Positions 1 through 64,000 of a DNA stretch of 64,000 nucleotides are shown here, piece by piece (positions within the stretch are counted from its first letter, which is position 1; each line of letters opens with the position of its first letter). Location of the stretch: positions 62,001 to 126,000 of the forward strand of contig JAISNV010000034.1 in assembly GCA_031276035.1 (NCBI GenBank), in the 5' to 3' direction. Below the pieces are notes generated by a model. That model saw only the letters and a list, made by a program, of their open reading frames with translations. It had not been told where the DNA came from and made no database searches. The position numbers were made by a program, and so were the translations under genes. Source of the DNA: Bacteroidales bacterium (GTDB lineage Bacteria; Bacteroidota; Bacteroidia; Bacteroidales; BM520).

Positions 1-1899
1 TTTGATTTGTTTCTTAGTAAATTCATCCATTTTAGGATCATCAGCACAAGCCAAATGTGAAAAAATTGATGCGACTTTTACAAGATTTTTATTTTGTTTG
101 ATTTTTTGAATGAGCTCCTCTACTTCATCTTCGGAAAATCCGAGTCTGTGCATTCCGGTATCAATTTTTAAATGAATTTTATATGGTAAATTTTCGTTAC
201 CACTATTTTTTAATTCAACACAAATCTGCTCAAAACGTCTAAAACTATAAACTTCCGGCTCAAGTTGATATGCTATCATCTGACGAAGAGCGTTTGTTTC
301 CGGATTCATAATCAAGATCGGATGAGTTATCCCTGCTTCACGAAGTTGAATTCCTTCATCTACAAAAGCTACTGCGATATAATCAACATTGTTTGCCTGC
401 ATCAAATCTGCAATTTCAACACTTCCTGCACCATATGAAAAAGCCTTCACAATAGTCAATATTTTTGTTTGAGGTTTAAGCTGGTTTTTAAACTTATCCA
501 AATTGTGTTTTATAGTCTCCATATTAACTTCCAGAACAGTTTCATGTTCTTGTTGTTGAAGCATATTGCTCAGATTTTCAAGTTGAAAATTTCTTGCACC
601 TTTAATCAAAATCGCTTCATTAGAAAATCTTAATGAGTTAATTTTTTTAAAAAATTCTTTTGTGTTTTTAAATGTTTCTATCTTCTTATTAAAAAGATAT
701 CTATACGTTTTTAACGTTTCACCTATTAAAATTGCTCTGTCAATCGGCTTATTATTAATAATATCAGCAACTTGTAAATATATCTGGTATTCAATTGCTT
801 CATCTTTTATAGGAGCAAAATCTGAAATAATTATTGTTTTCTTATTAAATCTACTCTGTTGCACAAGAGTATCAATTGCTATTGCAAAAGAATTAATATC
901 CAAACTATAACTATCATTCAGAATAATGCAATTATTCAATCCCTTTTTTATCTCAAGCCTCATTTCAACCTGTGCCAATGCAGCAATTTGCTTTTTAAAA
1001 TCATTTGGATCATAACCTAAGACTTTTAAAACAGTAATACAATGACCGAGATTTTCTAGAGATGCTTCATTTTTAAATTCATTCGGAAGTTTTACATCTT
1101 TAAGAAATCTTACAATTTCTTTCATCTTCCATGTTATTAAGAGTTTATCCGGATAACACCTGTCTATCATTTGTAATAATTCTTCATCATCGGCTCTAAA
1201 AATTATTTTTTTCGATTCCTGAAAGAGCTGAATCTTTTCTTTAATTATATCTTTTTTGTTTTCGAAATTTTCCGAATGTGCCTGTCCTATATTCGTTAAG
1301 ATTCCTATTTCCGGAGAAATTACGGAATTTAATTTTTCCATTTCATGATGTTGCGAAATTCCGGCTTCAATTATTCCTATGTCGCTGTCTCTTTCCATTT
1401 TGAGAATAGAAAGCGGTACGCCTATCTGGGAGTTATAGCTTTTCGGACTTCTAGATATTTTAAGTTTCGGAGACAATAATTGCCATAACCATTCCTTAAC
1501 GATCGTTTTTCCATTGCTTCCCGTAATTCCAATAATCGGATAAGTCAGTGATTTTCTATAATTTGTCGCCAATTGCTGTAAAGCGGTAACAGTATTATTT
1601 ACCAAAATTAAATTACAATTTCCGAAATCAGTTTTTTCACTCATTGCTTTATTAAGAGTAATAAAATCAATAGAGGAAATTAAAAAATTGCGTACACCTT
1701 TTGTCACAAGTTCGGGAATATAATTATGACCGTTGTTTCTTTCCGTTTTAATTGCAACAAAGAGGACATTCTTTGTTTTGCCGATTTGCCTGCTGTCAAT
1801 TAAAATTTCAGTAACGATTTGTTCTTCTTTCGATGAAGAAATAAGTTTTCCCGAAGTTATTTTCAAGATTTCTTCAATTGTAAATGAGGCACTATTCAT
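1..1899 (-). CDS. Bifunctional MurF / alanine racemase fusion (3' end outside window)
   Basis: Reading the minus strand from the ATG at 1899 gives an open frame of 633 codons that continues past the left edge. Residues about 1-450 match MurF, which adds D-Ala-D-Ala to UDP-MurNAc-tripeptide in the cytoplasm; the ATP-binding loop GITGSNGKT lies at about 124-132. The following part matches alanine racemase (PLP enzyme making D-Ala): the PLP-lysine segment reads VKAFSYGAGS and a downstream segment reads KIDTGMHRLGF. VKAFSYG in place of the common VKANAYG is, from general knowledge, usual in Bacteroidota MurF-Alr fusions. The fusion joins D-Ala production to its use in cell-wall precursor synthesis. 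It is divergent from hflX with 46 bp between the start codons. The C-terminal catalytic tyrosine region of Alr is not in the window. Confidence 0.93.
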   Translation of the reverse strand, partial: MNSASFTIEEILKITSGKLISSSKEEQIVTEILIDSRQIGKTKNVLFVAIKTERNNGHNYIPELVTKGVRNFLISSIDFITLNKAMSEKTDFGNCNLILVNNTVTALQQLATNYRKSLTYPIIGITGSNGKTIVKEWLWQLLSPKLKISRSPKSYNSQIGVPLSILKMERDSDIGIIEAGISQHHEMEKLNSVISPEIGILTNIGQAHSENFENKKDIIKEKIQLFQESKKIIFRADDEELLQMIDRCYPDKLLITWKMKEIVRFLKDVKLPNEFKNEASLENLGHCITVLKVLGYDPNDFKKQIAALAQVEMRLEIKKGLNNCIILNDSYSLDINSFAIAIDTLVQQSRFNKKTIIISDFAPIKDEAIEYQIYLQVADIINNKPIDRAILIGETLKTYRYLFNKKIETFKNTKEFFKKINSLRFSNEAILIKGARNFQLENLSNMLQQQEHETVLEVNMETIKHNLDKFKNQLKPQTKILTIVKAFSYGAGSVEIADLMQANNVDYIAVAFVDEGIQLREAGITHPILIMNPETNALRQMIAYQLEPEVYSFRRFEQICVELKNSGNENLPYKIHLKIDTGMHRLGFSEDEVEELIQKIKQNKNLVKVASIFSHLACADDPKMDEFTKKQIK

Positions 1900-1945
1900 A
1901 CAAAGTCAAATATTTTGATTTAATTTGCAAAATAAAAAAATTTTT

Positions 1946-3130
1946 ATGATAGAAACAACACCTTTAATTGAAACCGGAATTCTTGTTGCGGTCATTCCGC
2001 AAAAAAATACTTTTGCAGAAGTCAAAGAATATCTCGATGAATTATCTTTTTTATACGAAACGGCTGGCGGACAAGAAATTGGAAGAGTGTATCAAAAAGT
2101 TGAATTTCCTAATCCGAAAACCTATGTCGGTAAAGGAAAATTGGAAGAAATTAAAAATCTTTGTATTGAAAAAGAAGCAAATACTGTTGTTTTTGACGAT
2201 GAACTAAGTCCTTCGCAACTAAGAAATCTTGAAGACTTTTTGAAATGTAAAATTTTAGACAGGACAAGTTTAATATTAGATATTTTTGCTAAAAATGCAC
2301 ATACGGCTCATTCAAAAGTTCAGGTTGAGCTTGCACAATGTCAATATATGTTGCCCCGATTGACCGGTTTATGGACTCACTTGGAACGTCAGCGTGGCGG
2401 TATCGGAATGCGTGGGCCGGGTGAAACAGAAATTGAAACCGATAGGCGTATTATCCGAAATAAAATTTCTCAATATAAAGAGGAATTAAAGAAAATCGAT
2501 ATGCAGAAATCAATTCAACGGGGAAATCGTGGAACAATGAAACGTATAGCCTTGGTTGGATATACAAACGTAGGGAAGTCAACAATTTTGAATTTACTTG
2601 CAGGTACCAATGTTCTTGCCGAAAACAAACTTTTCGCAACTTTAGATACTACAGTCAGAAAGATTGTCATAAACAGTCAGCCTTATCTTATTTCGGATAC
2701 CGTCGGATTTATCAGAAAATTACCAACAACTCTTATTGAGTCTTTCAAATCTACACTTGATGAAACACGCGAAGCGGATCTGCTTCTCCACGTTGTTGAT
2801 ATTTCGCATCCTAATTATGAACAGCAAATTGAAGTTGTAAAAAATACTTTGATGGAAATAGGTGCGGCAGATAAACCTGTGATTTATGTATTTAACAAGA
2901 TTGATGCGTTGAAAGAAGCAGAAAAACCCGATGTACCGGATTATCCCGAATTACTAGACTTAGAAAGTGGAGAGAATGTGGAAGTTATAGAGCAAGAAAA
3001 GGATACCCATTCTCTAGAATATTTAAAAAAACTATGGATTGGAAAGAAAAATACTCCTTCGGTTTTCATTTCGGCAAAAAATAAGGAAAATATTAACGAG
3101 TTGAAAGAAGCAATTGTGAAAGTCTTGTGA
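1946..3130 (+). CDS. hflX: GTPase HflX
   Basis: 394-residue ribosome-associated GTPase that, in studied bacteria, splits stalled or heat-damaged ribosomes. Visible: the HflX N-terminal domain, the family segment GGIGMRGPGETEIE (about 151-164), G1 GYTNVGKST (205-213), G3 DTVGF (251-255), G4 NKID and G5 SAK. Between G4 and G5 there is an acidic insert of about 50 residues that also carries one copy of the ACTTTCTAAGT word (reverse strand). An in-frame TTG at 1925 would add seven residues, but the ATG at 1946 is preferred because TTG is rarer and the family starts near here. No Shine-Dalgarno sequence is seen, as is usual in this phylum. Confidence 0.95.
   Translation: MIETTPLIETGILVAVIPQKNTFAEVKEYLDELSFLYETAGGQEIGRVYQKVEFPNPKTYVGKGKLEEIKNLCIEKEANTVVFDDELSPSQLRNLEDFLKCKILDRTSLILDIFAKNAHTAHSKVQVELAQCQYMLPRLTGLWTHLERQRGGIGMRGPGETEIETDRRIIRNKISQYKEELKKIDMQKSIQRGNRGTMKRIALVGYTNVGKSTILNLLAGTNVLAENKLFATLDTTVRKIVINSQPYLISDTVGFIRKLPTTLIESFKSTLDETREADLLLHVVDISHPNYEQQIEVVKNTLMEIGAADKPVIYVFNKIDALKEAEKPDVPDYPELLDLESGENVEVIEQEKDTHSLEYLKKLWIGKKNTPSVFISAKNKENINELKEAIVKVL
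2958..2968 (-). repeat. Interspersed palindrome copy (in hflX)
   Basis: ACTTTCTAAGT on the minus strand, followed by CTA. In frame within hflX, read as LDLES. Confidence 0.8.
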
Positions 3131-3208
3131 TTTTGGAGGAAATTTCATTTTTATAGTTTATCAGGGATAAAACTAATAAAATGTATTCTTAATAAAATTG
3201 TTTTTTAT

Positions 3209-3219
3209 ACTTTCTAAGT
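3209..3219 (+). repeat. Interspersed palindrome copy
   Basis: ACTTTCTAAGT followed by TTA, between convergent hflX and the 3.3-kb gene. Confidence 0.8.
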
Positions 3220-3259
3220 TTAATGCTATTTATACGGAATAAATAACAATTAATAATGA

Positions 3260-3274
3260 AGACTTTCTAAGTCT
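3260..3274 (+). repeat. Interspersed palindrome copy, full 15 bases
   Basis: AGACTTTCTAAGTCT, 10 bp before the end of the 3.3-kb gene; direct orientation with the copy at 3209. Confidence 0.85.
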
Positions 3275-3283
3275 AGGGAAAAA

Positions 3284-3784
3284 TTAAAAAGTCAATACAA
3301 ATCCTATTCCGTTTGATGTCATTCCTAATTCCATACCAATAACAGGTTTTTCTATTTCTTCTAATGTATTATTGTAAATACTTACACCTTTATTTACATT
3401 TTTGCCAGCAGTAGTAACAAAAGGAATAGTAAATCCAATAAATCCGATACATGTACCAAATAATATCCATGTTATTTTTTCCATCCCAAAAATTAAATTG
3501 CCCAAACCATAACCTAAACAAAACCCTCCTATAGATGCAAAAACATTTGCCGTAATATTCAGTTTTTTTGCTTTTATTATGTATTTGTATGCTTCTTGAT
3601 TATTAACCGTTATCCCTAACATTTGATTTATTGACAAGTGTATATTGTTTTGATAATATAAAGATTTGTTTTTATTCTGAATTATTGTTATCGGTTTTGC
3701 CTCGGGTTGATAAACAATTACCTCTTGACTTTTGCAATTAATTGCTGTCAGTATTATTACAGCTAATAATAACAGTTTTTGCAT
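3284..3784 (-). CDS. Hypothetical membrane or exported protein, 166 aa
   Basis: Not recognised as a named family. The N-terminus is a hydrophobic signal-like stretch ending near Cys17 (TAINC), so it may be a lipoprotein, but Asn just before the cysteine is poor for a lipobox. The middle holds two glycine-rich hydrophobic segments (about residues 85-105 and 108-130) that look like a helical hairpin in the membrane. It lies 21 bp downstream of the GSCFA gene on the same strand and converges with hflX. It may be the last gene of the relA-GSCFA operon. Function unknown. Confidence 0.6.
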   Translation of the reverse strand: MQKLLLLAVIILTAINCKSQEVIVYQPEAKPITIIQNKNKSLYYQNNIHLSINQMLGITVNNQEAYKYIIKAKKLNITANVFASIGGFCLGYGLGNLIFGMEKITWILFGTCIGFIGFTIPFVTTAGKNVNKGVSIYNNTLEEIEKPVIGMELGMTSNGIGFVLTF

Positions 3785-3805
3785 TATTACTACGTTTAAT
3801 ATATA

Positions 3806-4753
3806 TTAAATAAATTCATTTCTCATCTTCGCAACTTTATTCCGTTGTTGTTCAATATATTCTTGATATTTTATATATTCAATTCCTTCCGACTTTTCAA
3901 CCCTGTGTTGTAATGCTTTATTTAATTTTTCAATTTCTTTTATCAATTCATAAGAAGATTCGTTAATATAATTCTCTTTGAATTTTTTCCAAATATAATC
4001 AATCGCCACATTATTAAGATGTAACATATCCTCCGAATAAAATCTGTAATCACGTAAATCATCCATAATAATTTCATAAGCAGGAAAATAAAATACATCT
4101 TCATTAGAGCTGCAAACTTCATCTACTGCAATAATTAATGTCGATTTACTTCTTTGATTTTCAACAGCTCCATTTTTCCAATGTCTGATCGGACTAATAG
4201 TCAAAATAATTTGTAAATCTTCTTTTAAGTTTCGAATATAATTTATGATTCTGTTTAATGATTCAACAGTTTCATCTAAACTTAATCTTCTTTGATAAAA
4301 TTGATTTGAGGGGAATTTGTGACAGTTACCTACAGGATAATCATTATCTATATTAAAATATACTATTGATGTTCCAAGAGTTAGAAAAATATAATCAGCA
4401 TTACAAATAAAATCATGGGCTTCGAGTATTGATGAATTAATTTTCATTAAACTTCGTGCTGCTTCAAAATCGGAAAATATTCCATGATGATTAAAACTTA
4501 ACCATTTATCATTAAAAAAAACTAAATCATTATGTTTGTATTGTTTTTCTTCGGAAATTTCCTTAATCATCGTTTCAATCGAATACGGATTATATAAAAT
4601 TCCATACGGATTAACAAGCGTATTAAATTGAAGTTGCGTCAAAATATTTCCGATATTTTCACTGAAGCAGGAGCCTATCAATAAAATATTGTCGTTATAT
4701 GAAATATTTAATTTTTTATCAATTGGAAATGTTGTTCGAAATTCATTTGTCAT
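3806..4753 (-). CDS. GSCFA domain protein
   Basis: 315 residues. Near the N-terminus the segment LLIGSCFSENIG carries the motif that names the GSCFA family (Pfam PF08885), a group with an SGNH-hydrolase-like fold common in Bacteroidota; its substrate is not established. A later segment near the C-terminus, FYSEDMLHLNNVAIDYIW, has the Asp and His expected for the second half of an SGNH-type active site (inference). Its ATG overlaps the relA stop by 4 bp, so it is translationally coupled to the (p)ppGpp synthetase. The C-terminal 40 residues are charged and probably helical. Confidence 0.85.
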   Translation of the reverse strand: MTNEFRTTFPIDKKLNISYNDNILLIGSCFSENIGNILTQLQFNTLVNPYGILYNPYSIETMIKEISEEKQYKHNDLVFFNDKWLSFNHHGIFSDFEAARSLMKINSSILEAHDFICNADYIFLTLGTSIVYFNIDNDYPVGNCHKFPSNQFYQRRLSLDETVESLNRIINYIRNLKEDLQIILTISPIRHWKNGAVENQRSKSTLIIAVDEVCSSNEDVFYFPAYEIIMDDLRDYRFYSEDMLHLNNVAIDYIWKKFKENYINESSYELIKEIEKLNKALQHRVEKSEGIEYIKYQEYIEQQRNKVAKMRNEFI

Positions 4754-6675
4754 ATGTTTAATTGATTTTTTGCATTAAACCATTTCAATTCAAGTATTTT
4801 ATATGAGTACCTCGAATATAAATAAGCTGCATTCGGGCATTTTCTGTTATGAATTTTAATGTCGGCATTTTGAGAAATAAATCCGAAAACCTCATCACCC
4901 GGATTTACTTCACAACAACCCGCAAAAACGCCTTTAACTCTTGTTTCATCTTCAACCATAACAAGATACATGTTATGCGCAGATTTACTTTTAGTCTGAA
5001 TTGTTTCTTTCTTTCCCTCGGACAGCTCCTTCATATTGTCGAGAAACCTTTTAACTTTTTGAGGACTAAGTCTCTCAGTCGCAATATCATGATATAAATC
5101 ATTTCCAAATTTATAATCGAAATAATTTATAATTTCATTAATTACCTCAACAAAATCATATTTCCAATTCTTTATCTTTCTTTTAAGAATATCTTTTCCA
5201 AGCTCAACAAGTCGTTCATATTCTTCATTTAATGATTTTCTTATTTGATATTTTGCCTTAGTTGTTGTTGCTATCTTTAACCATTCAACTGTAGGTTTCT
5301 GGGTTTTTAACGTCCGAATAAAAATTGTATCACCATTTTGAAGCTTATAGGCCTTATCAACATTTTTATTGTTGATTATGCCGCCAACACATTTATTTCC
5401 TATTTCGGAATGAATTTCATAAGCAAAATCAAGTAAAGTTGCACCGGCATTGAATCTTTTAATTTGTTTATTCGGCGTAAAAACAAAAATTTCATCAATT
5501 AAGGATTCCGGTTTCATATTTTCGAGGATTTCCGCAAGAGCAAGCTTATCATTTTCAAGAACTTCTCTGATATCCTCCAGCCATTTCTCCAAAGAGGTTG
5601 TTTTGGTTTTATCTTTATAAGACCAATGTGCTGCGGGACCATATTCAGCAACTTTATCCATTCTCTTCGATCTGATTTGAACTTCAACCCAAGTGCTGTT
5701 TTTACTTTGTACCGTTGTATGAAGAGATTCATATCCATTTTCTCGAGGAATGCTTATCCAGTCTCGCGTGCGAGAAACCATAGGAGTATAAACATCTGTT
5801 ATTGCAGCGTAAATCTGCCAACATAAAAGTTTTTCATCATTAAAATCAGAATCAAAAACAATTCTAATAGCATAAATATCATGTATATTTTCAATTGAAA
5901 TATTCTGATTATTAATCTTTTTCCAAATAGAAAAGGGTGATTTTATCCTACTCTTTATTTCAAAAGGAATATTAATTTCTTTTAGTAAATCTTCTATCGG
6001 CTTAATAAAATCCGACAAAAAGTTTTTATCCTTTTCAATTATCTCATCAAGCTTGTTCTTAATTTCTTCATAATCAACCTTATTAGTATGCTTAAATGAT
6101 CTCGTACTTAATTCCGTATAAATATTATACAAACCCATTCTATGTGCCAGCGGAGCATAAAGATACATTGCTTCAATACTAATTTTCTTTTGATAATCAT
6201 TATTAAAACAAATTATCTCACGCATAGTAATAAGCCTGTCTATCAATACTATCATCACAACTCTAATATCAACGGAAACGTTAATTAAAAGTTTTCTGAA
6301 ATATTCGGCTTTCGCTTCTACATCAATAAAATCGAGCTCGGTTATTTTTTGAATATTTTTGATAAACCCGATTGTCTCCGAAGACAATCTTTTTAAAAGA
6401 CTGTGATTCTGATAATCTTCAGGAATTTGATTTCGCGCCAACAGAGTAGCAATAACAGAGTCAATATCAAGGTTTAATTCTCTAAGAACAATTATTGTTA
6501 CTTTCAGATTATGTTGGTATATATTGAACCCATCTAATATATGCGGAGTCACTACATTACTTAGCTTTTCTTCGGCATAATCATTTATCTCTAATAAAAG
6601 ATTATAATCACTTTCGGAAAAACGTGCTTTTCCTTCACTAAACAATATTTCTTTAAGCTCAGTTAATGACTTCAT
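4750..6675 (-). CDS. relA: RelA-type (p)ppGpp synthetase with degenerate hydrolase domain
   Basis: 641 residues of the RelA/SpoT family, which makes the stringent-response alarmone from ATP and GTP/GDP. In the N-terminal HD-type domain the catalytic His-Asp dyad is missing: where active enzymes read LLHD, this one reads LLAR (residues 78-81), and the later DRLHN segment reads DRLIT (146-150). Hydrolysis is therefore probably lost. The synthetase looks intact: SRIKSPFSIWKK (242-253), HDIYAIRI with Asp266, NGYESLHT (313-320) and VEVQIRS with Glu332. A TGS domain (about 395-455) and a Cys-Cys zinc-finger-like region (AGCCEVNPGD) follow. The protein then stops early, without the C-terminal ACT domain of most long RSH proteins. 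Confidence 0.93.
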   Translation of the reverse strand: MKSLTELKEILFSEGKARFSESDYNLLLEINDYAEEKLSNVVTPHILDGFNIYQHNLKVTIIVLRELNLDIDSVIATLLARNQIPEDYQNHSLLKRLSSETIGFIKNIQKITELDFIDVEAKAEYFRKLLINVSVDIRVVMIVLIDRLITMREIICFNNDYQKKISIEAMYLYAPLAHRMGLYNIYTELSTRSFKHTNKVDYEEIKNKLDEIIEKDKNFLSDFIKPIEDLLKEINIPFEIKSRIKSPFSIWKKINNQNISIENIHDIYAIRIVFDSDFNDEKLLCWQIYAAITDVYTPMVSRTRDWISIPRENGYESLHTTVQSKNSTWVEVQIRSKRMDKVAEYGPAAHWSYKDKTKTTSLEKWLEDIREVLENDKLALAEILENMKPESLIDEIFVFTPNKQIKRFNAGATLLDFAYEIHSEIGNKCVGGIINNKNVDKAYKLQNGDTIFIRTLKTQKPTVEWLKIATTTKAKYQIRKSLNEEYERLVELGKDILKRKIKNWKYDFVEVINEIINYFDYKFGNDLYHDIATERLSPQKVKRFLDNMKELSEGKKETIQTKSKSAHNMYLVMVEDETRVKGVFAGCCEVNPGDEVFGFISQNADIKIHNRKCPNAAYLYSRYSYKILELKWFNAKNQLNI

Positions 6676-6697
6676 GAAAATAATTTGTTGATAAATA

Positions 6698-6712
6698 AGA
6701 CTTTCTAAGTCT
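6698..6712 (+). repeat. Interspersed palindrome copy, left half of inverted pair
   Basis: AGACTTTCTAAGTCT in the glnS-relA gap; paired head to head with the copy at 6728. Confidence 0.88.
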
Positions 6713-6727
6713 AGAGAATTTTGTTAA

Positions 6728-6738
6728 ACTTAGAAAGT
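6728..6738 (-). repeat. Interspersed palindrome copy, right half of inverted pair
   Basis: ACTTAGAAAGT on the plus strand; perfect 11-bp complement of 6700-6710, so the pair can form a larger hairpin. Confidence 0.88.
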
Positions 6739-6765
6739 ATCATTCATTTTAAATTCAATATTACT

Positions 6766-8448
6766 CTAAGAATTTTTCTTAGACCAAGTATCTTTCAATC
6801 CGACAGTTTTATTAAAAATCAGATTTTCATTATCAGCATATTTATCCAAACAAAAATATCCTAATCTTTGGAACTGATATCCGATTCCTTTTTTTGCATT
6901 TGCTAAAGACGGTTCCAACTTACAATTATTTTTTACTGTAATAGATTCCGGATTTAAAAATTCAAGATAATCGATGTCCTTATGACCATCCGGGTTAGGA
7001 TCGTTGAATAATCTGTCATAAATTCTAACTTCAGCATTTATAGCATGTTTAGCCGAAACCCAATGTAAAGTTCCTTTAACTTTCCTATTCGACTGAGGTG
7101 CACCGCTACGAGTTTCGGAATCATAATCACAATGAATTGCAATAATTTTTCCTTTTGAATCTTTTTTTACTGAAGTGCATTTAATGATATAAGCACTTTT
7201 TAGACGAACTTCGTTTCCAGGACTTAGTCTGAAGAATTTTTTGGGAGGATCTTCCATAAAGTCTTCTCTTTCGATGTAAAGTTCATTACTAAAGGGAATG
7301 TTTCTTGTTCCCGCATTAGGATCTTCAGGATTGTTTTCCGTTGAGAAATATTCAGTTTTTCCTTCCGGATAATTATCTATTATCAGTTTAACCGGATCTA
7401 TGACAGCCATAACACGCGGAGCTTTTTTATTAAGATCCTCACGAATCATAAACTCAAGCAATTCCATCTCTATAACGTTTTCCCTTTTTGCAATTCCTAC
7501 TTTTTCATGAAAAGTGCGAATTGATTCAGGCGTATAACCCCTTCTTCGTAAACCTGAAATGGTTGGCATTCGGGGATCATCCCAACTATCAACATAATTT
7601 TTCTTAACAAGCTCCAGAAGTTTACGTTTACTCATGACCGTATAACTCAAGTTAAAACGTGCGAATTCGCGTTGTTTATTACGGATTTTTCCGGGAGTAT
7701 AAACCTGATCCAAGAACCAATCGTAAAGCGGTCTATGTACTTCAAACTCAAGAGTACATAATGAATGAGTAATTCCTTCTATATAATCGCTCTGGCCATG
7801 TGCCCAATCATACATGGGATATATGCACCATTTGTTACCGGTTCTATTATGCTTAACATGCATTATTCTATACATAATTGGATCTCGCATATGCATGTTG
7901 GGCGATTTCATGTCAATCTTTGCTCTCAAAACTTTTTCACCATCATTAAATTCACCCGTTTTCATTCTTCTAAATAAATCCAGATTTTCTTCAACAGATC
8001 TGTTTCTGTACGGACTTTCAATTCCCGGTTCTGTTGGCGTTGTACGTTGTTGATTAATAATCTCTGCAGATTGGTCATCAACATAAGCTTTTCCATTTTT
8101 TATCAACAACTCAGCCCAATCATACAATTGATCAAAATAATCAGAAGCATAATATTCTCTATCCTCCCAGTCGAAACCAAGCCATTTAATATCTTCTTTT
8201 ATAGATTCTACATATTCTTCTTCTTCCTTTGAAGGATTGGTATCATCAAATCTTAAATTTGTTTTGCCCTTATATTTTTTAGCAAGTCCGAAGTTAAGGC
8301 AAATAGCTTTAGCATGGCCAATATGGAGGTAGCCATTAGGTTCCGGTGGAAATCTGGTAAGTATTGTATTATTATATTCCGGTTTTTGTAAATCTTCTTC
8401 GATAATTTGTTCTAAGAAATTCAGCGGTTTATGTTCGTTGTTTTCCAT
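6766..8448 (-). CDS. glnS: Glutaminyl-tRNA synthetase
   Basis: 560-residue class I aminoacyl-tRNA synthetase charging tRNA-Gln in the cytoplasm. Visible: [15 protein letters not shown] (residues about 34-47, the HIGH motif), the KMSKS-loop equivalent [11 protein letters not shown], and the C-terminal anticodon-binding barrel typical of GlnS ([18 protein letters not shown]). Length fits the bacterial family. GlnS is patchily distributed in bacteria and present in many Bacteroidota. A TATCTTTG promoter lies 24 bp upstream. The 90-bp gap to the downstream relA start holds two inverted copies of the interspersed palindrome. Confidence 0.97.
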
Positions 8449-8471
8449 ATATATAAAATTTAATACAAATG

Positions 8472-8479
8472 CAAAGATA
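8472..8479 (-). promoter_or_regulatory. -7 element of glnS
   Basis: TATCTTTG on the minus strand, 23 bp before the glnS ATG. Confidence 0.7.
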
Positions 8480-8486
8480 GAAAACT

Positions 8487-8521
8487 ATTAAAAATTAAAA
8501 ATTAAAAATTAAAAATTAAAA
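8487..8521. repeat. Tandem repeat, five units of ATTAAAA
   Basis: Five consecutive 7-base ATTAAAA units just upstream of the glnS promoter element; likely slippage-prone. Confidence 0.85.
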
Positions 8522-8602
8522 TGACTATTTTGATAACAAGGGAATTAAAAAGAAACTCTAATGTTTTACAGAATCTTCAAGTTTATATATTTTTATTCTC
8601 CT

Positions 8603-8617
8603 AGACTTAGAAAGTCT
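8603..8617 (-). repeat. Interspersed palindrome copy, full 15 bases
   Basis: AGACTTAGAAAGTCT on the plus strand, 14 bp beyond the stop of the YgjP-like gene. Confidence 0.85.
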
Positions 8618-8630
8618 TAAAAAATCTATA

Positions 8631-9341
8631 TTATAAAATATGATATTCTTTTAATTCTTTTATTAAGTTTTTCTCCTGTCCCAGACAATAATAATCAACT
8701 AACTTATGGAATTCTTTACTATGGTTTTTATGAACTGTATGACAAAGTTCATGAATTATTACATAATCTATTAGATTTTCCGGCAACATTACTAGATATT
8801 TACTCAAGTTAATATTATTTTTTCCGGAGCAACTCCCCCATCGTGTTTTCGCACTTGTTATTTTTACGGAATTATATTCTAACTTTACTTCCAGAGAAAT
8901 TTCTCTAATTCTATCTAATAAATAATTATTTGCAACAACAGATAATAATTTATCCAAACATTTTCTAATCTGTTCCTGTGATGAGGTTTTATTAATATCT
9001 ATATGCTCAGGAAAAGTTATTGTCATTTCCGTCATATTTTCAACCTTAAAACTAATGATATTTTTTTGTTCATTTTGAGAAATAATATTCAAACTTACTT
9101 TATCATTGTATTGTTTTAATCCATATAAATAAACTGTTTTTTTGCTAAGTCTGCTTTTAGAATTTATAATCCAATTTTTTTTTGATAAAACAAATTTTTC
9201 AGCTTGCTTTATAGTTCCAAACAGCGGAATCGTAACATGTATCTCTTCACGCGAATTTACTTTGATGCGATAGCTTCTTGCTTTGTTGTTTTTTTTATAT
9301 AAAACACTACCTATTTCAGGATAATTTCTCTCCTCCATCAT
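8631..9341 (-). CDS. YgjP-like zinc metallopeptidase (DUF45)
   Basis: 236 residues. The C-terminal third contains VIIHELCHTVHKNHSKEFH: an HExxH zinc motif (HELCH) followed by a conserved NHSxxFH, the pattern of the YgjP/DUF45 (PF01863) family. Also visible is TRWGSCSGKNNINLS, the other family hallmark. It is expected to be a cytosolic metallopeptidase; its substrate is unknown. Tandem ATGs occur at 9341 and 9338. The TACTTTTG element starts only 6 bp upstream of the first ATG, so the mRNA should be leaderless or nearly so. It is divergent from glyS. Confidence 0.87.
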   Translation of the reverse strand: MMEERNYPEIGSVLYKKNNKARSYRIKVNSREEIHVTIPLFGTIKQAEKFVLSKKNWIINSKSRLSKKTVYLYGLKQYNDKVSLNIISQNEQKNIISFKVENMTEMTITFPEHIDINKTSSQEQIRKCLDKLLSVVANNYLLDRIREISLEVKLEYNSVKITSAKTRWGSCSGKNNINLSKYLVMLPENLIDYVIIHELCHTVHKNHSKEFHKLVDYYCLGQEKNLIKELKEYHIL

Positions 9342-9346
9342 GAAAG

Positions 9347-9354
9347 CAAAAGTA
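9347..9354 (-). promoter_or_regulatory. -7 element of the YgjP-like gene
   Basis: TACTTTTG on the minus strand, only 5 bp from the ATG at 9341, implying a leaderless or nearly leaderless transcript. Confidence 0.65.
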
Positions 9355-9402
9355 ATAAATTTTTATGTTTGAAAAATTATTTGAAACTTACAGATTGTTT
9401 TT

Positions 9403-9413
9403 ACTTTCTAAGT
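9403..9413 (+). repeat. Interspersed palindrome copy
   Basis: ACTTTCTAAGT followed by CTT (the one copy without purine at the last position), in the divergent region before glyS. Confidence 0.8.
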
Positions 9414-9464
9414 CTTAAGAAAAATATTATATCAATAAATGTTGTAACCAAAATTGTTTTTATC

Positions 9465-9475
9465 ACCTTCTAAGT
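9465..9475 (+). repeat. Interspersed palindrome copy, one mismatch
   Basis: ACCTTCTAAGT followed by CTA; same orientation as the copy at 9403, 62 bp away. Confidence 0.65.
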
Positions 9476-9574
9476 CTATAAACTTTTAAAGTAGAACAAA
9501 AAAGAGATTTTCACTATAACTCCATCAATTACAAAAAACTCTCAACTCTTAATTCTCAATTCTCAACTATTTAC

Positions 9575-9582
9575 TATCTTTG
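9575..9582 (+). promoter_or_regulatory. -7 element of glyS
   Basis: TATCTTTG, 4 bp before the ATG at 9587; with initiation a few bases downstream the mRNA would start at or near the ATG. A/C/T-rich direct repeats of AATTCTCA precede it (9540-9566). Confidence 0.7.
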
Positions 9583-9586
9583 CCGC

Positions 9587-11110
9587 ATGATTAAACATGA
9601 AGATTTTTTCAAGAATTTAGTAGCTCACTGCAAAGAGTATGGCTTTATCTTTCAATCGAGTGAGATATATGACGGGCTTAGTGCCGTGTATGATTACGGT
9701 CAGATGGGCGTGGAGTTAAAAAACAATATCAAGCAATATTGGTGGAAATCTATGGTTCAATATAATGAAAATATTGTTGGTATTGATTCCGCAATCTTTA
9801 TGCATCCGACAGTTTGGAAGGCTTCCGGACACGTTGATGCTTTCAATGATCCGCTAATCGATAATAAAGATTCTAAAAAACGTTATCGTGCAGATGTTCT
9901 TATTGAAGATCATATAGCTAAAATCGAAGGAAAAATCGAAAAGGAAGTAGAAAAAGCACGTAAACGTTTCGGTGATTCTTTTAATGAAGAACAGTTTATC
10001 TCAACTAATGAGAAAGTTTTGAAATATAATGAAGATATTAAAAATATTTCAAAACGTTTGGCAACTGCTTTAGAAAACAATGACTTGGCAGACGTTAAAC
10101 AAATTATCATTGACCTTGAAATTGTTTGTCCTATTTCAGGTTCTAAAAATTGGACGGATGTTCGCCAGTTTAATTTGATGTTTTCTTCCCAAATGGGTTC
10201 AGTTAATGAAGATACTTCCACAATTTATCTGCGTCCGGAAACGGCTCAAGGTATTTTTGTCAATTTTCTTAATGTACAAAAGACAGGAAGAATGAAAATT
10301 CCTTTCGGAATTGCACAGATAGGCAAGGCTTTTAGAAATGAAATCGTGGCCCGTCAATTTATTTTCCGTATGAGAGAATTCGAACAAATGGAAATGCAGT
10401 TTTTCGTACGTCCCGGAACAGAACTCGAATGGTTCAAATATTGGAAAGATGAAAGAATAAAGTGGCATAACGCTCTCGGAATGGGTAATGAGAATTATCG
10501 TTTTCATGATCATGAAAAGTTAGCTCACTATGCAAATGCAGCAACAGACATCGAATATAATTTTCCTTTCGGGTTTAAAGAACTTGAAGGCATTCATTCT
10601 CGTACTGATTTCGATTTGAAAGCTCACATCGAACATTCAGGTAAAAAATTGCAGTATTTTGATTATGAGCTTAATGAAAATTACGTTCCATATGTTATTG
10701 AAACATCTATCGGTCTTGATCGAATGTTTTTGTCTGTTGTTTCTTTTGCTTATAACGAAGAAACATTGGAAGACGGTTCCATTCGGTCTGTAATGAAAAT
10801 CCCGCCTATTCTTGCTCCAATTAAAGCTGCTATTCTGCCTTTAACAAAAAAAGATGGTTTAGCAGAAAAGGCAAGAGAAATTATGGATAAACTAAAATAT
10901 GATTACATGTGTCAATACGATGAAAAAGATGCCATTGGAAAACGTTATCGCCGCCAAGATGCCATCGGTACTCCTTATTGTATTACCGTCGATTATCAAA
11001 CTTTGGAAGATAATACTGTAACTATAAGAGAACGAGACACAATGACTCAAGAACGAATTAATATTTCTGAGATTTCCCAAATTATACAAACTCGCATTAA
11101 AATTAACTAA
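9587..11110 (+). CDS. glyS: Glycyl-tRNA synthetase (alpha2 type)
   Basis: 507-residue class II synthetase of the homodimeric alpha2 type, charging tRNA-Gly. Visible: motif 2 region with YLRPETAQGIFVNF and FRNEIVARQF, the EFEQMEMQFF strand, motif 3 IGLDRMFLSVV, and a C-terminal anticodon-binding domain (APIKAAILPL onwards). The ATG lies only 4 bases after the promoter element TATCTTTG, suggesting a leaderless or nearly leaderless mRNA. The downstream lipoprotein gene begins 13 bp after its stop and probably shares the transcript. Confidence 0.97.
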   Translation: MIKHEDFFKNLVAHCKEYGFIFQSSEIYDGLSAVYDYGQMGVELKNNIKQYWWKSMVQYNENIVGIDSAIFMHPTVWKASGHVDAFNDPLIDNKDSKKRYRADVLIEDHIAKIEGKIEKEVEKARKRFGDSFNEEQFISTNEKVLKYNEDIKNISKRLATALENNDLADVKQIIIDLEIVCPISGSKNWTDVRQFNLMFSSQMGSVNEDTSTIYLRPETAQGIFVNFLNVQKTGRMKIPFGIAQIGKAFRNEIVARQFIFRMREFEQMEMQFFVRPGTELEWFKYWKDERIKWHNALGMGNENYRFHDHEKLAHYANAATDIEYNFPFGFKELEGIHSRTDFDLKAHIEHSGKKLQYFDYELNENYVPYVIETSIGLDRMFLSVVSFAYNEETLEDGSIRSVMKIPPILAPIKAAILPLTKKDGLAEKAREIMDKLKYDYMCQYDEKDAIGKRYRRQDAIGTPYCITVDYQTLEDNTVTIRERDTMTQERINISEISQIIQTRIKIN

Positions 11111-11123
11111 AAAAATATTTAAG

Positions 11124-11531
11124 ATGAAAATAATTAAATCAATTACTTGTGCTTTAGTGTTATTGATAACTCTAACTTCTTGTGGTAAAAAAACCGACGA
11201 GCAAATCATAACGAATAACGTTAAAAGTTTTGCAAAGGCATTGTATTCCGGTGATTTCAAAAAAGCTGCAAAATATTGCACTAAAGATGCGGCAGAATCT
11301 ATTATTATGATAGAAGGTTTGATAACAGAAGATATGCTTAAGGATATGAAAAAAACTAATCCTTCTGTAGAAATAATAGAAATTTCTATCGACGAACTTA
11401 GTCTTACTGCTCGTGTAAAATGTATAATAAAAGGGGCATACGACTTAAATTCAAAAACCGGAATCAGTCCTGATGAAATTCCTACTTCTTTTATTTTATA
11501 TAAAGAAGAAAAGAAATGGTTAATAAATTAA
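11124..11531 (+). CDS. Small lipoprotein, DUF4878/NTF2-like
   Basis: 135 residues with a signal peptide and lipobox LTSC at about 17-20, so it is predicted to be lipid-anchored. The mature part has the layout of small NTF2-like (DUF4878-type) lipoproteins: an early helix ending in FAKALYSGDFKKAAKYC, a central acidic region, and final strands ending FILYKEEKKWLIN. Family assignment is by overall pattern only; ligand and role are unknown. It sits 13 bp after glyS and 41 bp before mutA, so it may be co-transcribed with either. Confidence 0.75.
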   Translation: MKIIKSITCALVLLITLTSCGKKTDEQIITNNVKSFAKALYSGDFKKAAKYCTKDAAESIIMIEGLITEDMLKDMKKTNPSVEIIEISIDELSLTARVKCIIKGAYDLNSKTGISPDEIPTSFILYKEEKKWLIN

Positions 11532-11572
11532 TTTCGATTACTATATATTGTTTAATCAACATATTATAATTT

Positions 11573-13441
11573 ATGAATGATAAATTGTTCACTCAATTCC
11601 CCCCTATTTCTACTCAAGAATGGGAAGATTTGATATTAAAAGATTTAAAGGGTGCCGATTATGAGAAAAAGTTGGTTTGGAAAACTAACGAAAACATCTC
11701 TGTCCAACCTTATTATAGAGAAGAAGATTTAGAAAGTGCTTTTCAACTTTCAAAAAACGGCACTTTCCCCTATCGTAAAATGAATGATTCCAATTGGAAA
11801 GTACGACAAGATTTTTTTGTTAATGATGATCTGTCGAATATTAACGAACAAATTCATACCGCAATTAACAATGGCGTAACTTCAATCGGCTTAAATATTA
11901 CAGACTTAGAAAGTCTTGATAAAGAGTATCTCTATAAACTTTTAAGGGGAGTTTGTCCGGAAATGACAGAAATAAATTTCATCTGTAATGATAATGTATT
12001 AAAACTTCTCGGTTTAATTAAAGATTTTTTTACGGATGAAAAATTAATTGCTGAAAGAATTTATATAAATATTGAATTTGATCCTTTTGAAAAATTCATC
12101 ACCGAAGGAAAAAGTTCTCTCGAAGGTATTGAAACCCTCCGTTTGCTAATTTTAAATAGCGGTTTCGCACCTAATATGCGTGTCGGAGTTATTAATGCCG
12201 GACTTTTTGCAAATTGCGGTGCAAGTATTGTCGAAGAAATTGCTTTTGGAATTAGTGAATTTGCCGATCTACTTGATTATCTCACCGAAGCCGGATTAAC
12301 AATTGATGAAATCGCTAAGAGATTAAAATTCAAGACTAGTATTGGATCAAATTATTTTATGGAAATAGCAAAAATAAGGGCTATTCGTTTCATTTGGACA
12401 AAAATTGTTGAAGCTTACGAACCGACAAATATTGATAATTGTAATATTTATCTTCATGCCGAAACTTCTTCTTGGAACAAAACTTTGTATGATCCGTATG
12501 TGAATATGTTGAGAACAACAACAGAATCAATGTCTTCAATTTTAGGAGGAATTGATTCTCTAAATATTCTTCCTTTCAATTTTATTACAATGCAAAATGA
12601 TGATTTTGCGTTTAGAATTGCCCGTAATCAACAACTTCTTCTTAAAGAGGAATCTAATTTTGATAAAGTTGCTGACCCGGCTGCCGGTTCTTATTATATC
12701 GAAAATTTAACTTCTCAAATAATTAACCGTACTTGGGAACAGTTTTTAATGATTATTGAAAAACACGGATTTATTAATTGTTTCAAAAATAATTTTATTC
12801 AAGATATTATTTCCGAATCTTCTACCAAAAGGGATAATGCTATTGCAACCAGAAAAGAAAATTTTGTAGGAGTAAATCAATTTCCTAATATTACTGAAAC
12901 TATTGATTTCGAATTAAAAGACAACGAAGAAACTCCGGAAATACCATCATGTTGTGCAGGTGAAGAATCTGACAGTTTTAAAACTTTACAAACATATAGG
13001 GGGCCGGAAGCTTTTGAAAGACTTCGTTTAAAAACAGAACTTTTTACAAAAGAAACCGGACACAGGCCTACTGTTTTCTTGTTTACTTATGGAAACCTTG
13101 CTATGAGAATAGCTCGTGCCGGATTTGCTTCCAATTTCTTTGGTTGTGCCGGTTATGAAATTATAAATAATAACGGATTTACTTCTGTGGAAGTAGGAGT
13201 TGCCGCTGCTAAGGCTTCTAATGCAGATATTGTAGTTATTTGTAGTGCCGATGAAGAATATGAAGTAATTGCTCCTGAAATTTATAACGGACTAAAAGAT
13301 GATGCAATAATAGTTATTGCCGGCAATCCGAAGGACTCAATGGATAAATTAACTTCTATAGGAATTAAACATTTTATTCATGTTAAAACCAATCTTTTGG
13401 AAAGTCTTGAGTATTTTCAGGATATAATTCTTAATTACTAA
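11573..13441 (+). CDS. mutA: Methylmalonyl-CoA mutase, small (beta) subunit
   Basis: 622 residues. This subunit pairs with MutB to interconvert succinyl-CoA and (R)-methylmalonyl-CoA, the B12-dependent step of propionate formation in Bacteroidales. The N-terminal TIM-barrel part and a C-terminal cobalamin-domain-like fold ([15 protein letters not shown] to about 620) are recognisable, but the DxHxxG cobalamin motif is absent, as expected for the non-catalytic subunit. The gene carries a full 15-base copy of the interspersed palindrome at 11902-11916, read in frame as TDLESL. mutB starts 11 bp after its stop. Confidence 0.95.
11902..11916 (-). repeat. Interspersed palindrome copy, full 15 bases (in mutA)
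   Basis: AGACTTAGAAAGTCT inside mutA, read in frame as DLES plus Leu. Confidence 0.85.
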
Positions 13442-13452
13442 ATTTTTTTGTT

Positions 13453-15585
13453 ATGCAACCGAAATATAAGAATATAAATATTAGCAATGTTGAAGAAAAT
13501 AAAGCTGTTAATAATTCCGGAACTTCTTGGATTACAGATGAACATATAGAAATAAAAAAGGAATTTTCGAAAAAAGATCTTGATAATATGGAGCATTTGC
13601 ATTATGCTGCCGGATTGCCTCCTTTCTTGAGGGGTCCCTACTCTACTATGTATGTAATGCAACCTTGGACAATTCGTCAATATGCCGGATTTTCAACAGC
13701 TGAAGAATCAAATGCTTTTTATCGTAGAAACTTAGCAGCCGGACAAAAAGGCTTGTCTATAGCTTTCGATTTGGCAACTCACAGAGGTTATGATTCCGAT
13801 CATCCGCGTGTTATCGGAGATGTAGGTAAAGCAGGAGTAGCCGTCGATTCTATTCTGGATATGAAAATTTTATTCGACCAAATTCCTTTGGATAAAATGT
13901 CTGTATCAATGACGATGAACGGCGCTGTTCTTCCAATTTTGGCTTTTTATATTGTTGCCGGTCTGGAACAAGGTGTTTCCTATGAACAGATGCAAGGCAC
14001 TATTCAAAATGATATTTTGAAAGAATTCATGGTAAGAAATACTTACATTTATCCACCGGCCCCATCTATGAGAATTATTGGCGATATTTTTCAGTTTACT
14101 GCCCAAAAAATGCCTAAATTCAACAGCATAAGTATTTCCGGTTATCACATGCAAGAAGCCGGCGCAACTGCCGATATCGAATTAGCTTATACTTTAGCAG
14201 ACGGTTTAGAATATCTAAGAACGGGTGTTAACTCAGGAATGAATATTGATGATTTTGCTCCCCGTCTTTCTTTCTTTTGGGGTATAGGAATGAATCATTT
14301 TACTGAAATTGCGAAAATGCGAGCAGCAAGAATGTTATGGGCAAAAATTGTAAAAGAGTTTAATCCCAAAAATCCTAAGTCGATGGCTCTCAGAACTCAC
14401 AGTCAAACTTCGGGTTGGAGTTTAACAGAGCAAGATCCTTTCAACAATGTTGCTCGTACTTGTATTGAGGCAATGGGTGCCGTATTGGGACATACTCAAT
14501 CTCTTCATACTAATGCCCTTGATGAAGCTATTGCATTACCTACAGATTTTAGTGCAAGAATTGCAAGAAATACACAATTATATCTTCAAGAAGAAACCAA
14601 TATTTGTCGTTCAGTTGATCCTTGGGCAGGTTCCTATTACGTTGAGTATCTAACACATCAAATTGCTCACAAAGCTTGGGATCTTATTCAGGAAGTTGAA
14701 AAACTCGGCGGAATGGCTAAAGCTATTGAAACCGGAATTCCTAAAATGCGCATTGAGGAAGCTGCTGCCCGTAAACAAGCCAAAATTGATACGGCACAAA
14801 CCACAATCGTTGGTGTTAATAAATATCGTCTCGAAAAAGAAGCTCCTATTGAAACTCTTGAAGTTGATAATACAGCAGTTCGTGAAGCACAACTTCGCAG
14901 ACTGGAAGAGTTAAAAACAAACAGAAATAATGAAGAGGTAAAAATTGCTTTGGATGCAATTACAAAATGTTGTGAAACCGGAGAAGGCAATTTACTTGAA
15001 CTTAGTATTGTTGCGGCTCAAAAGAGAGCTTCATTAGGAGAAATTTCAGATGCTTGTGAAAAAGTTTTTGGTAGATATAAAGCTGTGATACATTCAATTT
15101 CAGGCGTTTATTCTTCAGAGTCTAAGGATGACGCACAATTTAAGAAAGCTCAGGAACTTGCAGATAAGTTTGCAAAATTGGTAGGTCGCCAACCAAGAAT
15201 TATGGTTGCCAAGATGGGTCAAGACGGACATGACAGAGGTGCGAAAGTCGTTTCAACCGGATATGCAGATATTGGTTTTGATGTTGATATGGGACCTCTT
15301 TTCCAAACGCCGGAGGAAGCAGCTCGTCAAGCTGTGGAAAATGATGTTCATGTTCTTGGTGTTTCGAGTTTGGCTGCCGGACATAAAACTCTTGTCCCAA
15401 AAGTTATTGAAGAACTCGAAAAATTAGGCAGAGGCGATATTATGGTAATTGTCGGAGGTGTTATTCCTCCGCAAGACTATCAATGTTTATATGATGCCGG
15501 AGCTGCTGCAATTTTTGGTCCAGGTACTAAAATTACTGATGCCGGTATTAAGATTTTAGAATTACTATTAGAAGCGTATAGTTAA
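13453..15585 (+). CDS. mutB: Methylmalonyl-CoA mutase, large (alpha) subunit
   Basis: 710-residue catalytic, adenosylcobalamin-binding subunit. Visible: the substrate-barrel start [20 protein letters not shown], the conserved [19 protein letters not shown], and the C-terminal B12-binding domain with [11 protein letters not shown] (from about residue 590), whose His is the lower cobalt ligand, then GGVIPPQDY. Length matches the family. It forms an operon with mutA and ends in a clear rho-independent terminator. It is expected to work with a methylmalonyl-CoA carboxyltransferase such as the one at 41.9 kb. Confidence 0.97.
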
Positions 15586-15591
15586 TGAAAG

Positions 15592-15627
15592 ACAATGGAA
15601 GCAAAAACCATTTCCATTGTTTTTTAC
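15592..15627 (+). terminator. Rho-independent terminator after mutB
   Basis: Perfect 9-bp stem ACAATGGAA (15592-15600) with TTCCATTGT (15612-15620), an 11-base loop, then a run of T. It lies 7 bp after the mutB stop. Confidence 0.88.
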
Positions 15628-15636
15628 AAAGAAATA

Positions 15637-15666
15637 TTGCTCATTAATAAAATTTTATTATCTTTG
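15637..15666 (+). promoter_or_regulatory. Promoter of tRNA-Cys
   Basis: TTG at 15637-15639, 19 bp spacer, then TATCTTTG at 15659-15666. This matches the Bacteroidota housekeeping consensus (TTG, 19-21 bp, TAnnTTTG) and is one of the best matches in the window. Confidence 0.85.
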
Positions 15667-15677
15667 CATTCCATTTA

Positions 15678-15748
15678 GGTGTCGTGGCCGAGTGGTTAGG
15701 CAGCGGTCTGCAAAACCGCCTACAGCAGTTCGAATCTGCTCGTCACCT
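15678..15748 (+). tRNA. tRNA-Cys (GCA)
   Basis: Cloverleaf read by eye: acceptor GGTGTCG pairs with CGTCACC with one T-T mismatch at the fifth pair. The D arm contains GGCCGAGTGGTTAGGC. The anticodon arm is GCGGT-CTGCAAA-ACCGC with anticodon GCA. The T arm is AGCAG-TTCGAAT-CTGCT. The discriminator base is T, as expected for tRNA-Cys. CCA is not encoded. It converges with the SemiSWEET-like gene 8 bp downstream. Confidence 0.95.
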
Positions 15749-15756
15749 CTTCCCGT

Positions 15757-16014
15757 TTAATTATTTCTATATTTGTAATATAAAAACAAATCGCAGCTTA
15801 CTAATAGTGCATTAAAAATATACAAATACATTACTAAATCATAATTATAAAGAATTTTGTGGATAACTCCCATAATATATCCTATAATTATAATAATCAT
15901 AAATGCCGGACTTTTTCCTGTAACTTTTTTTGTTTTAAGTGTTTTGGCAATAGATACGGGCCAGCTGAAAGCAAAACACATTAACATTAATATTTCAAAA
16001 ATACTATAATTCAT
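15757..16014 (-). CDS. SemiSWEET/PQ-loop-like small membrane protein
   Basis: 85 residues with three hydrophobic helices: about 7-24, 35-53 and 60-79. The first helix ends FAFSWPVSIAKTLKTKK, and the segment after it reads GKSPAFMIIIIIGYIMG. The size, three-helix plan and a proline in the PQ-loop position resemble SemiSWEET half-transporters, which dimerise to move small sugars or other solutes, but the canonical Pro-Gln pair is not present. Its start overlaps the end of the LutB-like gene by 11 bp. The gene contains TGTGGATAA at 15858-15866, an isolated match to a DnaA box. Substrate unknown. Confidence 0.65.
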   Translation of the reverse strand: MNYSIFEILMLMCFAFSWPVSIAKTLKTKKVTGKSPAFMIIIIIGYIMGVIHKILYNYDLVMYLYIFNALLVSCDLFLYYKYRNN

Positions 16015-17374
16015 TTTTTTTCTTTTCAGTAAATTGTTTTGAAAAACTTTGTTTCGCGAATTCCGGTAATTCTCTCTGATTACCCCAAGGTTTTCTCATC
16101 ATTCTTTTATACTTCAATCTTTTAAAAGCATAATTCATACCATTCATTCGCCCTCTTTTTAATGTTTTATTATACAACGTTTTAATTATCTTATCATCTG
16201 ATAAAGAATGAATTTCCCTTTTTACAATTTCATTTCGCGTATTTATAATAATATTATTAATATCAATATTAACAGGACAAACTGTGGAACATTTTCCACA
16301 TAAAGTAGAAGTATAAGGCAAATGTTTAAAATTCTTCATTGATTCAATAAAAGGCGATGCAATAGTTCCGTAGGGCCCGGGGAAAGCATTTGCGTAAGCA
16401 TAACCTCCAACTTTTTTACATACAGGACAAACATTGGAACAAGCACCGCATTTTACACATCTTAATACACTTCTTAATTTGCTGTTTTTCAATAATTCCG
16501 TTCTATTATTATTAACAAGAATTACATATAAATTTTTATCTTTTTCTTTTGTAGGTGTAATAATTGTTCCGAATGTCATCATTTTTTGTCCAGTGGAAAA
16601 AGACGATAATAAAGGAAAAACCACATCCAGATCCCTAACCTGTCCGTATAATTTATCAATTCCTGCCACAATTATATGTGTCTTTGCTGTACTTATAGAT
16701 CTTAAAATATTTCCTTCATTTTCAATAACCACTAAAGATCCCGTCTCCGCAATAACTGCATTTGCTCCACTAATTACCGTATCAGCATCCAAAATTTTTT
16801 CTCTTATTTTTTCGGAAATAAAGTGTGTAATTCCCTCATTAGTGAGAACATTATCTTCAACAGTATATTTTTCTTTTATTATTTCTAAAATTTCTTCTAA
16901 GTTATACTCTACAGTTGATAAAACAATATGAGACGATTTTGTTCTTACAATCTTTTCTATATGTTCGGCAATATTTGTAAAAGTAATATCTTCAACTTTT
17001 TTATTTATTGATTCTCTTAGATTTATTTCTTCAAGAGTACTGCTTTTTGATAGCAAAACTTTTTTTGATTGTTCTTCTTTTATTATTTTTAATATAATAT
17101 CCAATACATCTTTTGTATTAGGAACAATAAATAATTTTCCTCCATTTGAAATAAAATTTTTTTCAAATTTACTTATTACGCTATTAAGATTGTATAAATT
17201 TTTTTCCTTAATAGAAACTAACTTTGCTTTTGCCGTATTAATATCAGAAAATTGGGAAATTGCATAATTTTTTCCCTTTTCCCATCTATTTAAATTGTTA
17301 ATAATAGACTTATTAATTTCGATATTAATATTATTCTCCTCCGACGAATAATCAACAAAAGTCATTGTTTCCAT
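16004..17374 (-). CDS. LutB-like iron-sulfur protein
   Basis: 456 residues. The N-terminal half is the LUD (DUF162-type) domain shared by LutB and LutC. The C-terminal half has two [4Fe-4S]-type clusters: CVKCGACSNVCPVCKKVGG and CGKCSTVCPVNI. This is the LutB plan; LutABC oxidises L-lactate to pyruvate in Bacillus. No LutA or LutC is next to it, so the lactate role is inferred from family only. It is coupled to rpiB by a TAATG overlap and to the SemiSWEET-like gene by an 11-bp overlap, making a three-gene operon rpiB-lutB-like-SemiSWEET. Confidence 0.87.
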   Translation of the reverse strand: METMTFVDYSSEENNINIEINKSIINNLNRWEKGKNYAISQFSDINTAKAKLVSIKEKNLYNLNSVISKFEKNFISNGGKLFIVPNTKDVLDIILKIIKEEQSKKVLLSKSSTLEEINLRESINKKVEDITFTNIAEHIEKIVRTKSSHIVLSTVEYNLEEILEIIKEKYTVEDNVLTNEGITHFISEKIREKILDADTVISGANAVIAETGSLVVIENEGNILRSISTAKTHIIVAGIDKLYGQVRDLDVVFPLLSSFSTGQKMMTFGTIITPTKEKDKNLYVILVNNNRTELLKNSKLRSVLRCVKCGACSNVCPVCKKVGGYAYANAFPGPYGTIASPFIESMKNFKHLPYTSTLCGKCSTVCPVNIDINNIIINTRNEIVKREIHSLSDDKIIKTLYNKTLKRGRMNGMNYAFKRLKYKRMMRKPWGNQRELPEFAKQSFSKQFTEKKKNEL

Positions 17375-17823
17375 TAAAGTAATATTTTATTAATTTTATC
17401 TATTCTTTCTTTATGTCTTCCCCCTTCAAAATCTGTTTTTAAGAAAGTACAAACTATTTTTTCTGCTTCATCTTCGGAAATAAATCTCGCCGGAAGAGAC
17501 AAAACATTAGCATCATTGTGTTTTCTTGCGAATTGTGCAATAATTTCACTCCAGCAAAGAGCAGCTCTAACATTCGGATATTTATTAGCTGTCATAGAAA
17601 CACCATTTCCGGAACCACATAAAATAATTCCATGTTCAATTTCGCCTTTATTTATTTCGGAAGCTAATGGATGAATATAATCAGGATAATCTACACTTTC
17701 TTCACTATTTGTTCCAAAATCATTTACTGCATAACCATTCTTAAGAAGAAATTTTTTTACAGATTCTTTCATTGCAAAACCAGCATGGTCACTTGCCATT
17801 CCTATAATATTATTTTTTTTCAT
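17374..17823 (-). CDS. rpiB: Ribose-5-phosphate isomerase B
   Basis: 149-residue RpiB, interconverting ribose 5-phosphate and ribulose 5-phosphate in the pentose phosphate pathway. Visible: MASDHAGFAMKE near the N-terminus, GTNSEESVDYPDY, the catalytic-cysteine segment LCGSGNGVSMTANK, and NVLSLPARFIS. Length fits the family. A TATCTTTG promoter lies just upstream. Its stop overlaps the start of the LutB-like gene by one base. Confidence 0.95.
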   Translation of the reverse strand: MKKNNIIGMASDHAGFAMKESVKKFLLKNGYAVNDFGTNSEESVDYPDYIHPLASEINKGEIEHGIILCGSGNGVSMTANKYPNVRAALCWSEIIAQFARKHNDANVLSLPARFISEDEAEKIVCTFLKTDFEGGRHKERIDKINKILL

Positions 17824-17835
17824 AAAAATTTTTTA

Positions 17836-17843
17836 CAAAGATA
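17836..17843 (-). promoter_or_regulatory. -7 element of rpiB
   Basis: TATCTTTG on the minus strand, 12 bp before the rpiB ATG. No TTG at the expected -33 distance. Confidence 0.65.
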
Positions 17844-18292
17844 ATATGTTTTTTATCAATTTGTTGTGATGAAAGAAAAAAATACAACTTTCTAAGTTTA
17901 TAGAAAATTTTTCACTTGTTAAATCAATGTTAATTTTTACACAATTTTCTGTTAATATTTTTTTTTATTTGTTTAAAAATATTTCATTTATAAGTTATCA
18001 TCAATTTTCGCTGTCAAAAGTTATTATATAAATATAATTTTCAACTGTTAGCAAAATATACGTCTATTATCAATATATTTTGTTAATAATAAAACTATAT
18101 TTATAAAACTCTTATTTAAAATAAAGTATGTTCATTGAATATTTTTATTTTGAACAAAATACATTTTTTTTTTGTTAATAAATAAATTATCAACAAAATT
18201 CACAACATCATCATTAAACAAATCATTTTCTTTTTAAAATAAAAATATTTTTAATAATGATAGATTGTTAATTTCCATTTTGATTAAATAAA
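17844..18292. other. Very AT-rich intergenic region between rpiB and the MORN gene
   Basis: No gene seen. It holds one interspersed-palindrome copy (17887-17897), long T and A runs, and several words resembling DnaA boxes: TTTTACACA at 17935-17943 fits the relaxed TTWTNCACA form, and TTATCAACA at 18187-18195 differs from TTATCCACA by one base. TTATCAACA also forms an imperfect inverted repeat with TTTGTTAATAA just before it. It is the longest gap in the window. It may be only a double promoter region; an origin role is speculative. Confidence 0.4.
17887..17897 (+). repeat. Interspersed palindrome copy
   Basis: ACTTTCTAAGT followed by TTA, in the AT-rich gap upstream of rpiB. Confidence 0.8.
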
Positions 18293-18300
18293 TAACTTTG
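18293..18300 (+). promoter_or_regulatory. -7 element of the MORN-repeat gene
   Basis: TAACTTTG, 17 bp before the ATG at 18318; matches TAnnTTTG. Confidence 0.65.
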
Positions 18301-18317
18301 CAAAAATAATTCTAAAC

Positions 18318-19814
18318 ATGAAATATAAATCTTTTTTGTTTTTCATTTATATGTTTACTTGCGTTCATTTGTTTTCTCAGGAAAATATTGAATATAAAAA
18401 GTTCTATTATAATAACGGAACTTTGTCAAGCGAAGGAACTTTAACAGATGGTAAACCAGATGGGTACTGGAAATCATATTACAACACAGGTATTTTAAAA
18501 TCTGAAGGAAATAGAGTTGATTTTGTTTTAGACGGTATATGGAAATTTTATTCTGAAGATGAAAAATTAAATTTGTCTATTGAATATAGAAATGGGAAAA
18601 AAGATGGGAATAGAATTAGTTATCAACAAAATATAATTGTTTCTGAATCTTTTAAAGATGATAAAAAGAATGGGATGACTTATACTTATGATTATAATAA
18701 TAATGTTTTGAAATCAATCAATTATATTGATGATCTGGAACATGGTTGGATGAAGGAATTTGATAATACTGGTAGAATTATACAAATTACAAGATATAGA
18801 AATGGATTTATTATTAGTAGTGAATGGATTAATAGACTTGATAAAAACGGTTTAAGACAGGGAAGATGGGTAGAATTTCATGAGAATGATAATATTTCAA
18901 AAGAAGAATTTTATATAAATGATAAATTAACAGGATATGCCAAGTATTATGATAAAAACGGAAATTTAATTGATGTATTCAAGTATGAAAATGGAAATAA
19001 AGTTGTTGATTCTAAAGAAGTTGTCAAAGTTGATATAAAGAAAGATTATTATCCGAACGGAAAATTAAAAACAATAGCTACATATAAAAATAATATTCCT
19101 GATGGGGTAAGAAGAGATTATGATACAATAGGAAATATTACTGATTCTTTTCTTTTTGAAGATGGAATTGTTATTGGTGAAGGAATTATTGATGAACACA
19201 TGAAACGTCACGGACAATGGAAGGATTATTATAAAGATGGTTTATTGAGGGCTGAAGGAAGATATAATGACGGAAAAAAAGTAGGAAAATGGATCTATTA
19301 TCATAATAATGGAAATATTGAACAAGAAGGATATTATAATGAAAACGGAGATTATCAAGATATTTGGATTTGGTATTATTCAACAGGTGAACTTTTAAGA
19401 GAAGAAACATTTATTAATGGTTTCGAAAATGGAATATTTTTTGAGTATTCTGAAGAAGGAAATATATTAGTTCAAGGTAATTATAATTATGGTTTAGAAG
19501 ATGGTTTATGGACATATAATGTTAATGAAATTCTTGAACAAGGATACTATAAAAATGGGAACAAGGATGGAGAATGGATTACGAAAAATAAAGATGGAAT
19601 AATAATTAAAAAGGAGAAATTTCTTGATGGGAATCCGGATGGAAAACAGTTTTATTATTATTCGGACGGAAAGATATATAGAGAAGAGAATTATATAAAT
19701 GGTTTTGAGGATAACGATTGGTATTATTATGATAAAAATGGTGATATTTTTCTAATAATTAAATATGATTCTGGACAAGAAATAATGTATAATCAAGTTA
19801 AAATAGTGTTTTAA
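18318..19814 (+). CDS. Secreted MORN/YwqK-like repeat protein
   Basis: 498 residues with a signal peptide ending near HLFSQ (about residue 20). The rest is a run of roughly 20 imperfect units of 20-25 residues with the pattern YYxNGxLxxEGxYxxGKxxGxWxxY, for example DGYWKSYYNTGILKSEG. This is the MORN_2 repeat, often labelled YwqK-family antitoxin by automatic annotation. I see no toxin partner, so that label is not supported here. It is probably an exported beta-rich scaffold or surface protein. Its TAA overlaps the ATG of tadA (TAATG), so the two are translationally coupled. Confidence 0.85.
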   Translation: MKYKSFLFFIYMFTCVHLFSQENIEYKKFYYNNGTLSSEGTLTDGKPDGYWKSYYNTGILKSEGNRVDFVLDGIWKFYSEDEKLNLSIEYRNGKKDGNRISYQQNIIVSESFKDDKKNGMTYTYDYNNNVLKSINYIDDLEHGWMKEFDNTGRIIQITRYRNGFIISSEWINRLDKNGLRQGRWVEFHENDNISKEEFYINDKLTGYAKYYDKNGNLIDVFKYENGNKVVDSKEVVKVDIKKDYYPNGKLKTIATYKNNIPDGVRRDYDTIGNITDSFLFEDGIVIGEGIIDEHMKRHGQWKDYYKDGLLRAEGRYNDGKKVGKWIYYHNNGNIEQEGYYNENGDYQDIWIWYYSTGELLREETFINGFENGIFFEYSEEGNILVQGNYNYGLEDGLWTYNVNEILEQGYYKNGNKDGEWITKNKDGIIIKKEKFLDGNPDGKQFYYYSDGKIYREENYINGFEDNDWYYYDKNGDIFLIIKYDSGQEIMYNQVKIVF

Positions 19815-20260
19815 TGTATTATACAGATGAATATTTTATGCGAGAAGCTTTGAAAGAAGCACAAAAAGCATTTGAAGAAGGAGAAGTACCAATAGGAGCA
19901 ATTGCGGTTTTTGAAAATAAAATAATTGCACGATCTCATAATTTGACTGAAAAATTAAAGGATTGTACTGCGCATGCAGAAATATTGTGTGTTACAACAG
20001 TAAATGAAATTGTTGGTTCAAAATATTTACATAATATTAGTATTTATGTAAGTTTAGAACCTTGTGTAATGTGTGCTGGTGCGTTGTTCTGGTCACAAAT
20101 AAACAAGCTTATTTATGCTGCGGAAGATGAAAAAAGAGGATTTTCTAAATTTGGAAATTTATTACATCCAAAAACAGAAATAATTAAAGGAATACTAAAA
20201 AAAGACTCGGAAAATTTAATGAAAGAATTTTTTTTGAAGGTTAGACAACGTAATAAATAG
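19814..20260 (+). CDS. tadA: tRNA-specific adenosine deaminase
   Basis: 148-residue zinc deaminase that converts A34 to inosine in tRNA-Arg(ACG). Visible: the zinc and proton-shuttle motif HAE (His54-Glu56) in CTAHAEILC, PCVMCAGAL with Cys84 and Cys87, and the N-terminal MREALKEAQKAFEEGEVPIGA. Length is standard. Its ATG overlaps the stop of the MORN-repeat gene. A copy of the interspersed palindrome starts 13 bp after its stop. Confidence 0.94.
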   Translation: MYYTDEYFMREALKEAQKAFEEGEVPIGAIAVFENKIIARSHNLTEKLKDCTAHAEILCVTTVNEIVGSKYLHNISIYVSLEPCVMCAGALFWSQINKLIYAAEDEKRGFSKFGNLLHPKTEIIKGILKKDSENLMKEFFLKVRQRNK

Positions 20261-20272
20261 ATTTTTATTTAA

Positions 20273-20283
20273 ACTTAGAAAGT
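20273..20283 (-). repeat. Interspersed palindrome copy beside the RAYT gene
   Basis: ACTTAGAAAGT plus CT on the plus strand (14 of 15 bases of the full form), between tadA and the RAYT gene. Confidence 0.85.
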
Positions 20284-20379
20284 CTTAAAAAAGTAATCTT
20301 AATATTGGTAATGTTTTTAGGTTTTATGCAATTATATTATATAGTAATTAATTTTTTATTAATTAAATATAAATATGTT

Positions 20380-21045
20380 ATGCGTAAAACTAATTTTAAA
20401 AATTTATTTGCTTCAATGATTGAAGAAAGAATATATCATATTTTCAATCAGGGAAATAATAAGGAAGATATATTCCGCAGTGAAGAAAATAAAAGATATT
20501 TTATGGAAAAATTAAATAAATATATTGGTCCATTTGCTGATATTGGAATAAAATGTTTAATGAATAATCATTTCCATATTGTTTTAAAGATTAAGCCATA
20601 TAAAATTATGGCATTACAGATTCCACATGTAAAAGGATTAACACAAGTAATAGAGAGACATAAACGAATTGGTAAACGCAATGAAGATAGTATAATAATA
20701 AGTGAAATGTTACGAAGATTTTTTATGTCTTATGCTAAGGCTTTCAACAAAATGTATAATAGAACGGGTAGTCTGTTTAGAAAAAATTTCAAAAGAAAAT
20801 TAATAACAACAAAGAGATATTTGCGAAACATATTGTTGTATATACATAAAAATCCTAAAATTCATAAATTTACAGATGAATTTATAAATTATCCGTGGAG
20901 TAGTTACCAAGAATATTTAATAGGAGATATAAAAAATAGTTTTGCCAAACAGATACTTGAATTATTTGATAGTCAGAAAGATTATATTTGTGCTCATATA
21001 AAATATGTAATAGAAGATGATGATGACATAATAATATTAGAATAA
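20380..21045 (+). CDS. REP-associated tyrosine transposase-like protein (Y1_Tnp, RAYT)
   Basis: About 221 residues of the Y1/HUH single-strand nuclease superfamily (IS200-like, Pfam Y1_Tnp), in the single-copy RAYT group. Visible, counted from 20380: YHIFNQGNNKEDIF (19-32), the metal-binding HUH motif in NNHFHIVLK (62-70), a helix FFMSYAKAFN with candidate nucleophile Tyr118, then NRTGSLFRKNFKR and NYPWSSY. The frame is open from a TTG at 20305, but residues before about 20416 are hydrophobic and not family-like; ATGs at 20380 and 20416 are both plausible starts. No IS ends or target duplications were found. It lies beside a palindrome copy (20273-20283) and converges with the kinase gene, 4 bp apart. 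Confidence 0.87.
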   Translation: MRKTNFKNLFASMIEERIYHIFNQGNNKEDIFRSEENKRYFMEKLNKYIGPFADIGIKCLMNNHFHIVLKIKPYKIMALQIPHVKGLTQVIERHKRIGKRNEDSIIISEMLRRFFMSYAKAFNKMYNRTGSLFRKNFKRKLITTKRYLRNILLYIHKNPKIHKFTDEFINYPWSSYQEYLIGDIKNSFAKQILELFDSQKDYICAHIKYVIEDDDDIIILE

Positions 21046-21049
21046 AAAC

Positions 21050-24000
21050 CTATTTTAATAAAGGTAAAATAATTTGAAATAAAGCACCATTTTCTGAATG
21101 TAAATTATAAATTTCACCACCTGAACCTTCAATAATATTCTTAACGATAGCGAGCCCAAGCCCTGTCCCACCCGACTTTGTTGTAAAATTTGGAAGAAAA
21201 ATTTTTGTTTTCATCTTATTGGATATACCTGGACCATTATCTTGTATTTCTATTATTACTGAAGAATCATTAATATAAGTATTGATATCAATTTTTAAAA
21301 CTTTTTCAGGTTCTTTTTCATTTTTAAAGGCTTGAATAGAATTTCTAATTAAATTATGAAAAACACGAGTTATTAAATTTTGATCAGCATAAATAAAAAT
21401 ATTTTCTTCATTTGAATGAAGAATAATCTTGATATTTATCTGATTATAAAAATCTATTATTTGATTAATTGTTGCAATAATATTTAATTTTTCATTTTTT
21501 GCTTCTGGTAAGTTCGCAAAATTACTAAAAGCTGTTGCAATTTCCGATAAAGAGTCTATTTGGGAAATCATTGTCTCTTTATATTTTTCTATTTGTTTAT
21601 CAAAGCTTTCCTGATCTTCCTTCCAGAGTTTATAAATATATTGAGTAGAAAGTTTCATTGGTGTTAACGGATTCTTTATTTCATGTGCGATTTGTTTAGC
21701 CATTTCTCGCCAAGCACTTTCTCTTTCAGACTTAGAAAGTAGATTAACACTTTTTTCTAACTCATCAACTTTCAGATTATATACTTCAACTAATTTTCCT
21801 ATTTCATCATCTTGAATGTAATCTATTTTTTCATTTGTTTTTTGTAAACTAAGACTTGAAAGTTTATCTTTTAGCATTCCAAGAGGACGGGTAATAAACC
21901 TGGAAAGTATATATGTCATAATAATTGCAACAATAATGATTATCAAATATAAGTTTATAAAAGAAATAATATAATTTCTGATTTCATTCTGTAATTCAAC
22001 TTGTTTGGTAAAGTATGGAATGTTTAAAAAGTATATCTTATCATTTTTATCTGAAAAAACCATATAAGAAGAAAGATATGTATATGAACCAATGTTTTCC
22101 TTATGTAAAAAGCGATTATTATTCTGTAAATTCTGAAAGGCATCAATATTGATTAAAGATGAAGATATATTATTTAAAAGCATTTCTTCATTTGATGTTC
22201 CGATAAGAAACCCGTCTTGATCATAAACATTTATGTCTAGAAAATGAATACCGGAAAGATTTACTAATATTTCATTTAAATAATCGTGTTGATCTTCAGA
22301 ATAGTTAATTATTTGTGCTAATTCTTTACTAAGTGAATGTGTTTTCTCAATTAAAATATCTTCGTTTTTATTATTATTTAGCGAAATAACAAGGGAAATT
22401 GAAAATATGCCAATTATTAAGCTTATTATTATAAAGAAAATAATGGATGAATTCTGAATTTTCTGCTTTAAACTTGTATTACCGAAAGACTTTTGTTGTG
22501 AGAAAAAATTAACTATTAAACAAGACAAAAAATATACAAATAATAAACAAATAAAAATCAATGAAAATACTGAAAATATGTAAGTTATTATGCTATATGA
22601 TTTACTTATTATAATCAACAAATCATCTTCTGTCTTATTTTTAAAAACAAAATGTTTATATCCGTGTTCAACGTAATAATAATCTCCATCTCTGCTTTTT
22701 TCATCTTCAGAAACATAATCTTTATAAGAATATTTTCCGATGCTTCTAATTAGATAATTATCAATATAAATACCAATTGAATATTTGCTAAGATTAATAC
22801 TATATAGCTGAGACTCAGGAGTTGATAATATTTCAGAATAACCAATTCCTTCTAAATTATATTTTGGAATAATATCAAACCAAATATCATAATTTTTTGT
22901 TTTTAAATGATAAATATAGTACGGAACATCATGAAGATCTCTAATGTAATTTAAATTATTATCTAAGGTTTTTATTCCATAATTTTCTGTAAACCAATTG
23001 AAATAATTATTGCAATTGTAAATATTTGTGTCATTATCTATTTGTATTGTTGTTGCAGAATCGGCAATAATATATTTAACATAATATTTTGATAAATAAC
23101 CGTAATTGAAATGTTCATTAATTAAATTGTTTAGATAAATTGAATTTTCATTCTGTATTAAATTATTCATTGACAAATTGTAAATCAAAGAATCATTTTT
23201 AAATTCGCTAAGAATCCAGGATAATGTTTGTTCAACTAAAGAATTTCTTATAAAAATATTATCATTTGCAATTAATTTTGCGTTAATTTCTTCTTTTTTA
23301 TTGTTTGAATTGTTAAATAAAACAGTTAAAAGAATAGAAATAACAAAAACAATTGAAAGTATAACCGGTGATAGAACCTTATTGGTTTCTTTATTTAATA
23401 TTCTGAAAATTAAGTTTGAAGAAATTATTATTATTGAGGTAGCAGTTAAAAGAATAGAAAGATATATTAAAATAGAAAAAATATTAGTTTTCGATAATTG
23501 TAAAAAGACAATATCAGTTGTGCTGATAATGAATATTTTATTGATAATAAAAAAACATAATAAAATTATTATCATAAAAATGAGGTAGAATATAACGTTT
23601 ACAAGAGGCTTTTTTCTTGAATTATATTCTTTCTTGTCAATATTAAATATAAAAATAATAATTAATAAAAAGAAAAAGGAACTGATTAATAAATCTCCAG
23701 GGTTATCTAACAAAAAGTAAATATTTGAAAACTTTTTATTAAAAATAGGTGAGCAAAAAAATGAAAAAGAACAAATAAACTTAGAAAGTAGTCTTAACGC
23801 AATGGTAATTAATATTCCAAAAAGGATTTTTCTTTTTGTGTTAATATGATTATTCGAATTTAGAGAAAAGAACAAGAAATAATAAAGAATAATACATATA
23901 AGAAATATAAACAAAATTGAAGATGTTTCTGAAATACAGTATAATAACGATGAATTGTTTTTATAATTTATAGAAAAAATAAAGTCTTTTTCCGAATTAA

Positions 24001-24526
24001 ATATATCACCTTCGTTATTCGTGCTTGAGGAAAAATTGAAATCAAATTTTTCCGAAATTTTAAAATAAGAATTTATTTTATTATTTATATATTGATTTTC
24101 TATATTATATGTATTCTTAAGTGGAAGTAAAGTTATAAGTATAATGTTTTTATCTTCGTATTTTTTACTATAATTAATAGAATTATTGGTATAATAAATA
24201 GAATTATTTTGAAGGGTAGAAAAAACGATAGGGTAGTTACTTTCATTATTTGACCAAAAAACTAGGGAGGAATCTATATATATTAGAACTGTGGAATAAT
24301 TTGTAAATATATTATTTTCAATAAAAGACAAACTATCATCATTATTATTTACAAAAAAATCTTCAGCAAAAGAAATAGAATTCTTTTCAAAATTCAAAAT
24401 TTTATTTTGAACTCTTTTTTTGGTTTGATTAAAGGTATTTGTTGAATAATTGAATAATTCAATACTAACAATTGTACAAACAATTAAAAAACAAAGAGAA
24501 AGTAAGATTTTTTTATTTCTATTCAT
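21050..24526 (-). CDS. NtrY-like membrane sensor histidine kinase
   Basis: 1158 residues. The N-terminal half has many hydrophobic helices (one at the N-terminus, a cluster over about 200-400, further ones near 650-700) flanking extracytoplasmic Asn-rich regions. Then come a HAMP-like linker (RPLGMLKDKLSSL), the phosphoacceptor AHEIKNPLTPMKLS (His about 948), the N box NLIRNSIQAF, and the G boxes DNGPGIS and GGTGLGLAIVKN. The H box with NPLTPMK is NtrY-type. No response regulator is adjacent. The frame extends to a TTG at 24547, but the ATG at 24526 gives a clean signal-anchor start and a 4-bp gap after cls. Two palindrome cores lie inside the gene (21730, 23779). Confidence 0.9.
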   Translation of the reverse strand: MNRNKKILLSLCFLIVCTIVSIELFNYSTNTFNQTKKRVQNKILNFEKNSISFAEDFFVNNNDDSLSFIENNIFTNYSTVLIYIDSSLVFWSNNESNYPIVFSTLQNNSIYYTNNSINYSKKYEDKNIILITLLPLKNTYNIENQYINNKINSYFKISEKFDFNFSSSTNNEGDIFNSEKDFIFSINYKNNSSLLYCISETSSILFIFLICIILYYFLFFSLNSNNHINTKRKILFGILITIALRLLSKFICSFSFFCSPIFNKKFSNIYFLLDNPGDLLISSFFFLLIIIFIFNIDKKEYNSRKKPLVNVIFYLIFMIIILLCFFIINKIFIISTTDIVFLQLSKTNIFSILIYLSILLTATSIIIISSNLIFRILNKETNKVLSPVILSIVFVISILLTVLFNNSNNKKEEINAKLIANDNIFIRNSLVEQTLSWILSEFKNDSLIYNLSMNNLIQNENSIYLNNLINEHFNYGYLSKYYVKYIIADSATTIQIDNDTNIYNCNNYFNWFTENYGIKTLDNNLNYIRDLHDVPYYIYHLKTKNYDIWFDIIPKYNLEGIGYSEILSTPESQLYSINLSKYSIGIYIDNYLIRSIGKYSYKDYVSEDEKSRDGDYYYVEHGYKHFVFKNKTEDDLLIIISKSYSIITYIFSVFSLIFICLLFVYFLSCLIVNFFSQQKSFGNTSLKQKIQNSSIIFFIIISLIIGIFSISLVISLNNNKNEDILIEKTHSLSKELAQIINYSEDQHDYLNEILVNLSGIHFLDINVYDQDGFLIGTSNEEMLLNNISSSLINIDAFQNLQNNNRFLHKENIGSYTYLSSYMVFSDKNDKIYFLNIPYFTKQVELQNEIRNYIISFINLYLIIIIVAIIMTYILSRFITRPLGMLKDKLSSLSLQKTNEKIDYIQDDEIGKLVEVYNLKVDELEKSVNLLSKSERESAWREMAKQIAHEIKNPLTPMKLSTQYIYKLWKEDQESFDKQIEKYKETMISQIDSLSEIATAFSNFANLPEAKNEKLNIIATINQIIDFYNQINIKIILHSNEENIFIYADQNLITRVFHNLIRNSIQAFKNEKEPEKVLKIDINTYINDSSVIIEIQDNGPGISNKMKTKIFLPNFTTKSGGTGLGLAIVKNIIEGSGGEIYNLHSENGALFQIILPLLK
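21730..21740 (-). repeat. Interspersed palindrome copy (in kinase gene)
   Basis: ACTTTCTAAGT on the coding strand, read as LSKS. Confidence 0.78.
23779..23789 (-). repeat. Interspersed palindrome copy (in kinase gene)
   Basis: ACTTTCTAAGT on the coding strand, read as LSKF. Confidence 0.78.
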
Positions 24527-24530
24527 AAAC

Positions 24531-25994
24531 TTAAAGTAGAGGAGCAAATAATCGACAAATAGATTCTTTTATTTTTGTGCCAATTGAACGTTTTTTCCAT
24601 TCTGAAAGTACAAGTAAATCACAACTTTCTAAGTCTGATTGAAACATCTTCCTCATTTCCGTATTAAAGTGTTTATCATAAAACAAAGCATTCAATTCAT
24701 AATTGGAAAAAAATGAACGGTAATCATAATTTGTACTCCCGATTGTTGATAGAGAGTTATCAACAATCGTTATTTTAGAATGAATGAATCCTTTTTTATA
24801 AATATAAAATTTTACTCCAACAGAAGCTAAACTATCTATATATGAATTTGTTGCCGAAGTTGTTATTTTATTATCGGATTTTTTTGGAATAATAATTTTT
24901 ACGTCAACACCACTTAATGCGGCATTTTGAAGAGCCATAATTATTTCATCAGGGGGTGCAAAATATGGTGTTTCTATTAAAATTTCTTTCTCAGCATTTG
25001 TTATTGCAATGAAAAGAGTATTCAGAATTGATTGATATTCGGAATCAGGACCGGAATCTACTAATTGTACTATACATTCTTTTTCGGTAGAGAAATCACC
25101 GGAAAAAATTTCAGATTCGAAGTCATTATTTTGTTTACTAACAAACTTCCAGATGTTAAAAAACTGAAGTTGGAAAGACTTAACAGCATCTCCGCATACA
25201 CGTACTGCAGTATCTCTCCAAAAGCGTTTATTTTTTGGATTTCCGTTGTTAATATATCTATCGGCAATATTCATTCCGCCGGTATAGGCAATATTACCGT
25301 CAATAACGACAAGTTTTCTGTGATCGCGAATGTTTACAAAACGGAAAAGTTTTGGAGTGAATATAGGTAGGAATGAGAAAACTTCTATATTGTTTTCACG
25401 AAGTAATCGGAACATTTTTTTGTTAATCGAACGAGAACCGAAGCTATCAATTATAAAACGTACTTTAACTCCTTCATTTACTTTTTGAATTAAAATATTA
25501 AGTATTTCATTTCCAATGACATCATTATCAAAAATATAAAATTCTAAATGTATATGTTTTTTTGCATCTTTTAAATCTTTAATTAAATGCTTATAGAATT
25601 CTTCTCCGTTTATTAATAGTTTAATGTCATTGTAATAGGTAGGAGAAGCGTTATCAAAAAGAAATAACATGTTGATTATCTTATTCCATTCTTTAAAAGG
25701 AGAATTTCTTTTTGTGGATTTTTCTTCTATCATAGAATACATTTCTGTTTTCCAGAGACTTATCTTTCTTCTTTCGCTGTGCCACTTCTTTGATACAAAA
25801 GTTGATTTGTTCATTTTGTAAGCTAAAAAAAGAAAAAGAATTAGTCCCACAATTGGAAAAACAATAAGTAAACCGATGAGAGCTGCGGAGTATATTGGTT
25901 TTCTGTTTTCTAAAAGTACTTTTATAACTATTGCAATAATTATAATATAGTAAATAATAGAAAGAATTAATAAGATTTTATCAACATGTAACAT
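24531..25994 (-). CDS. cls: Cardiolipin synthase, phospholipase D family
   Basis: 487 residues, inner-membrane enzyme joining two phosphatidylglycerols into cardiolipin. Two N-terminal membrane helices (about 6-24 and 33-58) precede two phospholipase D HKD motifs: DHRKLVVIDGNIAYTGG and HSKITIVDNSLSTIGS. The C-terminal segment NYDYRSFFSNYELNA is also typical. It lies upstream of the kinase gene on the same strand. One in-frame palindrome copy is read as DLES near the C-terminus. Its ATG is 41 bp downstream of the first parS site (26035-26050) on its strand. Confidence 0.94.
   Translation of the reverse strand: MLHVDKILLILSIIYYIIIIAIVIKVLLENRKPIYSAALIGLLIVFPIVGLILFLFLAYKMNKSTFVSKKWHSERRKISLWKTEMYSMIEEKSTKRNSPFKEWNKIINMLFLFDNASPTYYNDIKLLINGEEFYKHLIKDLKDAKKHIHLEFYIFDNDVIGNEILNILIQKVNEGVKVRFIIDSFGSRSINKKMFRLLRENNIEVFSFLPIFTPKLFRFVNIRDHRKLVVIDGNIAYTGGMNIADRYINNGNPKNKRFWRDTAVRVCGDAVKSFQLQFFNIWKFVSKQNNDFESEIFSGDFSTEKECIVQLVDSGPDSEYQSILNTLFIAITNAEKEILIETPYFAPPDEIIMALQNAALSGVDVKIIIPKKSDNKITTSATNSYIDSLASVGVKFYIYKKGFIHSKITIVDNSLSTIGSTNYDYRSFFSNYELNALFYDKHFNTEMRKMFQSDLESCDLLVLSEWKKRSIGTKIKESICRLFAPLL
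24624..24634 (+). repeat. Interspersed palindrome copy (in cls)
   Basis: ACTTTCTAAGT on the plus strand; the coding strand reads DLES. Confidence 0.78.
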
Positions 25995-26034
25995 AAATTA
26001 AACAATAAGATGAAAATCAATAAAATATAATAAA

Positions 26035-26050
26035 TGTTCCACGTGGAACA
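26035..26050. promoter_or_regulatory. parS centromere site 1
   Basis: Perfect 16-bp palindrome TGTTCCACGTGGAACA, abutting the mnmG stop codon. It matches the conserved ParB-binding parS consensus (TGTTNCACGTGNAACA class). Confidence 0.88.
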
Positions 26051-27919
26051 CTATAACCCTAATAATACAATTAAAGCCGCAACATCAGCAGGAGAAACAC
26101 CGGGAATCCGCGATGCTTGTCCAACAGTAGAAGGTTTTATCCTTGATAATTTTTCTCTTGCTTCATAGGATAAATTTGTCATAGAAAAATAATCCAGATC
26201 GTGTTTTAAAGGAATCTTATCTATTGAAGATAATTTTTCTGCCAAAGATTGTTCTTTACTTATATATCCTTGATATTTTATGTTTATTTCGGCTTGCTCA
26301 ATAATTTCTTCGTCTAAATTCCTTTCATTAATATAATTTGCTAGTTCTGTTGAAAAACTTTTTAGTTCAGAAATATGAATGTTAGGTCGGAGAATTAACT
26401 TTCCAAGTTTACTTCTTTCCGATAAAACTCCTGTTTCTTTACTTTCAAGAAAACGATTGATTTCTTTTGGAAGTATTGAAATAGAATCTAAGAATTTAAT
26501 TAAATCTTCGGTTTTTTCTATTTTTTCCTTTACACGTATATACCTTGCTTTATCAGCTAATCCTAATGAATAAGATATTGGCGTTAGTCGAATATCAGCA
26601 TTATCCTGGCGTAATAAAATCCTATGTTCTGCGCGTGAAGTAAACATTCTATATGGTTCATCAACGCCCTTGGTAATTAAATCATCAATTAAAACACCAA
26701 TATAAGCTTGTGAACGACTTAATATAAATGGTTCTTTGTCATTAATTAAATTATGTGCATTAATTCCGGCCATCAATCCTTGGGCAGCGGCTTCTTCATA
26801 ACCCGTTGTGCCGTTAATCTGGCCGGCAAAAAACAAAGATTTGATGTCTTTTGTTTCTAAATTTCTTTGTAATTGAGTAGGGGGAAAGTAATCGTATTCA
26901 ATAGCATATCCTGGTTTTATAAATTTGGCATTTTCAAAACCTTCAATAGATTTTATCGCTTTATATTGAATATCTTCCGGTAAAGATGAAGAAAATCCGT
27001 TTAAATATATTTCAATAGAATTCCATCCTTCGGGTTCGACAAACAATTGATGTTTTTCTTTATCGGCAAAACGATTTAATTTATCTTCAATAGAAGGACA
27101 ATATCTAGGACCCACTCCTTTTATTCTTCCTTGAAACATCGGCGACTTTTCAAACCCTTCTTTTAGAATTTTATGAACTTTTTCAGAGGTATAAGCAATA
27201 TAACAACTCTTTTGATTTTTAATCTTCGGGGTATCTGTAAAACTAAAATTTCCTCCGTCTTCATCGCCTTTTTGTTCAATTAATCTTGAGAAATCAATAG
27301 TCCTGCCGTCAATTCTGACAGGCGTTCCGGTCTTTAGTCTGTCAACAAAAAATCCGTGATTTTTGAGTTGTTCGCTTATACCTATAGAAGCAGTTTCCCC
27401 TATACGACCGCCCGGAAAAGAAATTTCACCTATATGTATAATACCATTCAAATATGTTCCGTTTGTTAGAATAACAGCCTTAGAATGAATTTCTTTTCCA
27501 ATCATTGTTCTAACACCGGTAACACGATTGTTTTCTAAAATCAAACCGGTTACATTATCTGAAATAAAATCAAGATTTTCAATACTTTCTAATATTTGCA
27601 ACCACTTTGCCGAAAACATCATTCTGTCGTTTTGTGAGCGAGGGCTCCACATCGCAGGGCCTTTTGATCTATTCAACATCCTGAACTGAATCATCGAATG
27701 ATCGGCAACAATTCCCGTATATCCGCCCAAAGCATCAATTTCACGAACAATTTGTCCCTTAGCTACACCACCGATGGCAGGATTGCATGACATTTGTGCA
27801 ACTAAATCTAAGTTCATGCTTATTAATAAAGTTTTTGAACCTAAATTGGCCGCTGCAGCCGCAGCCTCGCATCCGGCATGACCACCGCCAACAACAATTA
27901 TGTCATATTTTTCAAACAT
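26051..27919 (-). CDS. mnmG: tRNA U34 carboxymethylaminomethyl-modifying enzyme MnmG (GidA)
   Basis: 622-residue FAD enzyme that with MnmE installs the cmnm5 group on U34 of tRNAs. Visible: the FAD-binding VVGGGHAGCEAA (about residues 9-20), CNPAIGGVAKGQ, the GGRIGE segment, and the C-terminal PGVSPADVAALIVLLG. Length is standard. The gene is flanked on each side by one perfect parS palindrome. mnmG is often close to the chromosome origin in bacteria, which agrees with the parS sites. MnmE, ParA and ParB are not in this window. Confidence 0.97.
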   Translation of the reverse strand: MFEKYDIIVVGGGHAGCEAAAAAANLGSKTLLISMNLDLVAQMSCNPAIGGVAKGQIVREIDALGGYTGIVADHSMIQFRMLNRSKGPAMWSPRSQNDRMMFSAKWLQILESIENLDFISDNVTGLILENNRVTGVRTMIGKEIHSKAVILTNGTYLNGIIHIGEISFPGGRIGETASIGISEQLKNHGFFVDRLKTGTPVRIDGRTIDFSRLIEQKGDEDGGNFSFTDTPKIKNQKSCYIAYTSEKVHKILKEGFEKSPMFQGRIKGVGPRYCPSIEDKLNRFADKEKHQLFVEPEGWNSIEIYLNGFSSSLPEDIQYKAIKSIEGFENAKFIKPGYAIEYDYFPPTQLQRNLETKDIKSLFFAGQINGTTGYEEAAAQGLMAGINAHNLINDKEPFILSRSQAYIGVLIDDLITKGVDEPYRMFTSRAEHRILLRQDNADIRLTPISYSLGLADKARYIRVKEKIEKTEDLIKFLDSISILPKEINRFLESKETGVLSERSKLGKLILRPNIHISELKSFSTELANYINERNLDEEIIEQAEINIKYQGYISKEQSLAEKLSSIDKIPLKHDLDYFSMTNLSYEAREKLSRIKPSTVGQASRIPGVSPADVAALIVLLGL

Positions 27920-28035
27920 AGTTTATATATAAAAAATCAAAATTTTAAGTCTTGATTTTTATTGTTTATATAGATTTTATATTCCAGATAATAAAAATTA
28001 ATTATTTAAAGATTTCAAATTTATTTTTTATCTTC

Positions 28036-28057
28036 ATTTGTTCCACGTGGAACAAAT
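28036..28057. promoter_or_regulatory. parS centromere site 2
   Basis: TGTTCCACGTGGAACA at 28039-28054, extended to a perfect 22-bp palindrome by ATT on the left and AAT on the right. It lies between ybeY and mnmG, 2.0 kb from the first site. Confidence 0.88.
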
Positions 28058-28060
28058 TCA

Positions 28061-28489
28061 TTATTTATATGATTTTAAATATTTTTCTTGTAGATAAAAC
28101 ATTTTATCCGAAATACTATTTTCTGTTTTATCTTCATATCCGCATAAATGTAATGTACCATGAACCATAATTCGTACTAACTCCTTTTGAATAGAAGTTT
28201 TGAAGGTTTTCGCATTTTCACGAACCATGTCGAGGCTAATATAAATATCCCCGAAAACCTCGTTATCACTATCATTATAAGAAAAAGTAATAGTGTCTGT
28301 GTATGTATCATGTCCCAAAAAATCAATATTGATTTTTAATAGAGTTTCATCATCAGTTAAAATAATATTTACCTGTTCGGAAATGTTCTTCTTTTCTTTC
28401 TTTATTATCATAAATAATAATTCGCGAATTTTTTTCTTATCGCGAATTATATAATTGATATTTTCCGTAAAAAAATTAATTGCTGGCAT
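28061..28489 (-). CDS. ybeY: Endoribonuclease YbeY
   Basis: 142-residue zinc-dependent RNase for 16S rRNA 3' maturation and ribosome quality control. Visible: FLGHDTYTDTITFSY and the zinc motif MVHGTLHLCGYEDKTE. The third zinc ligand of the E. coli protein (the His of GYDH) is replaced by the EDK segment, a variation I recall as usual in Bacteroidota. It is separated by only 7 bp from the upstream DUF4175 gene on the same strand. The second parS site lies just after its stop. Confidence 0.93.
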   Translation of the reverse strand: MPAINFFTENINYIIRDKKKIRELLFMIIKKEKKNISEQVNIILTDDETLLKINIDFLGHDTYTDTITFSYNDSDNEVFGDIYISLDMVRENAKTFKTSIQKELVRIMVHGTLHLCGYEDKTENSISDKMFYLQEKYLKSYK

Positions 28490-28496
28490 GTGATAT

Positions 28497-31400
28497 TTAT
28501 TCTTGATTATTTAAACCGAATCTATATTGATCAACTTTTTGTTTATAATAATTATTTAAATTAGGCGGAACGGTTTTTAATTGATCCGTCATTCCTTCTT
28601 CATTATTTTTGATAAAAAAGATTTCTTCAGGAGATTTCCTATCGAAAATTCTACCGCTGTGAGATTCTCTTTTCTCATCTTTTTCTCTTTCGCGGGTAGC
28701 TTTTTCCGAAGTTAATAAACGGGTTAATATTTCTTCTTGTCTTTTAAGCATTGCGTCGGTTAATCTTTTGTTAATCAAGTCGGTTTCTGTTTTTTCCATA
28801 GCATTGATAGCTTCTTGTAAAGAACCATCCAGATTTTGACCTTCGCTGCGCAATTCTTTTTGTAATTGTTCCAATTGTCTACGAATAGCCTCTTGCTGTG
28901 CAGCCATCTTAGCGTAAGCTTCACTTCCGGTACCTCCGGGAATTGGCATGCCTTGTCCTTTCTGCTGCTTCATCATATCTTTCATTTGTTCATTCAATTG
29001 TTCTTGTAATTGTTTCATGGTTGAAATATCAGGTTTATTACCTTTTCCTGGTTTTTTCTTTTTACCATTAGGACAAGATGAAGAACACATTCCCGAATCA
29101 TCATCATTATTATTATCTAAACTTTCAGATAATAATAACGCTAACTGATTTAATGAAGTCATGCTGTGTTGCAGATTTGTCATCGCTTGGCGAACATTTC
29201 TATCTGTTAAATTTTTCGTAGCATCTGAAGAGTATTTCTTTAATTGAGACAGTTCATCAAAAATCACCATACTAATTTCAAAATTTCTTCTCGCTAATGC
29301 ACTTAAAGAATCTTCTACTAATTTAAGTTGTTGGTTAACTTCATTTTGTCTTAAAATAATTTGAACATATTGAGGATCAGCACGTCTAATACTCTTTAAA
29401 TCTTCAATATAAGATTCTTCTTTAAATGATAAGTGAATTATATTCTGTAATAATCGACGAATATTTTCTGCATCTTCAGCTTGTTGTTGGCCAAAATCAG
29501 CATCGAATTGAATTTGTAAATTTTCGGATAAATCCTTCATTTTCTGAGAGCCGGATTTTTGATCCTTTGAAGCTTTACTATCTTTATTGTCTAATTTGTT
29601 TTTTGAATTTTTCAGATCATTACTTATATCATTCTGCTGTTTTTGTTCAAAATCAATTTTATGCTTTTCTTCTAATTTATTATTTAGATCATCTAATTTA
29701 TTCAATTGATTTTTAATATCATCAAATTCTTTATTTATTTTTTCCTGTTCGTCAGAAAGTTTATCAAAAGAACTATTTTCAGGATTTTCTGTCTGTTCTG
29801 CCAATTTATCTAATTTATTAGCAAGACTATCTAAGTTTGCAATAGCTTTATTAAATTCCTGTTCGAATTCCAAACGTTTAAACAATTCAATAGTTTGATC
29901 TAATTGTTTTTCCATTTCTTCTGTACTAACCTTTAAGTCGCGCAGTTGCTGATCCATTTCATTTTTGTTGAATTTCTCAAGCATTTTTTCAAGATCAGCT
30001 ATCAGTCTTCGCATTTCTTCGTCTAAAATCTTATTATATAACTCCTCCAGTTTTTCCTGCTTCTTTAATATATTTTCGTTGAATTCATTATATTCATTTT
30101 GATTCATTTTGTCTATGTTCATATTTTCGACTTGTTTTTCAAATGAATCTCTAATTTCTTGATGTTTTTGCAACAGATTTTCCAGTTTTTCCTTGTCCTG
30201 AAAACTCAAATTTTCCTTTTCTTTTAAGTTTAGAAGAAAATCGTCAATTTCTTTTTTGATATCTTTTATATCCTCCAAAGAAGTATCAATATTGCTTTTA
30301 AAAGCTTCTCTGTTGGTATCGCTTAATTTATCTAATTGAGATGCAGTAAGTTTATTAAAAATATTTCTTGAAGAACTTGTACATTTATAACCTTTTTCCT
30401 CATCATTATCACAAACTTCAAAATAATATTCCAAAGCATCGCCCTGAAATAGCCCAATATCATCACTGTTTATCGACCAATAAAAGTTTTGCAGAGTAAC
30501 ATTTTTTTCAAAAGGAACAGCCATGTTCCAATAGTTACCGTAGGGATGATCCCCTTGAAAAATACGATAATAGAATTTCAAAGATGAGAATCCGTAATCA
30601 TCGGAGATTAATCCGGAGAAATATAAATTCTTAAAGAAAACGGAATCTCTAAGTTCAGTAATTTTAATATCCGGAGCCAGATCATTGTTTACTCGAATGT
30701 TAAACCTTAAAGTATCCTCATTATTAATATATTTATTGAATAAAATAATGTCAATATCTGTGTTTTGTGTAAAACGCGAATCGAAAGAGAAAGTATTTAC
30801 AGCATTAGTAAGTAAAGTATCGGGCGAACCGTTTTTAAGGAGAATTATTCCGTCGGTGTCGCGAGTATAGAATTTCCAATTTACTCTTGTTCCGTAAATT
30901 ACATTAAAAGTACCGATATTTTCTATTGTTTCTTGAGGATGACCTGTATATTTTGGATAGTTTAATGAAATTTCGAAATTTAGCAAAGACGGTTTTGGTA
31001 AAACTTGTAGGGTATAAGTCGGCGAAGAAACATTCTCGCCAATGGCATAAAAAGAAATATTCTTTTGCAATCTTTTTAAAGTGAATTGATATAAAGAATC
31101 ATTAATTTTTGTCATGTAAGTATTTTCAATATTTCCGGAATTGTTTCCGAAATAAAGCAAAACATTTTCAGGGTATTTTATTCCGCTGATACTGAACAAA
31201 ATGGTATAATCACTATTTTGGACAGTTGTTAAGTTTTCATTCACTAAATTGATATAAAAATCCTGCGGCTTAACAAATTCCTTTTTATAGTTTATAATCC
31301 TTTCGGTTGAGCTTTTAACTAAAACCGGCTTTATAATAAAAATGAGAAAAAAGATAACAATTACCGGAAGAGCGTAGAAAAAATATTTTTTAGTTGCTTT

Positions 31401-31841
31401 GAAATCAACAGCTTTTGAAAAGTTAAGTGGTTGTAAAGCTTCAATTTTTTGATTGATACTTTGGATGATAAGATCTTTATTATAAGCATCATCCTGGTTC
31501 ATTTCTTCAAGTTGAAGATAATTTAAAAGTTTATCTCTAATTTCGGGAAAATGTTTTCCAATAATACGTGCGGCATCATGATAGGAAATATATTTTCCAA
31601 GTTTAAATAATTTCAATAAAGGAATAATGATGAAATAAATGCTTATTCCTGCCGCACTCAAAATCATTATCCAGAATAAAATAGCCCTGCCTAAAGAATT
31701 TAACCAGCTGAAATGTTCGATAAAAATAAAGATCAGTAAAAGACTTATAATTATTCCGAAAAGAATAATTATTCCGGTAAGTATTTGATTATAATAATAC
31801 TTACGAATGAATTTGTCTATCTTATCTCTAAGTATTCTCAC
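28497..31841 (-). CDS. DUF4175 family membrane protein with long coiled coil
   Basis: 1114 residues. The N-terminal 170 residues contain two or three membrane helices (about 18-37, 45-65, 128-150). The region to about 480 is beta-rich and resembles tandem Ig-like folds. From about 490 to 830 the sequence is highly charged and predicted coiled coil (QEIRDSFEKQVENMNIDK and many similar heptads). Near 920 there is a small CSSSCPNGKKKKPGKG segment, then Gln/Met-rich helices and an Arg-rich tail. This is the layout of DUF4175 proteins of Bacteroidota; function unknown, probably envelope-linked. It is divergent from the guanylyltransferase gene and co-directional with ybeY. Confidence 0.85.
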   Translation of the reverse strand: MRILRDKIDKFIRKYYYNQILTGIIILFGIIISLLLIFIFIEHFSWLNSLGRAILFWIMILSAAGISIYFIIIPLLKLFKLGKYISYHDAARIIGKHFPEIRDKLLNYLQLEEMNQDDAYNKDLIIQSINQKIEALQPLNFSKAVDFKATKKYFFYALPVIVIFFLIFIIKPVLVKSSTERIINYKKEFVKPQDFYINLVNENLTTVQNSDYTILFSISGIKYPENVLLYFGNNSGNIENTYMTKINDSLYQFTLKRLQKNISFYAIGENVSSPTYTLQVLPKPSLLNFEISLNYPKYTGHPQETIENIGTFNVIYGTRVNWKFYTRDTDGIILLKNGSPDTLLTNAVNTFSFDSRFTQNTDIDIILFNKYINNEDTLRFNIRVNNDLAPDIKITELRDSVFFKNLYFSGLISDDYGFSSLKFYYRIFQGDHPYGNYWNMAVPFEKNVTLQNFYWSINSDDIGLFQGDALEYYFEVCDNDEEKGYKCTSSSRNIFNKLTASQLDKLSDTNREAFKSNIDTSLEDIKDIKKEIDDFLLNLKEKENLSFQDKEKLENLLQKHQEIRDSFEKQVENMNIDKMNQNEYNEFNENILKKQEKLEELYNKILDEEMRRLIADLEKMLEKFNKNEMDQQLRDLKVSTEEMEKQLDQTIELFKRLEFEQEFNKAIANLDSLANKLDKLAEQTENPENSSFDKLSDEQEKINKEFDDIKNQLNKLDDLNNKLEEKHKIDFEQKQQNDISNDLKNSKNKLDNKDSKASKDQKSGSQKMKDLSENLQIQFDADFGQQQAEDAENIRRLLQNIIHLSFKEESYIEDLKSIRRADPQYVQIILRQNEVNQQLKLVEDSLSALARRNFEISMVIFDELSQLKKYSSDATKNLTDRNVRQAMTNLQHSMTSLNQLALLLSESLDNNNDDDSGMCSSSCPNGKKKKPGKGNKPDISTMKQLQEQLNEQMKDMMKQQKGQGMPIPGGTGSEAYAKMAAQQEAIRRQLEQLQKELRSEGQNLDGSLQEAINAMEKTETDLINKRLTDAMLKRQEEILTRLLTSEKATREREKDEKRESHSGRIFDRKSPEEIFFIKNNEEGMTDQLKTVPPNLNNYYKQKVDQYRFGLNNQE

Positions 31842-31867
31842 TATTAGCTTAATAAAAATATTGAAAG

Positions 31868-31875
31868 CAAAATTA
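31868..31875 (-). promoter_or_regulatory. -7 element of the DUF4175 gene
   Basis: TAATTTTG on the minus strand, 26 bp before the ATG at 31841; matches TAnnTTTG. Confidence 0.6.
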
Positions 31876-31998
31876 CAAAAAATTTTGATAGTCAGAGAAA
31901 GTTAGGAAATTTTGGGAGAATGAGATAATTAATTAAGAATTTGTTATGGATTATTATATATTTAATTATGTTTATTAGTTCGATTAAAAAAATCATTT

Positions 31999-32013
31999 AG
32001 ACTTAGAAAGTCT
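31999..32013 (-). repeat. Interspersed palindrome copy, full 15 bases
   Basis: AGACTTAGAAAGTCT on the plus strand, in the divergent region between the DUF4175 and guanylyltransferase genes. Confidence 0.85.
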
Positions 32014-32107
32014 TAATTATCAATTATCAAATTTTCCTTGTAGTTTGTGAGAATTTGTAAAGTAAATTTAACAATGGAAAAACAACTCCCAATTCTTAAT
32101 TTATATT

Positions 32108-32115
32108 TAATTTTG
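32108..32115 (+). promoter_or_regulatory. -7 element of the guanylyltransferase gene
   Basis: TAATTTTG, 16 bp before the ATG at 32132; matches TAnnTTTG. Confidence 0.65.
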
Positions 32116-32131
32116 CAAAAATATACATAGA

Positions 32132-33226
32132 ATGAATAAAAATTTTTATGCAATCATAATGGCGGGAGGAGTTGGAACTCGCTTTTGGCCAATGAGTAGG
32201 ACTCAAACGCCTAAACAATTTATTGATATTCTCGGAACCGGTGAATCTTTACTACGACAAACTTTTTTACGATTAAACAAAATTTGTCCTGCCGAAAATA
32301 TTTTTGTAGTAACAAGTGAACAATATCAAATATTAACTTTAGAACAGTTACCCGAATTAAAACCGAATAATGTTCTTTGTGAACCGATTAGAAGAAATAC
32401 AGCTCCGTGTATAGCTTATGCCAACTATAGAATTTTAAACCAAAATCCGGCAGCACAGGTAATTGTTGCTCCTTCGGATCATATTATTCTTAAAGAAGAT
32501 GTTTTCATTAAAGTAGCTACCGAGGCTCTCAACGAAGCAGAAAAGCATGATTGTTTGATTACTCTCGGTATTACTCCTTCGAGACCGGATACGGGTTACG
32601 GATATATTCAAATTGATGAAGATAATAAGGAACGACTTAATGGTAAAATATTGAAAGTTAAAACTTTTACGGAAAAACCTAATTATGAACTTGCCCTTTC
32701 TTTTCTTGAAAGCGGTGATTTTGTTTGGAATTCGGGAATTTTTATATGGTCGGCTAAATCTATACAAAAAGCATTTAAGAAATATCTGCCAGAAGTTGAT
32801 GAGCTGTTCGAAAGAGGAAAAAGTTTGTACGGTACATCTTTGGAAAAAGAATTCATTGAAAAAACTTATTATATCTGCGAAAGTATTTCTATTGATTATG
32901 GAATTATGGAAAAAGCCGATAATGTCTTTGTTTATCGAACAGATTTCGGTTGGTCTGATCTTGGTACCTGGGTTTCTCTTTTCGAAAATTCTTTAAAAAC
33001 CGAAGATAATAATGCTTGCATCGGAACGGATATTTTAACATTGGAAACTAATAATAGTGTTGTTGTTTCTCATAATAATGATAAACTAATTGTTATTCAA
33101 GGCCTGAATGATATAATTGTTGTTGATGAAAAAGATGTTTTACTTGTTTGCAATAAAAACGATGAACAGAAGATTCGAAATATTGTTGATATTGTAAAAC
33201 AAAAATATGAGGATAAATATATCTAA
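32132..33226 (+). CDS. Mannose-1-phosphate guanylyltransferase
   Basis: 364 residues, making GDP-mannose from GTP and mannose 1-phosphate for polysaccharide and LPS synthesis. Visible: the nucleotide-binding signature GGVGTRFWPMSR, TPKQFIDI, the PSDH motif (VAPSDHIIL), FTEKPN, and DFGWSDLGTW near the C-terminus. It is the short form without the C-terminal mannose-6-phosphate isomerase domain of bifunctional ManC. pbp2 starts 15 bp downstream. Confidence 0.93.
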   Translation: MNKNFYAIIMAGGVGTRFWPMSRTQTPKQFIDILGTGESLLRQTFLRLNKICPAENIFVVTSEQYQILTLEQLPELKPNNVLCEPIRRNTAPCIAYANYRILNQNPAAQVIVAPSDHIILKEDVFIKVATEALNEAEKHDCLITLGITPSRPDTGYGYIQIDEDNKERLNGKILKVKTFTEKPNYELALSFLESGDFVWNSGIFIWSAKSIQKAFKKYLPEVDELFERGKSLYGTSLEKEFIEKTYYICESISIDYGIMEKADNVFVYRTDFGWSDLGTWVSLFENSLKTEDNNACIGTDILTLETNNSVVVSHNNDKLIVIQGLNDIIVVDEKDVLLVCNKNDEQKIRNIVDIVKQKYEDKYI

Positions 33227-33241
33227 TATCCTGCTAAATAG

Positions 33242-35056
33242 ATGAGAAACGATTTTTTTGAAAAAAGAAAATATTTAATAATAGGATTTATCAGTGTTAT
33301 ATTTTTAATAATGCTGGTAAAACTTTTCTTTATTCAAATAGTTAATAAGTCGTATAAAATCTATGCAGAAAATAATTCTGTAAAGGAAAAAATAATTTAT
33401 CCGGGACGAGGATTAATATACGATAGAAATGATAATTTAATTGTTTGTAATGAAGCTGTTTACGATTTGCTTGTAACACCGAATATGGTGAAGAAAAATT
33501 TTGATACAACCGCTTTTTGTAAATTGGTAAATATTGATATTGAAAAATTTGAAGAATTACTAAATAAAAGTAAGAGATATTCAAGATATAAGCCGTCGGT
33601 TTTTATTTCACAAATTCCAAAGGAAGAAATTGCAAAAGTTGAGGAATCTCTTTACATGTTCGATGGTATAGAAATACAAGCAAGAACAGTCCGCAGATAT
33701 CCCTATCCGGTTGGAGCTCATCTGTTTGGTGATGTAGGAGAGGTTAGTGAAAATTTCCTTAGAAATAATCCTGAATATAGACTTGGAGATTATACAGGCT
33801 TGAATGGCCTTGAAAAAAAATACGAAAAAAATCTCAAAGGTGTTAAAGGAGTTAAACAAGTTCTTGTAAATGTTCATAATGTGGAAATGGGTCCCTATAA
33901 TAACGGCGAAAATGATATTTCTGCAAAACAAGGCGACGATTTAATTCTGGAATTGGATATTGATCTTCAGACTTATGCTGAAAAATTAATGAAACATAAG
34001 AAAGGAAGTATTGTTATTATTGACCCAAAAACCGGAGGAATTTTAACATTAGTTTCCGCTCCTTCTTATGATCCGAATTTGCTTGTAGGAAGAGAAAGAG
34101 CGGCAAATTATAGAATGTTGGTTAACGATACAATATATACTCCTTTGTTAAATAGAGCTTTAATGGGAGAATATCCTCCAGGATCAACTTTTAAGATGTT
34201 TAATGCCTTAGTTGCACTTCAAAATGGAAATATTACTAATTATACACGGTTTTCTTGTGCAGGTCCTGAGGCAACGCCGATAAAATGCACCCACTATCAT
34301 GAATCACCACTAAACGTAGTTGCCGCATTACGAGAATCTTGTAATCCGTTTTTTCGAATATCTTTCGAAAATTATATCAACTCTTTTAGTTCTTCTGCTG
34401 AAGGATTAAACAACTGGGCGGAAGCAGCAAGAAGTTTTGGCTTGGGAAAAACTTTTGAAACTGATTTAGCGTACAGCAATAAAGGAAATATTCCGGATGC
34501 AAACTATTACGATAGAATGTATAATAATCAAAGATGGAAATCAAGCACAATTCGCTCTTTATCAATTGGTCAAGGAGAAATTTTAGTTACTCCGATCCAG
34601 TTGGCTAACTTTGCAGCCGCAATTGCTAATGATGGCCAATACATTGACCCGCATTTTGTTAAAGCCGTTATTTCAAGAAATGATACAATCTATCCTTTTG
34701 AAAAAAATGTTCATCAAACACTTATTGATAAGAAACATTTTGTTCCGATCAAAGAAGGTATGTACGAGGTTATTAAGAGAGGAACCGCAAGATGGTACGG
34801 ACAAGTTGAAGGAATTGAAATTTGTGGAAAAACAGGAACAGTACAAAATGCCGGAGAAAATCACGCGTTATTTATTGGTTTTGCACCGAAAGATAATCCG
34901 GAAATTGCAATTGCTGTTGTTGTTGAAAATTCCGGTTACGGAAGTACCTTTGCTGTGCCGATAGCTTCTTTACTCATTGAGTATTATCTTAATAGAGAAG
35001 TAAAAAGAATAAATGTAGAAGAATATGTTCTTAACACTAAATTAATTGAATATTGA
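33242..35056 (+). CDS. mrdA: Penicillin-binding protein 2 (elongation transpeptidase)
   Basis: 604-residue transpeptidase of the rod (elongation) complex. One N-terminal membrane helix (about 12-32), then a PBP dimerisation domain (PGRGLIYDRND), then the transpeptidase with active-site STFK (Ser about 315), the SxN motif in ESCNPF and KTGTVQN near 530. It acts outside the inner membrane, cross-linking peptidoglycan with the RodA glycosyltransferase encoded next. The rodA ATG follows its stop by one base. Confidence 0.95.
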   Translation: MRNDFFEKRKYLIIGFISVIFLIMLVKLFFIQIVNKSYKIYAENNSVKEKIIYPGRGLIYDRNDNLIVCNEAVYDLLVTPNMVKKNFDTTAFCKLVNIDIEKFEELLNKSKRYSRYKPSVFISQIPKEEIAKVEESLYMFDGIEIQARTVRRYPYPVGAHLFGDVGEVSENFLRNNPEYRLGDYTGLNGLEKKYEKNLKGVKGVKQVLVNVHNVEMGPYNNGENDISAKQGDDLILELDIDLQTYAEKLMKHKKGSIVIIDPKTGGILTLVSAPSYDPNLLVGRERAANYRMLVNDTIYTPLLNRALMGEYPPGSTFKMFNALVALQNGNITNYTRFSCAGPEATPIKCTHYHESPLNVVAALRESCNPFFRISFENYINSFSSSAEGLNNWAEAARSFGLGKTFETDLAYSNKGNIPDANYYDRMYNNQRWKSSTIRSLSIGQGEILVTPIQLANFAAAIANDGQYIDPHFVKAVISRNDTIYPFEKNVHQTLIDKKHFVPIKEGMYEVIKRGTARWYGQVEGIEICGKTGTVQNAGENHALFIGFAPKDNPEIAIAVVVENSGYGSTFAVPIASLLIEYYLNREVKRINVEEYVLNTKLIEY

Positions 35057-35057
35057 T

Positions 35058-36326
35058 ATGTCTAAAAGAGGTTCAATAATAAAAAGTATGGATTTCGGCA
35101 TAGTATTAATATATGTTGTTTTAGTAGCATTGGGGTTGTTAAATATTTTTTCTACTACAAGCGGGCCAAATCCTGAAAATATAAATTTTAGTTTTTCAAC
35201 AAATTATGGACGACAAGCTCTGTTTATCGGAGTGTCTTTTTTAATTGCTTCTGTAATATTATTGATGGACGCAAACTTCTTTAATAAACTTTCTTATGTG
35301 ATTTACTTTTTAATATGTTTACTCCTAATTCTGGTTTTAATAATCGGAACTGAAATATCGGGAGCAAAAGCTTGGATTCAGATCGGATCGTTTTCTCTGC
35401 AACCGGCAGAGTTTGCGAAATTTGCTACCGCATTAGCACTTTCTAAGTTTATAAGTGAAAATCAATTTTCTAAAATGAACAACAAAAACAAGCTAATTGT
35501 AATGGCAATAATATTTTTCCCCGTAGTATTGATTATGTTACAACCCGATGCAGGCTCAGCGCTAGTGTTTTTCTCGTTTTTTATTGCCTTGTTCAGAGAA
35601 GGTTTATCAATGAATGTTATTTTTTTAGCATTTTATTTCCTCGTTTTAATAGTACTTTCTTTATTGGTTAATCAATTTATTCTTCTGGGAGCAATCTTTG
35701 TAATCGCAATATTTGCATATTTCTTATTTCGAAAACAAAAAAGAGTAATCCCGTATCTTATAACTTCCTTTATTCTTTCGGCAATATGCATTTTTTCTGT
35801 CGATTATGTTTATGATAATGTTTTACAAACGCATCAGAAAGATAGAATAGAAGTTCTTTTAGGTTTAAAAGATGATATTAAAGGAGTTGGCTATAATGTT
35901 CATCAATCGAAAATTGCGATTGGCTCCGGCGGATTTGCCGGAAAAGGTTATCTCAACGGAACACAAACAAAATTCGATTTTGTGCCCGAACAGCAAACAG
36001 ATTTTATTTTTTGTACGGTAGGTGAAGAATTTGGTTTTTTGGGAAGTATGGTCGTCTTAGGTTTGTTTTTAACATTAATTATCAGAATTATTCTTTTAGC
36101 GGAACGACAGCGTTCCTCATTCAGCAGAATTTATGGCTATTGTGTTGCCGGAATTTTCTTTTTACATGTAGCTATAAACATTTCAATGACAATAGGATTA
36201 CTTCCTGTTATAGGAATTCCTCTACCATTTTTCAGTTACGGAGGATCCAGCTTAATGGCATTTACAATTTTGCTATTTATTTTTGTAAAGTTAGATGCAA
36301 ATAGATTTAATCAACTTGGTAATTAA
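35058..36326 (+). CDS. rodA: Rod shape-determining protein RodA (SEDS)
   Basis: 422-residue SEDS family peptidoglycan glycosyltransferase with about ten membrane helices. Visible: SGAKAWIQIGSFSLQPAEFAK, QPDAGSALVF, a long loop with QQTDFIFCTVGEEFGF, and the C-terminal LPFFSYGGSS. A TTG at 35046 would overlap mrdA, but the ATG at 35058 sits right after its stop and fits the family. An in-frame palindrome core at 35438 encodes ALSKF. It works with the PBP2 encoded upstream. Confidence 0.95.
   Translation: MSKRGSIIKSMDFGIVLIYVVLVALGLLNIFSTTSGPNPENINFSFSTNYGRQALFIGVSFLIASVILLMDANFFNKLSYVIYFLICLLLILVLIIGTEISGAKAWIQIGSFSLQPAEFAKFATALALSKFISENQFSKMNNKNKLIVMAIIFFPVVLIMLQPDAGSALVFFSFFIALFREGLSMNVIFLAFYFLVLIVLSLLVNQFILLGAIFVIAIFAYFLFRKQKRVIPYLITSFILSAICIFSVDYVYDNVLQTHQKDRIEVLLGLKDDIKGVGYNVHQSKIAIGSGGFAGKGYLNGTQTKFDFVPEQQTDFIFCTVGEEFGFLGSMVVLGLFLTLIIRIILLAERQRSSFSRIYGYCVAGIFFLHVAINISMTIGLLPVIGIPLPFFSYGGSSLMAFTILLFIFVKLDANRFNQLGN
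35438..35448 (+). repeat. Interspersed palindrome copy (in rodA)
   Basis: ACTTTCTAAGT followed by TTA, read in frame as LSKF. Confidence 0.78.
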
Positions 36327-36379
36327 AGTAAAAAGATATTAGGGGGAAAATAAAAAACTTATATTTCTTAACTATTTAT

Positions 36380-36387
36380 TATCTTTG
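36380..36387 (+). promoter_or_regulatory. -7 element of pheT
   Basis: TATCTTTG, 27 bp before the pheT ATG; matches TAnnTTTG. No clear TTG at -33. Confidence 0.65.
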
Positions 36388-36414
36388 CAGGTTATATAAA
36401 TCAATAAAGATAGA

Positions 36415-38889
36415 ATGAAGATATCATACAGCTGGTTAAAAGATTATGTAGATTTTGAATTAACTCCTGAAGAGATTGCCAATAAATTGACATTTTCGGG
36501 ATTAGAAGTTGAAAGTGTTGAAAAAGAAGAAAACATAAAAGGCGGTTTGGCTGGTGTTTTTGTGGGTGAAGTTCTTACATCCGTTGAACATCCTGATTCC
36601 GATCACCTTAAATTAACTACGGTAAACATAGGTAATGAAGAACCTCTGAATATTGTCTGTGGAGCACCTAATATTGCTGCCGGACAGAAAGTTGCAGTTG
36701 CTACTATAGGTACAAAACTTTATTTTACAGACCCTCCATTGACAATAAAAAAAGGAAAAATCAGAGGTGCAGTTTCTGAGGGAATGATTTGTGCTGAAGA
36801 TGAATTATGTATAGGAAACTCACATGAAGGAATCATGATCCTTGATAAACATGCTGTTCCCGGAACACCATTCAGAGATTATCTAAATATAAAGGATGAG
36901 TATATTCTGGAAATCGGTCTTACTGCTAACCGGTCGGATGCAATGGGGCATATCGGTGTGGCTCGTGATATAGCAGCACTCCTGAGTGTTGATAATTACA
37001 ATGCCGGAAACAAAACATCAGTAAAGCTTCATCTTCCTGATGTTTCTTCTTTCAAAAATGATAATAATGATCTTCCTGTCGAAATCATCATTGAAGATGT
37101 AAAAGCTTGTCCGCGTTATGCCGGAGTGAGTCTCAAAGGCGTGAAAGTGCAGGAATCTCCGGATTGGCTCAAAAACCGGTTGATTTCGTTAGGATTGAAA
37201 CCGATTAATAATATTGTCGATATCGGTAATTTTGTTCTCTTTGAAACAGGTCATCCTCTTCATACTTTTGATGCCGATGAAATTCTCGGAAATAAAATCA
37301 TTGTAAAAAAATTACCTAAAGGTAAAAAAATTACAACTCTCGATGGAATCGAAAGAACTTTGACAGGAGAAGATTTAATGATTTGTAATGCCGAAGAACC
37401 TATGGTTATTGCCGGTGTTCTTGGCGGAAGTAAATCTGGAATTTCAGAAAAAACTACTGATATTTTTATAGAAAGTGCTGTCTTTGATCCTGTAACAATA
37501 AGAAGAACGGCAAAACATCACGGCATTTCAACGGATGCGTCTTTTCGCTACGAAAGAGGTGTAGATCCCGAAATGACAATCTATGCTTTGAAAAGAGCAG
37601 CTCTGCTCATCAAAGAAATAGCAGGCGGTACAATCGCTTCTGATATTAATGACGTTTATCCGTTTCATATAGCAAGAAAACAGGTAAAAATAAATTTCGA
37701 ACATATAAGATCCGTAATAGGAAAAGAAATTCCTTCGGAAGAAATGCTTTTTATTTTGAAAGCAATGGATATGGAAGTTCTTTATTCGGATGAAGAAGAT
37801 GCTGTGATTGCTGTTCCTACAGCAAAATACGATGTTACACGTGAGGCGGATTTAACGGAAGAAATTCTTAGAATTTACGGATATAATAATATTGAAACAG
37901 AAAATTATCATAATTTTTCACCCGATTCCGGCGTACAAAATAAAAATGATAAGTTTGTGAACAAAGCTGCAGATTTTCTCAGTTCCAACGGTTTTAGAGA
38001 AATAATGAATAATTCGCTTACAGCTGATGTTTATACTGAGTTATCAGACAAATTATCTTCGGAAAATAATGTCAAAATTTTAAACCCGCTTTCTAAAGAA
38101 TTAAATGTTATGCGGAGAGATTTACTTTTCGGCGGATTGGAAACAATAGCTTATAATATCAATAGAAAAGTTAAGGATTTGAAGTTATTCGAATTTGGGA
38201 ATATTTACAGCTATAATCCTGAAGTTCCGCAAGATGCGGACGTTAGAAAAAGATATAACGAAGAATATCGTCTTTCTATTCTAATAACAGGCAATGAAAT
38301 GCATGAAAATTGGTATGAAAAAAGTAAAGAAGTATCTTTCTTCACTTTAAAATCCATTGTTTTAAGAATGCTTCATACCTTAGGCTTGAATGATGCTACA
38401 AAAGACGAGGAAGTTATTGATGACGGAACTTTCGGCGAAACTTTAAAAATTTCTTTCGCTAAAAAACAAATTGCTGAAATTTCTATCATCAAGAAAAATA
38501 TTCTCACATATTTTGATATAAAACAAGCGGTTTATTATGCCGATATAAATTGGGAAAATGTTTTGAATTTACTTGCGACTAACAAAATACAATTTAAACC
38601 TGTTCCGAAATTTCCTGAAGTTCGAAGAGATTTGGCTTTATTAGTTGATTCCGATCTGAAATTCGCTGATATAGTTTCTCTTTCTAAGTCTAAAGGAAGC
38701 AAACTCATAAGAGAAATAAATCTTTTTGATGTTTATGAAGGCGAAAAGATAGGTTTAAATAAAAAATCTTACGCTGTTAGTTTTATCATTCGTGATAATG
38801 AGAAAACTTTAACTGATAATCAAATTGATAAAATAATGAATCAATTGATAGAGTTATTTACTAAAAACCTTAATGCTTCAATACGATAA
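36415..38889 (+). CDS. pheT: Phenylalanyl-tRNA synthetase beta subunit
   Basis: 824 residues. Visible: the N-terminal MKISYSWLKDYVDFE, an EMAP/OB-like tRNA-binding domain (GEVLTSVEHPDSDHLKL), the B3/B4 editing region (GLKPINNIVDIGNFVL, GHPLHTFDAD), B5 domains, and a C-terminal ferredoxin-like anticodon-binding domain starting near KFPEVRRDLALLV. It pairs with PheS, which is not in this window. Length is normal. A palindrome core at 38679 is read as SLSKS. The sigma-54-type activator follows 5 bp downstream. Confidence 0.97.
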   Translation: MKISYSWLKDYVDFELTPEEIANKLTFSGLEVESVEKEENIKGGLAGVFVGEVLTSVEHPDSDHLKLTTVNIGNEEPLNIVCGAPNIAAGQKVAVATIGTKLYFTDPPLTIKKGKIRGAVSEGMICAEDELCIGNSHEGIMILDKHAVPGTPFRDYLNIKDEYILEIGLTANRSDAMGHIGVARDIAALLSVDNYNAGNKTSVKLHLPDVSSFKNDNNDLPVEIIIEDVKACPRYAGVSLKGVKVQESPDWLKNRLISLGLKPINNIVDIGNFVLFETGHPLHTFDADEILGNKIIVKKLPKGKKITTLDGIERTLTGEDLMICNAEEPMVIAGVLGGSKSGISEKTTDIFIESAVFDPVTIRRTAKHHGISTDASFRYERGVDPEMTIYALKRAALLIKEIAGGTIASDINDVYPFHIARKQVKINFEHIRSVIGKEIPSEEMLFILKAMDMEVLYSDEEDAVIAVPTAKYDVTREADLTEEILRIYGYNNIETENYHNFSPDSGVQNKNDKFVNKAADFLSSNGFREIMNNSLTADVYTELSDKLSSENNVKILNPLSKELNVMRRDLLFGGLETIAYNINRKVKDLKLFEFGNIYSYNPEVPQDADVRKRYNEEYRLSILITGNEMHENWYEKSKEVSFFTLKSIVLRMLHTLGLNDATKDEEVIDDGTFGETLKISFAKKQIAEISIIKKNILTYFDIKQAVYYADINWENVLNLLATNKIQFKPVPKFPEVRRDLALLVDSDLKFADIVSLSKSKGSKLIREINLFDVYEGEKIGLNKKSYAVSFIIRDNEKTLTDNQIDKIMNQLIELFTKNLNASIR
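38679..38689 (+). repeat. Interspersed palindrome copy, one mismatch (in pheT)
   Basis: TCTTTCTAAGT followed by CTA, read in frame as LSKS. Confidence 0.7.
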
Positions 38890-38894
38890 ACATT

Positions 38895-40178
38895 ATGGCT
38901 GATATACAATCAATAAAAAAAAGATTTGGAATTATCGGAAATTCTCCTTTGATCAATCGTGCGATTGATATTGCATGTCAGGTCGCGCCAATTGATATTA
39001 CAGTTCTCATTCTCGGAGAAAGCGGTGTCGGCAAGGAAGTTTTTCCTAAGATAATTCACGAACTTAGTCCGCGCAAACATGGGAAATACATTGCTGTCAA
39101 TTGTGGTGCAATTCCCGAAGGAACAATCGACAGTGAATTATTCGGTCATGAAAAAGGTTCTTTTACCGGAGCTCATGAAGCACGCCAGGGATATTTTGAA
39201 GCTGCCGACGGAGGAACTATTTTTCTTGATGAGGTTGCCGACTTACCTTTAGCAACGCAAGTTCGATTATTGCGTGTGCTCGAGTCCGGCGAATTCATTA
39301 AAGTTGGTTCTTCAAAAGTTCAAAGGACAAACGTGAGGGTTGTTGCGGCTACTAATGTAAATATTACGGAACTTATTCAAAGAGGCAAATTCCGTCAGGA
39401 TTTGTATTATCGCTTAAGTACGGTTCCAATTTATGTTCCGCCTTTAAGAGAGAGAAAGGAAGATATTTATCCGCTTTTTAGAAGTTTTGTTTCTGAGTTT
39501 TCCGAAAGAAATAAAATTCCGCATATTAATTTAACTACCGAAGCACGTACTGTTCTTGAAAATTATCGTTGGGAAGGTAATGTTCGCCAGTTGAAAAATA
39601 TTTGTGAACAAATTTCTATTATTGAAAAAAACAGAGATATTGATGCCGAGACTTTAAAAAAATATTTGCCCGATGAAATTAATTCTTTACCTGTTCTTTA
39701 CACTCAGGATAATAAAGAAAACTCATCAGGGAGCAATTATTCGGAAAGAGAAATTTTGTACAAGGTGTTGTTTGATATGAAAAAAGATATCAATGATTTA
39801 CACAATATGATTAATGAAATTGTTTCCGTAACACCGGATTTCAAATTTTCCAAAAATCATAGTGACTTTCCTGCCCGTACCGATGATAAAATAATGTCTT
39901 CTTTTAAAACGGAAAATGATGATTATGTTTATAATCCTGTAGTTCAAGTTACAGATACGAGAAAAACTCCTAAGCAGGAAGAATCCGAACCGGAACAGCA
40001 TGTTCAGGTAGCTGAGGTAGTTGATGATAATTTATCTTTATCGCTTATTCAAAATGAAAAGAATTTAATAAAACGTTCCCTTGAAAAACATAAAGGAAAC
40101 CGTAAAAACGCTGCGAAGGAACTTGGTATTTCTGAGCGAACTTTATATAGAAAGATAAAAGAATATGATCTTGAATAA
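38895..40178 (+). CDS. Sigma-54 interaction AAA+ regulator without receiver domain
   Basis: 427 residues. The AAA+ domain begins almost at the N-terminus: Walker A GESGVGKE (41-48), the sigma-54 loop GSFTGAHEARQGYFEAADGG (88-107; Ser replaces Ala of GAFTGA), Walker B GTIFLDE (107-113), and the R-finger region. After a low-complexity linker of about 100 residues, the C-terminus is a Fis-type helix-turn-helix (NRKNAAKELGISERTLYRKI). No receiver, GAF or PAS domain precedes the ATPase, so control must come from a partner or from expression level. It leads a run into lptE, with a 14-bp overlap. Confidence 0.92.
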   Translation: MADIQSIKKRFGIIGNSPLINRAIDIACQVAPIDITVLILGESGVGKEVFPKIIHELSPRKHGKYIAVNCGAIPEGTIDSELFGHEKGSFTGAHEARQGYFEAADGGTIFLDEVADLPLATQVRLLRVLESGEFIKVGSSKVQRTNVRVVAATNVNITELIQRGKFRQDLYYRLSTVPIYVPPLRERKEDIYPLFRSFVSEFSERNKIPHINLTTEARTVLENYRWEGNVRQLKNICEQISIIEKNRDIDAETLKKYLPDEINSLPVLYTQDNKENSSGSNYSEREILYKVLFDMKKDINDLHNMINEIVSVTPDFKFSKNHSDFPARTDDKIMSSFKTENDDYVYNPVVQVTDTRKTPKQEESEPEQHVQVAEVVDDNLSLSLIQNEKNLIKRSLEKHKGNRKNAAKELGISERTLYRKIKEYDLE

Positions 40179-40680
40179 AAAAACATATATATTAATGATG
40201 ATTGTCGGGATGATTTTTCTTTACACTTCGTGCGGAGTTTATTCATTTACCGGCGCTTCCATTGAACCGGAAGTGAAAACGGTTTCTATCGATTATTTTC
40301 AGAATCATGCAACTCTGGTAAATCCTGTTTTAAGTCAGACTATAACAGAAGCATTGAAAGACAGATTTCTATCTCGCACTTCCTTAAAATTAATTGATGA
40401 AGAAGGTGATTTGCAATTCAGCGGAATAATTACGGGTTATAACACATCGCCTCAAGCTATAACCAGCGATCAAACTGCCGCATTGAACAGACTTACCGTA
40501 ACTGTAAGAGTTACTTTTATAAATACAATTGATGAAAGAAAAAACTTTAATACTTCTTTCTCAAGATATGTCGATTATGATAGTTCTTTGAATTTGAGTG
40601 ATGTAGAAGGCTCTCTTATGGATGAAATTGTTGCGGAATTAATTAATGATATATTTAACAGAGCAGTTGTAAATTGGTAA
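40165..40680 (+). CDS. lptE: LptE family LPS-assembly lipoprotein
   Basis: 171 residues with signal peptide and lipobox YTSC (Cys at about 23), followed by GVYSFTGASI, a pattern I associate with Bacteroidota LptE. LptE plugs the LptD barrel in the outer membrane; lptD is at 52.7 kb. The gene overlaps the regulator upstream by 14 bp, and its TAA overlaps the ATG of the next gene by one base. Confidence 0.88.
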   Translation: MILNKKTYILMMIVGMIFLYTSCGVYSFTGASIEPEVKTVSIDYFQNHATLVNPVLSQTITEALKDRFLSRTSLKLIDEEGDLQFSGIITGYNTSPQAITSDQTAALNRLTVTVRVTFINTIDERKNFNTSFSRYVDYDSSLNLSDVEGSLMDEIVAELINDIFNRAVVNW

Positions 40681-41297
40681 TGATTAATAAAGATAAAATA
40701 TTATCCTATATTAATTCTCCTTTTATGGAAAATGATAAATCTATGAATGATATAGAGTCACTTATAGAAAAATATCCTTATTTCCAAACGGCTCATTTAT
40801 TATTTATAAAATTTCTTTTTGAAAAAGATGAATATGCTTTTTTCAGTAAGGAATTAAGTAAATCGGCTTTTATTATTTCGGATAGAAATAAATTAAGAGA
40901 ATTACTTGAATACAAAAAACAAGAGAAAAAGGAAGATTTGAAATTTGTCGGTGTTGAATTATTTGAACCGGAATTTAATTTTCCACGTCAAAATCATATT
41001 GTAGAAGAAGAAATTTTTGATAAAAATCAAGGACTTATAGAACATTTTTTGAACAATTCCGATAAGAAAACAGATAAAAATCAAAAAAATTTAATTTATA
41101 ATATTGATGAAGCTTCTTTAAACAGTGACATTGATAATGAAGAGGTTGTGAGTGAAACTTTGGCAAAAATTTATGTTCGTCAAGGTAAAATTGATAAAGC
41201 AATAAAAATTTATCAACAATTGTGCTTGAAAATGCCGAAAAAAAATCGTTACTTTGCAGCCCAAATTGAAAAGTTAAAAACAGAAAATAAATTATAA
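40680..41297 (+). CDS. Hypothetical protein with TPR-like C-terminus
   Basis: 205 residues; not recognised as a named family. The N-terminal third is helical (SPFMENDKSMNDIESLIEKYPYFQTAHLLF), the centre is acidic and Lys-rich, and the C-terminus holds one TPR-like unit, VSETLAKIYVRQGKIDKAIK followed by YQQL. The TTG at 40674 is discounted; the ATG at 40680 shares a base with the lptE stop. Position between lptE and secG suggests an envelope or export context, which is inference. Confidence 0.8.
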   Translation: MINKDKILSYINSPFMENDKSMNDIESLIEKYPYFQTAHLLFIKFLFEKDEYAFFSKELSKSAFIISDRNKLRELLEYKKQEKKEDLKFVGVELFEPEFNFPRQNHIVEEEIFDKNQGLIEHFLNNSDKKTDKNQKNLIYNIDEASLNSDIDNEEVVSETLAKIYVRQGKIDKAIKIYQQLCLKMPKKNRYFAAQIEKLKTENKL

Positions 41298-41301
41298 CGT
41301 T

Positions 41302-41640
41302 ATGGGTTTATATTATGTAATATTAGCATTAATACTTCTTGCCTGTGTTTTTATAGTAATAGTAGTATTAGTTCAGAATTCTAAAGGTGGAGGATTAGCT
41401 TCCAATTTACAGAATCAAAATCAATATATGGGAGTCAGAAAAACAACCGACTTCCTTGAGAAAGCAACATGGACTTTAGCCATTGTATTGTGTGTGCTAA
41501 GTTTAGTTTCAGTATTTGTAATTCCGAAACACAGTGATGTTTTTGACACAAGAGACACAGAATTACGCCAAAGTATTGAAAATACAGCACCGATTCAACC
41601 TACAGCTCCGGCTGATTATGAACTGCCTCCAACAGAATAA
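41302..41640 (+). CDS. secG: Preprotein translocase subunit SecG
   Basis: 112 residues with two membrane helices (about 3-23 and 53-73) separated by the SecG signature VLVQNSKGGGLASN. It is the small accessory subunit of the SecYEG channel. The C-terminal tail is Pro/Thr-rich and somewhat longer than in E. coli, as usual in Bacteroidota. It is the last gene of the regulator-lptE-hypothetical-secG run and is followed by a terminator. Confidence 0.93.
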   Translation: MGLYYVILALILLACVFIVIVVLVQNSKGGGLASNLQNQNQYMGVRKTTDFLEKATWTLAIVLCVLSLVSVFVIPKHSDVFDTRDTELRQSIENTAPIQPTAPADYELPPTE

Positions 41641-41716
41641 TGGATAAAATTTAGAAAGAGATAAAACAGATATTTTTGTTTTAATTTCACTTTCTGATTT
41701 ATTTTTCAGATATATT

Positions 41717-41757
41717 AAAGTGCCTTTAATTTATATTATCGGCACTTTTTTGTTTTT
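41717..41757 (+). terminator. Rho-independent terminator after secG
   Basis: 8-bp stem AAAGTGCC (41717-41724) with GGCACTTT (41741-41748), 16-base loop, followed by TTTTG and more T. Confidence 0.85.
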
Positions 41758-41801
41758 ATCTGAAAACACCTTACTTTAAAAACTAAATTTTTCTCTTTAT
41801 T

Positions 41802-41832
41802 TTGGATTAATTACAATTTTTTAATAAATTTG
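41802..41832 (+). promoter_or_regulatory. Promoter of the carboxyltransferase gene
   Basis: TTG at 41802-41804, 20 bp spacer, TAAATTTG at 41825-41832; fits the Bacteroidota consensus. ATG follows 21 bp later. Confidence 0.8.
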
Positions 41833-41853
41833 CCAATTCAAATATGTTTAAAT

Positions 41854-43551
41854 ATGAATAAACATTTAAAAATACGGGATTTAACTCTGAGAGATGGCCA
41901 GCAATCGCTTTTTGCCACCAGAATGAATCAAAAAGAAGTTGACAGAACTTTGGAAAAGTTCAGTAAAGCAGGATTTTATGCAATGGAAGTTTGGGGCGGC
42001 GCCGTTCCCGATTCTATCATGAGATATTTAGGTGAGAACCCTTGGGTGCGCCTCGAAAAAATAAAAGACGGTATAAAAGACGGAGCAAAACTTACGGCTT
42101 TATCCCGCGGAAGAAATATTTTCGGATATAATCCGTATCCGGAAAAGGTTATTGAAGGTTTCAACAGAAACTCCATTCAATGCGGAATTGATATAATGAG
42201 AATCTTCGATGCATTGAATGATACTAATAATATGATTTCAACGATAAAAGCTGTGAAAGATAATGGTGGTATTGCAGATTGTGCAGTTTGCTACACTGTA
42301 GATCCACGTTTTACTTCAAAACAAAAAGTAAAAGCTTTCTTCCAAGGTAAAAAGTTACCTAAAAAGATTTTCACAATTGATTATTTTGTAAATATTGCAA
42401 AAAAATTAGAAGGTTTAGGTGCGGATATGATTACTGTTAAAGATATGGCAGGACTCATTCCCCCTAAAGTTGCCGCAGAAATGATTACAGCCTTGAAGAA
42501 AACTTTGAAAGTACCTGTTGATTTTCATACTCATTGTACTCCGGGTTATGGTGTTGCATCAACATTGATGGCAATTCTTAACGGTGCGGATATTGTTGAT
42601 ACGGCAATTAATCCTTTTGCAGGCGGTCCTGCTGCGCCTCCGTATGAAATCATTTATATTTTCGCCAAAAAACTTGGAATCGAAATAGACGGCGATCCGC
42701 ATGTCATTACGGAAATTAGTAATATTCTTTACGATATACGTAAAGAATTATCGGAGTTTGATAATTATAAGAAAGAACTTCCGAAGAAGATAGACATAAT
42801 TAATTTCGATTTTCCTAAAGAAATTGATAATCATTTTAATGAAGCAATTGTTGCTGCTAAAAATAATGACGAAACAAAACTGTTGGAACATGTCCATGCG
42901 ATTGAAGCTTATTTTGGATTTCCTCCTCCGAATGAAATGGTTAAAAAAGCGGAAATTCCCGGTGGTATGTATACAAACATGCTTGCACAATTGAAGTCGG
43001 CAAATCTTAGCAATTTAGTTGAGAAAGTTTTGGAAACGGTTCCGGAAGTACGTGTTTTTGCAGGGTGTCCCCCATTAGTTACTCCTACCAGTCAGATTGT
43101 AGGAAGTCAAGCCGTTAACTGTGTTGTTGACAGGGCAAACAATTTACCTGCATTCACAAATAATTCCGTTCAATATGTTAATCTCGTCAAAGGAAAATAC
43201 GGCAAAACTCCTATTCCTATTGATCCCGATTTCAGATTTAAAATATGCGGTCACAGAGAAGAACAACCTTTTGTAGAGAGTGATTATGTTCAACCGGAAA
43301 ATCCTCCATTGCCGGAATATGACGGTGAAAAAATTGCCAACAGTGAGCGTGATATGCTATTATTGGAACTTTTCCCGACTGTGGCAAAACCATTTCTTAC
43401 GGGTTTCTTGAAATTAAAATACGACAAGATAAAATCTGAAGAAGCGGAGAAATATCGTAAGGCTCGTGAAGAATATGAAGCAATGAGTCCAGAAGAAAAA
43501 ACATCTCGTTTAATGCAGGGTTTATATCAATATCCTTGGGTAAGCGAATAA
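41854..43551 (+). CDS. Biotin-dependent carboxyltransferase subunit (oxaloacetate decarboxylase alpha / transcarboxylase 5S type)
   Basis: 565 residues of the pyruvate/oxaloacetate carboxyltransferase family. Visible: the metal-binding RDLTLRDGQQSLFATRM near the N-terminus, the conserved MRIFDALND, MITVKDMAGL (catalytic Lys) and the HTHCTPGYGV zinc-site segment. The C-terminus is helical and lacks the biotin attachment domain (no AMKM), so a separate biotin carrier is needed. Likely role: moving carboxyl groups between oxaloacetate/pyruvate and methylmalonyl-CoA/propionyl-CoA or biotin, tied to MutAB; the exact substrate pair cannot be told from sequence alone. The TTG at 41830 lies inside the promoter, so the ATG at 41854 is chosen. 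Confidence 0.88.
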   Translation: MNKHLKIRDLTLRDGQQSLFATRMNQKEVDRTLEKFSKAGFYAMEVWGGAVPDSIMRYLGENPWVRLEKIKDGIKDGAKLTALSRGRNIFGYNPYPEKVIEGFNRNSIQCGIDIMRIFDALNDTNNMISTIKAVKDNGGIADCAVCYTVDPRFTSKQKVKAFFQGKKLPKKIFTIDYFVNIAKKLEGLGADMITVKDMAGLIPPKVAAEMITALKKTLKVPVDFHTHCTPGYGVASTLMAILNGADIVDTAINPFAGGPAAPPYEIIYIFAKKLGIEIDGDPHVITEISNILYDIRKELSEFDNYKKELPKKIDIINFDFPKEIDNHFNEAIVAAKNNDETKLLEHVHAIEAYFGFPPPNEMVKKAEIPGGMYTNMLAQLKSANLSNLVEKVLETVPEVRVFAGCPPLVTPTSQIVGSQAVNCVVDRANNLPAFTNNSVQYVNLVKGKYGKTPIPIDPDFRFKICGHREEQPFVESDYVQPENPPLPEYDGEKIANSERDMLLLELFPTVAKPFLTGFLKLKYDKIKSEEAEKYRKAREEYEAMSPEEKTSRLMQGLYQYPWVSE

Positions 43552-43579
43552 TCAATTAATTTTAAACATTTAAACTAAA

Positions 43580-45091
43580 ATGAATAACCTCAGCGAACAA
43601 GAAATTATAAGAAGACAATCTTTACAAGCGTTGGTAGAGATGGGAATAGATCCATATCCTGCTGCTACTTTTGAAATAAACTGCACAGCAAAAGAAATTA
43701 AAGAAAATTATCCGCAAGATAATTCTTTATATCAGAATGTGAGTATTGCCGGCAGAATTATGAGCAGAAGAATCATGGGTGCAGCTTCTTTCGTAGAAAT
43801 TCAAGATTCTACGGGAAGAATCCAGCTTTATATTAAACGTGATGATATTGCCGCAGGAGAAGATAAATCTTTATATAATTCCGTGTTTAAAAAACATACT
43901 GATATCGGTGATATCATAGGTGTTAAGGGTTTTGTCTTTATTACTCAAATGGGTGAAATATCAATTCATGTTACAGATTTTATTTTACTGTGTAAATCAT
44001 TAACACCTTTGCCTATTGTTAAAGAAAAAGACGATAAAGTATTCGATGCGTTTACAAATCCCGAACAGCGTTATCGTCAGAGATATATTGATTTGGTTGT
44101 AAACCCTGAGGTTAAGGATGTTTTCATTAAGAGAACCAAAATAGTTAATTCTATGCGCGAGTTTTTGAATGAGAAAGGATACCTTGAAGTAGAAACTCCT
44201 ATTTTACAGCCACTTTATGGTGGTGCGGCTGCCCGCCCTTTCAAAACTCATCATAATACTCTTGATGCTACTTTGTATTTACGCATAGCTGATGAATTGT
44301 ATTTGAAAAGATTAATTGTCGGTGGTTTTGATGGTGTTTATGAATTTTCCAAAGATTTCAGAAATGAAGGTATGGACAGATTCCATAATCCGGAATTTAC
44401 TCAAATGGAATTGTATGTTGCTTACAAAGATTACGAATGGATGATGAATCTTGTTGAAGAGATGGTTGAAAAAATTGCTATTGATTTATATGGTACAACA
44501 AAGGTAAAAGTAGGCGAAAACATTATAGATTTTAAACGTCCATGGAAAAGATATACCATGTATGAAGCAATTGAACATTTTACCGGTATTGATATTTCGG
44601 AAATGAATGAAGCTCAATTAGCAGAAACAGCTAAAAAACTTGGTGTTCAAATTGATTCTACAATGGGAAAAGGTAAATTGATAGATGAACTCTTTGGCGA
44701 AAAATGTGAAAAAAATCTTATCCAACCAACATATATTACCGATTATCCGGTTGAAATGTCTCCTTTGGCAAAAAAACACCGTTCAAAACCGGGATTAGTA
44801 GAACGTTTTGAGGCAATTTGCAACGGCAAAGAATTATGTAATGCTTTCTCAGAACTAAATGATCCTATAGATCAAAGAGAAAGATTTGAAACTCAATTAG
44901 AGTTGGGTAAAAGAGGAGATGAAGAATCTATGGTTTTAGATGAAGATTTCTTAAATGCTTTAGAAGTGGGAATGCCTCCGACAGCAGGCTTGGGTATTGG
45001 AATAGACAGATTGGCAATGATGATGACAGATTCTCATTCCATTCAGGATGTTTTGTTCTTCCCGCAGATGAAAGTCATTCAATCCGAATAA
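43580..45091 (+). CDS. lysS: Lysyl-tRNA synthetase (class II)
   Basis: 503 residues. An N-terminal OB-fold anticodon-binding domain ([20 protein letters not shown]) is followed by the class II core: motif 2 [18 protein letters not shown] and motif 3 [16 protein letters not shown]. Length matches the bacterial enzyme. It starts 28 bp after the carboxyltransferase gene and is probably co-transcribed with it. A weak 5-bp hairpin (AGCAT/ATGCT) follows the stop at 45098-45111. Confidence 0.97.
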
Positions 45092-45134
45092 ATTAAAAGC
45101 ATGAAAATGCTATTATATATTAAATTTTATCGCC

Positions 45135-48100
45135 ATGAATATGAAACCATATTTTAGTGCATTTTTATGCATAATATCTCTAACTTTTTTTTATACTGTT
45201 GAGGCGAAAAATTTTCATAATAATGAAATTATTTGCAATATAGAATCTTCAACAGAAACAAGCAATTGTGAAACTATTTATCATGAATTTTGGGATACGG
45301 GTTGTTATATGTATTCTTGGAATAGTGAGGTATATACCAACAGTGGTAATTATACTCAAAGATTCACGGCCTCAAATGGTTGCGATAGTATAGTAACTTT
45401 ACATTTAACGATGTATGTGCCGGCTGAATATGAATATTATATTTCAGTTTGCGGTTCGTACACTCGCAATGGTGTAACATATACGGAATCCGGAACTTAC
45501 CATCAACCGTTTTATACTCCCGGAAAATGTGATAGTATTGTAACCCTGCATATTACCATCAAACCTATTCATAATGTTCAGATATATGATTATGTATGTA
45601 AAGACCATATCTATCAAAATTACGGTTTTTACGTTAACTCTGTCGGACAACAAAGTCCTATTATTAGAACACGGACTGTAACTTCTTCATTGGGTTGTGA
45701 TAGCATAGTAACGCTTAATCTAACAATAACTAATCCTGAGTATCATCAAAGAGGTATCATTGCTTGCGGCCAATATATTTGGGAAGGAATTACTTACGAT
45801 GTGTCCGGATCTTACACAAGAGTTTTTCAAAATACAAACGGCTGTGATAGCATTGTAACCTTAAATCTCACTATTTTATCCGTATCTTATGGCGAAACAT
45901 CTGCTGCAGCTTGTGAATCATATACTTGGTACGGTAAAACATATTATGAAAGTGGCGATTATCAACATGCATTAAGTAATTCTATTGGTTGCGACAGTAT
46001 TGTAACTCTTCATTTGACAATACACGAGCCTTATAATTTGGAAATACATGATGAAATTTGTAAAGGAGGAATTTATAACCAATACGGTTTCAATATTCCG
46101 ACGGCAGATCTTTCTGGATTAATTACAGAAACTATTGATTTAGGTTCTACTATACATAATTGTGACAGTACAAAAACATTATATCTTACAGTTCATGAAA
46201 GATATAATGATACTGTTGATATAGTTTCTTGCGGACCTTATACCTGGAATAATCATATCTATCCGGTTAGTGGTTATTATCGGCAATTTTTTACCGATCA
46301 GTATGAATGCGATAGTATTGTTACAATAAATTTAACTGTAGGCAGAAATTGGGAGATGGATGAATATATAGAATCTTGTGGCCCGACTTATTATCAAGGA
46401 TATTATTACATTCAATCGGGGATATTTCAGAAGTATTTTAAATCAATATACGGTTGTGATAGTATTGTTAATTTACATGTAACTATTTATCCGCAAATTC
46501 AGTATTATAATTACGATACCACAGCTTGCGGTAATCCGTTTTATTGGGGTGGAGGTGTTTATACAGAGCCCGGAACTTATACAAATACTTTTGTTAATTC
46601 GCATGGTTGTGACAGCGTAGTTACCCTCAATATATTAGGTTTTCAAGATTTTGCTTATGGAGAATTTGATGAAACTACTTGTGGAAGTTATACCTGGAGA
46701 GGAATAACATATACTGCATCCGGTGATTATTCTCAAGCCATATCACGGCCGGGACTTTGTGACAGCCTTGTTACTCTTCATCTTACTATTTTAGAAGAAT
46801 ATTATAAAGTGGTTAATGCTGAAGATTGTATATCATTTACATACAATGGGGAAACATATACCGAGTCTGGACAGTATTTTCAATCTTTTATTAACCATTT
46901 AGGTTGTGATAGTGTTTATGAAATTAATGTTATAATTTATCCCGAATACGACATAGTTCTTTATGATAATGCTTGCAGAGGTGAGATTTATGATAAATAC
47001 GGATTTGTTATTAATACAAGTAATTTATCTGGAGTTATTTCTCGAACTCTGCATTTGGAAAGTATTCATGATTGTGATAGTACAGTAACCTTATATCTTA
47101 ATGTATTGCCGATTTATCATATGGATATTTTTGATTCTGTATGTAAAGGTGAAATTTATAATAAACACGGATTTACAATAAATACGGCAAATTTAAACGG
47201 TACCATTATTGAAAATTTAACTTTGCAGACTATTAATAATTGTGATAGTGTATTGGCGTTGCACTTAACAATACATCCGGTTTATAATATTACTTTAAGT
47301 GAATCCGGATGTGATTCTGTAGTGTGGAACGGACAAGTTTATACACAGTCGGGAAGTTATTCTCAAAATTTTATTACTAAATATGGTTGTGATAGTATTG
47401 TAACAAAAAATATTACGATTAATAAACCTACATCACGTAATTTATATGAAGAAGCTTGCGATTTCTTTTCTTGGTTCGGGGTAACCTATTCTTCTTCCGG
47501 TATATATGAATATACTACTACGGGAGCAAATGGTTGTGATAGTGTTTTAATCTTAAACTTAACAATTTATCCTGTTTATGATGTGTCTGAAACCGTTCAT
47601 TCCTGCGGGCCATATACTTGGAACGGACAAACATATTCGCAATCTGGAATATATTCACGCACCTTTTCTTCTCATAACGGTTGTGATAGTATTGTTAAAA
47701 AAGAAATATTTATTCATTATACGCAAAGTACATATAACCAGCATGTAAGTTGTGGCCCGTATATTTGGGAAGGTGATATATACACTCAAAGCGGCATCTA
47801 TATTAAACCGTTTAAAGATATATATGGTTGTGATAGTATATCAACCCTTGATCTTACAGTTATTTCCTCTCCCGGTGTGGGCGTAATTGTCGGTCCTTCA
47901 AATGTAGCGATTGCTGAAGGCTCTCAGAATGAAGTTTTTGAATATACAGTTACGGGAGTAGATAATGCGAAAGAATATATTTGGAAAGTTTCCAACGAAT
48001 ATTGGGTTGTAGTTCCTAATGGTAAAAAATGTAGATTATTTGTAACAACTCCGGGTAGTGCGGTTTTATCTGTAAAAGCCGTTGGCGAGTGTATAGGAGA

Positions 48101-48398
48101 TCCGGCGGAATTGAATATTAATGCTGTGTTCGGTATTAATGATTATGTTGATGATAATATAAGTATTTATCCAAATCCTGCCGACGATATTGTAAATATT
48201 AAATTTGAAGGATTAGAAGGAAAAGTTAATATTAAAATAACCGATTATGCCGGAAAATTAATAGATAACTTCAATGTCTTTATTGATTCAAACAATACTA
48301 TAATTCCATATTCAGTAAATAATTTTAGCAAAGGGTTGTATTTGTTTGTAATATCCGATGAAAAAAATTCGTTTGTAAATAAAATAATAATAAAATAA
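45135..48398 (+). CDS. Type IX-secreted repeat protein with 17 GCDS-type units and sorting domain
   Basis: 1087 residues. A signal peptide (about 1-24) is followed, from about 50 to 910, by 17 imperfect units each ending in a strand like GCDSIVTLHLTI. Most units read SCGxYTWxGxxYxxSGxY then GCDS, with paired cysteines that could be disulfide-bonded. About four are a second type with CKGEIYNKYGF then CDS. Then comes an Ig/PKD-like domain (GPSNVAIAEG...) and a C-terminal type A sorting domain (ISIYPNPADDIVNI to GLYLFVIS). It is predicted to cross the outer membrane by type IX secretion and be anchored on A-LPS or released. Ligand unknown. Confidence 0.9.
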   Translation: MNMKPYFSAFLCIISLTFFYTVEAKNFHNNEIICNIESSTETSNCETIYHEFWDTGCYMYSWNSEVYTNSGNYTQRFTASNGCDSIVTLHLTMYVPAEYEYYISVCGSYTRNGVTYTESGTYHQPFYTPGKCDSIVTLHITIKPIHNVQIYDYVCKDHIYQNYGFYVNSVGQQSPIIRTRTVTSSLGCDSIVTLNLTITNPEYHQRGIIACGQYIWEGITYDVSGSYTRVFQNTNGCDSIVTLNLTILSVSYGETSAAACESYTWYGKTYYESGDYQHALSNSIGCDSIVTLHLTIHEPYNLEIHDEICKGGIYNQYGFNIPTADLSGLITETIDLGSTIHNCDSTKTLYLTVHERYNDTVDIVSCGPYTWNNHIYPVSGYYRQFFTDQYECDSIVTINLTVGRNWEMDEYIESCGPTYYQGYYYIQSGIFQKYFKSIYGCDSIVNLHVTIYPQIQYYNYDTTACGNPFYWGGGVYTEPGTYTNTFVNSHGCDSVVTLNILGFQDFAYGEFDETTCGSYTWRGITYTASGDYSQAISRPGLCDSLVTLHLTILEEYYKVVNAEDCISFTYNGETYTESGQYFQSFINHLGCDSVYEINVIIYPEYDIVLYDNACRGEIYDKYGFVINTSNLSGVISRTLHLESIHDCDSTVTLYLNVLPIYHMDIFDSVCKGEIYNKHGFTINTANLNGTIIENLTLQTINNCDSVLALHLTIHPVYNITLSESGCDSVVWNGQVYTQSGSYSQNFITKYGCDSIVTKNITINKPTSRNLYEEACDFFSWFGVTYSSSGIYEYTTTGANGCDSVLILNLTIYPVYDVSETVHSCGPYTWNGQTYSQSGIYSRTFSSHNGCDSIVKKEIFIHYTQSTYNQHVSCGPYIWEGDIYTQSGIYIKPFKDIYGCDSISTLDLTVISSPGVGVIVGPSNVAIAEGSQNEVFEYTVTGVDNAKEYIWKVSNEYWVVVPNGKKCRLFVTTPGSAVLSVKAVGECIGDPAELNINAVFGINDYVDDNISIYPNPADDIVNIKFEGLEGKVNIKITDYAGKLIDNFNVFIDSNNTIIPYSVNNFSKGLYLFVISDEKNSFVNKIIIK

Positions 48399-48400
48399 TT

Positions 48401-49186
48401 ATGAATTATAAAAGAGTTGTTTTTTGTGCTTTGTTTCTGGGATTAATATTTTCCCCGGTATTTTTGCAAGCACAACAAAGATATTTTATGGGAAAAAGAT
48501 CTTTTGATAGTGATATAAAAATCGGTTTGAAAGCAGGTGTTAATTTTGCTAAAATGACATACTCCGATAATAGAATAGCCGATTTAGATCAGGTTTTTAA
48601 AGCTCGTCCTATAATTGGTGCCACTGTAGAAATTCCTTTAACAAAGGTTTTCTCTATTAGTCCGGAAGTATTAATCGTTGGAAGAGGAACTTATACACAA
48701 TATGATAATAGTAATGGTATTTCCGAAACTTATTCGATAAAATCAAATCATATTGATTTAAGAGTACCGGTTTTAATAAATATTCCTATTAACGGAAAAA
48801 ATAGATTTTATGTTTATGTGGCTCCTGATATTGCATTTAGAATAGGTGGAAACATTTCTGTCGTAACTTCAAACGTAAACAATCAGGGAAATAAACAAGC
48901 CGATGTTAGCAAAAGTAATATGGCATTAACAAGTTTTGGACTTATTGGCGGCGGAGGTTGTCGCTTTAATATTCCCGTAACAAAAAATTTCTATTTAGTA
49001 GCAAGAGTTGAACTGGGTTATAATCATGGTTTAATAGACACATTCTCCGATATGGAAAAAGACGGCAGCACAACTCCGATTAACATTAATTCTTATGATA
49101 TTCAAGGAACTCGAACCCATAGAGGTATTGAAGCAGCCGTAGTTTTAAGTATTCCCTTAGATAAAGGCGAAGCTTTTTGTAGATAA
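48401..49186 (+). CDS. PorT-family-like outer membrane beta-barrel protein
   Basis: 261 residues. Signal peptide ends at about QAQQ (residue 25). The mature part opens IKIGLKAGVNFAKMTY and continues as alternating strands (VFSISPEVLIVGRGTY, FYVYVAPDIAFRIGG, NFYLVARVELGYNHG), the pattern of small outer-membrane barrels labelled outer membrane beta-barrel/PorT family. It starts 2 bp after the sorted repeat protein and is probably co-expressed with it; an anchoring or partner role is inference only. Confidence 0.85.
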   Translation: MNYKRVVFCALFLGLIFSPVFLQAQQRYFMGKRSFDSDIKIGLKAGVNFAKMTYSDNRIADLDQVFKARPIIGATVEIPLTKVFSISPEVLIVGRGTYTQYDNSNGISETYSIKSNHIDLRVPVLINIPINGKNRFYVYVAPDIAFRIGGNISVVTSNVNNQGNKQADVSKSNMALTSFGLIGGGGCRFNIPVTKNFYLVARVELGYNHGLIDTFSDMEKDGSTTPININSYDIQGTRTHRGIEAAVVLSIPLDKGEAFCR

Positions 49187-49255
49187 TATTAAAAACAATA
49201 TTAATATAAATTAATAACCGAAGTACCTAATTGGGATATAACAGGGTAAAAGATT

Positions 49256-50125
49256 ATGCGAAAAATATCAGTTATTGTTCTTACACTCATTATGATAATT
49301 TCTTTCTCCTCCTGTGAAAAAGAAGGAATTTACAATCCTAAAAGAAAAATCAGTAAAATTTATGTCGAAGCAAAAACAATAGAAAAATATTTGGTTGAAG
49401 AGTGGAGTTGGGATGATAATAAATTAGTAAAAATTGAATTTCCGAATAGAGTTAATCCTGAGGATGACAGTTATCAACTTTTTGAGTATGACGGGAATTT
49501 AATTTCAACAGTAACAAACTCAGATGGAACAAAAATTATTTTTACATATTCAGGTAAAGAATTGACAAATGTGAAATATACTTTTGGAGATGAAATATTA
49601 GAGGACTATGAAATTATACATAGTAAAAATAAAATTTCGAAAATAATTATCACAAGAAATTATGATTATTTAAGGAATTATGATATTAAATTTTCTCCTT
49701 TGTATTTTCTGTTCCCAAGGCATATAGCTGATGTTATGCAAAATAAAAGAATGGAAGATAGTTCTTTAAAGAGTATTTCGGAATTTTCGAAAGTTACTAC
49801 TATCACTCTGACATGGGATGGTAATAATCCGCAAAAAATAACGGAAGAAAGCATGGAATATTTTGGACAATATTTTCTTTATCTTGAATTTAATTATGAT
49901 AAAAATTATTCTCCATTTTCCGGCTTTTTCTTGGACGAATTTTACGGTCTTTCAAAAAACAATTGTACATACATTAAAAGCACAAACTCAGCAAATGAAA
50001 ATGTTTTTGAAACCTATAATGAATATACTTTCACTTCCGGCAGTAAATTTCCGATAGAATGTTACCAACATTACAGCATGAACAATTCTATCTATATTAG
50101 AACATTTTATGAGTATTTAGATTAA
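49256..50125 (+). CDS. Hypothetical lipoprotein, 289 aa
   Basis: N-terminal signal with lipobox FSSC (Cys about 20). The mature protein is beta-rich with WSWDDNKLVKIEF, YDGNLISTVTNSDGTKIIFTY and LTWDGNNPQKI, repeating units of the form W/Y-D-x-N-L-xx-I. That resembles the YD/RHS-like or DUF4595-type lipoproteins frequent in Bacteroidota; no firm family call. It is 69 bp after the beta-barrel gene. Confidence 0.75.
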   Translation: MRKISVIVLTLIMIISFSSCEKEGIYNPKRKISKIYVEAKTIEKYLVEEWSWDDNKLVKIEFPNRVNPEDDSYQLFEYDGNLISTVTNSDGTKIIFTYSGKELTNVKYTFGDEILEDYEIIHSKNKISKIIITRNYDYLRNYDIKFSPLYFLFPRHIADVMQNKRMEDSSLKSISEFSKVTTITLTWDGNNPQKITEESMEYFGQYFLYLEFNYDKNYSPFSGFFLDEFYGLSKNNCTYIKSTNSANENVFETYNEYTFTSGSKFPIECYQHYSMNNSIYIRTFYEYLD

Positions 50126-50190
50126 TATGTAAAAATCATATAAACACTTTTCTATTTTCATTTCAAATATTATTATTAAAAAAACCGATT

Positions 50191-50706
50191 ATGACAAAAT
50201 CAAATAGTCTTAGCACTAATTTACGATTAAAAGAACGCCCCATTGATATCTTTTTTATTATTATTTTTTCCATTTTTGCTATTACATCCTGTATTGCAGA
50301 TATGTTACCAACAATTGGTGTAAATTTTAATGAAGAATCATCTAATTTTATTGTTAATGCTAATCATTGGTATGCTGAAGGAACAGACCCTTTGTTTCAA
50401 AATCCTCCGGTTTGGATGAGAATCGTTACTGGATTATCTTCCTTTGTTTATATGCCTTTTTACATAATCTTGGTAATAGCATTAATAAAAGGATGGAATA
50501 AAATACAATTACCGTCGGTGATTTATGCCACAATGATTGCTACAATTACCGGGGTAATTGTTTTTGGTGTTGAATTCTTTGGTGAACCAGAATGGAGAAC
50601 ACCAAATCCTGTGAAGTTTCTGTCTTTTAATCTTCCCTATGTTCTTATTCCGATTTTACTTTTAATAAGAATGAGAAAACCTTTACCCTTTACAAGGAAG
50701 TTTTAA
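50191..50706 (+). CDS. EXPERA-family integral membrane protein
   Basis: 171 residues with four hydrophobic helices (about 20-42, 82-102, 107-127, 142-160). The first carries ERPIDIFFIIIFSI and Asp37, followed by a polar loop with Trp residues (NHWYAEG, PVWMRIV). This pattern fits the EXPERA/emopamil-binding-like family (PF05241), which in eukaryotes includes sterol isomerases and TMEM97; the bacterial role is unknown. The last 60 bp are repeated as a diverged fragment about 1.1 kb downstream. Confidence 0.75.
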   Translation: MTKSNSLSTNLRLKERPIDIFFIIIFSIFAITSCIADMLPTIGVNFNEESSNFIVNANHWYAEGTDPLFQNPPVWMRIVTGLSSFVYMPFYIILVIALIKGWNKIQLPSVIYATMIATITGVIVFGVEFFGEPEWRTPNPVKFLSFNLPYVLIPILLLIRMRKPLPFTRKF

Positions 50707-51101
50707 ACAATAGATAATTGATGATGTTTTTTGAGTTATATTTCTCGATAATATCTATCATTATATCAAGAAGATAAACTTTTTATTGGAGAACTCTATT
50801 CCGATTGTTTTTCTAAGAATTGTTTTCAGAGGGTTCCATAAATTAATTCCGAAGTTTCGACTTTGGTTATTTTTGATTACTAAACTTAGGAATGCTGTTG
50901 AGAGATTCTCCAGTAAAGATGTTTTTTCAACGGATGCTTTGTTTCTCATGTTTTTTATTTGCAGAACTGATAGAAATTTCTCACACTCAATCTTAGAAAC
51001 AAATGGACAACTTAAAAGCATACTCTTCTTAACTACGTTTTTTACATACTAATTCTTAATTAACTTTTGTAATATTATTTTTTATTGTAATGCTCAAAAA
51101 C
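50707..51101. other. Intergenic region, no recognised gene
   Basis: Two short open frames overlap on opposite strands (50761-51021 minus, 86 codons; 50786-51052 plus, 88 codons). Neither resembles a family I know or has a promoter element, and their near-complete overlap suggests chance or a decayed gene. Confidence 0.4.
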
Positions 51102-51133
51102 AAAAAAGGTTGTCCCAAAAAGACAACCTTTTT
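51102..51133. terminator. Bidirectional rho-independent terminator
   Basis: Stem AAAAAAGGTTGTC (51102-51114) with GACAACCTTTTT (51122-51133), 7-base loop. Both strands end in a T run, so it can serve the lipoprotein gene on the minus strand and the plus-strand unit to the left. Confidence 0.9.
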
Positions 51134-51155
51134 ATATAAGTTAAAAAATTTTAAT

Positions 51156-51572
51156 TTATTTTGAACTTAATTTATATTCAGAGGAAATTGTTTTTTCATC
51201 TTGACTTGAACTTTTCGAAGATGTACTGATAAAAGTGTCATTATCAATAGTAATTATATTATCTTCTCCTTCTTTAATTTGGAATTTTGAAACAGTATAA
51301 TATCTATCAGAATAAGTTTGGTTTATAAAAAATTTGAAGGAAATTTGAATTTTTTCTACACCGTCAACTTCGAAAGATTGAGAAGAGGACCCTGCCCCAA
51401 TAGTTCCGATATTTTCTTGATGTACAACATCATTTCCGGAATAACCAAAACAAATTACTTCAGACAATTGATAATCAGTGCTATTTTTAACAGCAACTGT
51501 AGTGGTTTTTGTGCAACTACAAAAAACAATAGTTAAAACCAACAATAAAGAGAATTTTGTAAAAATTTTCAT
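51156..51572 (-). CDS. Hypothetical lipoprotein, 138 aa
   Basis: Signal peptide with lipobox FCSC (Cys about 20), then a mature part of about 118 residues: TTTVAVKNSTDYQLSEVICF and strands ending in a Ser/Lys-rich tail (SSKSSSQDEKTISSEY). No family recognised. It is a single-gene unit with a TAATTTTG promoter 40 bp upstream and a strong bidirectional terminator downstream. Confidence 0.75.
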   Translation of the reverse strand: MKIFTKFSLLLVLTIVFCSCTKTTTVAVKNSTDYQLSEVICFGYSGNDVVHQENIGTIGAGSSSQSFEVDGVEKIQISFKFFINQTYSDRYYTVSKFQIKEGEDNIITIDNDTFISTSSKSSSQDEKTISSEYKLSSK

Positions 51573-51612
51573 GATAATAAAGAATTAAATTAGTAAATAA
51601 TGATATTTTTTG

Positions 51613-51620
51613 CAAAATTA
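51613..51620 (-). promoter_or_regulatory. -7 element of the 51.2-kb lipoprotein gene
   Basis: TAATTTTG on the minus strand; matches TAnnTTTG. Confidence 0.6.
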
Positions 51621-51758
51621 AATAAAAAATTTCAATAATATACAAGAAAAGGTTTTTAATTTTAATTAAGAATCGTCTGATATTATTGTTATGCTAATAG
51701 TAAATACACTTTGTTACAAAATTCTTATTTAAATAAGAATATGGATAATCTTTTTTCC

Positions 51759-51824
51759 GTTCTTCTTCTTCCGATTTTATTTTAATAAGAAAAAACCAAT
51801 TACCCTTTACGAGGAAGTTTTATT
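51759..51824 (+). pseudogene. Diverged partial copy of the EXPERA gene 3' end
   Basis: This stretch resembles 50641-50706. Shared blocks include TTCCGATTTTA, TTTTAATAAGAA, TACCCTTTAC and AGGAAGTTTTA. It has small indels and no open frame. It lies in the 323-bp gap between the lipoprotein and comF, where I see no gene. Confidence 0.6.
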
Positions 51825-51895
51825 AGATATAATTTAATTATAAATTTGTTTTGAATTCCGTTTCATGCTTTTGATATTTGAATATTTTTAAATTT

Positions 51896-52561
51896 TCATT
51901 TCACAAATCCCAAAGTAAATACACTAACCTTTACATTGTATTTTAGAAGTTTGGAAATACAGGACTCCAGAGTTGCACCGGTTGTTAAAACATCATCAAC
52001 AATTAGAATGTGCTTATTATCTATTTCTTTCTGATTTACAACTACGAATTTATCTTTGATATTTAAGTATCTACTATATTTGTCTTTTTTTGTCTGTGTT
52101 TCTGTTTGTTTAGGCTTAATTAAACATTTTGTTAATACGGGTTTAGATAATTCTTGTGCCAATCCGTTAGAAATCACTTCACTTTGATTATAACCTCTCG
52201 TTTTTAATTTTTCCGGATGTAAAGGAACAGGAATAATAATATCAATGTCCGAATAAAAAGATCTTAATTCTTTTCCGGCTATTTTCCCTAAATAAAAGCC
52301 TATTTCATGCTTCCCTTTATATTTTAAATAATGAAGTATTGATTGGGAACTACTATGTTTACTAAAATAAATAAATGACGTTGCTTTCACAACAAAAACC
52401 CTTCCGTAAAATATTTGTTCTATGATATTATTAGATGTATTATGCAGATTTGTCACCGGCAAATTAAACTTACAATAATCACAAAGCAAATATTCATGTT
52501 CATATAAAGGTTTTTTGCATCCGTAACAAATCTTTGGGAAAAATAAATCTAATAAACCCAT
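51896..52561 (-). CDS. comF: ComF family phosphoribosyltransferase-like protein
   Basis: 221 residues. An N-terminal four-cysteine zinc ribbon (CYGCKKPLYEHEYLLCDYC) is followed by a type I phosphoribosyltransferase fold with VPLHPEKLKTRGYNQSE and the PRPP loop ILIVDDVLTTGATLES. ComF-like proteins are linked to DNA uptake in competent bacteria, but the family is also widespread in non-competent species. No other competence gene is nearby. Confidence 0.9.
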   Translation of the reverse strand: MGLLDLFFPKICYGCKKPLYEHEYLLCDYCKFNLPVTNLHNTSNNIIEQIFYGRVFVVKATSFIYFSKHSSSQSILHYLKYKGKHEIGFYLGKIAGKELRSFYSDIDIIIPVPLHPEKLKTRGYNQSEVISNGLAQELSKPVLTKCLIKPKQTETQTKKDKYSRYLNIKDKFVVVNQKEIDNKHILIVDDVLTTGATLESCISKLLKYNVKVSVFTLGFVK

Positions 52562-52731
52562 ACAATTTTATTCTTAATCATTATGATATAAGAAATGTCT
52601 TTGTTTTTTTAGAAAAATTATAACAAGAAGTGAGACAATGTAAAAAAGTAAAATATAAAGTGTGTGCGGAAGTAGAAGAAGTAGAAGAGCAAATTAAACA
52701 GGATAATACTCTGATTTATTGAGATTAAGTG

Positions 52732-55530
52732 TTAATAATTTCTATAATCTTCACTTTTCATTTCGTATTTCAAAGAGTTCAACATTGAAGATTTTACATT
52801 AATTGTAAAACTCCAGCTTTTTTGTCCCCCGAATGGTATCCAATTGAAACTCATTTCCCAACAATGCAAATCACGATATATGGATAATTTTGCATAAGTC
52901 AACTCTAATGCTTTAAGATCATAAGTTAAATTATAACTTATTTTCCACTTGGGAGTTATATTAACGTTTCCTGTACAACTTATTGCATTTACTAATGTTG
53001 TTTGTTTTTCATATTCACCGTTCACCATAATATTTCTAATCTCATACCTAAAGTTGTAATTTAAAGAAATACTCCAGGGGTTATCCCAATCAATATATTC
53101 AAATGAATTATAAAAAATTGGGTCAATTTCGGGCGGACTATCATTTTGCTGCTGAATAGAGTTGTTATTTTTCTTTTTAAAAGTATTTTGATTTAAAGTA
53201 TAAGAGAAACCTAAGTTCCAAGATTGTGAAGGAGGAGCAAACAATCTCTTTTCGGTTTTCCAAATAAATTCATTTATAGTAACCCCATCTTCGTTAACTT
53301 TATATGGACTTAACTGTGTGGAATAGCTGATATTTAATCCCTTAATAATGGATGTTCTTCCGGAAATAGTCAAAGGAGCAAGTCTTAAAGAATCTTTTGC
53401 AAAATCATAATATGTAGAAATAGTGAGATTTTCGATCAGTTTAATTTTTTTTGTTCCTGTTATTGTGTCGTTTTTAGATCTGACTTTTATTTCTAAATTA
53501 TTTCCCAAAGCAAAATTTATTCTTCCTGAGGTACCGTCACTTGGAGATCCATACAAAGAAGAAAAAGAACTAACATTATAAATAGAATATTTTACCGAAT
53601 CACCGTTTTTATCTTCATAATAATCGTAATTACCCCAAAAAGGAGTTCCAAAATCCGGAGTATATGTAAACGAAATACTTGGTGTAAATACATGCCTGAC
53701 CGCTCTTAAGAAACCTTTCTTAAATTGAACCATACCATACAAAGTTGTACCTATTGAAGTACTAAAATTAAAATCACGGGCTGCTTTAAACTTATATAAT
53801 TCTTCAACAATTAACTGAGGAGGAATGGCTTCTCCATCAACATATACCGTATCTTGTTGATAATAAGCATTAGCATATTTTGAATACCATCTTTCATTAT
53901 AATTTGCAGAAACAGAGAAATTCAACACTTTGAGAATATTGGTATTGAAACTTGCATTTAAAGTGTGCTTAATACCGTTTTTCATCTTATCAAGAATCGG
54001 TTCGGTTAATAGTAAAGTATCTATAGAAGTTATTTCATTTTTTCCTGCCATAGAATAATTAAAACTTATTTTTTCATACCAGCGGGTATTTCCTACTTGG
54101 ACTTTTCTTTTGAACGGATATAACTTTGCCACTGAAAGAGAAAACTCAGGTAGAGTAAATGTCATTGACCGTGTTTTTGTATTTTGTGAATGCCCGAGGT
54201 TTATTGCAAGATTTACCTTGTTTTTTAGAAAAGAAGTTTGATAGGCAATACTCGACTTAAAAGTGCTTGATAAATAGTCGGTTGTTGTTGCGGGATTATA
54301 TTTATTATAAGAACTAGTAAAGAAATTAACATCGGCACTAAAGTTATTATTTGGACGTGCTTTAGCATCTTGATTATGTTTCCAAGTGATTTTAAAATCG
54401 TTTCGAGAAGTAAAATCTTTGGTTCCCTTAATTCCCAATTTATTATTAGCATAACTGAAACTAAAGTTACCTTTATATTTATATCGTTTATTATAATTAA
54501 TTGAAGGTTTGATAGCCCAACTTCCGCGAGAATATATATCTCCAACTAACTTTAAGTCGATACGATCATTAATATACCAATAATATCCGCCGTTTTCCAG
54601 AAAAAATCCTCTATCGGCCGAATTACCGTATCCGGGAACAACAATACCTGATGTTCCTCCTTCAATAATCGGAAATATAGCAAAAGGTAAGCCCAAAGGA
54701 GTAGGAATACCTTCGATTTCAAGATAAGTTAAGCCCGAAACAATTTTATCGTCCGGAATTACTTTTCCTTTGTTAAACTTAAATTGAAAATGAGGATGTT
54801 CCTGATCGCAAGTTGTATATCCTCCGTGTCTGATCAACGTAATATCATCTTCAAGCAGTTTTACCTGCTCACCATGTAGAAAACCGTCTCCTTGTTGAGT
54901 TATAATATTTGTTACATATCCTTTTCCCGTATCAAAATTATATTTAATAGTTTCGGCAATAAACTCTTGGTCGCCATCCTTGAACTTCGGTTTTTGAACT
55001 AATTTTCCTTCATCATCATAATATCCGCGAGTAAAGAGAGTCATTTCATTCATATCAATTTCAGCATAACCGGATTCGATATGCAGATTTCCGTAGTCAA
55101 TAACAAAATTATTATAATAATAAATCTTTTTGTTTATTAAATCGTTTACCATGGAATCTGAAGATTGATTCTTAATAATGTTTTCTAAAAACGATTTTTT
55201 CTTGTTCTGTTTAATAATTTTATTTACATCGTCTTGAGCATTTGATAAAAATGAGGAATCTGGAATACTAAAAGCAGAGTTGGGATACGTTATTAATGTG
55301 TCTATTTTATTGTTATTTACATCAAAAATAGAGTCTAATAAATATTCTAAATCGTTAAAAGTTGAATCGGGATATAAAGATTTGTAATAAGAAATAGTAT
55401 CAGGATGATATAATTTATATAAAGTTGAATCAATGTTTTGTGAGAGTATATGTTTAGAATTCAACGATATAAAAGATATCAACAAGTACAGGCTAATAAA
55501 AATAAAATTATATTTCAAATTTTTAATCAA
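52732..55530 (-). CDS. lptD: LPS-assembly protein LptD (Bacteroidota type)
   Basis: 932 residues. Signal peptide (about 1-30), then an OstA-like periplasmic part (NFDTGKGYVTNIITQQGDGF, TTCDQEHPHFQFKFNKGKV) and a large C-terminal beta-barrel of alternating aromatic strands. It inserts LPS into the outer membrane with LptE. The frame has an in-frame TGA two codons upstream of the TTG at 55530 and no ATG before the signal peptide, so TTG (or a nearby non-ATG codon) is the start. It is divergent from the amidase. Confidence 0.9.
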   Translation of the reverse strand: MIKNLKYNFIFISLYLLISFISLNSKHILSQNIDSTLYKLYHPDTISYYKSLYPDSTFNDLEYLLDSIFDVNNNKIDTLITYPNSAFSIPDSSFLSNAQDDVNKIIKQNKKKSFLENIIKNQSSDSMVNDLINKKIYYYNNFVIDYGNLHIESGYAEIDMNEMTLFTRGYYDDEGKLVQKPKFKDGDQEFIAETIKYNFDTGKGYVTNIITQQGDGFLHGEQVKLLEDDITLIRHGGYTTCDQEHPHFQFKFNKGKVIPDDKIVSGLTYLEIEGIPTPLGLPFAIFPIIEGGTSGIVVPGYGNSADRGFFLENGGYYWYINDRIDLKLVGDIYSRGSWAIKPSINYNKRYKYKGNFSFSYANNKLGIKGTKDFTSRNDFKITWKHNQDAKARPNNNFSADVNFFTSSYNKYNPATTTDYLSSTFKSSIAYQTSFLKNKVNLAINLGHSQNTKTRSMTFTLPEFSLSVAKLYPFKRKVQVGNTRWYEKISFNYSMAGKNEITSIDTLLLTEPILDKMKNGIKHTLNASFNTNILKVLNFSVSANYNERWYSKYANAYYQQDTVYVDGEAIPPQLIVEELYKFKAARDFNFSTSIGTTLYGMVQFKKGFLRAVRHVFTPSISFTYTPDFGTPFWGNYDYYEDKNGDSVKYSIYNVSSFSSLYGSPSDGTSGRINFALGNNLEIKVRSKNDTITGTKKIKLIENLTISTYYDFAKDSLRLAPLTISGRTSIIKGLNISYSTQLSPYKVNEDGVTINEFIWKTEKRLFAPPSQSWNLGFSYTLNQNTFKKKNNNSIQQQNDSPPEIDPIFYNSFEYIDWDNPWSISLNYNFRYEIRNIMVNGEYEKQTTLVNAISCTGNVNITPKWKISYNLTYDLKALELTYAKLSIYRDLHCWEMSFNWIPFGGQKSWSFTINVKSSMLNSLKYEMKSEDYRNY

Positions 55531-55588
55531 AATTCAATTACTTTTAGACCTGAATTTTTTAATCAAAAAACCAAGTAGTTTTAACAGA

Positions 55589-55618
55589 CAAAGGTACAAA
55601 ATTTAGTTATGAAATCAA
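55589..55618 (-). promoter_or_regulatory. Promoter of lptD
   Basis: Minus strand TTG (55618-55616), 19 bp spacer, TACCTTTG (55596-55589); a full consensus match. Confidence 0.8.
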
Positions 55619-55709
55619 CAAGCGAGGTAGATTTTCAGAGAATTAAGTTTTATTGTCTTTGATTGCATATGACAAACAAATATGTATAAACAAATTAATT
55701 TATTTTGAT

Positions 55710-56876
55710 ATGAAACGAGTTTTTTTGTCTTTTAGTCTTTTCTTTTTTATGTTTTTAATTGTAAAAACTGTTAATGCACAAACAAAAAGTGCTAAAGGTT
55801 TTTACATTAACACAGTAGTAATTGATGCTGGGCACGGCGGCAAAGATCCGGGAGCCGTAGCCGGAAAAGTTCAGGAGAAAGATATTACTCTCGCAATTGC
55901 AAAAAAACTCGGAAGCAAAATAAATAAAGCATTTCCTGACGTTAAAGTTATTTACACAAGAGATACTGATGTTTTTATTGAATTACACAGAAGAGCTTCA
56001 ATAGCAAATAAAAATCATGCCGATCTTTTTATTTCAATTCACTGTAATGCGGCTAAAAATACAGATGCTTCAGGAACCGAAACATGGGTAATGGGTTTGC
56101 AGAAATCCAAAGATAATCTTGAGATTGTTAAGTTGGAAAATGAAGCTATTTTATTTGAGGAGGATTATGAAGAACATTATGAGGGATATGATCCGAATTT
56201 ACCGGAGAATAATATTATTTTTTCTTTATACCAAAACGTACATCTTGACCAAAGTTTGAATTTATCTTCAAAGATTCAGAATTATTTTGTCACAAATAAT
56301 CGAAAGAACAGAGGAGTAAAACAAGGTCCTTTCTTGGTTTTATATAAAGTTGCCATGCCAAGTATTCTTACTGAAATCGGATTTATTAGTAATGCTTCCG
56401 ACAGAGCATATATAAACAGTGCGAAAGGACAGGAAGAAATCAGTGAATGTCTTTTTCAATCATTTTCAGAATATAAAAAAGATGTAGAAAATTCTAATAA
56501 TAGAGTAAAACCGGCTACTACACAAACTGTTGAAGAAAAGGTCGAAACAACTCCAATTATTGAAAAGAATAATACAGAGACTGCCAAGCCGAATAAAAAA
56601 GATGAAAGTAAAAAAACCGATAACAAATCTTCCGCTAACAATAAAACTGTTTATAAAGTTCAATTCTTAACAAGCGCTTCAAAGATAAACACAAAAGCTT
56701 CGGAATATTTTAAACTGAAAAATATTCAATATTATGAACATGACGGGAAATATAAATACACGGCGGGTTTATTTGAAACAGAAGAAGAGGCGAGAGCATA
56801 TAAGCAGGAAATAGCTAAATATGGCTTTAAAGATGCTTTTGTTGTTACTTTTAAGGAAGGTAAAAGAATAAAATGA
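55710..56876 (+). CDS. N-acetylmuramoyl-L-alanine amidase with C-terminal SPOR-like domain
   Basis: 388 residues from the ATG at 55710. Signal peptide (KRVFLSFSLFFFMF to NAQ), then Amidase_3: VVIDAGHGGKDPGAV (zinc His), the Glu-bearing EKDITLAIAKKLG, SIHCNAA and TEIGFISNASD. A Thr/Lys-rich linker leads to a SPOR-like domain (YKVQFLTSASKI to DAFVVTFKEG), which would direct it to septal or denuded peptidoglycan. It cleaves the amide between MurNAc and the stem peptide. The frame extends to a TTG at 55653, which lacks a signal-like start. Its stop abuts the hipT stop codon with no gap. Confidence 0.93.
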   Translation: MKRVFLSFSLFFFMFLIVKTVNAQTKSAKGFYINTVVIDAGHGGKDPGAVAGKVQEKDITLAIAKKLGSKINKAFPDVKVIYTRDTDVFIELHRRASIANKNHADLFISIHCNAAKNTDASGTETWVMGLQKSKDNLEIVKLENEAILFEEDYEEHYEGYDPNLPENNIIFSLYQNVHLDQSLNLSSKIQNYFVTNNRKNRGVKQGPFLVLYKVAMPSILTEIGFISNASDRAYINSAKGQEEISECLFQSFSEYKKDVENSNNRVKPATTQTVEEKVETTPIIEKNNTETAKPNKKDESKKTDNKSSANNKTVYKVQFLTSASKINTKASEYFKLKNIQYYEHDGKYKYTAGLFETEEEARAYKQEIAKYGFKDAFVVTFKEGKRIK

Positions 56877-57872
56877 TTATAAGCCGGACTTGAAACGTTT
56901 AGTCCGTTGTTCATAAACATCAATATATTTTTTCTTCATTCCTTTATCAAGAAAAGATCTGCTTACAAGATCATAAACCTCATGTTTGAGTTGAAGAAAT
57001 TCGGTATTTATTTTCTCTATCATTATATCGGGTGCTTCAATCATTTTGCCGAAAGTAATAAAATCATTTACACAGGGGTGTCCTTTCCATTTATATGTTT
57101 TGGAATAAAAAGTCTTCTGAAATAATCCTCCTTCCAAAGCAAAATCATTGATATTATTGTGTATGGCAGTATTTATCAGATCATAAGCAGGAGTTAAAAT
57201 ATAATCACCATCAGTTGTTTGATAAATAGAAAAATTTTTAAGATGAGCATCTCCGTTACCAAAGATATAATTAAAAATTACTAATTTGTAAAATTTATAA
57301 AGTTCTATCTGCCAGGCAGCACAATAAGTTTTAAATAATGCTCCCAAACCTGCGTAGGTACCGATATATCTGTAATTATGTCCATTTGTTTCAAAGCTCC
57401 TGTTTGTTAAACTTGCAAAATCTTCTTGTTTTATTTTTTCTCCATTTTCGCAAAAATCAAAACGTTTAGTAATGTAAGCAGAATTACCGTTAGGTAAAAA
57501 AACTAAAGCGTTTTCCGCTGTATTTATTTTGTAAACCTGTCGGGCAATTTGCATTGTTAAGTGTTCGTTTGCAGTCAATTGCGACAGATTATTAAAAGAT
57601 AATTTAGTTGGTGCAAATTTTATAATGTATTTTCCTCGGGCACCGTTTTCAGCAGGCACTATTTTGCCTTTTTCAATGTTTACAGTAATTTTCTTTTGAT
57701 TTCCCGGAATAGAAATACTACATATATTTTCGTTAATATTATTCAAAAAACCTGAATCCAATATATGATTAACATTTTTATTGTCGAATAATCTTCTTAT
57801 GGCTGTGTAACTATACGAATTATATCCGGGAGCAAGTGTTGAGGGGCAGTTATTTATTTCTATATGTTTCAT
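56877..57872 (-). CDS. hipT: HipT-like serine/threonine kinase toxin
   Basis: 331 residues of the HipA kinase core without the N-terminal subdomain, which is encoded by the separate gene upstream. Visible: a Gly-rich loop SISIPGNQKK (52-61) with the SIS serines typical of HipT autophosphorylation, catalytic GNGDAHLKN (205-213, Asp208), and the metal-binding Asp in AYDLINT (231). In E. coli HipT phosphorylates TrpS and stops translation; the target here is unknown. It lies 37 bp after hipS, in the order hipB-hipS-hipT. Confidence 0.88.
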   Translation of the reverse strand: MKHIEINNCPSTLAPGYNSYSYTAIRRLFDNKNVNHILDSGFLNNINENICSISIPGNQKKITVNIEKGKIVPAENGARGKYIIKFAPTKLSFNNLSQLTANEHLTMQIARQVYKINTAENALVFLPNGNSAYITKRFDFCENGEKIKQEDFASLTNRSFETNGHNYRYIGTYAGLGALFKTYCAAWQIELYKFYKLVIFNYIFGNGDAHLKNFSIYQTTDGDYILTPAYDLINTAIHNNINDFALEGGLFQKTFYSKTYKWKGHPCVNDFITFGKMIEAPDIMIEKINTEFLQLKHEVYDLVSRSFLDKGMKKKYIDVYEQRTKRFKSGL

Positions 57873-57909
57873 ATTTTATGTCTAAATGATCTTTTAGAAC
57901 TATTATTTA

Positions 57910-58233
57910 TTAAACAATTTCTTCCAGTCTAATTGCTCCGATAGTATCATATTTTGCAGTAGCCAATAGAAGATCAAAATATTCACTTTTGAGTATTTTT
58001 AGTTTTTGAATTTGAATGTCATTATTTTTACCTTCGGAGAGCATATTAAAAAAGAAAGGAAAAAGAGTATCGGAAAAATATTCCTGTTGTTTTTTTGATA
58101 AATTTAAACTGATAGACTGAGCATCTTCATCCAGAAAGTATTCATCATCATATTTGAAAACATAACTATTATCATCAAGTTTGGTAAGAAATCCGGCCAA
58201 TCTGTGGTTTATATATACTTTTGCTGACCTCAT
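57910..58233 (-). CDS. hipS: HipS-like antitoxin (split HipA N-terminal subdomain)
   Basis: 107 residues starting at the ATG at 58233, one base after the hipB stop; a TTG at 58245 is discounted. The sequence MRSAKVYINHRLAGFLTKLD to FFFNMLSEG matches the small N-terminal subdomain of HipA (HipA_N/couple_hipA). In the known HipBST system HipS is the antitoxin that blocks HipT. Its independent existence here, with a kinase that lacks this part, identifies the tripartite form. Confidence 0.88.
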   Translation of the reverse strand: MRSAKVYINHRLAGFLTKLDDNSYVFKYDDEYFLDEDAQSISLNLSKKQQEYFSDTLFPFFFNMLSEGKNNDIQIQKLKILKSEYFDLLLATAKYDTIGAIRLEEIV

Positions 58234-58234
58234 G

Positions 58235-58438
58235 TTATTGCACAATTTTCTTTATTTCGATTTTTACTTCCATACCCAAAGCTTCAACCAATTTTTCCAG
58301 AGTATTCAATGATGGGTTTGCCTTTCCCGATTCGATTAATCTGATAGTTCTTAATCCTAATCCGGTAATGTCTGCCAATTCACTTTGACTGACTTTTAAT
58401 ACATCGCGCCTCTCTTTTATTAATTCGTGTATTTTCAT
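58235..58438 (-). CDS. hipB: HipB-like transcriptional regulator
   Basis: 67-residue HTH_3 (Cro/CI) protein: SQSELADITGLGLRTIRLIE, NPSLNTLEKLVEALG. First gene of hipB-hipS-hipT. It is expected to bind an operator upstream and repress the operon; in HipBST it may also strengthen HipS action. A perfect 16-bp palindrome lies 82 bp upstream of its start. Confidence 0.88.
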   Translation of the reverse strand: MKIHELIKERRDVLKVSQSELADITGLGLRTIRLIESGKANPSLNTLEKLVEALGMEVKIEIKKIVQ

Positions 58439-58519
58439 TTGTTTGTTTTCTTCTAAAAATTAAATATGAAATAAAAAATCTTAATTATTATTTGAAATAT
58501 TATAAAAAACGTAAGTTTT

Positions 58520-58535
58520 ATGCAATATATTGCAT
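58520..58535. promoter_or_regulatory. Candidate HipB operator palindrome
   Basis: ATGCAATATATTGCAT, a perfect 16-bp inverted repeat in the 175-bp region between hipB and aspS. Its position fits an operator for hipBST; binding is inferred. Confidence 0.6.
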
Positions 58536-58589
58536 TTACTTAAAAGTAAAAATCTTAACTCTTAACCCTTAATTATTAATTAAAAACAT

Positions 58590-58597
58590 TACTTTTG
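58590..58597 (+). promoter_or_regulatory. -7 element of aspS
   Basis: TACTTTTG, 16 bp before the aspS ATG; matches TAnnTTTG. Confidence 0.65.
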
Positions 58598-58613
58598 CAA
58601 AAATTTTTGAAAT

Positions 58614-60383
58614 ATGTATAGAACTCATACTTGTGGTGAACTTCGTATAAGTAATGTAAAAGAAACAGTAACACTTTGCGGTTGGGTAAAAAAAGTTCGT
58701 AAACTTGGAGGAATGACTTTCGTAGATTTACGTGATCGGTATGGAATAACCCAGTTAGCTTTTAATCTTGAAACTCAATCGGAACTTTTTGATGTTGTTG
58801 ATAATCTCGGAAGGGAATACGTCATTAAAATTACCGGAATTGTTGCGGAAAGAACCAATAAAAATCCAAACATACCTACAGGTGATATTGAAATAAATGT
58901 TTCGAAAATAGAAGTTCTTAATAAATCTAAAACACCTCCTTTTACAATAGAAGATGTTACTGATGGCGGAGAAGAATTAAGAATGAAATACAGATATCTT
59001 GATATTCGCAGAGATCCTGTGAGAAGAAATCTGGAAATAAGGCATCAACTTGCTATTGAAACAAGAAAGTTTCTGAGTGAAAAAGATTTTTTGGAGGTAG
59101 AAACCCCAGTATTAATAAAATCTACTCCTGAAGGTGCTCGCGATTTTGTAGTTCCTTCAAGAATGAATGCGGGACAATTCTACGCACTTCCTCAATCTCC
59201 GCAAAGTTTTAAACAATTACTTATGGTTGCCGGTATTGATCGGTATTTCCAAATTGTAAAATGTTTTAGAGATGAGGATTTACGTGCAGACAGACAACCT
59301 GAATTTACTCAAATTGATTGCGAAATGTCTTTTGTTCAGCAAGACGATGTCCTGAATGTTTTCGAAGAAATGATTAAATACCTTTTTAAAATGGTAAAAG
59401 GCATTTCTTTGGATTTTAGTTTTCCTAAAATGCCTTATGAAATTGCAATGAAATTTTATGGTTCTGATAAACCGGATGTTCGCTTTGATATGAAGTTTAC
59501 TGATTTAACATCAATAGCTAAAAATAGAGAATTTATTGTATTTAATAATGCCGAAGTTGTTCTTGCAATTGTTGCCAAGTCTTGCGCAGAATATTCGAGG
59601 AAAGAATTAGACAGCTTGACCGAATTTGTGAAAAGACCGCAGATTGGTGCGAAAGGTTTAGTTTATGTAAAATATAATGAAGACGGTACTTTTAAATCAT
59701 CTATTGATAAATTTTATACAGAGGAAGATTTTAAAAAATGGGCTGAAGAATGTAATGCACAACCCGGTGATTTAATATTGATCTTAAGCGGTGATTTAAC
59801 TCACACGCGTAAAGCTTTGTGTGAGTTGAGGTTAGAAATGGGAGAAAGATTGGGTTTACGTAACCCCGATATTTTTGCTCCGTTGTGGGTTGTAGATTTT
59901 CCTTTATTGGAATGGGATGAAGAAACTCAAAGATATTATGCCATGCATCATCCGTTTACATCTCCTAAACAAGAAGATGCCGATAAACTTGAAAGTGAAC
60001 CCGGAAAGGTTAGAGCTAATGCCTACGATCTTGTTATGAATGGAGTGGAGTTAGGCGGCGGCTCAATTAGAATTCATGATAGAGAATTGCAAAATAAAAT
60101 GTTTAAGATTCTTGGATTTACAGATGAAGAAGCTCAAAAACAATTCGGATTTTTAATGGGAGCTTTTGAATACGGTGCACCGCCTCATGGAGGTATTGCT
60201 TTCGGTTTCGATAGATTATGTGCAATGTTCGGAGGACAAGAATCGATACGTGATTTTATTGCATTCCCGAAAAACAACAAAGGTAGGGATCTTATGGCAG
60301 ATTCTCCTTCGGAAATATCCAAAGAACAATTGAATGAGTTAGGGTTGATAATAAATCAAACAATAATAAATTCAGATAAATAA
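58614..60383 (+). CDS. aspS: Aspartyl-tRNA synthetase (bacterial type)
   Basis: 589-residue class II synthetase. N-terminal OB fold ([20 protein letters not shown]), motif 2 [18 protein letters not shown], the bacterial GAD insertion domain (about 280-420), and motif 3 [13 protein letters not shown]. Length is standard for the bacterial form. It is convergent with recO, 7 bp apart. Confidence 0.97.
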
Positions 60384-60390
60384 CCGTTCC

Positions 60391-61140
60391 TTATACTTCA
60401 AAAACTTTTCTAAGAATAACAATAGATTTTATATCCTTGAAGTTCGGGATATGATATCTGTAATATAATTGGAGATAATTAAGTATATTTCTTCTTATTT
60501 CATTGGAATCACAGCCAATAATTCTATCATTAAGCTTTTGTTCGGTTGCTCCTTTGATAATATTTACATATTTTGGCGGAATATATAAATCATGTTCCGG
60601 TGTAGATTCTGTAAGTATTCCTTCAGGAATATTAAAAACCGAAGAACGAGATAAATTATCGAAGTTCATAGCTAATCCGAGATATTTTAAAAGCTGAATT
60701 GTAAAAACTACGTGAAAGTCGGGAGAAATTAATTTACAATTATCCATTTCCATTAAAGCAGAAAAGATATAATCATATAATTCCTTAGATTGACTTTCAT
60801 CCTTAACACATTTGTTAACAAGTTCATTAATAAATAAATAAACACAACTTTTATTAATATCATGACTAAAAGTCATATAAAAAGCATAAACATAATCTAT
60901 TTTAACATCAATAACATTATAGAACTCAGAATTTTTATGTTTTTTTAATTCAAGATTAAGAATAGATAACTCTTTAAAGTATATGAGTTTGTTTTTTGCT
61001 GTTTTTGTTCTTATACCTTTTATCAAACATGGTATTACACCATGATGGGGCGTAAATACTCTGGCGATACAACTTGTTTCCGAATATGGAAAAGTTTTTA
61101 AAACAATTCCTTGTGTCTTTATATAAGGAGAAATAGACAT
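60391..61140 (-). CDS. recO: DNA repair protein RecO
   Basis: 249 residues. The N-terminal OB fold (KTQGIVLKTFPYSETSCIARVFTPHHG) is followed by the helical RecO C-terminal domain. RecO loads RecA onto SSB-coated DNA with RecR in gap repair. The zinc-finger cysteines present in some RecO proteins are not evident here. The ATG lies directly after the porZ stop, so the two are probably one transcript. Confidence 0.9.
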   Translation of the reverse strand: MSISPYIKTQGIVLKTFPYSETSCIARVFTPHHGVIPCLIKGIRTKTAKNKLIYFKELSILNLELKKHKNSEFYNVIDVKIDYVYAFYMTFSHDINKSCVYLFINELVNKCVKDESQSKELYDYIFSALMEMDNCKLISPDFHVVFTIQLLKYLGLAMNFDNLSRSSVFNIPEGILTESTPEHDLYIPPKYVNIIKGATEQKLNDRIIGCDSNEIRRNILNYLQLYYRYHIPNFKDIKSIVILRKVFEV

Positions 61141-63477
61141 TTATCTAACAATCAAAATTTTGGTTGAAGCTTTTTCTTGTCCTTGATTGTCAATAACAAA
61201 AACGACATAAACTCCGGAAGCGGCTTTTTTACCTGAAGGAGCATAACCGTTCCATACAACTTGCCCGCCATTTGAAATATCTGAAAAGACTATTTTACCG
61301 GAAGAGTCGGTGATTTTCACGTAAGAATTTTCCTTTAATCCTTTTACTGCAATAGGACCATCATAACTGGGACGAACCGGATTGGGATAAGCATATATTG
61401 AATCTAAATCGTCAGTTGGTTCGGATGAATTGCCTTTAAAAGAACATAAACCATTATCTGTTGAGAAAAATATTTCTCCAGAAGAGTTAATTTCAATATT
61501 AGTAATAGAGTTGGATAATAAGGAAGAATTCTCTTTTGTGAAATGAGCTAATTCGGTTTTCCCGTCTTCACTTGTATAATATACTCCCGATGAAGAAGTT
61601 CCAAACCATTTGTTGTTACCGAAATCAACACAAATTGCTGTAACAGTTTCACTTTCAAGGAGAGGACGTATGTCCTCATCAGTTTCGACTAATATTTGGC
61701 TGGCATCAAAATTTTCTCCTGAAAATATTTTTTCAGGATAGTGAAATACAGCAACACCTTTATCGGTACCAATCCAAACTTTTCCGTTATTATCGCAAGT
61801 GATAGCATAAACTGATTGTCCCGGTATTGCTCCATTACCTATTGCGGTAGTAAGTATTTTTGAGTGATCATCTCCGGCGTATTCCGGTGTACCATTATCA
61901 TTAACAACATATATTGCTCCGGCGGTGCGGGTTTTTAACCATTTTTGTCCATGTTGATCTATTGTAATTTTTGATACTTCAATACTACTGAAATTTGAGC
62001 CTAATCCTATATTACCCCAAGTTCCGTCTGCCATTAAAACGTGAAGAGATTTACTGCTTACACAATTAGTTACCCATAAATTATTTTTGTTATCAAATTT
62101 TACTCCGCCAACACGCACTGCTGCGGGATTTTGTAAAACAGTAGGAGCCTCTAAAGGACTATTATTACCATTATATACATTAACAACCTCATTATTTAGA
62201 ATTTCAACAAGACCTGTCCCATAGCTCGCTAAAAAATAATGATTCTCGTTTCTAGGGTCAACAGCTAAATCCACAATATCAGAATGATTATTAAGAGCAG
62301 GAATAGTAGACCTGCTGATGGTTGTCCACTCATTTGAATTGAAAATGCTGAAAGTAGGTTGTCTATATAAAGGTACCCATGAAGCATTGATGGCTCCGGA
62401 AAGGGCAAATATTTTATTGTTATGTGAAACAAGATTAAATATACTGGCAACCTTCGGGCCGGAAGGAATAATTGAAACACCATCCCATCCTTCATAATAA
62501 TATACTAATCCGGAATTGATGTCTGCAACCCAAAAAGTTCCATTGTTATCTATAATAGTTTGATTTGGACGAGGAGTAACTTTTCCGTCATATTGCCAAG
62601 AGGTTAATAGTCTATTAAAAGATGTATCATATGTAGCAGATGAGGAGTAATAATTTAGAATTAATTTGTTTTGGAAAACATCCATATTATATATGGTTAA
62701 TGAACTTTCGTAAAAATAATCCCATCCGTTTCCATTATTATATAATAAAGTATCTGTCCCGTAAACTCCATTAGAAACATTTATTAATAAGCAATTTGCA
62801 AACGTTTCAATATGATTGACAGATTTATTTGATGTAGGATAATCTATAATATGTTCCCAATTATCATAATAAGACAAATTAATACTGGGATCGTTTTTTG
62901 CCCAAAAAATACCATCTTCCGAAGAAGCAACAAAAAGACTTTCTTTTTCCCAGTATGTGAAATCGCGTACATCCATATATTGTCCGTTTTCACCGATAAA
63001 ATATGTATCAGCAATTTCATATTTATCTACATCAACAACAACGATACCGAAACCACAACTTAAATATGCGTATTTGTCATGAAAATAAATATTATTTATA
63101 GTTTTCTTTCCGATAATATTACTTCTATAAATATCGGAAATATTGATTGTTCGGCCATTTTTTATTATGTCAATATTAGAATTGCTGTATGCAATAAAAA
63201 GTAAATCATAAGTGTGATTATATTTAATACAAGAAATTCCAACATCCGATAAACTATTAATTTTAGAAAAAATATTTATGACACCGTTTTCGGTATTATA
63301 AGAAAAGATTCCATATTGTGACGCGGCATAAATAAGTCCTTTTTCATCTGCAGCAACAGATATTAAATTATTATAAGGAAAATGGCTCCGCCAATCGCCG
63401 ATACTAAAATCTTCATCTTGACTGAAAACAAAGACACAATTTAAAAGCAATAAAGCTGACAGTAAAAATTTTTTCAT
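61141..63477 (-). CDS. porZ: PorZ-like type IX secretion beta-propeller protein
   Basis: 778 residues. Signal peptide (about 1-19), then SIGDWRSHFPYNNLISVA and two runs of propeller blades with short units such as GLIYAASQYGIFSYN, GKVWIGTDKGVAVFHY and NKWFGTSSSGVYYTSEDG. The C-terminal 90 residues are a type A sorting-domain fold (YAYPNPVRPSYDGPIAVKG, GVYVVFVID). In Porphyromonas, PorZ delivers A-LPS to the PorU sortase complex on the cell surface. This indicates a working type IX system, consistent with the sorted protein at 45 kb. Confidence 0.87.
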   Translation of the reverse strand: MKKFLLSALLLLNCVFVFSQDEDFSIGDWRSHFPYNNLISVAADEKGLIYAASQYGIFSYNTENGVINIFSKINSLSDVGISCIKYNHTYDLLFIAYSNSNIDIIKNGRTINISDIYRSNIIGKKTINNIYFHDKYAYLSCGFGIVVVDVDKYEIADTYFIGENGQYMDVRDFTYWEKESLFVASSEDGIFWAKNDPSINLSYYDNWEHIIDYPTSNKSVNHIETFANCLLINVSNGVYGTDTLLYNNGNGWDYFYESSLTIYNMDVFQNKLILNYYSSSATYDTSFNRLLTSWQYDGKVTPRPNQTIIDNNGTFWVADINSGLVYYYEGWDGVSIIPSGPKVASIFNLVSHNNKIFALSGAINASWVPLYRQPTFSIFNSNEWTTISRSTIPALNNHSDIVDLAVDPRNENHYFLASYGTGLVEILNNEVVNVYNGNNSPLEAPTVLQNPAAVRVGGVKFDNKNNLWVTNCVSSKSLHVLMADGTWGNIGLGSNFSSIEVSKITIDQHGQKWLKTRTAGAIYVVNDNGTPEYAGDDHSKILTTAIGNGAIPGQSVYAITCDNNGKVWIGTDKGVAVFHYPEKIFSGENFDASQILVETDEDIRPLLESETVTAICVDFGNNKWFGTSSSGVYYTSEDGKTELAHFTKENSSLLSNSITNIEINSSGEIFFSTDNGLCSFKGNSSEPTDDLDSIYAYPNPVRPSYDGPIAVKGLKENSYVKITDSSGKIVFSDISNGGQVVWNGYAPSGKKAASGVYVVFVIDNQGQEKASTKILIVR

Positions 63478-63542
63478 TGGTTTATTATGTGATTATTAAT
63501 TATAACTCTAAAAGATCTGAAAATATTATTGAATCAGGTAAA

Positions 63543-63902
63543 TTATTTGTAAGACAACATAATTGAGGCAGAATGAATTTCTCCGGAAATAGGGGGTGAT
63601 AATTTTTGAATAGTAATAGTAGAATTATTTAATTGAGGAAAATGATAATGAATAGTATTTAATATCTTTCTTCCTAAATGTTCAATAAGATTTACAGGAG
63701 TGGAAAATTCTTGCACAATTATATCATATACAGTAGAATAGTCTATAGTATCATGAATATAATCACTCTTTTCGGCTTTTGCTGTATTTAAAGATAAAGA
63801 GATGTCAATTAGATATTTTGATCCGATTTTTTTTTCCTCTGGTAAACAACCATGATATCCCCATAATTGAATGCCGTTTAATGAAATAGTACTATTTGCC
63901 AT
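63543..63902 (-). CDS. folB: Dihydroneopterin aldolase
   Basis: 119 residues from the ATG at 63902; a TTG at 63947 would add 15 residues with no family match. FolB cleaves 7,8-dihydroneopterin in folate synthesis. Visible: ISLNGIQLWGYHGCLPEEKKIG with the substrate-region Tyr, SDYIHDTIDYSTVYD, VNLIEHLG and a late KLSPPISG. Length is standard. Confidence 0.92.
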   Translation of the reverse strand: MANSTISLNGIQLWGYHGCLPEEKKIGSKYLIDISLSLNTAKAEKSDYIHDTIDYSTVYDIIVQEFSTPVNLIEHLGRKILNTIHYHFPQLNNSTITIQKLSPPISGEIHSASIMLSYK

Positions 63903-63925
63903 ATTGGTAATATTATTATAATTTG

Positions 63926-63933
63926 CAAAAATA
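63926..63933 (-). promoter_or_regulatory. -7 element of folB
   Basis: TATTTTTG on the minus strand, 23 bp before the folB ATG; supports the ATG at 63902. Confidence 0.6.
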
Positions 63934-64000
63934 CTTTTTTTATACAAAAAATAAAAATTTTATGTATGTTTGCCATTTCGGAAAATTTAGCCGGAAGGTT

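Follow-up and report, generated by a model that had tools for sequence, protein, structure and literature searches.

Four RAYT genes of a Bacteroidota genome lie within local clusters of one short DNA hairpin, partly specific to each enzyme

How REP elements spread and what RAYTs do for the cell are long-standing open questions. In a 64,000-nucleotide stretch of a Bacteroidales bacterium (assembly GCA_031276035.1, contig JAISNV010000034.1, positions 62,001 to 126,000; hereafter the window), an earlier note, made from the sequence alone, found a RAYT-like gene about 100 bp from a short palindrome that is scattered through the flanking DNA, and inferred a possible REP-RAYT system. Is the palindrome really enriched, is the gene really a RAYT, and are the two linked? 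To assess first the enrichment, copies of the palindrome were counted. The 15-mer AGACTTAGAAAGTCT has five exact copies in the window. When up to 3 mismatches were allowed, 26 matches were found (some palindromes being counted on both strands) against 2.9 expected, and 0 of 100 shuffles reached that number. The copy beside the gene, at 20271-20285, is AAACTTAGAAAGTCT, a 14/15 match whose core begins 12 bp after the previous gene. The core common to all copies is 11 nt, ACTTAGAAAGT, a 4-bp stem with a 3-nt loop (ACTT-AGA-AAGT). It is present in 15 copies in the window and 125 in the 2.69-Mb genome, against 2 for the reversed string. The main features of the window are listed in Table 1.

Table 1. 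Positions of the RAYT gene, hairpins and two repeat-containing ORFs in the window. G002 is the closest relative of the genome analysed; G003 and G004 are congeners.
Position	Strand	Feature
20380..21045	+	RAYT (Y1/HUH REP-associated tyrosine transposase) gene, 221 aa from ATG (an upstream in-frame TTG at 20305 would give 246 aa); HUH = NHFH (H64, H66), tyrosine Y154 in YIHKNP
20269..20283	+	hairpin unit upstream of the RAYT, tag TTAA + ACTT-AGA-AAGT, same strand as the gene, core ending 96 bp before the ATG
3262..3272	-	intergenic hairpin core, tag CTAG, first of a direct pair with 3209-3219
3209..3219	-	intergenic hairpin core, tag TTAA, second of the direct pair
6700..6710	-	hairpin core, tag CTAG, just upstream of the ORF at 4750-6675; divergent pair with 6728-6738
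6728..6738	+	intergenic hairpin core, tag TTAA
8605..8615	+	intergenic hairpin core, 15-mer exact
9403..9413	-	intergenic hairpin core
17887..17897	-	intergenic hairpin core
32001..32011	+	intergenic hairpin core, 15-mer exact
11904..11914	+	hairpin core inside a 622-aa gene (residues DLES); aligned without a gap to G002 (NLKS) and G004
2958..2968	+	hairpin core inside the ORF 1925-3130 (DLES)
21730..21740	+	hairpin core inside the histidine-kinase-like ORF 21050-24547 (antisense to it); aligned without a gap to G003 and G004 orthologues
23779..23789	+	hairpin core inside the same ORF (antisense)
24624..24634	-	hairpin core inside the ORF 24531-25994 (DLES)
35438..35448	-	hairpin core inside the ORF 35046-36326
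18318-19814		498-aa ORF of degenerate repeats with YYxxGxL/DGxW patterns, resembling MORN-type repeats, two genes upstream of the RAYT
45135-48398		1087-aa ORF of many degenerate repeats in multiples of about 147-156 nt with a GCDS-type motif; probably a surface repeat protein

We next sought to establish the identity of the protein. Pfam alone barely detected it (Y1_Tnp, E 0.07), and a phmmer search against the PDB found no relative. The NCBIfam model REP_Tyr_transpos (NF047646) matched at E 3e-9, although its 36.9 bits are below the cut-off of 80. Of 6 control genomes that match this family, only 1 is over the cut-off, so the cut-off does not define the family at large. In an alignment with 38 named homologues, nearly all from records named as Bacteroidota, H64 and H66 are invariant, and Y154, N158 and P159 are nearly invariant. 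The AlphaFold2 model (pLDDT 87.5) has as its best PDB match 4er8, the E. coli RAYT bound to a REP hairpin (E 1.8e-6, probability 1.00, 12% identity), followed, among other folds, by IS200/IS605 transposases (ISDra2 and IS608). The protein is therefore a RAYT. Contrary to the earlier note, which described RAYTs as single-copy, the genome carries four of them, on contigs 34 (the window), 25, 15 and 19. They share 36-64% identity and are thus old paralogues and not recent copies. A fifth NF047646 match, on contig 10, lies inside a large DNA-methylase-like ORF and was not counted as a RAYT of this kind. Of note, the RAYT of contig 25 (locus L042:1456-2112) carries FIHRNP where the others have YIHKNP, and therefore lacks the catalytic tyrosine.

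We then analysed the colocalization of hairpins and RAYT genes. All four RAYT genes have one to three hairpin copies upstream in gene orientation, the nearest about 75-110 bp before the start codon. No hairpin (2 mismatches allowed) was found within 300 bp downstream of any of them, so the classic two-sided REPtron is absent. Hairpin density falls with distance from the nearest RAYT: 0.66, 0.41, 0.30, 0.30, 0.074, 0.034 and 0 per kb for <1, 1-5, 5-10, 10-20, 20-40, 40-80 and 80-160 kb. Within 25 kb, 54 copies were found where 8.8 are expected (p 3e-29). The gradient holds separately for coding DNA (0.21, 0.11, 0.03 and 0.02 per kb; p 9e-5) and intergenic DNA (2.3, 2.7, 1.0 and 0.2 per kb; p 7e-6).

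The earlier note reported that the classic REP flanking tetranucleotide (GTAG/GGAG) is not present. A conserved 5' foot tag does exist, however, with T at -3 in 94% and a purine at -1 in 100% of intergenic copies, although the first G is usually missing. It reads NTAG or NTAA around the RAYTs of contigs 34, 15 and 19, the NTAG copies being one base from GTAG. Interestingly, around the RAYT of contig 25, which is 36-38% identical to the other three, its last two bases are CA or GG (TCA/TGG) in 11/14 copies, against 1/44 (p 2e-8). Within one genome, the clusters thus differ in tag as the RAYTs at their centres differ in sequence, which, together with the density gradient and the copies in coding DNA, gives a natural within-genome experiment for RAYT specificity and range of action. 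As the contig-25 RAYT lacks the catalytic tyrosine, its copies were either made before inactivation or are kept as binding sites. The hairpins often form direct pairs, with TAG before TAA in 7 of 7 mixed same-strand pairs around the three TAG/TAA RAYTs, a polarity that recalls the left and right ends of IS200/IS605.

To determine whether hairpin and RAYT change together between genomes, 80 genomes (this one included) were searched. The hairpin is at background (0-8 copies) in 78 of them, the exceptions being this genome (G000) and G002. Congener G004 has two RAYTs, and upstream of both stand hairpins with the same stem and another loop, ACTT-RGG-AAGT (ACTT-GGG-AAGT among them); 5 of its 8 genomic copies are on the two RAYT contigs. 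More distant Bacteroidota RAYTs have other hairpins beside them. The genome G022 carries 94 copies of ACTTTGACAAAGT, 18 of them in the 13 kb examined around one of its RAYTs, while most genomes have 0-2. All four ACCTGACAGGT copies of the genome G007 lie in and beside its RAYT gene, and the genomes G006 and G063 have four each at theirs; by contrast, the genome G032 has 63 copies with no RAYT found at E 1e-5. In G006 (C338:25679-26909) and G007 (C89:568-1880), these hairpins lie within the spans of the RAYT genes as well as beside them, like the in-frame REP insertions described for TnpA-REP subclass 2.4. Many of the hairpins of these other genomes form inverted pairs 18 nt apart, as in REPINs, whereas the pairs of G000 are mostly direct. 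In a blind test, 14 of 71 named RAYT loci had a repeated perfect hairpin in their flanks, against 12 of 842 control positions (p 4e-10). This test demanded stems of at least 5 bp and so misses short ones, and 14/71 is a lower bound.

The comparison of genomes with and without the RAYT, proposed in the earlier note, was only partly in favour of the link. Congeners G001 and G003, which have no convincing RAYT match, have no copies of the hairpin. However, G002 has 54 copies and no RAYT match even at E 5, although this genome is only 74% complete, so that loss and missing sequence cannot be told apart. At the position where contig 15 of G000 has its RAYT, weak blastn matches in G002 were AT-rich noise, and a different IS200-like TnpA (DHIHIL ... 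YIRNQENHH; locus L196 on contig 50, about 11460-12600) stands next to the conserved upstream hairpin, with tandem copies of a repeat containing GTGCAACGCACCG on either side. Presence or absence of the gene does not by itself set the genome-wide hairpin level, but the local excess does track it.

The location of many copies inside genes is intriguing. Of 90 copies inspected in G000, 40-47 are intergenic, depending on the ORF rule. In G002, 46 of 47 inspected copies lie in open reading frames, in several frames (44 of 47 with a stricter ORF rule). Aligned against G000, about nine differing coding copies show no indel in or near the hairpin, and often only one to four changed bases. Coding copies in the window likewise align without gaps to orthologues in G003 or G004 where these could be compared. 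By contrast, one intergenic copy on contig 15 coincides with a clean 16-nt gap in G002, the size of tag plus hairpin. Between genes the hairpin can thus behave like an inserted REP, while inside genes it seems to arise or be kept by substitution. A chance codon-usage origin of the coding copies was set aside, since exact copies exceed their average one-mismatch neighbour by about 20-fold (G002) and 30-fold (G000), and the tag is conserved in frames other than the commonest (Leu-Glu-Ser) one.

Taken together, these results support, with good confidence, the pairing inferred in the earlier note, namely a REP-RAYT system of the Bacteroidota type. RAYT is an HUH nuclease predicted to bind the single-stranded hairpin through its 5' foot tag and stem-loop, as E. 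coli TnpA-REP does. From the known biochemistry of TnpA-REP (ssDNA cleavage and strand transfer at the hairpin with the tag as guide; PMC8266576), we infer that RAYT cuts and rejoins the hairpin on exposed, probably lagging-strand, ssDNA. It could so deposit or convert copies mainly in DNA close to its own gene, either because it acts in cis or because donor and target share one replication neighbourhood. Copies would accumulate freely between genes, while inside genes only those that keep the reading frame would survive. Insertion does not explain how copies arise in coding DNA without a length change. A bolder and rather unlikely possibility is that these RAYTs write their own recognition motif into neighbouring DNA, inside genes too, by replacing near-matching sequence without changing its length, for example by single-stranded hairpin DNA annealing at the replication fork and being joined in. 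Each RAYT would then build a cloud of cognate sites of about 20 kb radius with its own tag, a local, sequence-templated rewriting process not known for REPs or insertion sequences. Selection for binding sites is an alternative.

Other explanations were considered. The best of them, though still unlikely, is that the hairpins are binding sites through which RAYT acts as a regulator or local chromosome organiser and no longer moves DNA. The hairpin upstream of every RAYT gene could be an autoregulatory operator, and the contig-25 RAYT has a clear cluster without the catalytic tyrosine. However, three of the four RAYTs keep the HUH and Tyr motifs, and copies inside genes on either strand do not look like operators. 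It is slightly less likely that RAYTs are inserted preferentially into regions already rich in the hairpin, using it as a landing site. The conserved hairpin beside a different TnpA in G002 is consistent with this, but it explains neither the separate tag of the contig-25 cluster nor why hairpin and RAYT change together between genomes. A host-used DNA motif (an uptake-signal, recombination or nucleoid-protein site) accumulating genome-wide by point mutation, with RAYTs merely near some copies, is doubtful. The coding copies in several reading frames, the substitutions between G000 and G002 orthologues and the copies of G002 are in its favour, and DNA uptake sequences (DUS/USS) are likewise enriched in coding DNA and differ by point substitution between relatives. 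Against it, density peaks at each of the four RAYTs and drops to 0 beyond 80 kb on those contigs, 54 of 125 copies lie in 7% of the genome around the RAYTs, the tag differs with the neighbouring RAYT, and the hairpin changes with the RAYT in other genomes. Finally, an ordinary IS200/IS605 element with the hairpins as its ends or decayed copies is very unlikely despite the shared fold family, subterminal hairpins with 5' guide tetranucleotides and end-like direct pairs, since no hairpin lies downstream of the four genes within the 300 bp examined, the proteins are not near-identical copies, and no tnpB was seen in the neighbourhoods read.

Atypical hairpins beside Bacteroidota RAYTs have already been described. 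Subclass 2.6 of TnpA-REP (Bertels group 5), mostly in Bacteroidetes, comprises single-domain Y1 HUH proteins whose genes are accompanied by weak hairpins lacking GT[AG]G, with copies elsewhere in the genome, found by manual inspection near the gene (PMC6006769). Judged by phylum and hairpins, the present system fits that kind, though its motifs (NHFH and YIHKNP) differ by a residue from the published NH[LIV]H and YIH[QN]NP, its hairpins are upstream only, and four RAYTs share one stem-loop. In the papers that could be searched, we found no report of the distance gradient, the difference of tags between clusters, or copies in coding DNA. The hairpins also depart from the REP criteria of a GC-rich basal stem of 7-20 nt (PMC6006769) and of extragenic location, their stem being 4-6 bp and mostly A+T. 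Compared with the GTAG-tagged REP/BIME of E. coli, they likewise have a 5' tetranucleotide foot tag, but the stem is short and AT-rich rather than long and GC-rich with a bulge, many copies lie in coding DNA, and copies are clustered around the gene, where E. coli REPs appear to be dispersed between genes.

Interestingly, about a dozen related Bacteroidota RAYT genes sit just upstream of CRISPR arrays, an arrangement for which no description was found in the papers searched. In two of these loci, L087 (5618-13692) and L158 (5746-13712), ORF and Pfam analyses showed the order cas9 - RAYT - cas1 - cas2 - array on one strand. In ten further loci (L100, L115, L116, L132, L135, L151, L157, L168, L173 and L174), a CRISPR-like array starts about 1.4-1.9 kb downstream of the RAYT in the same orientation.
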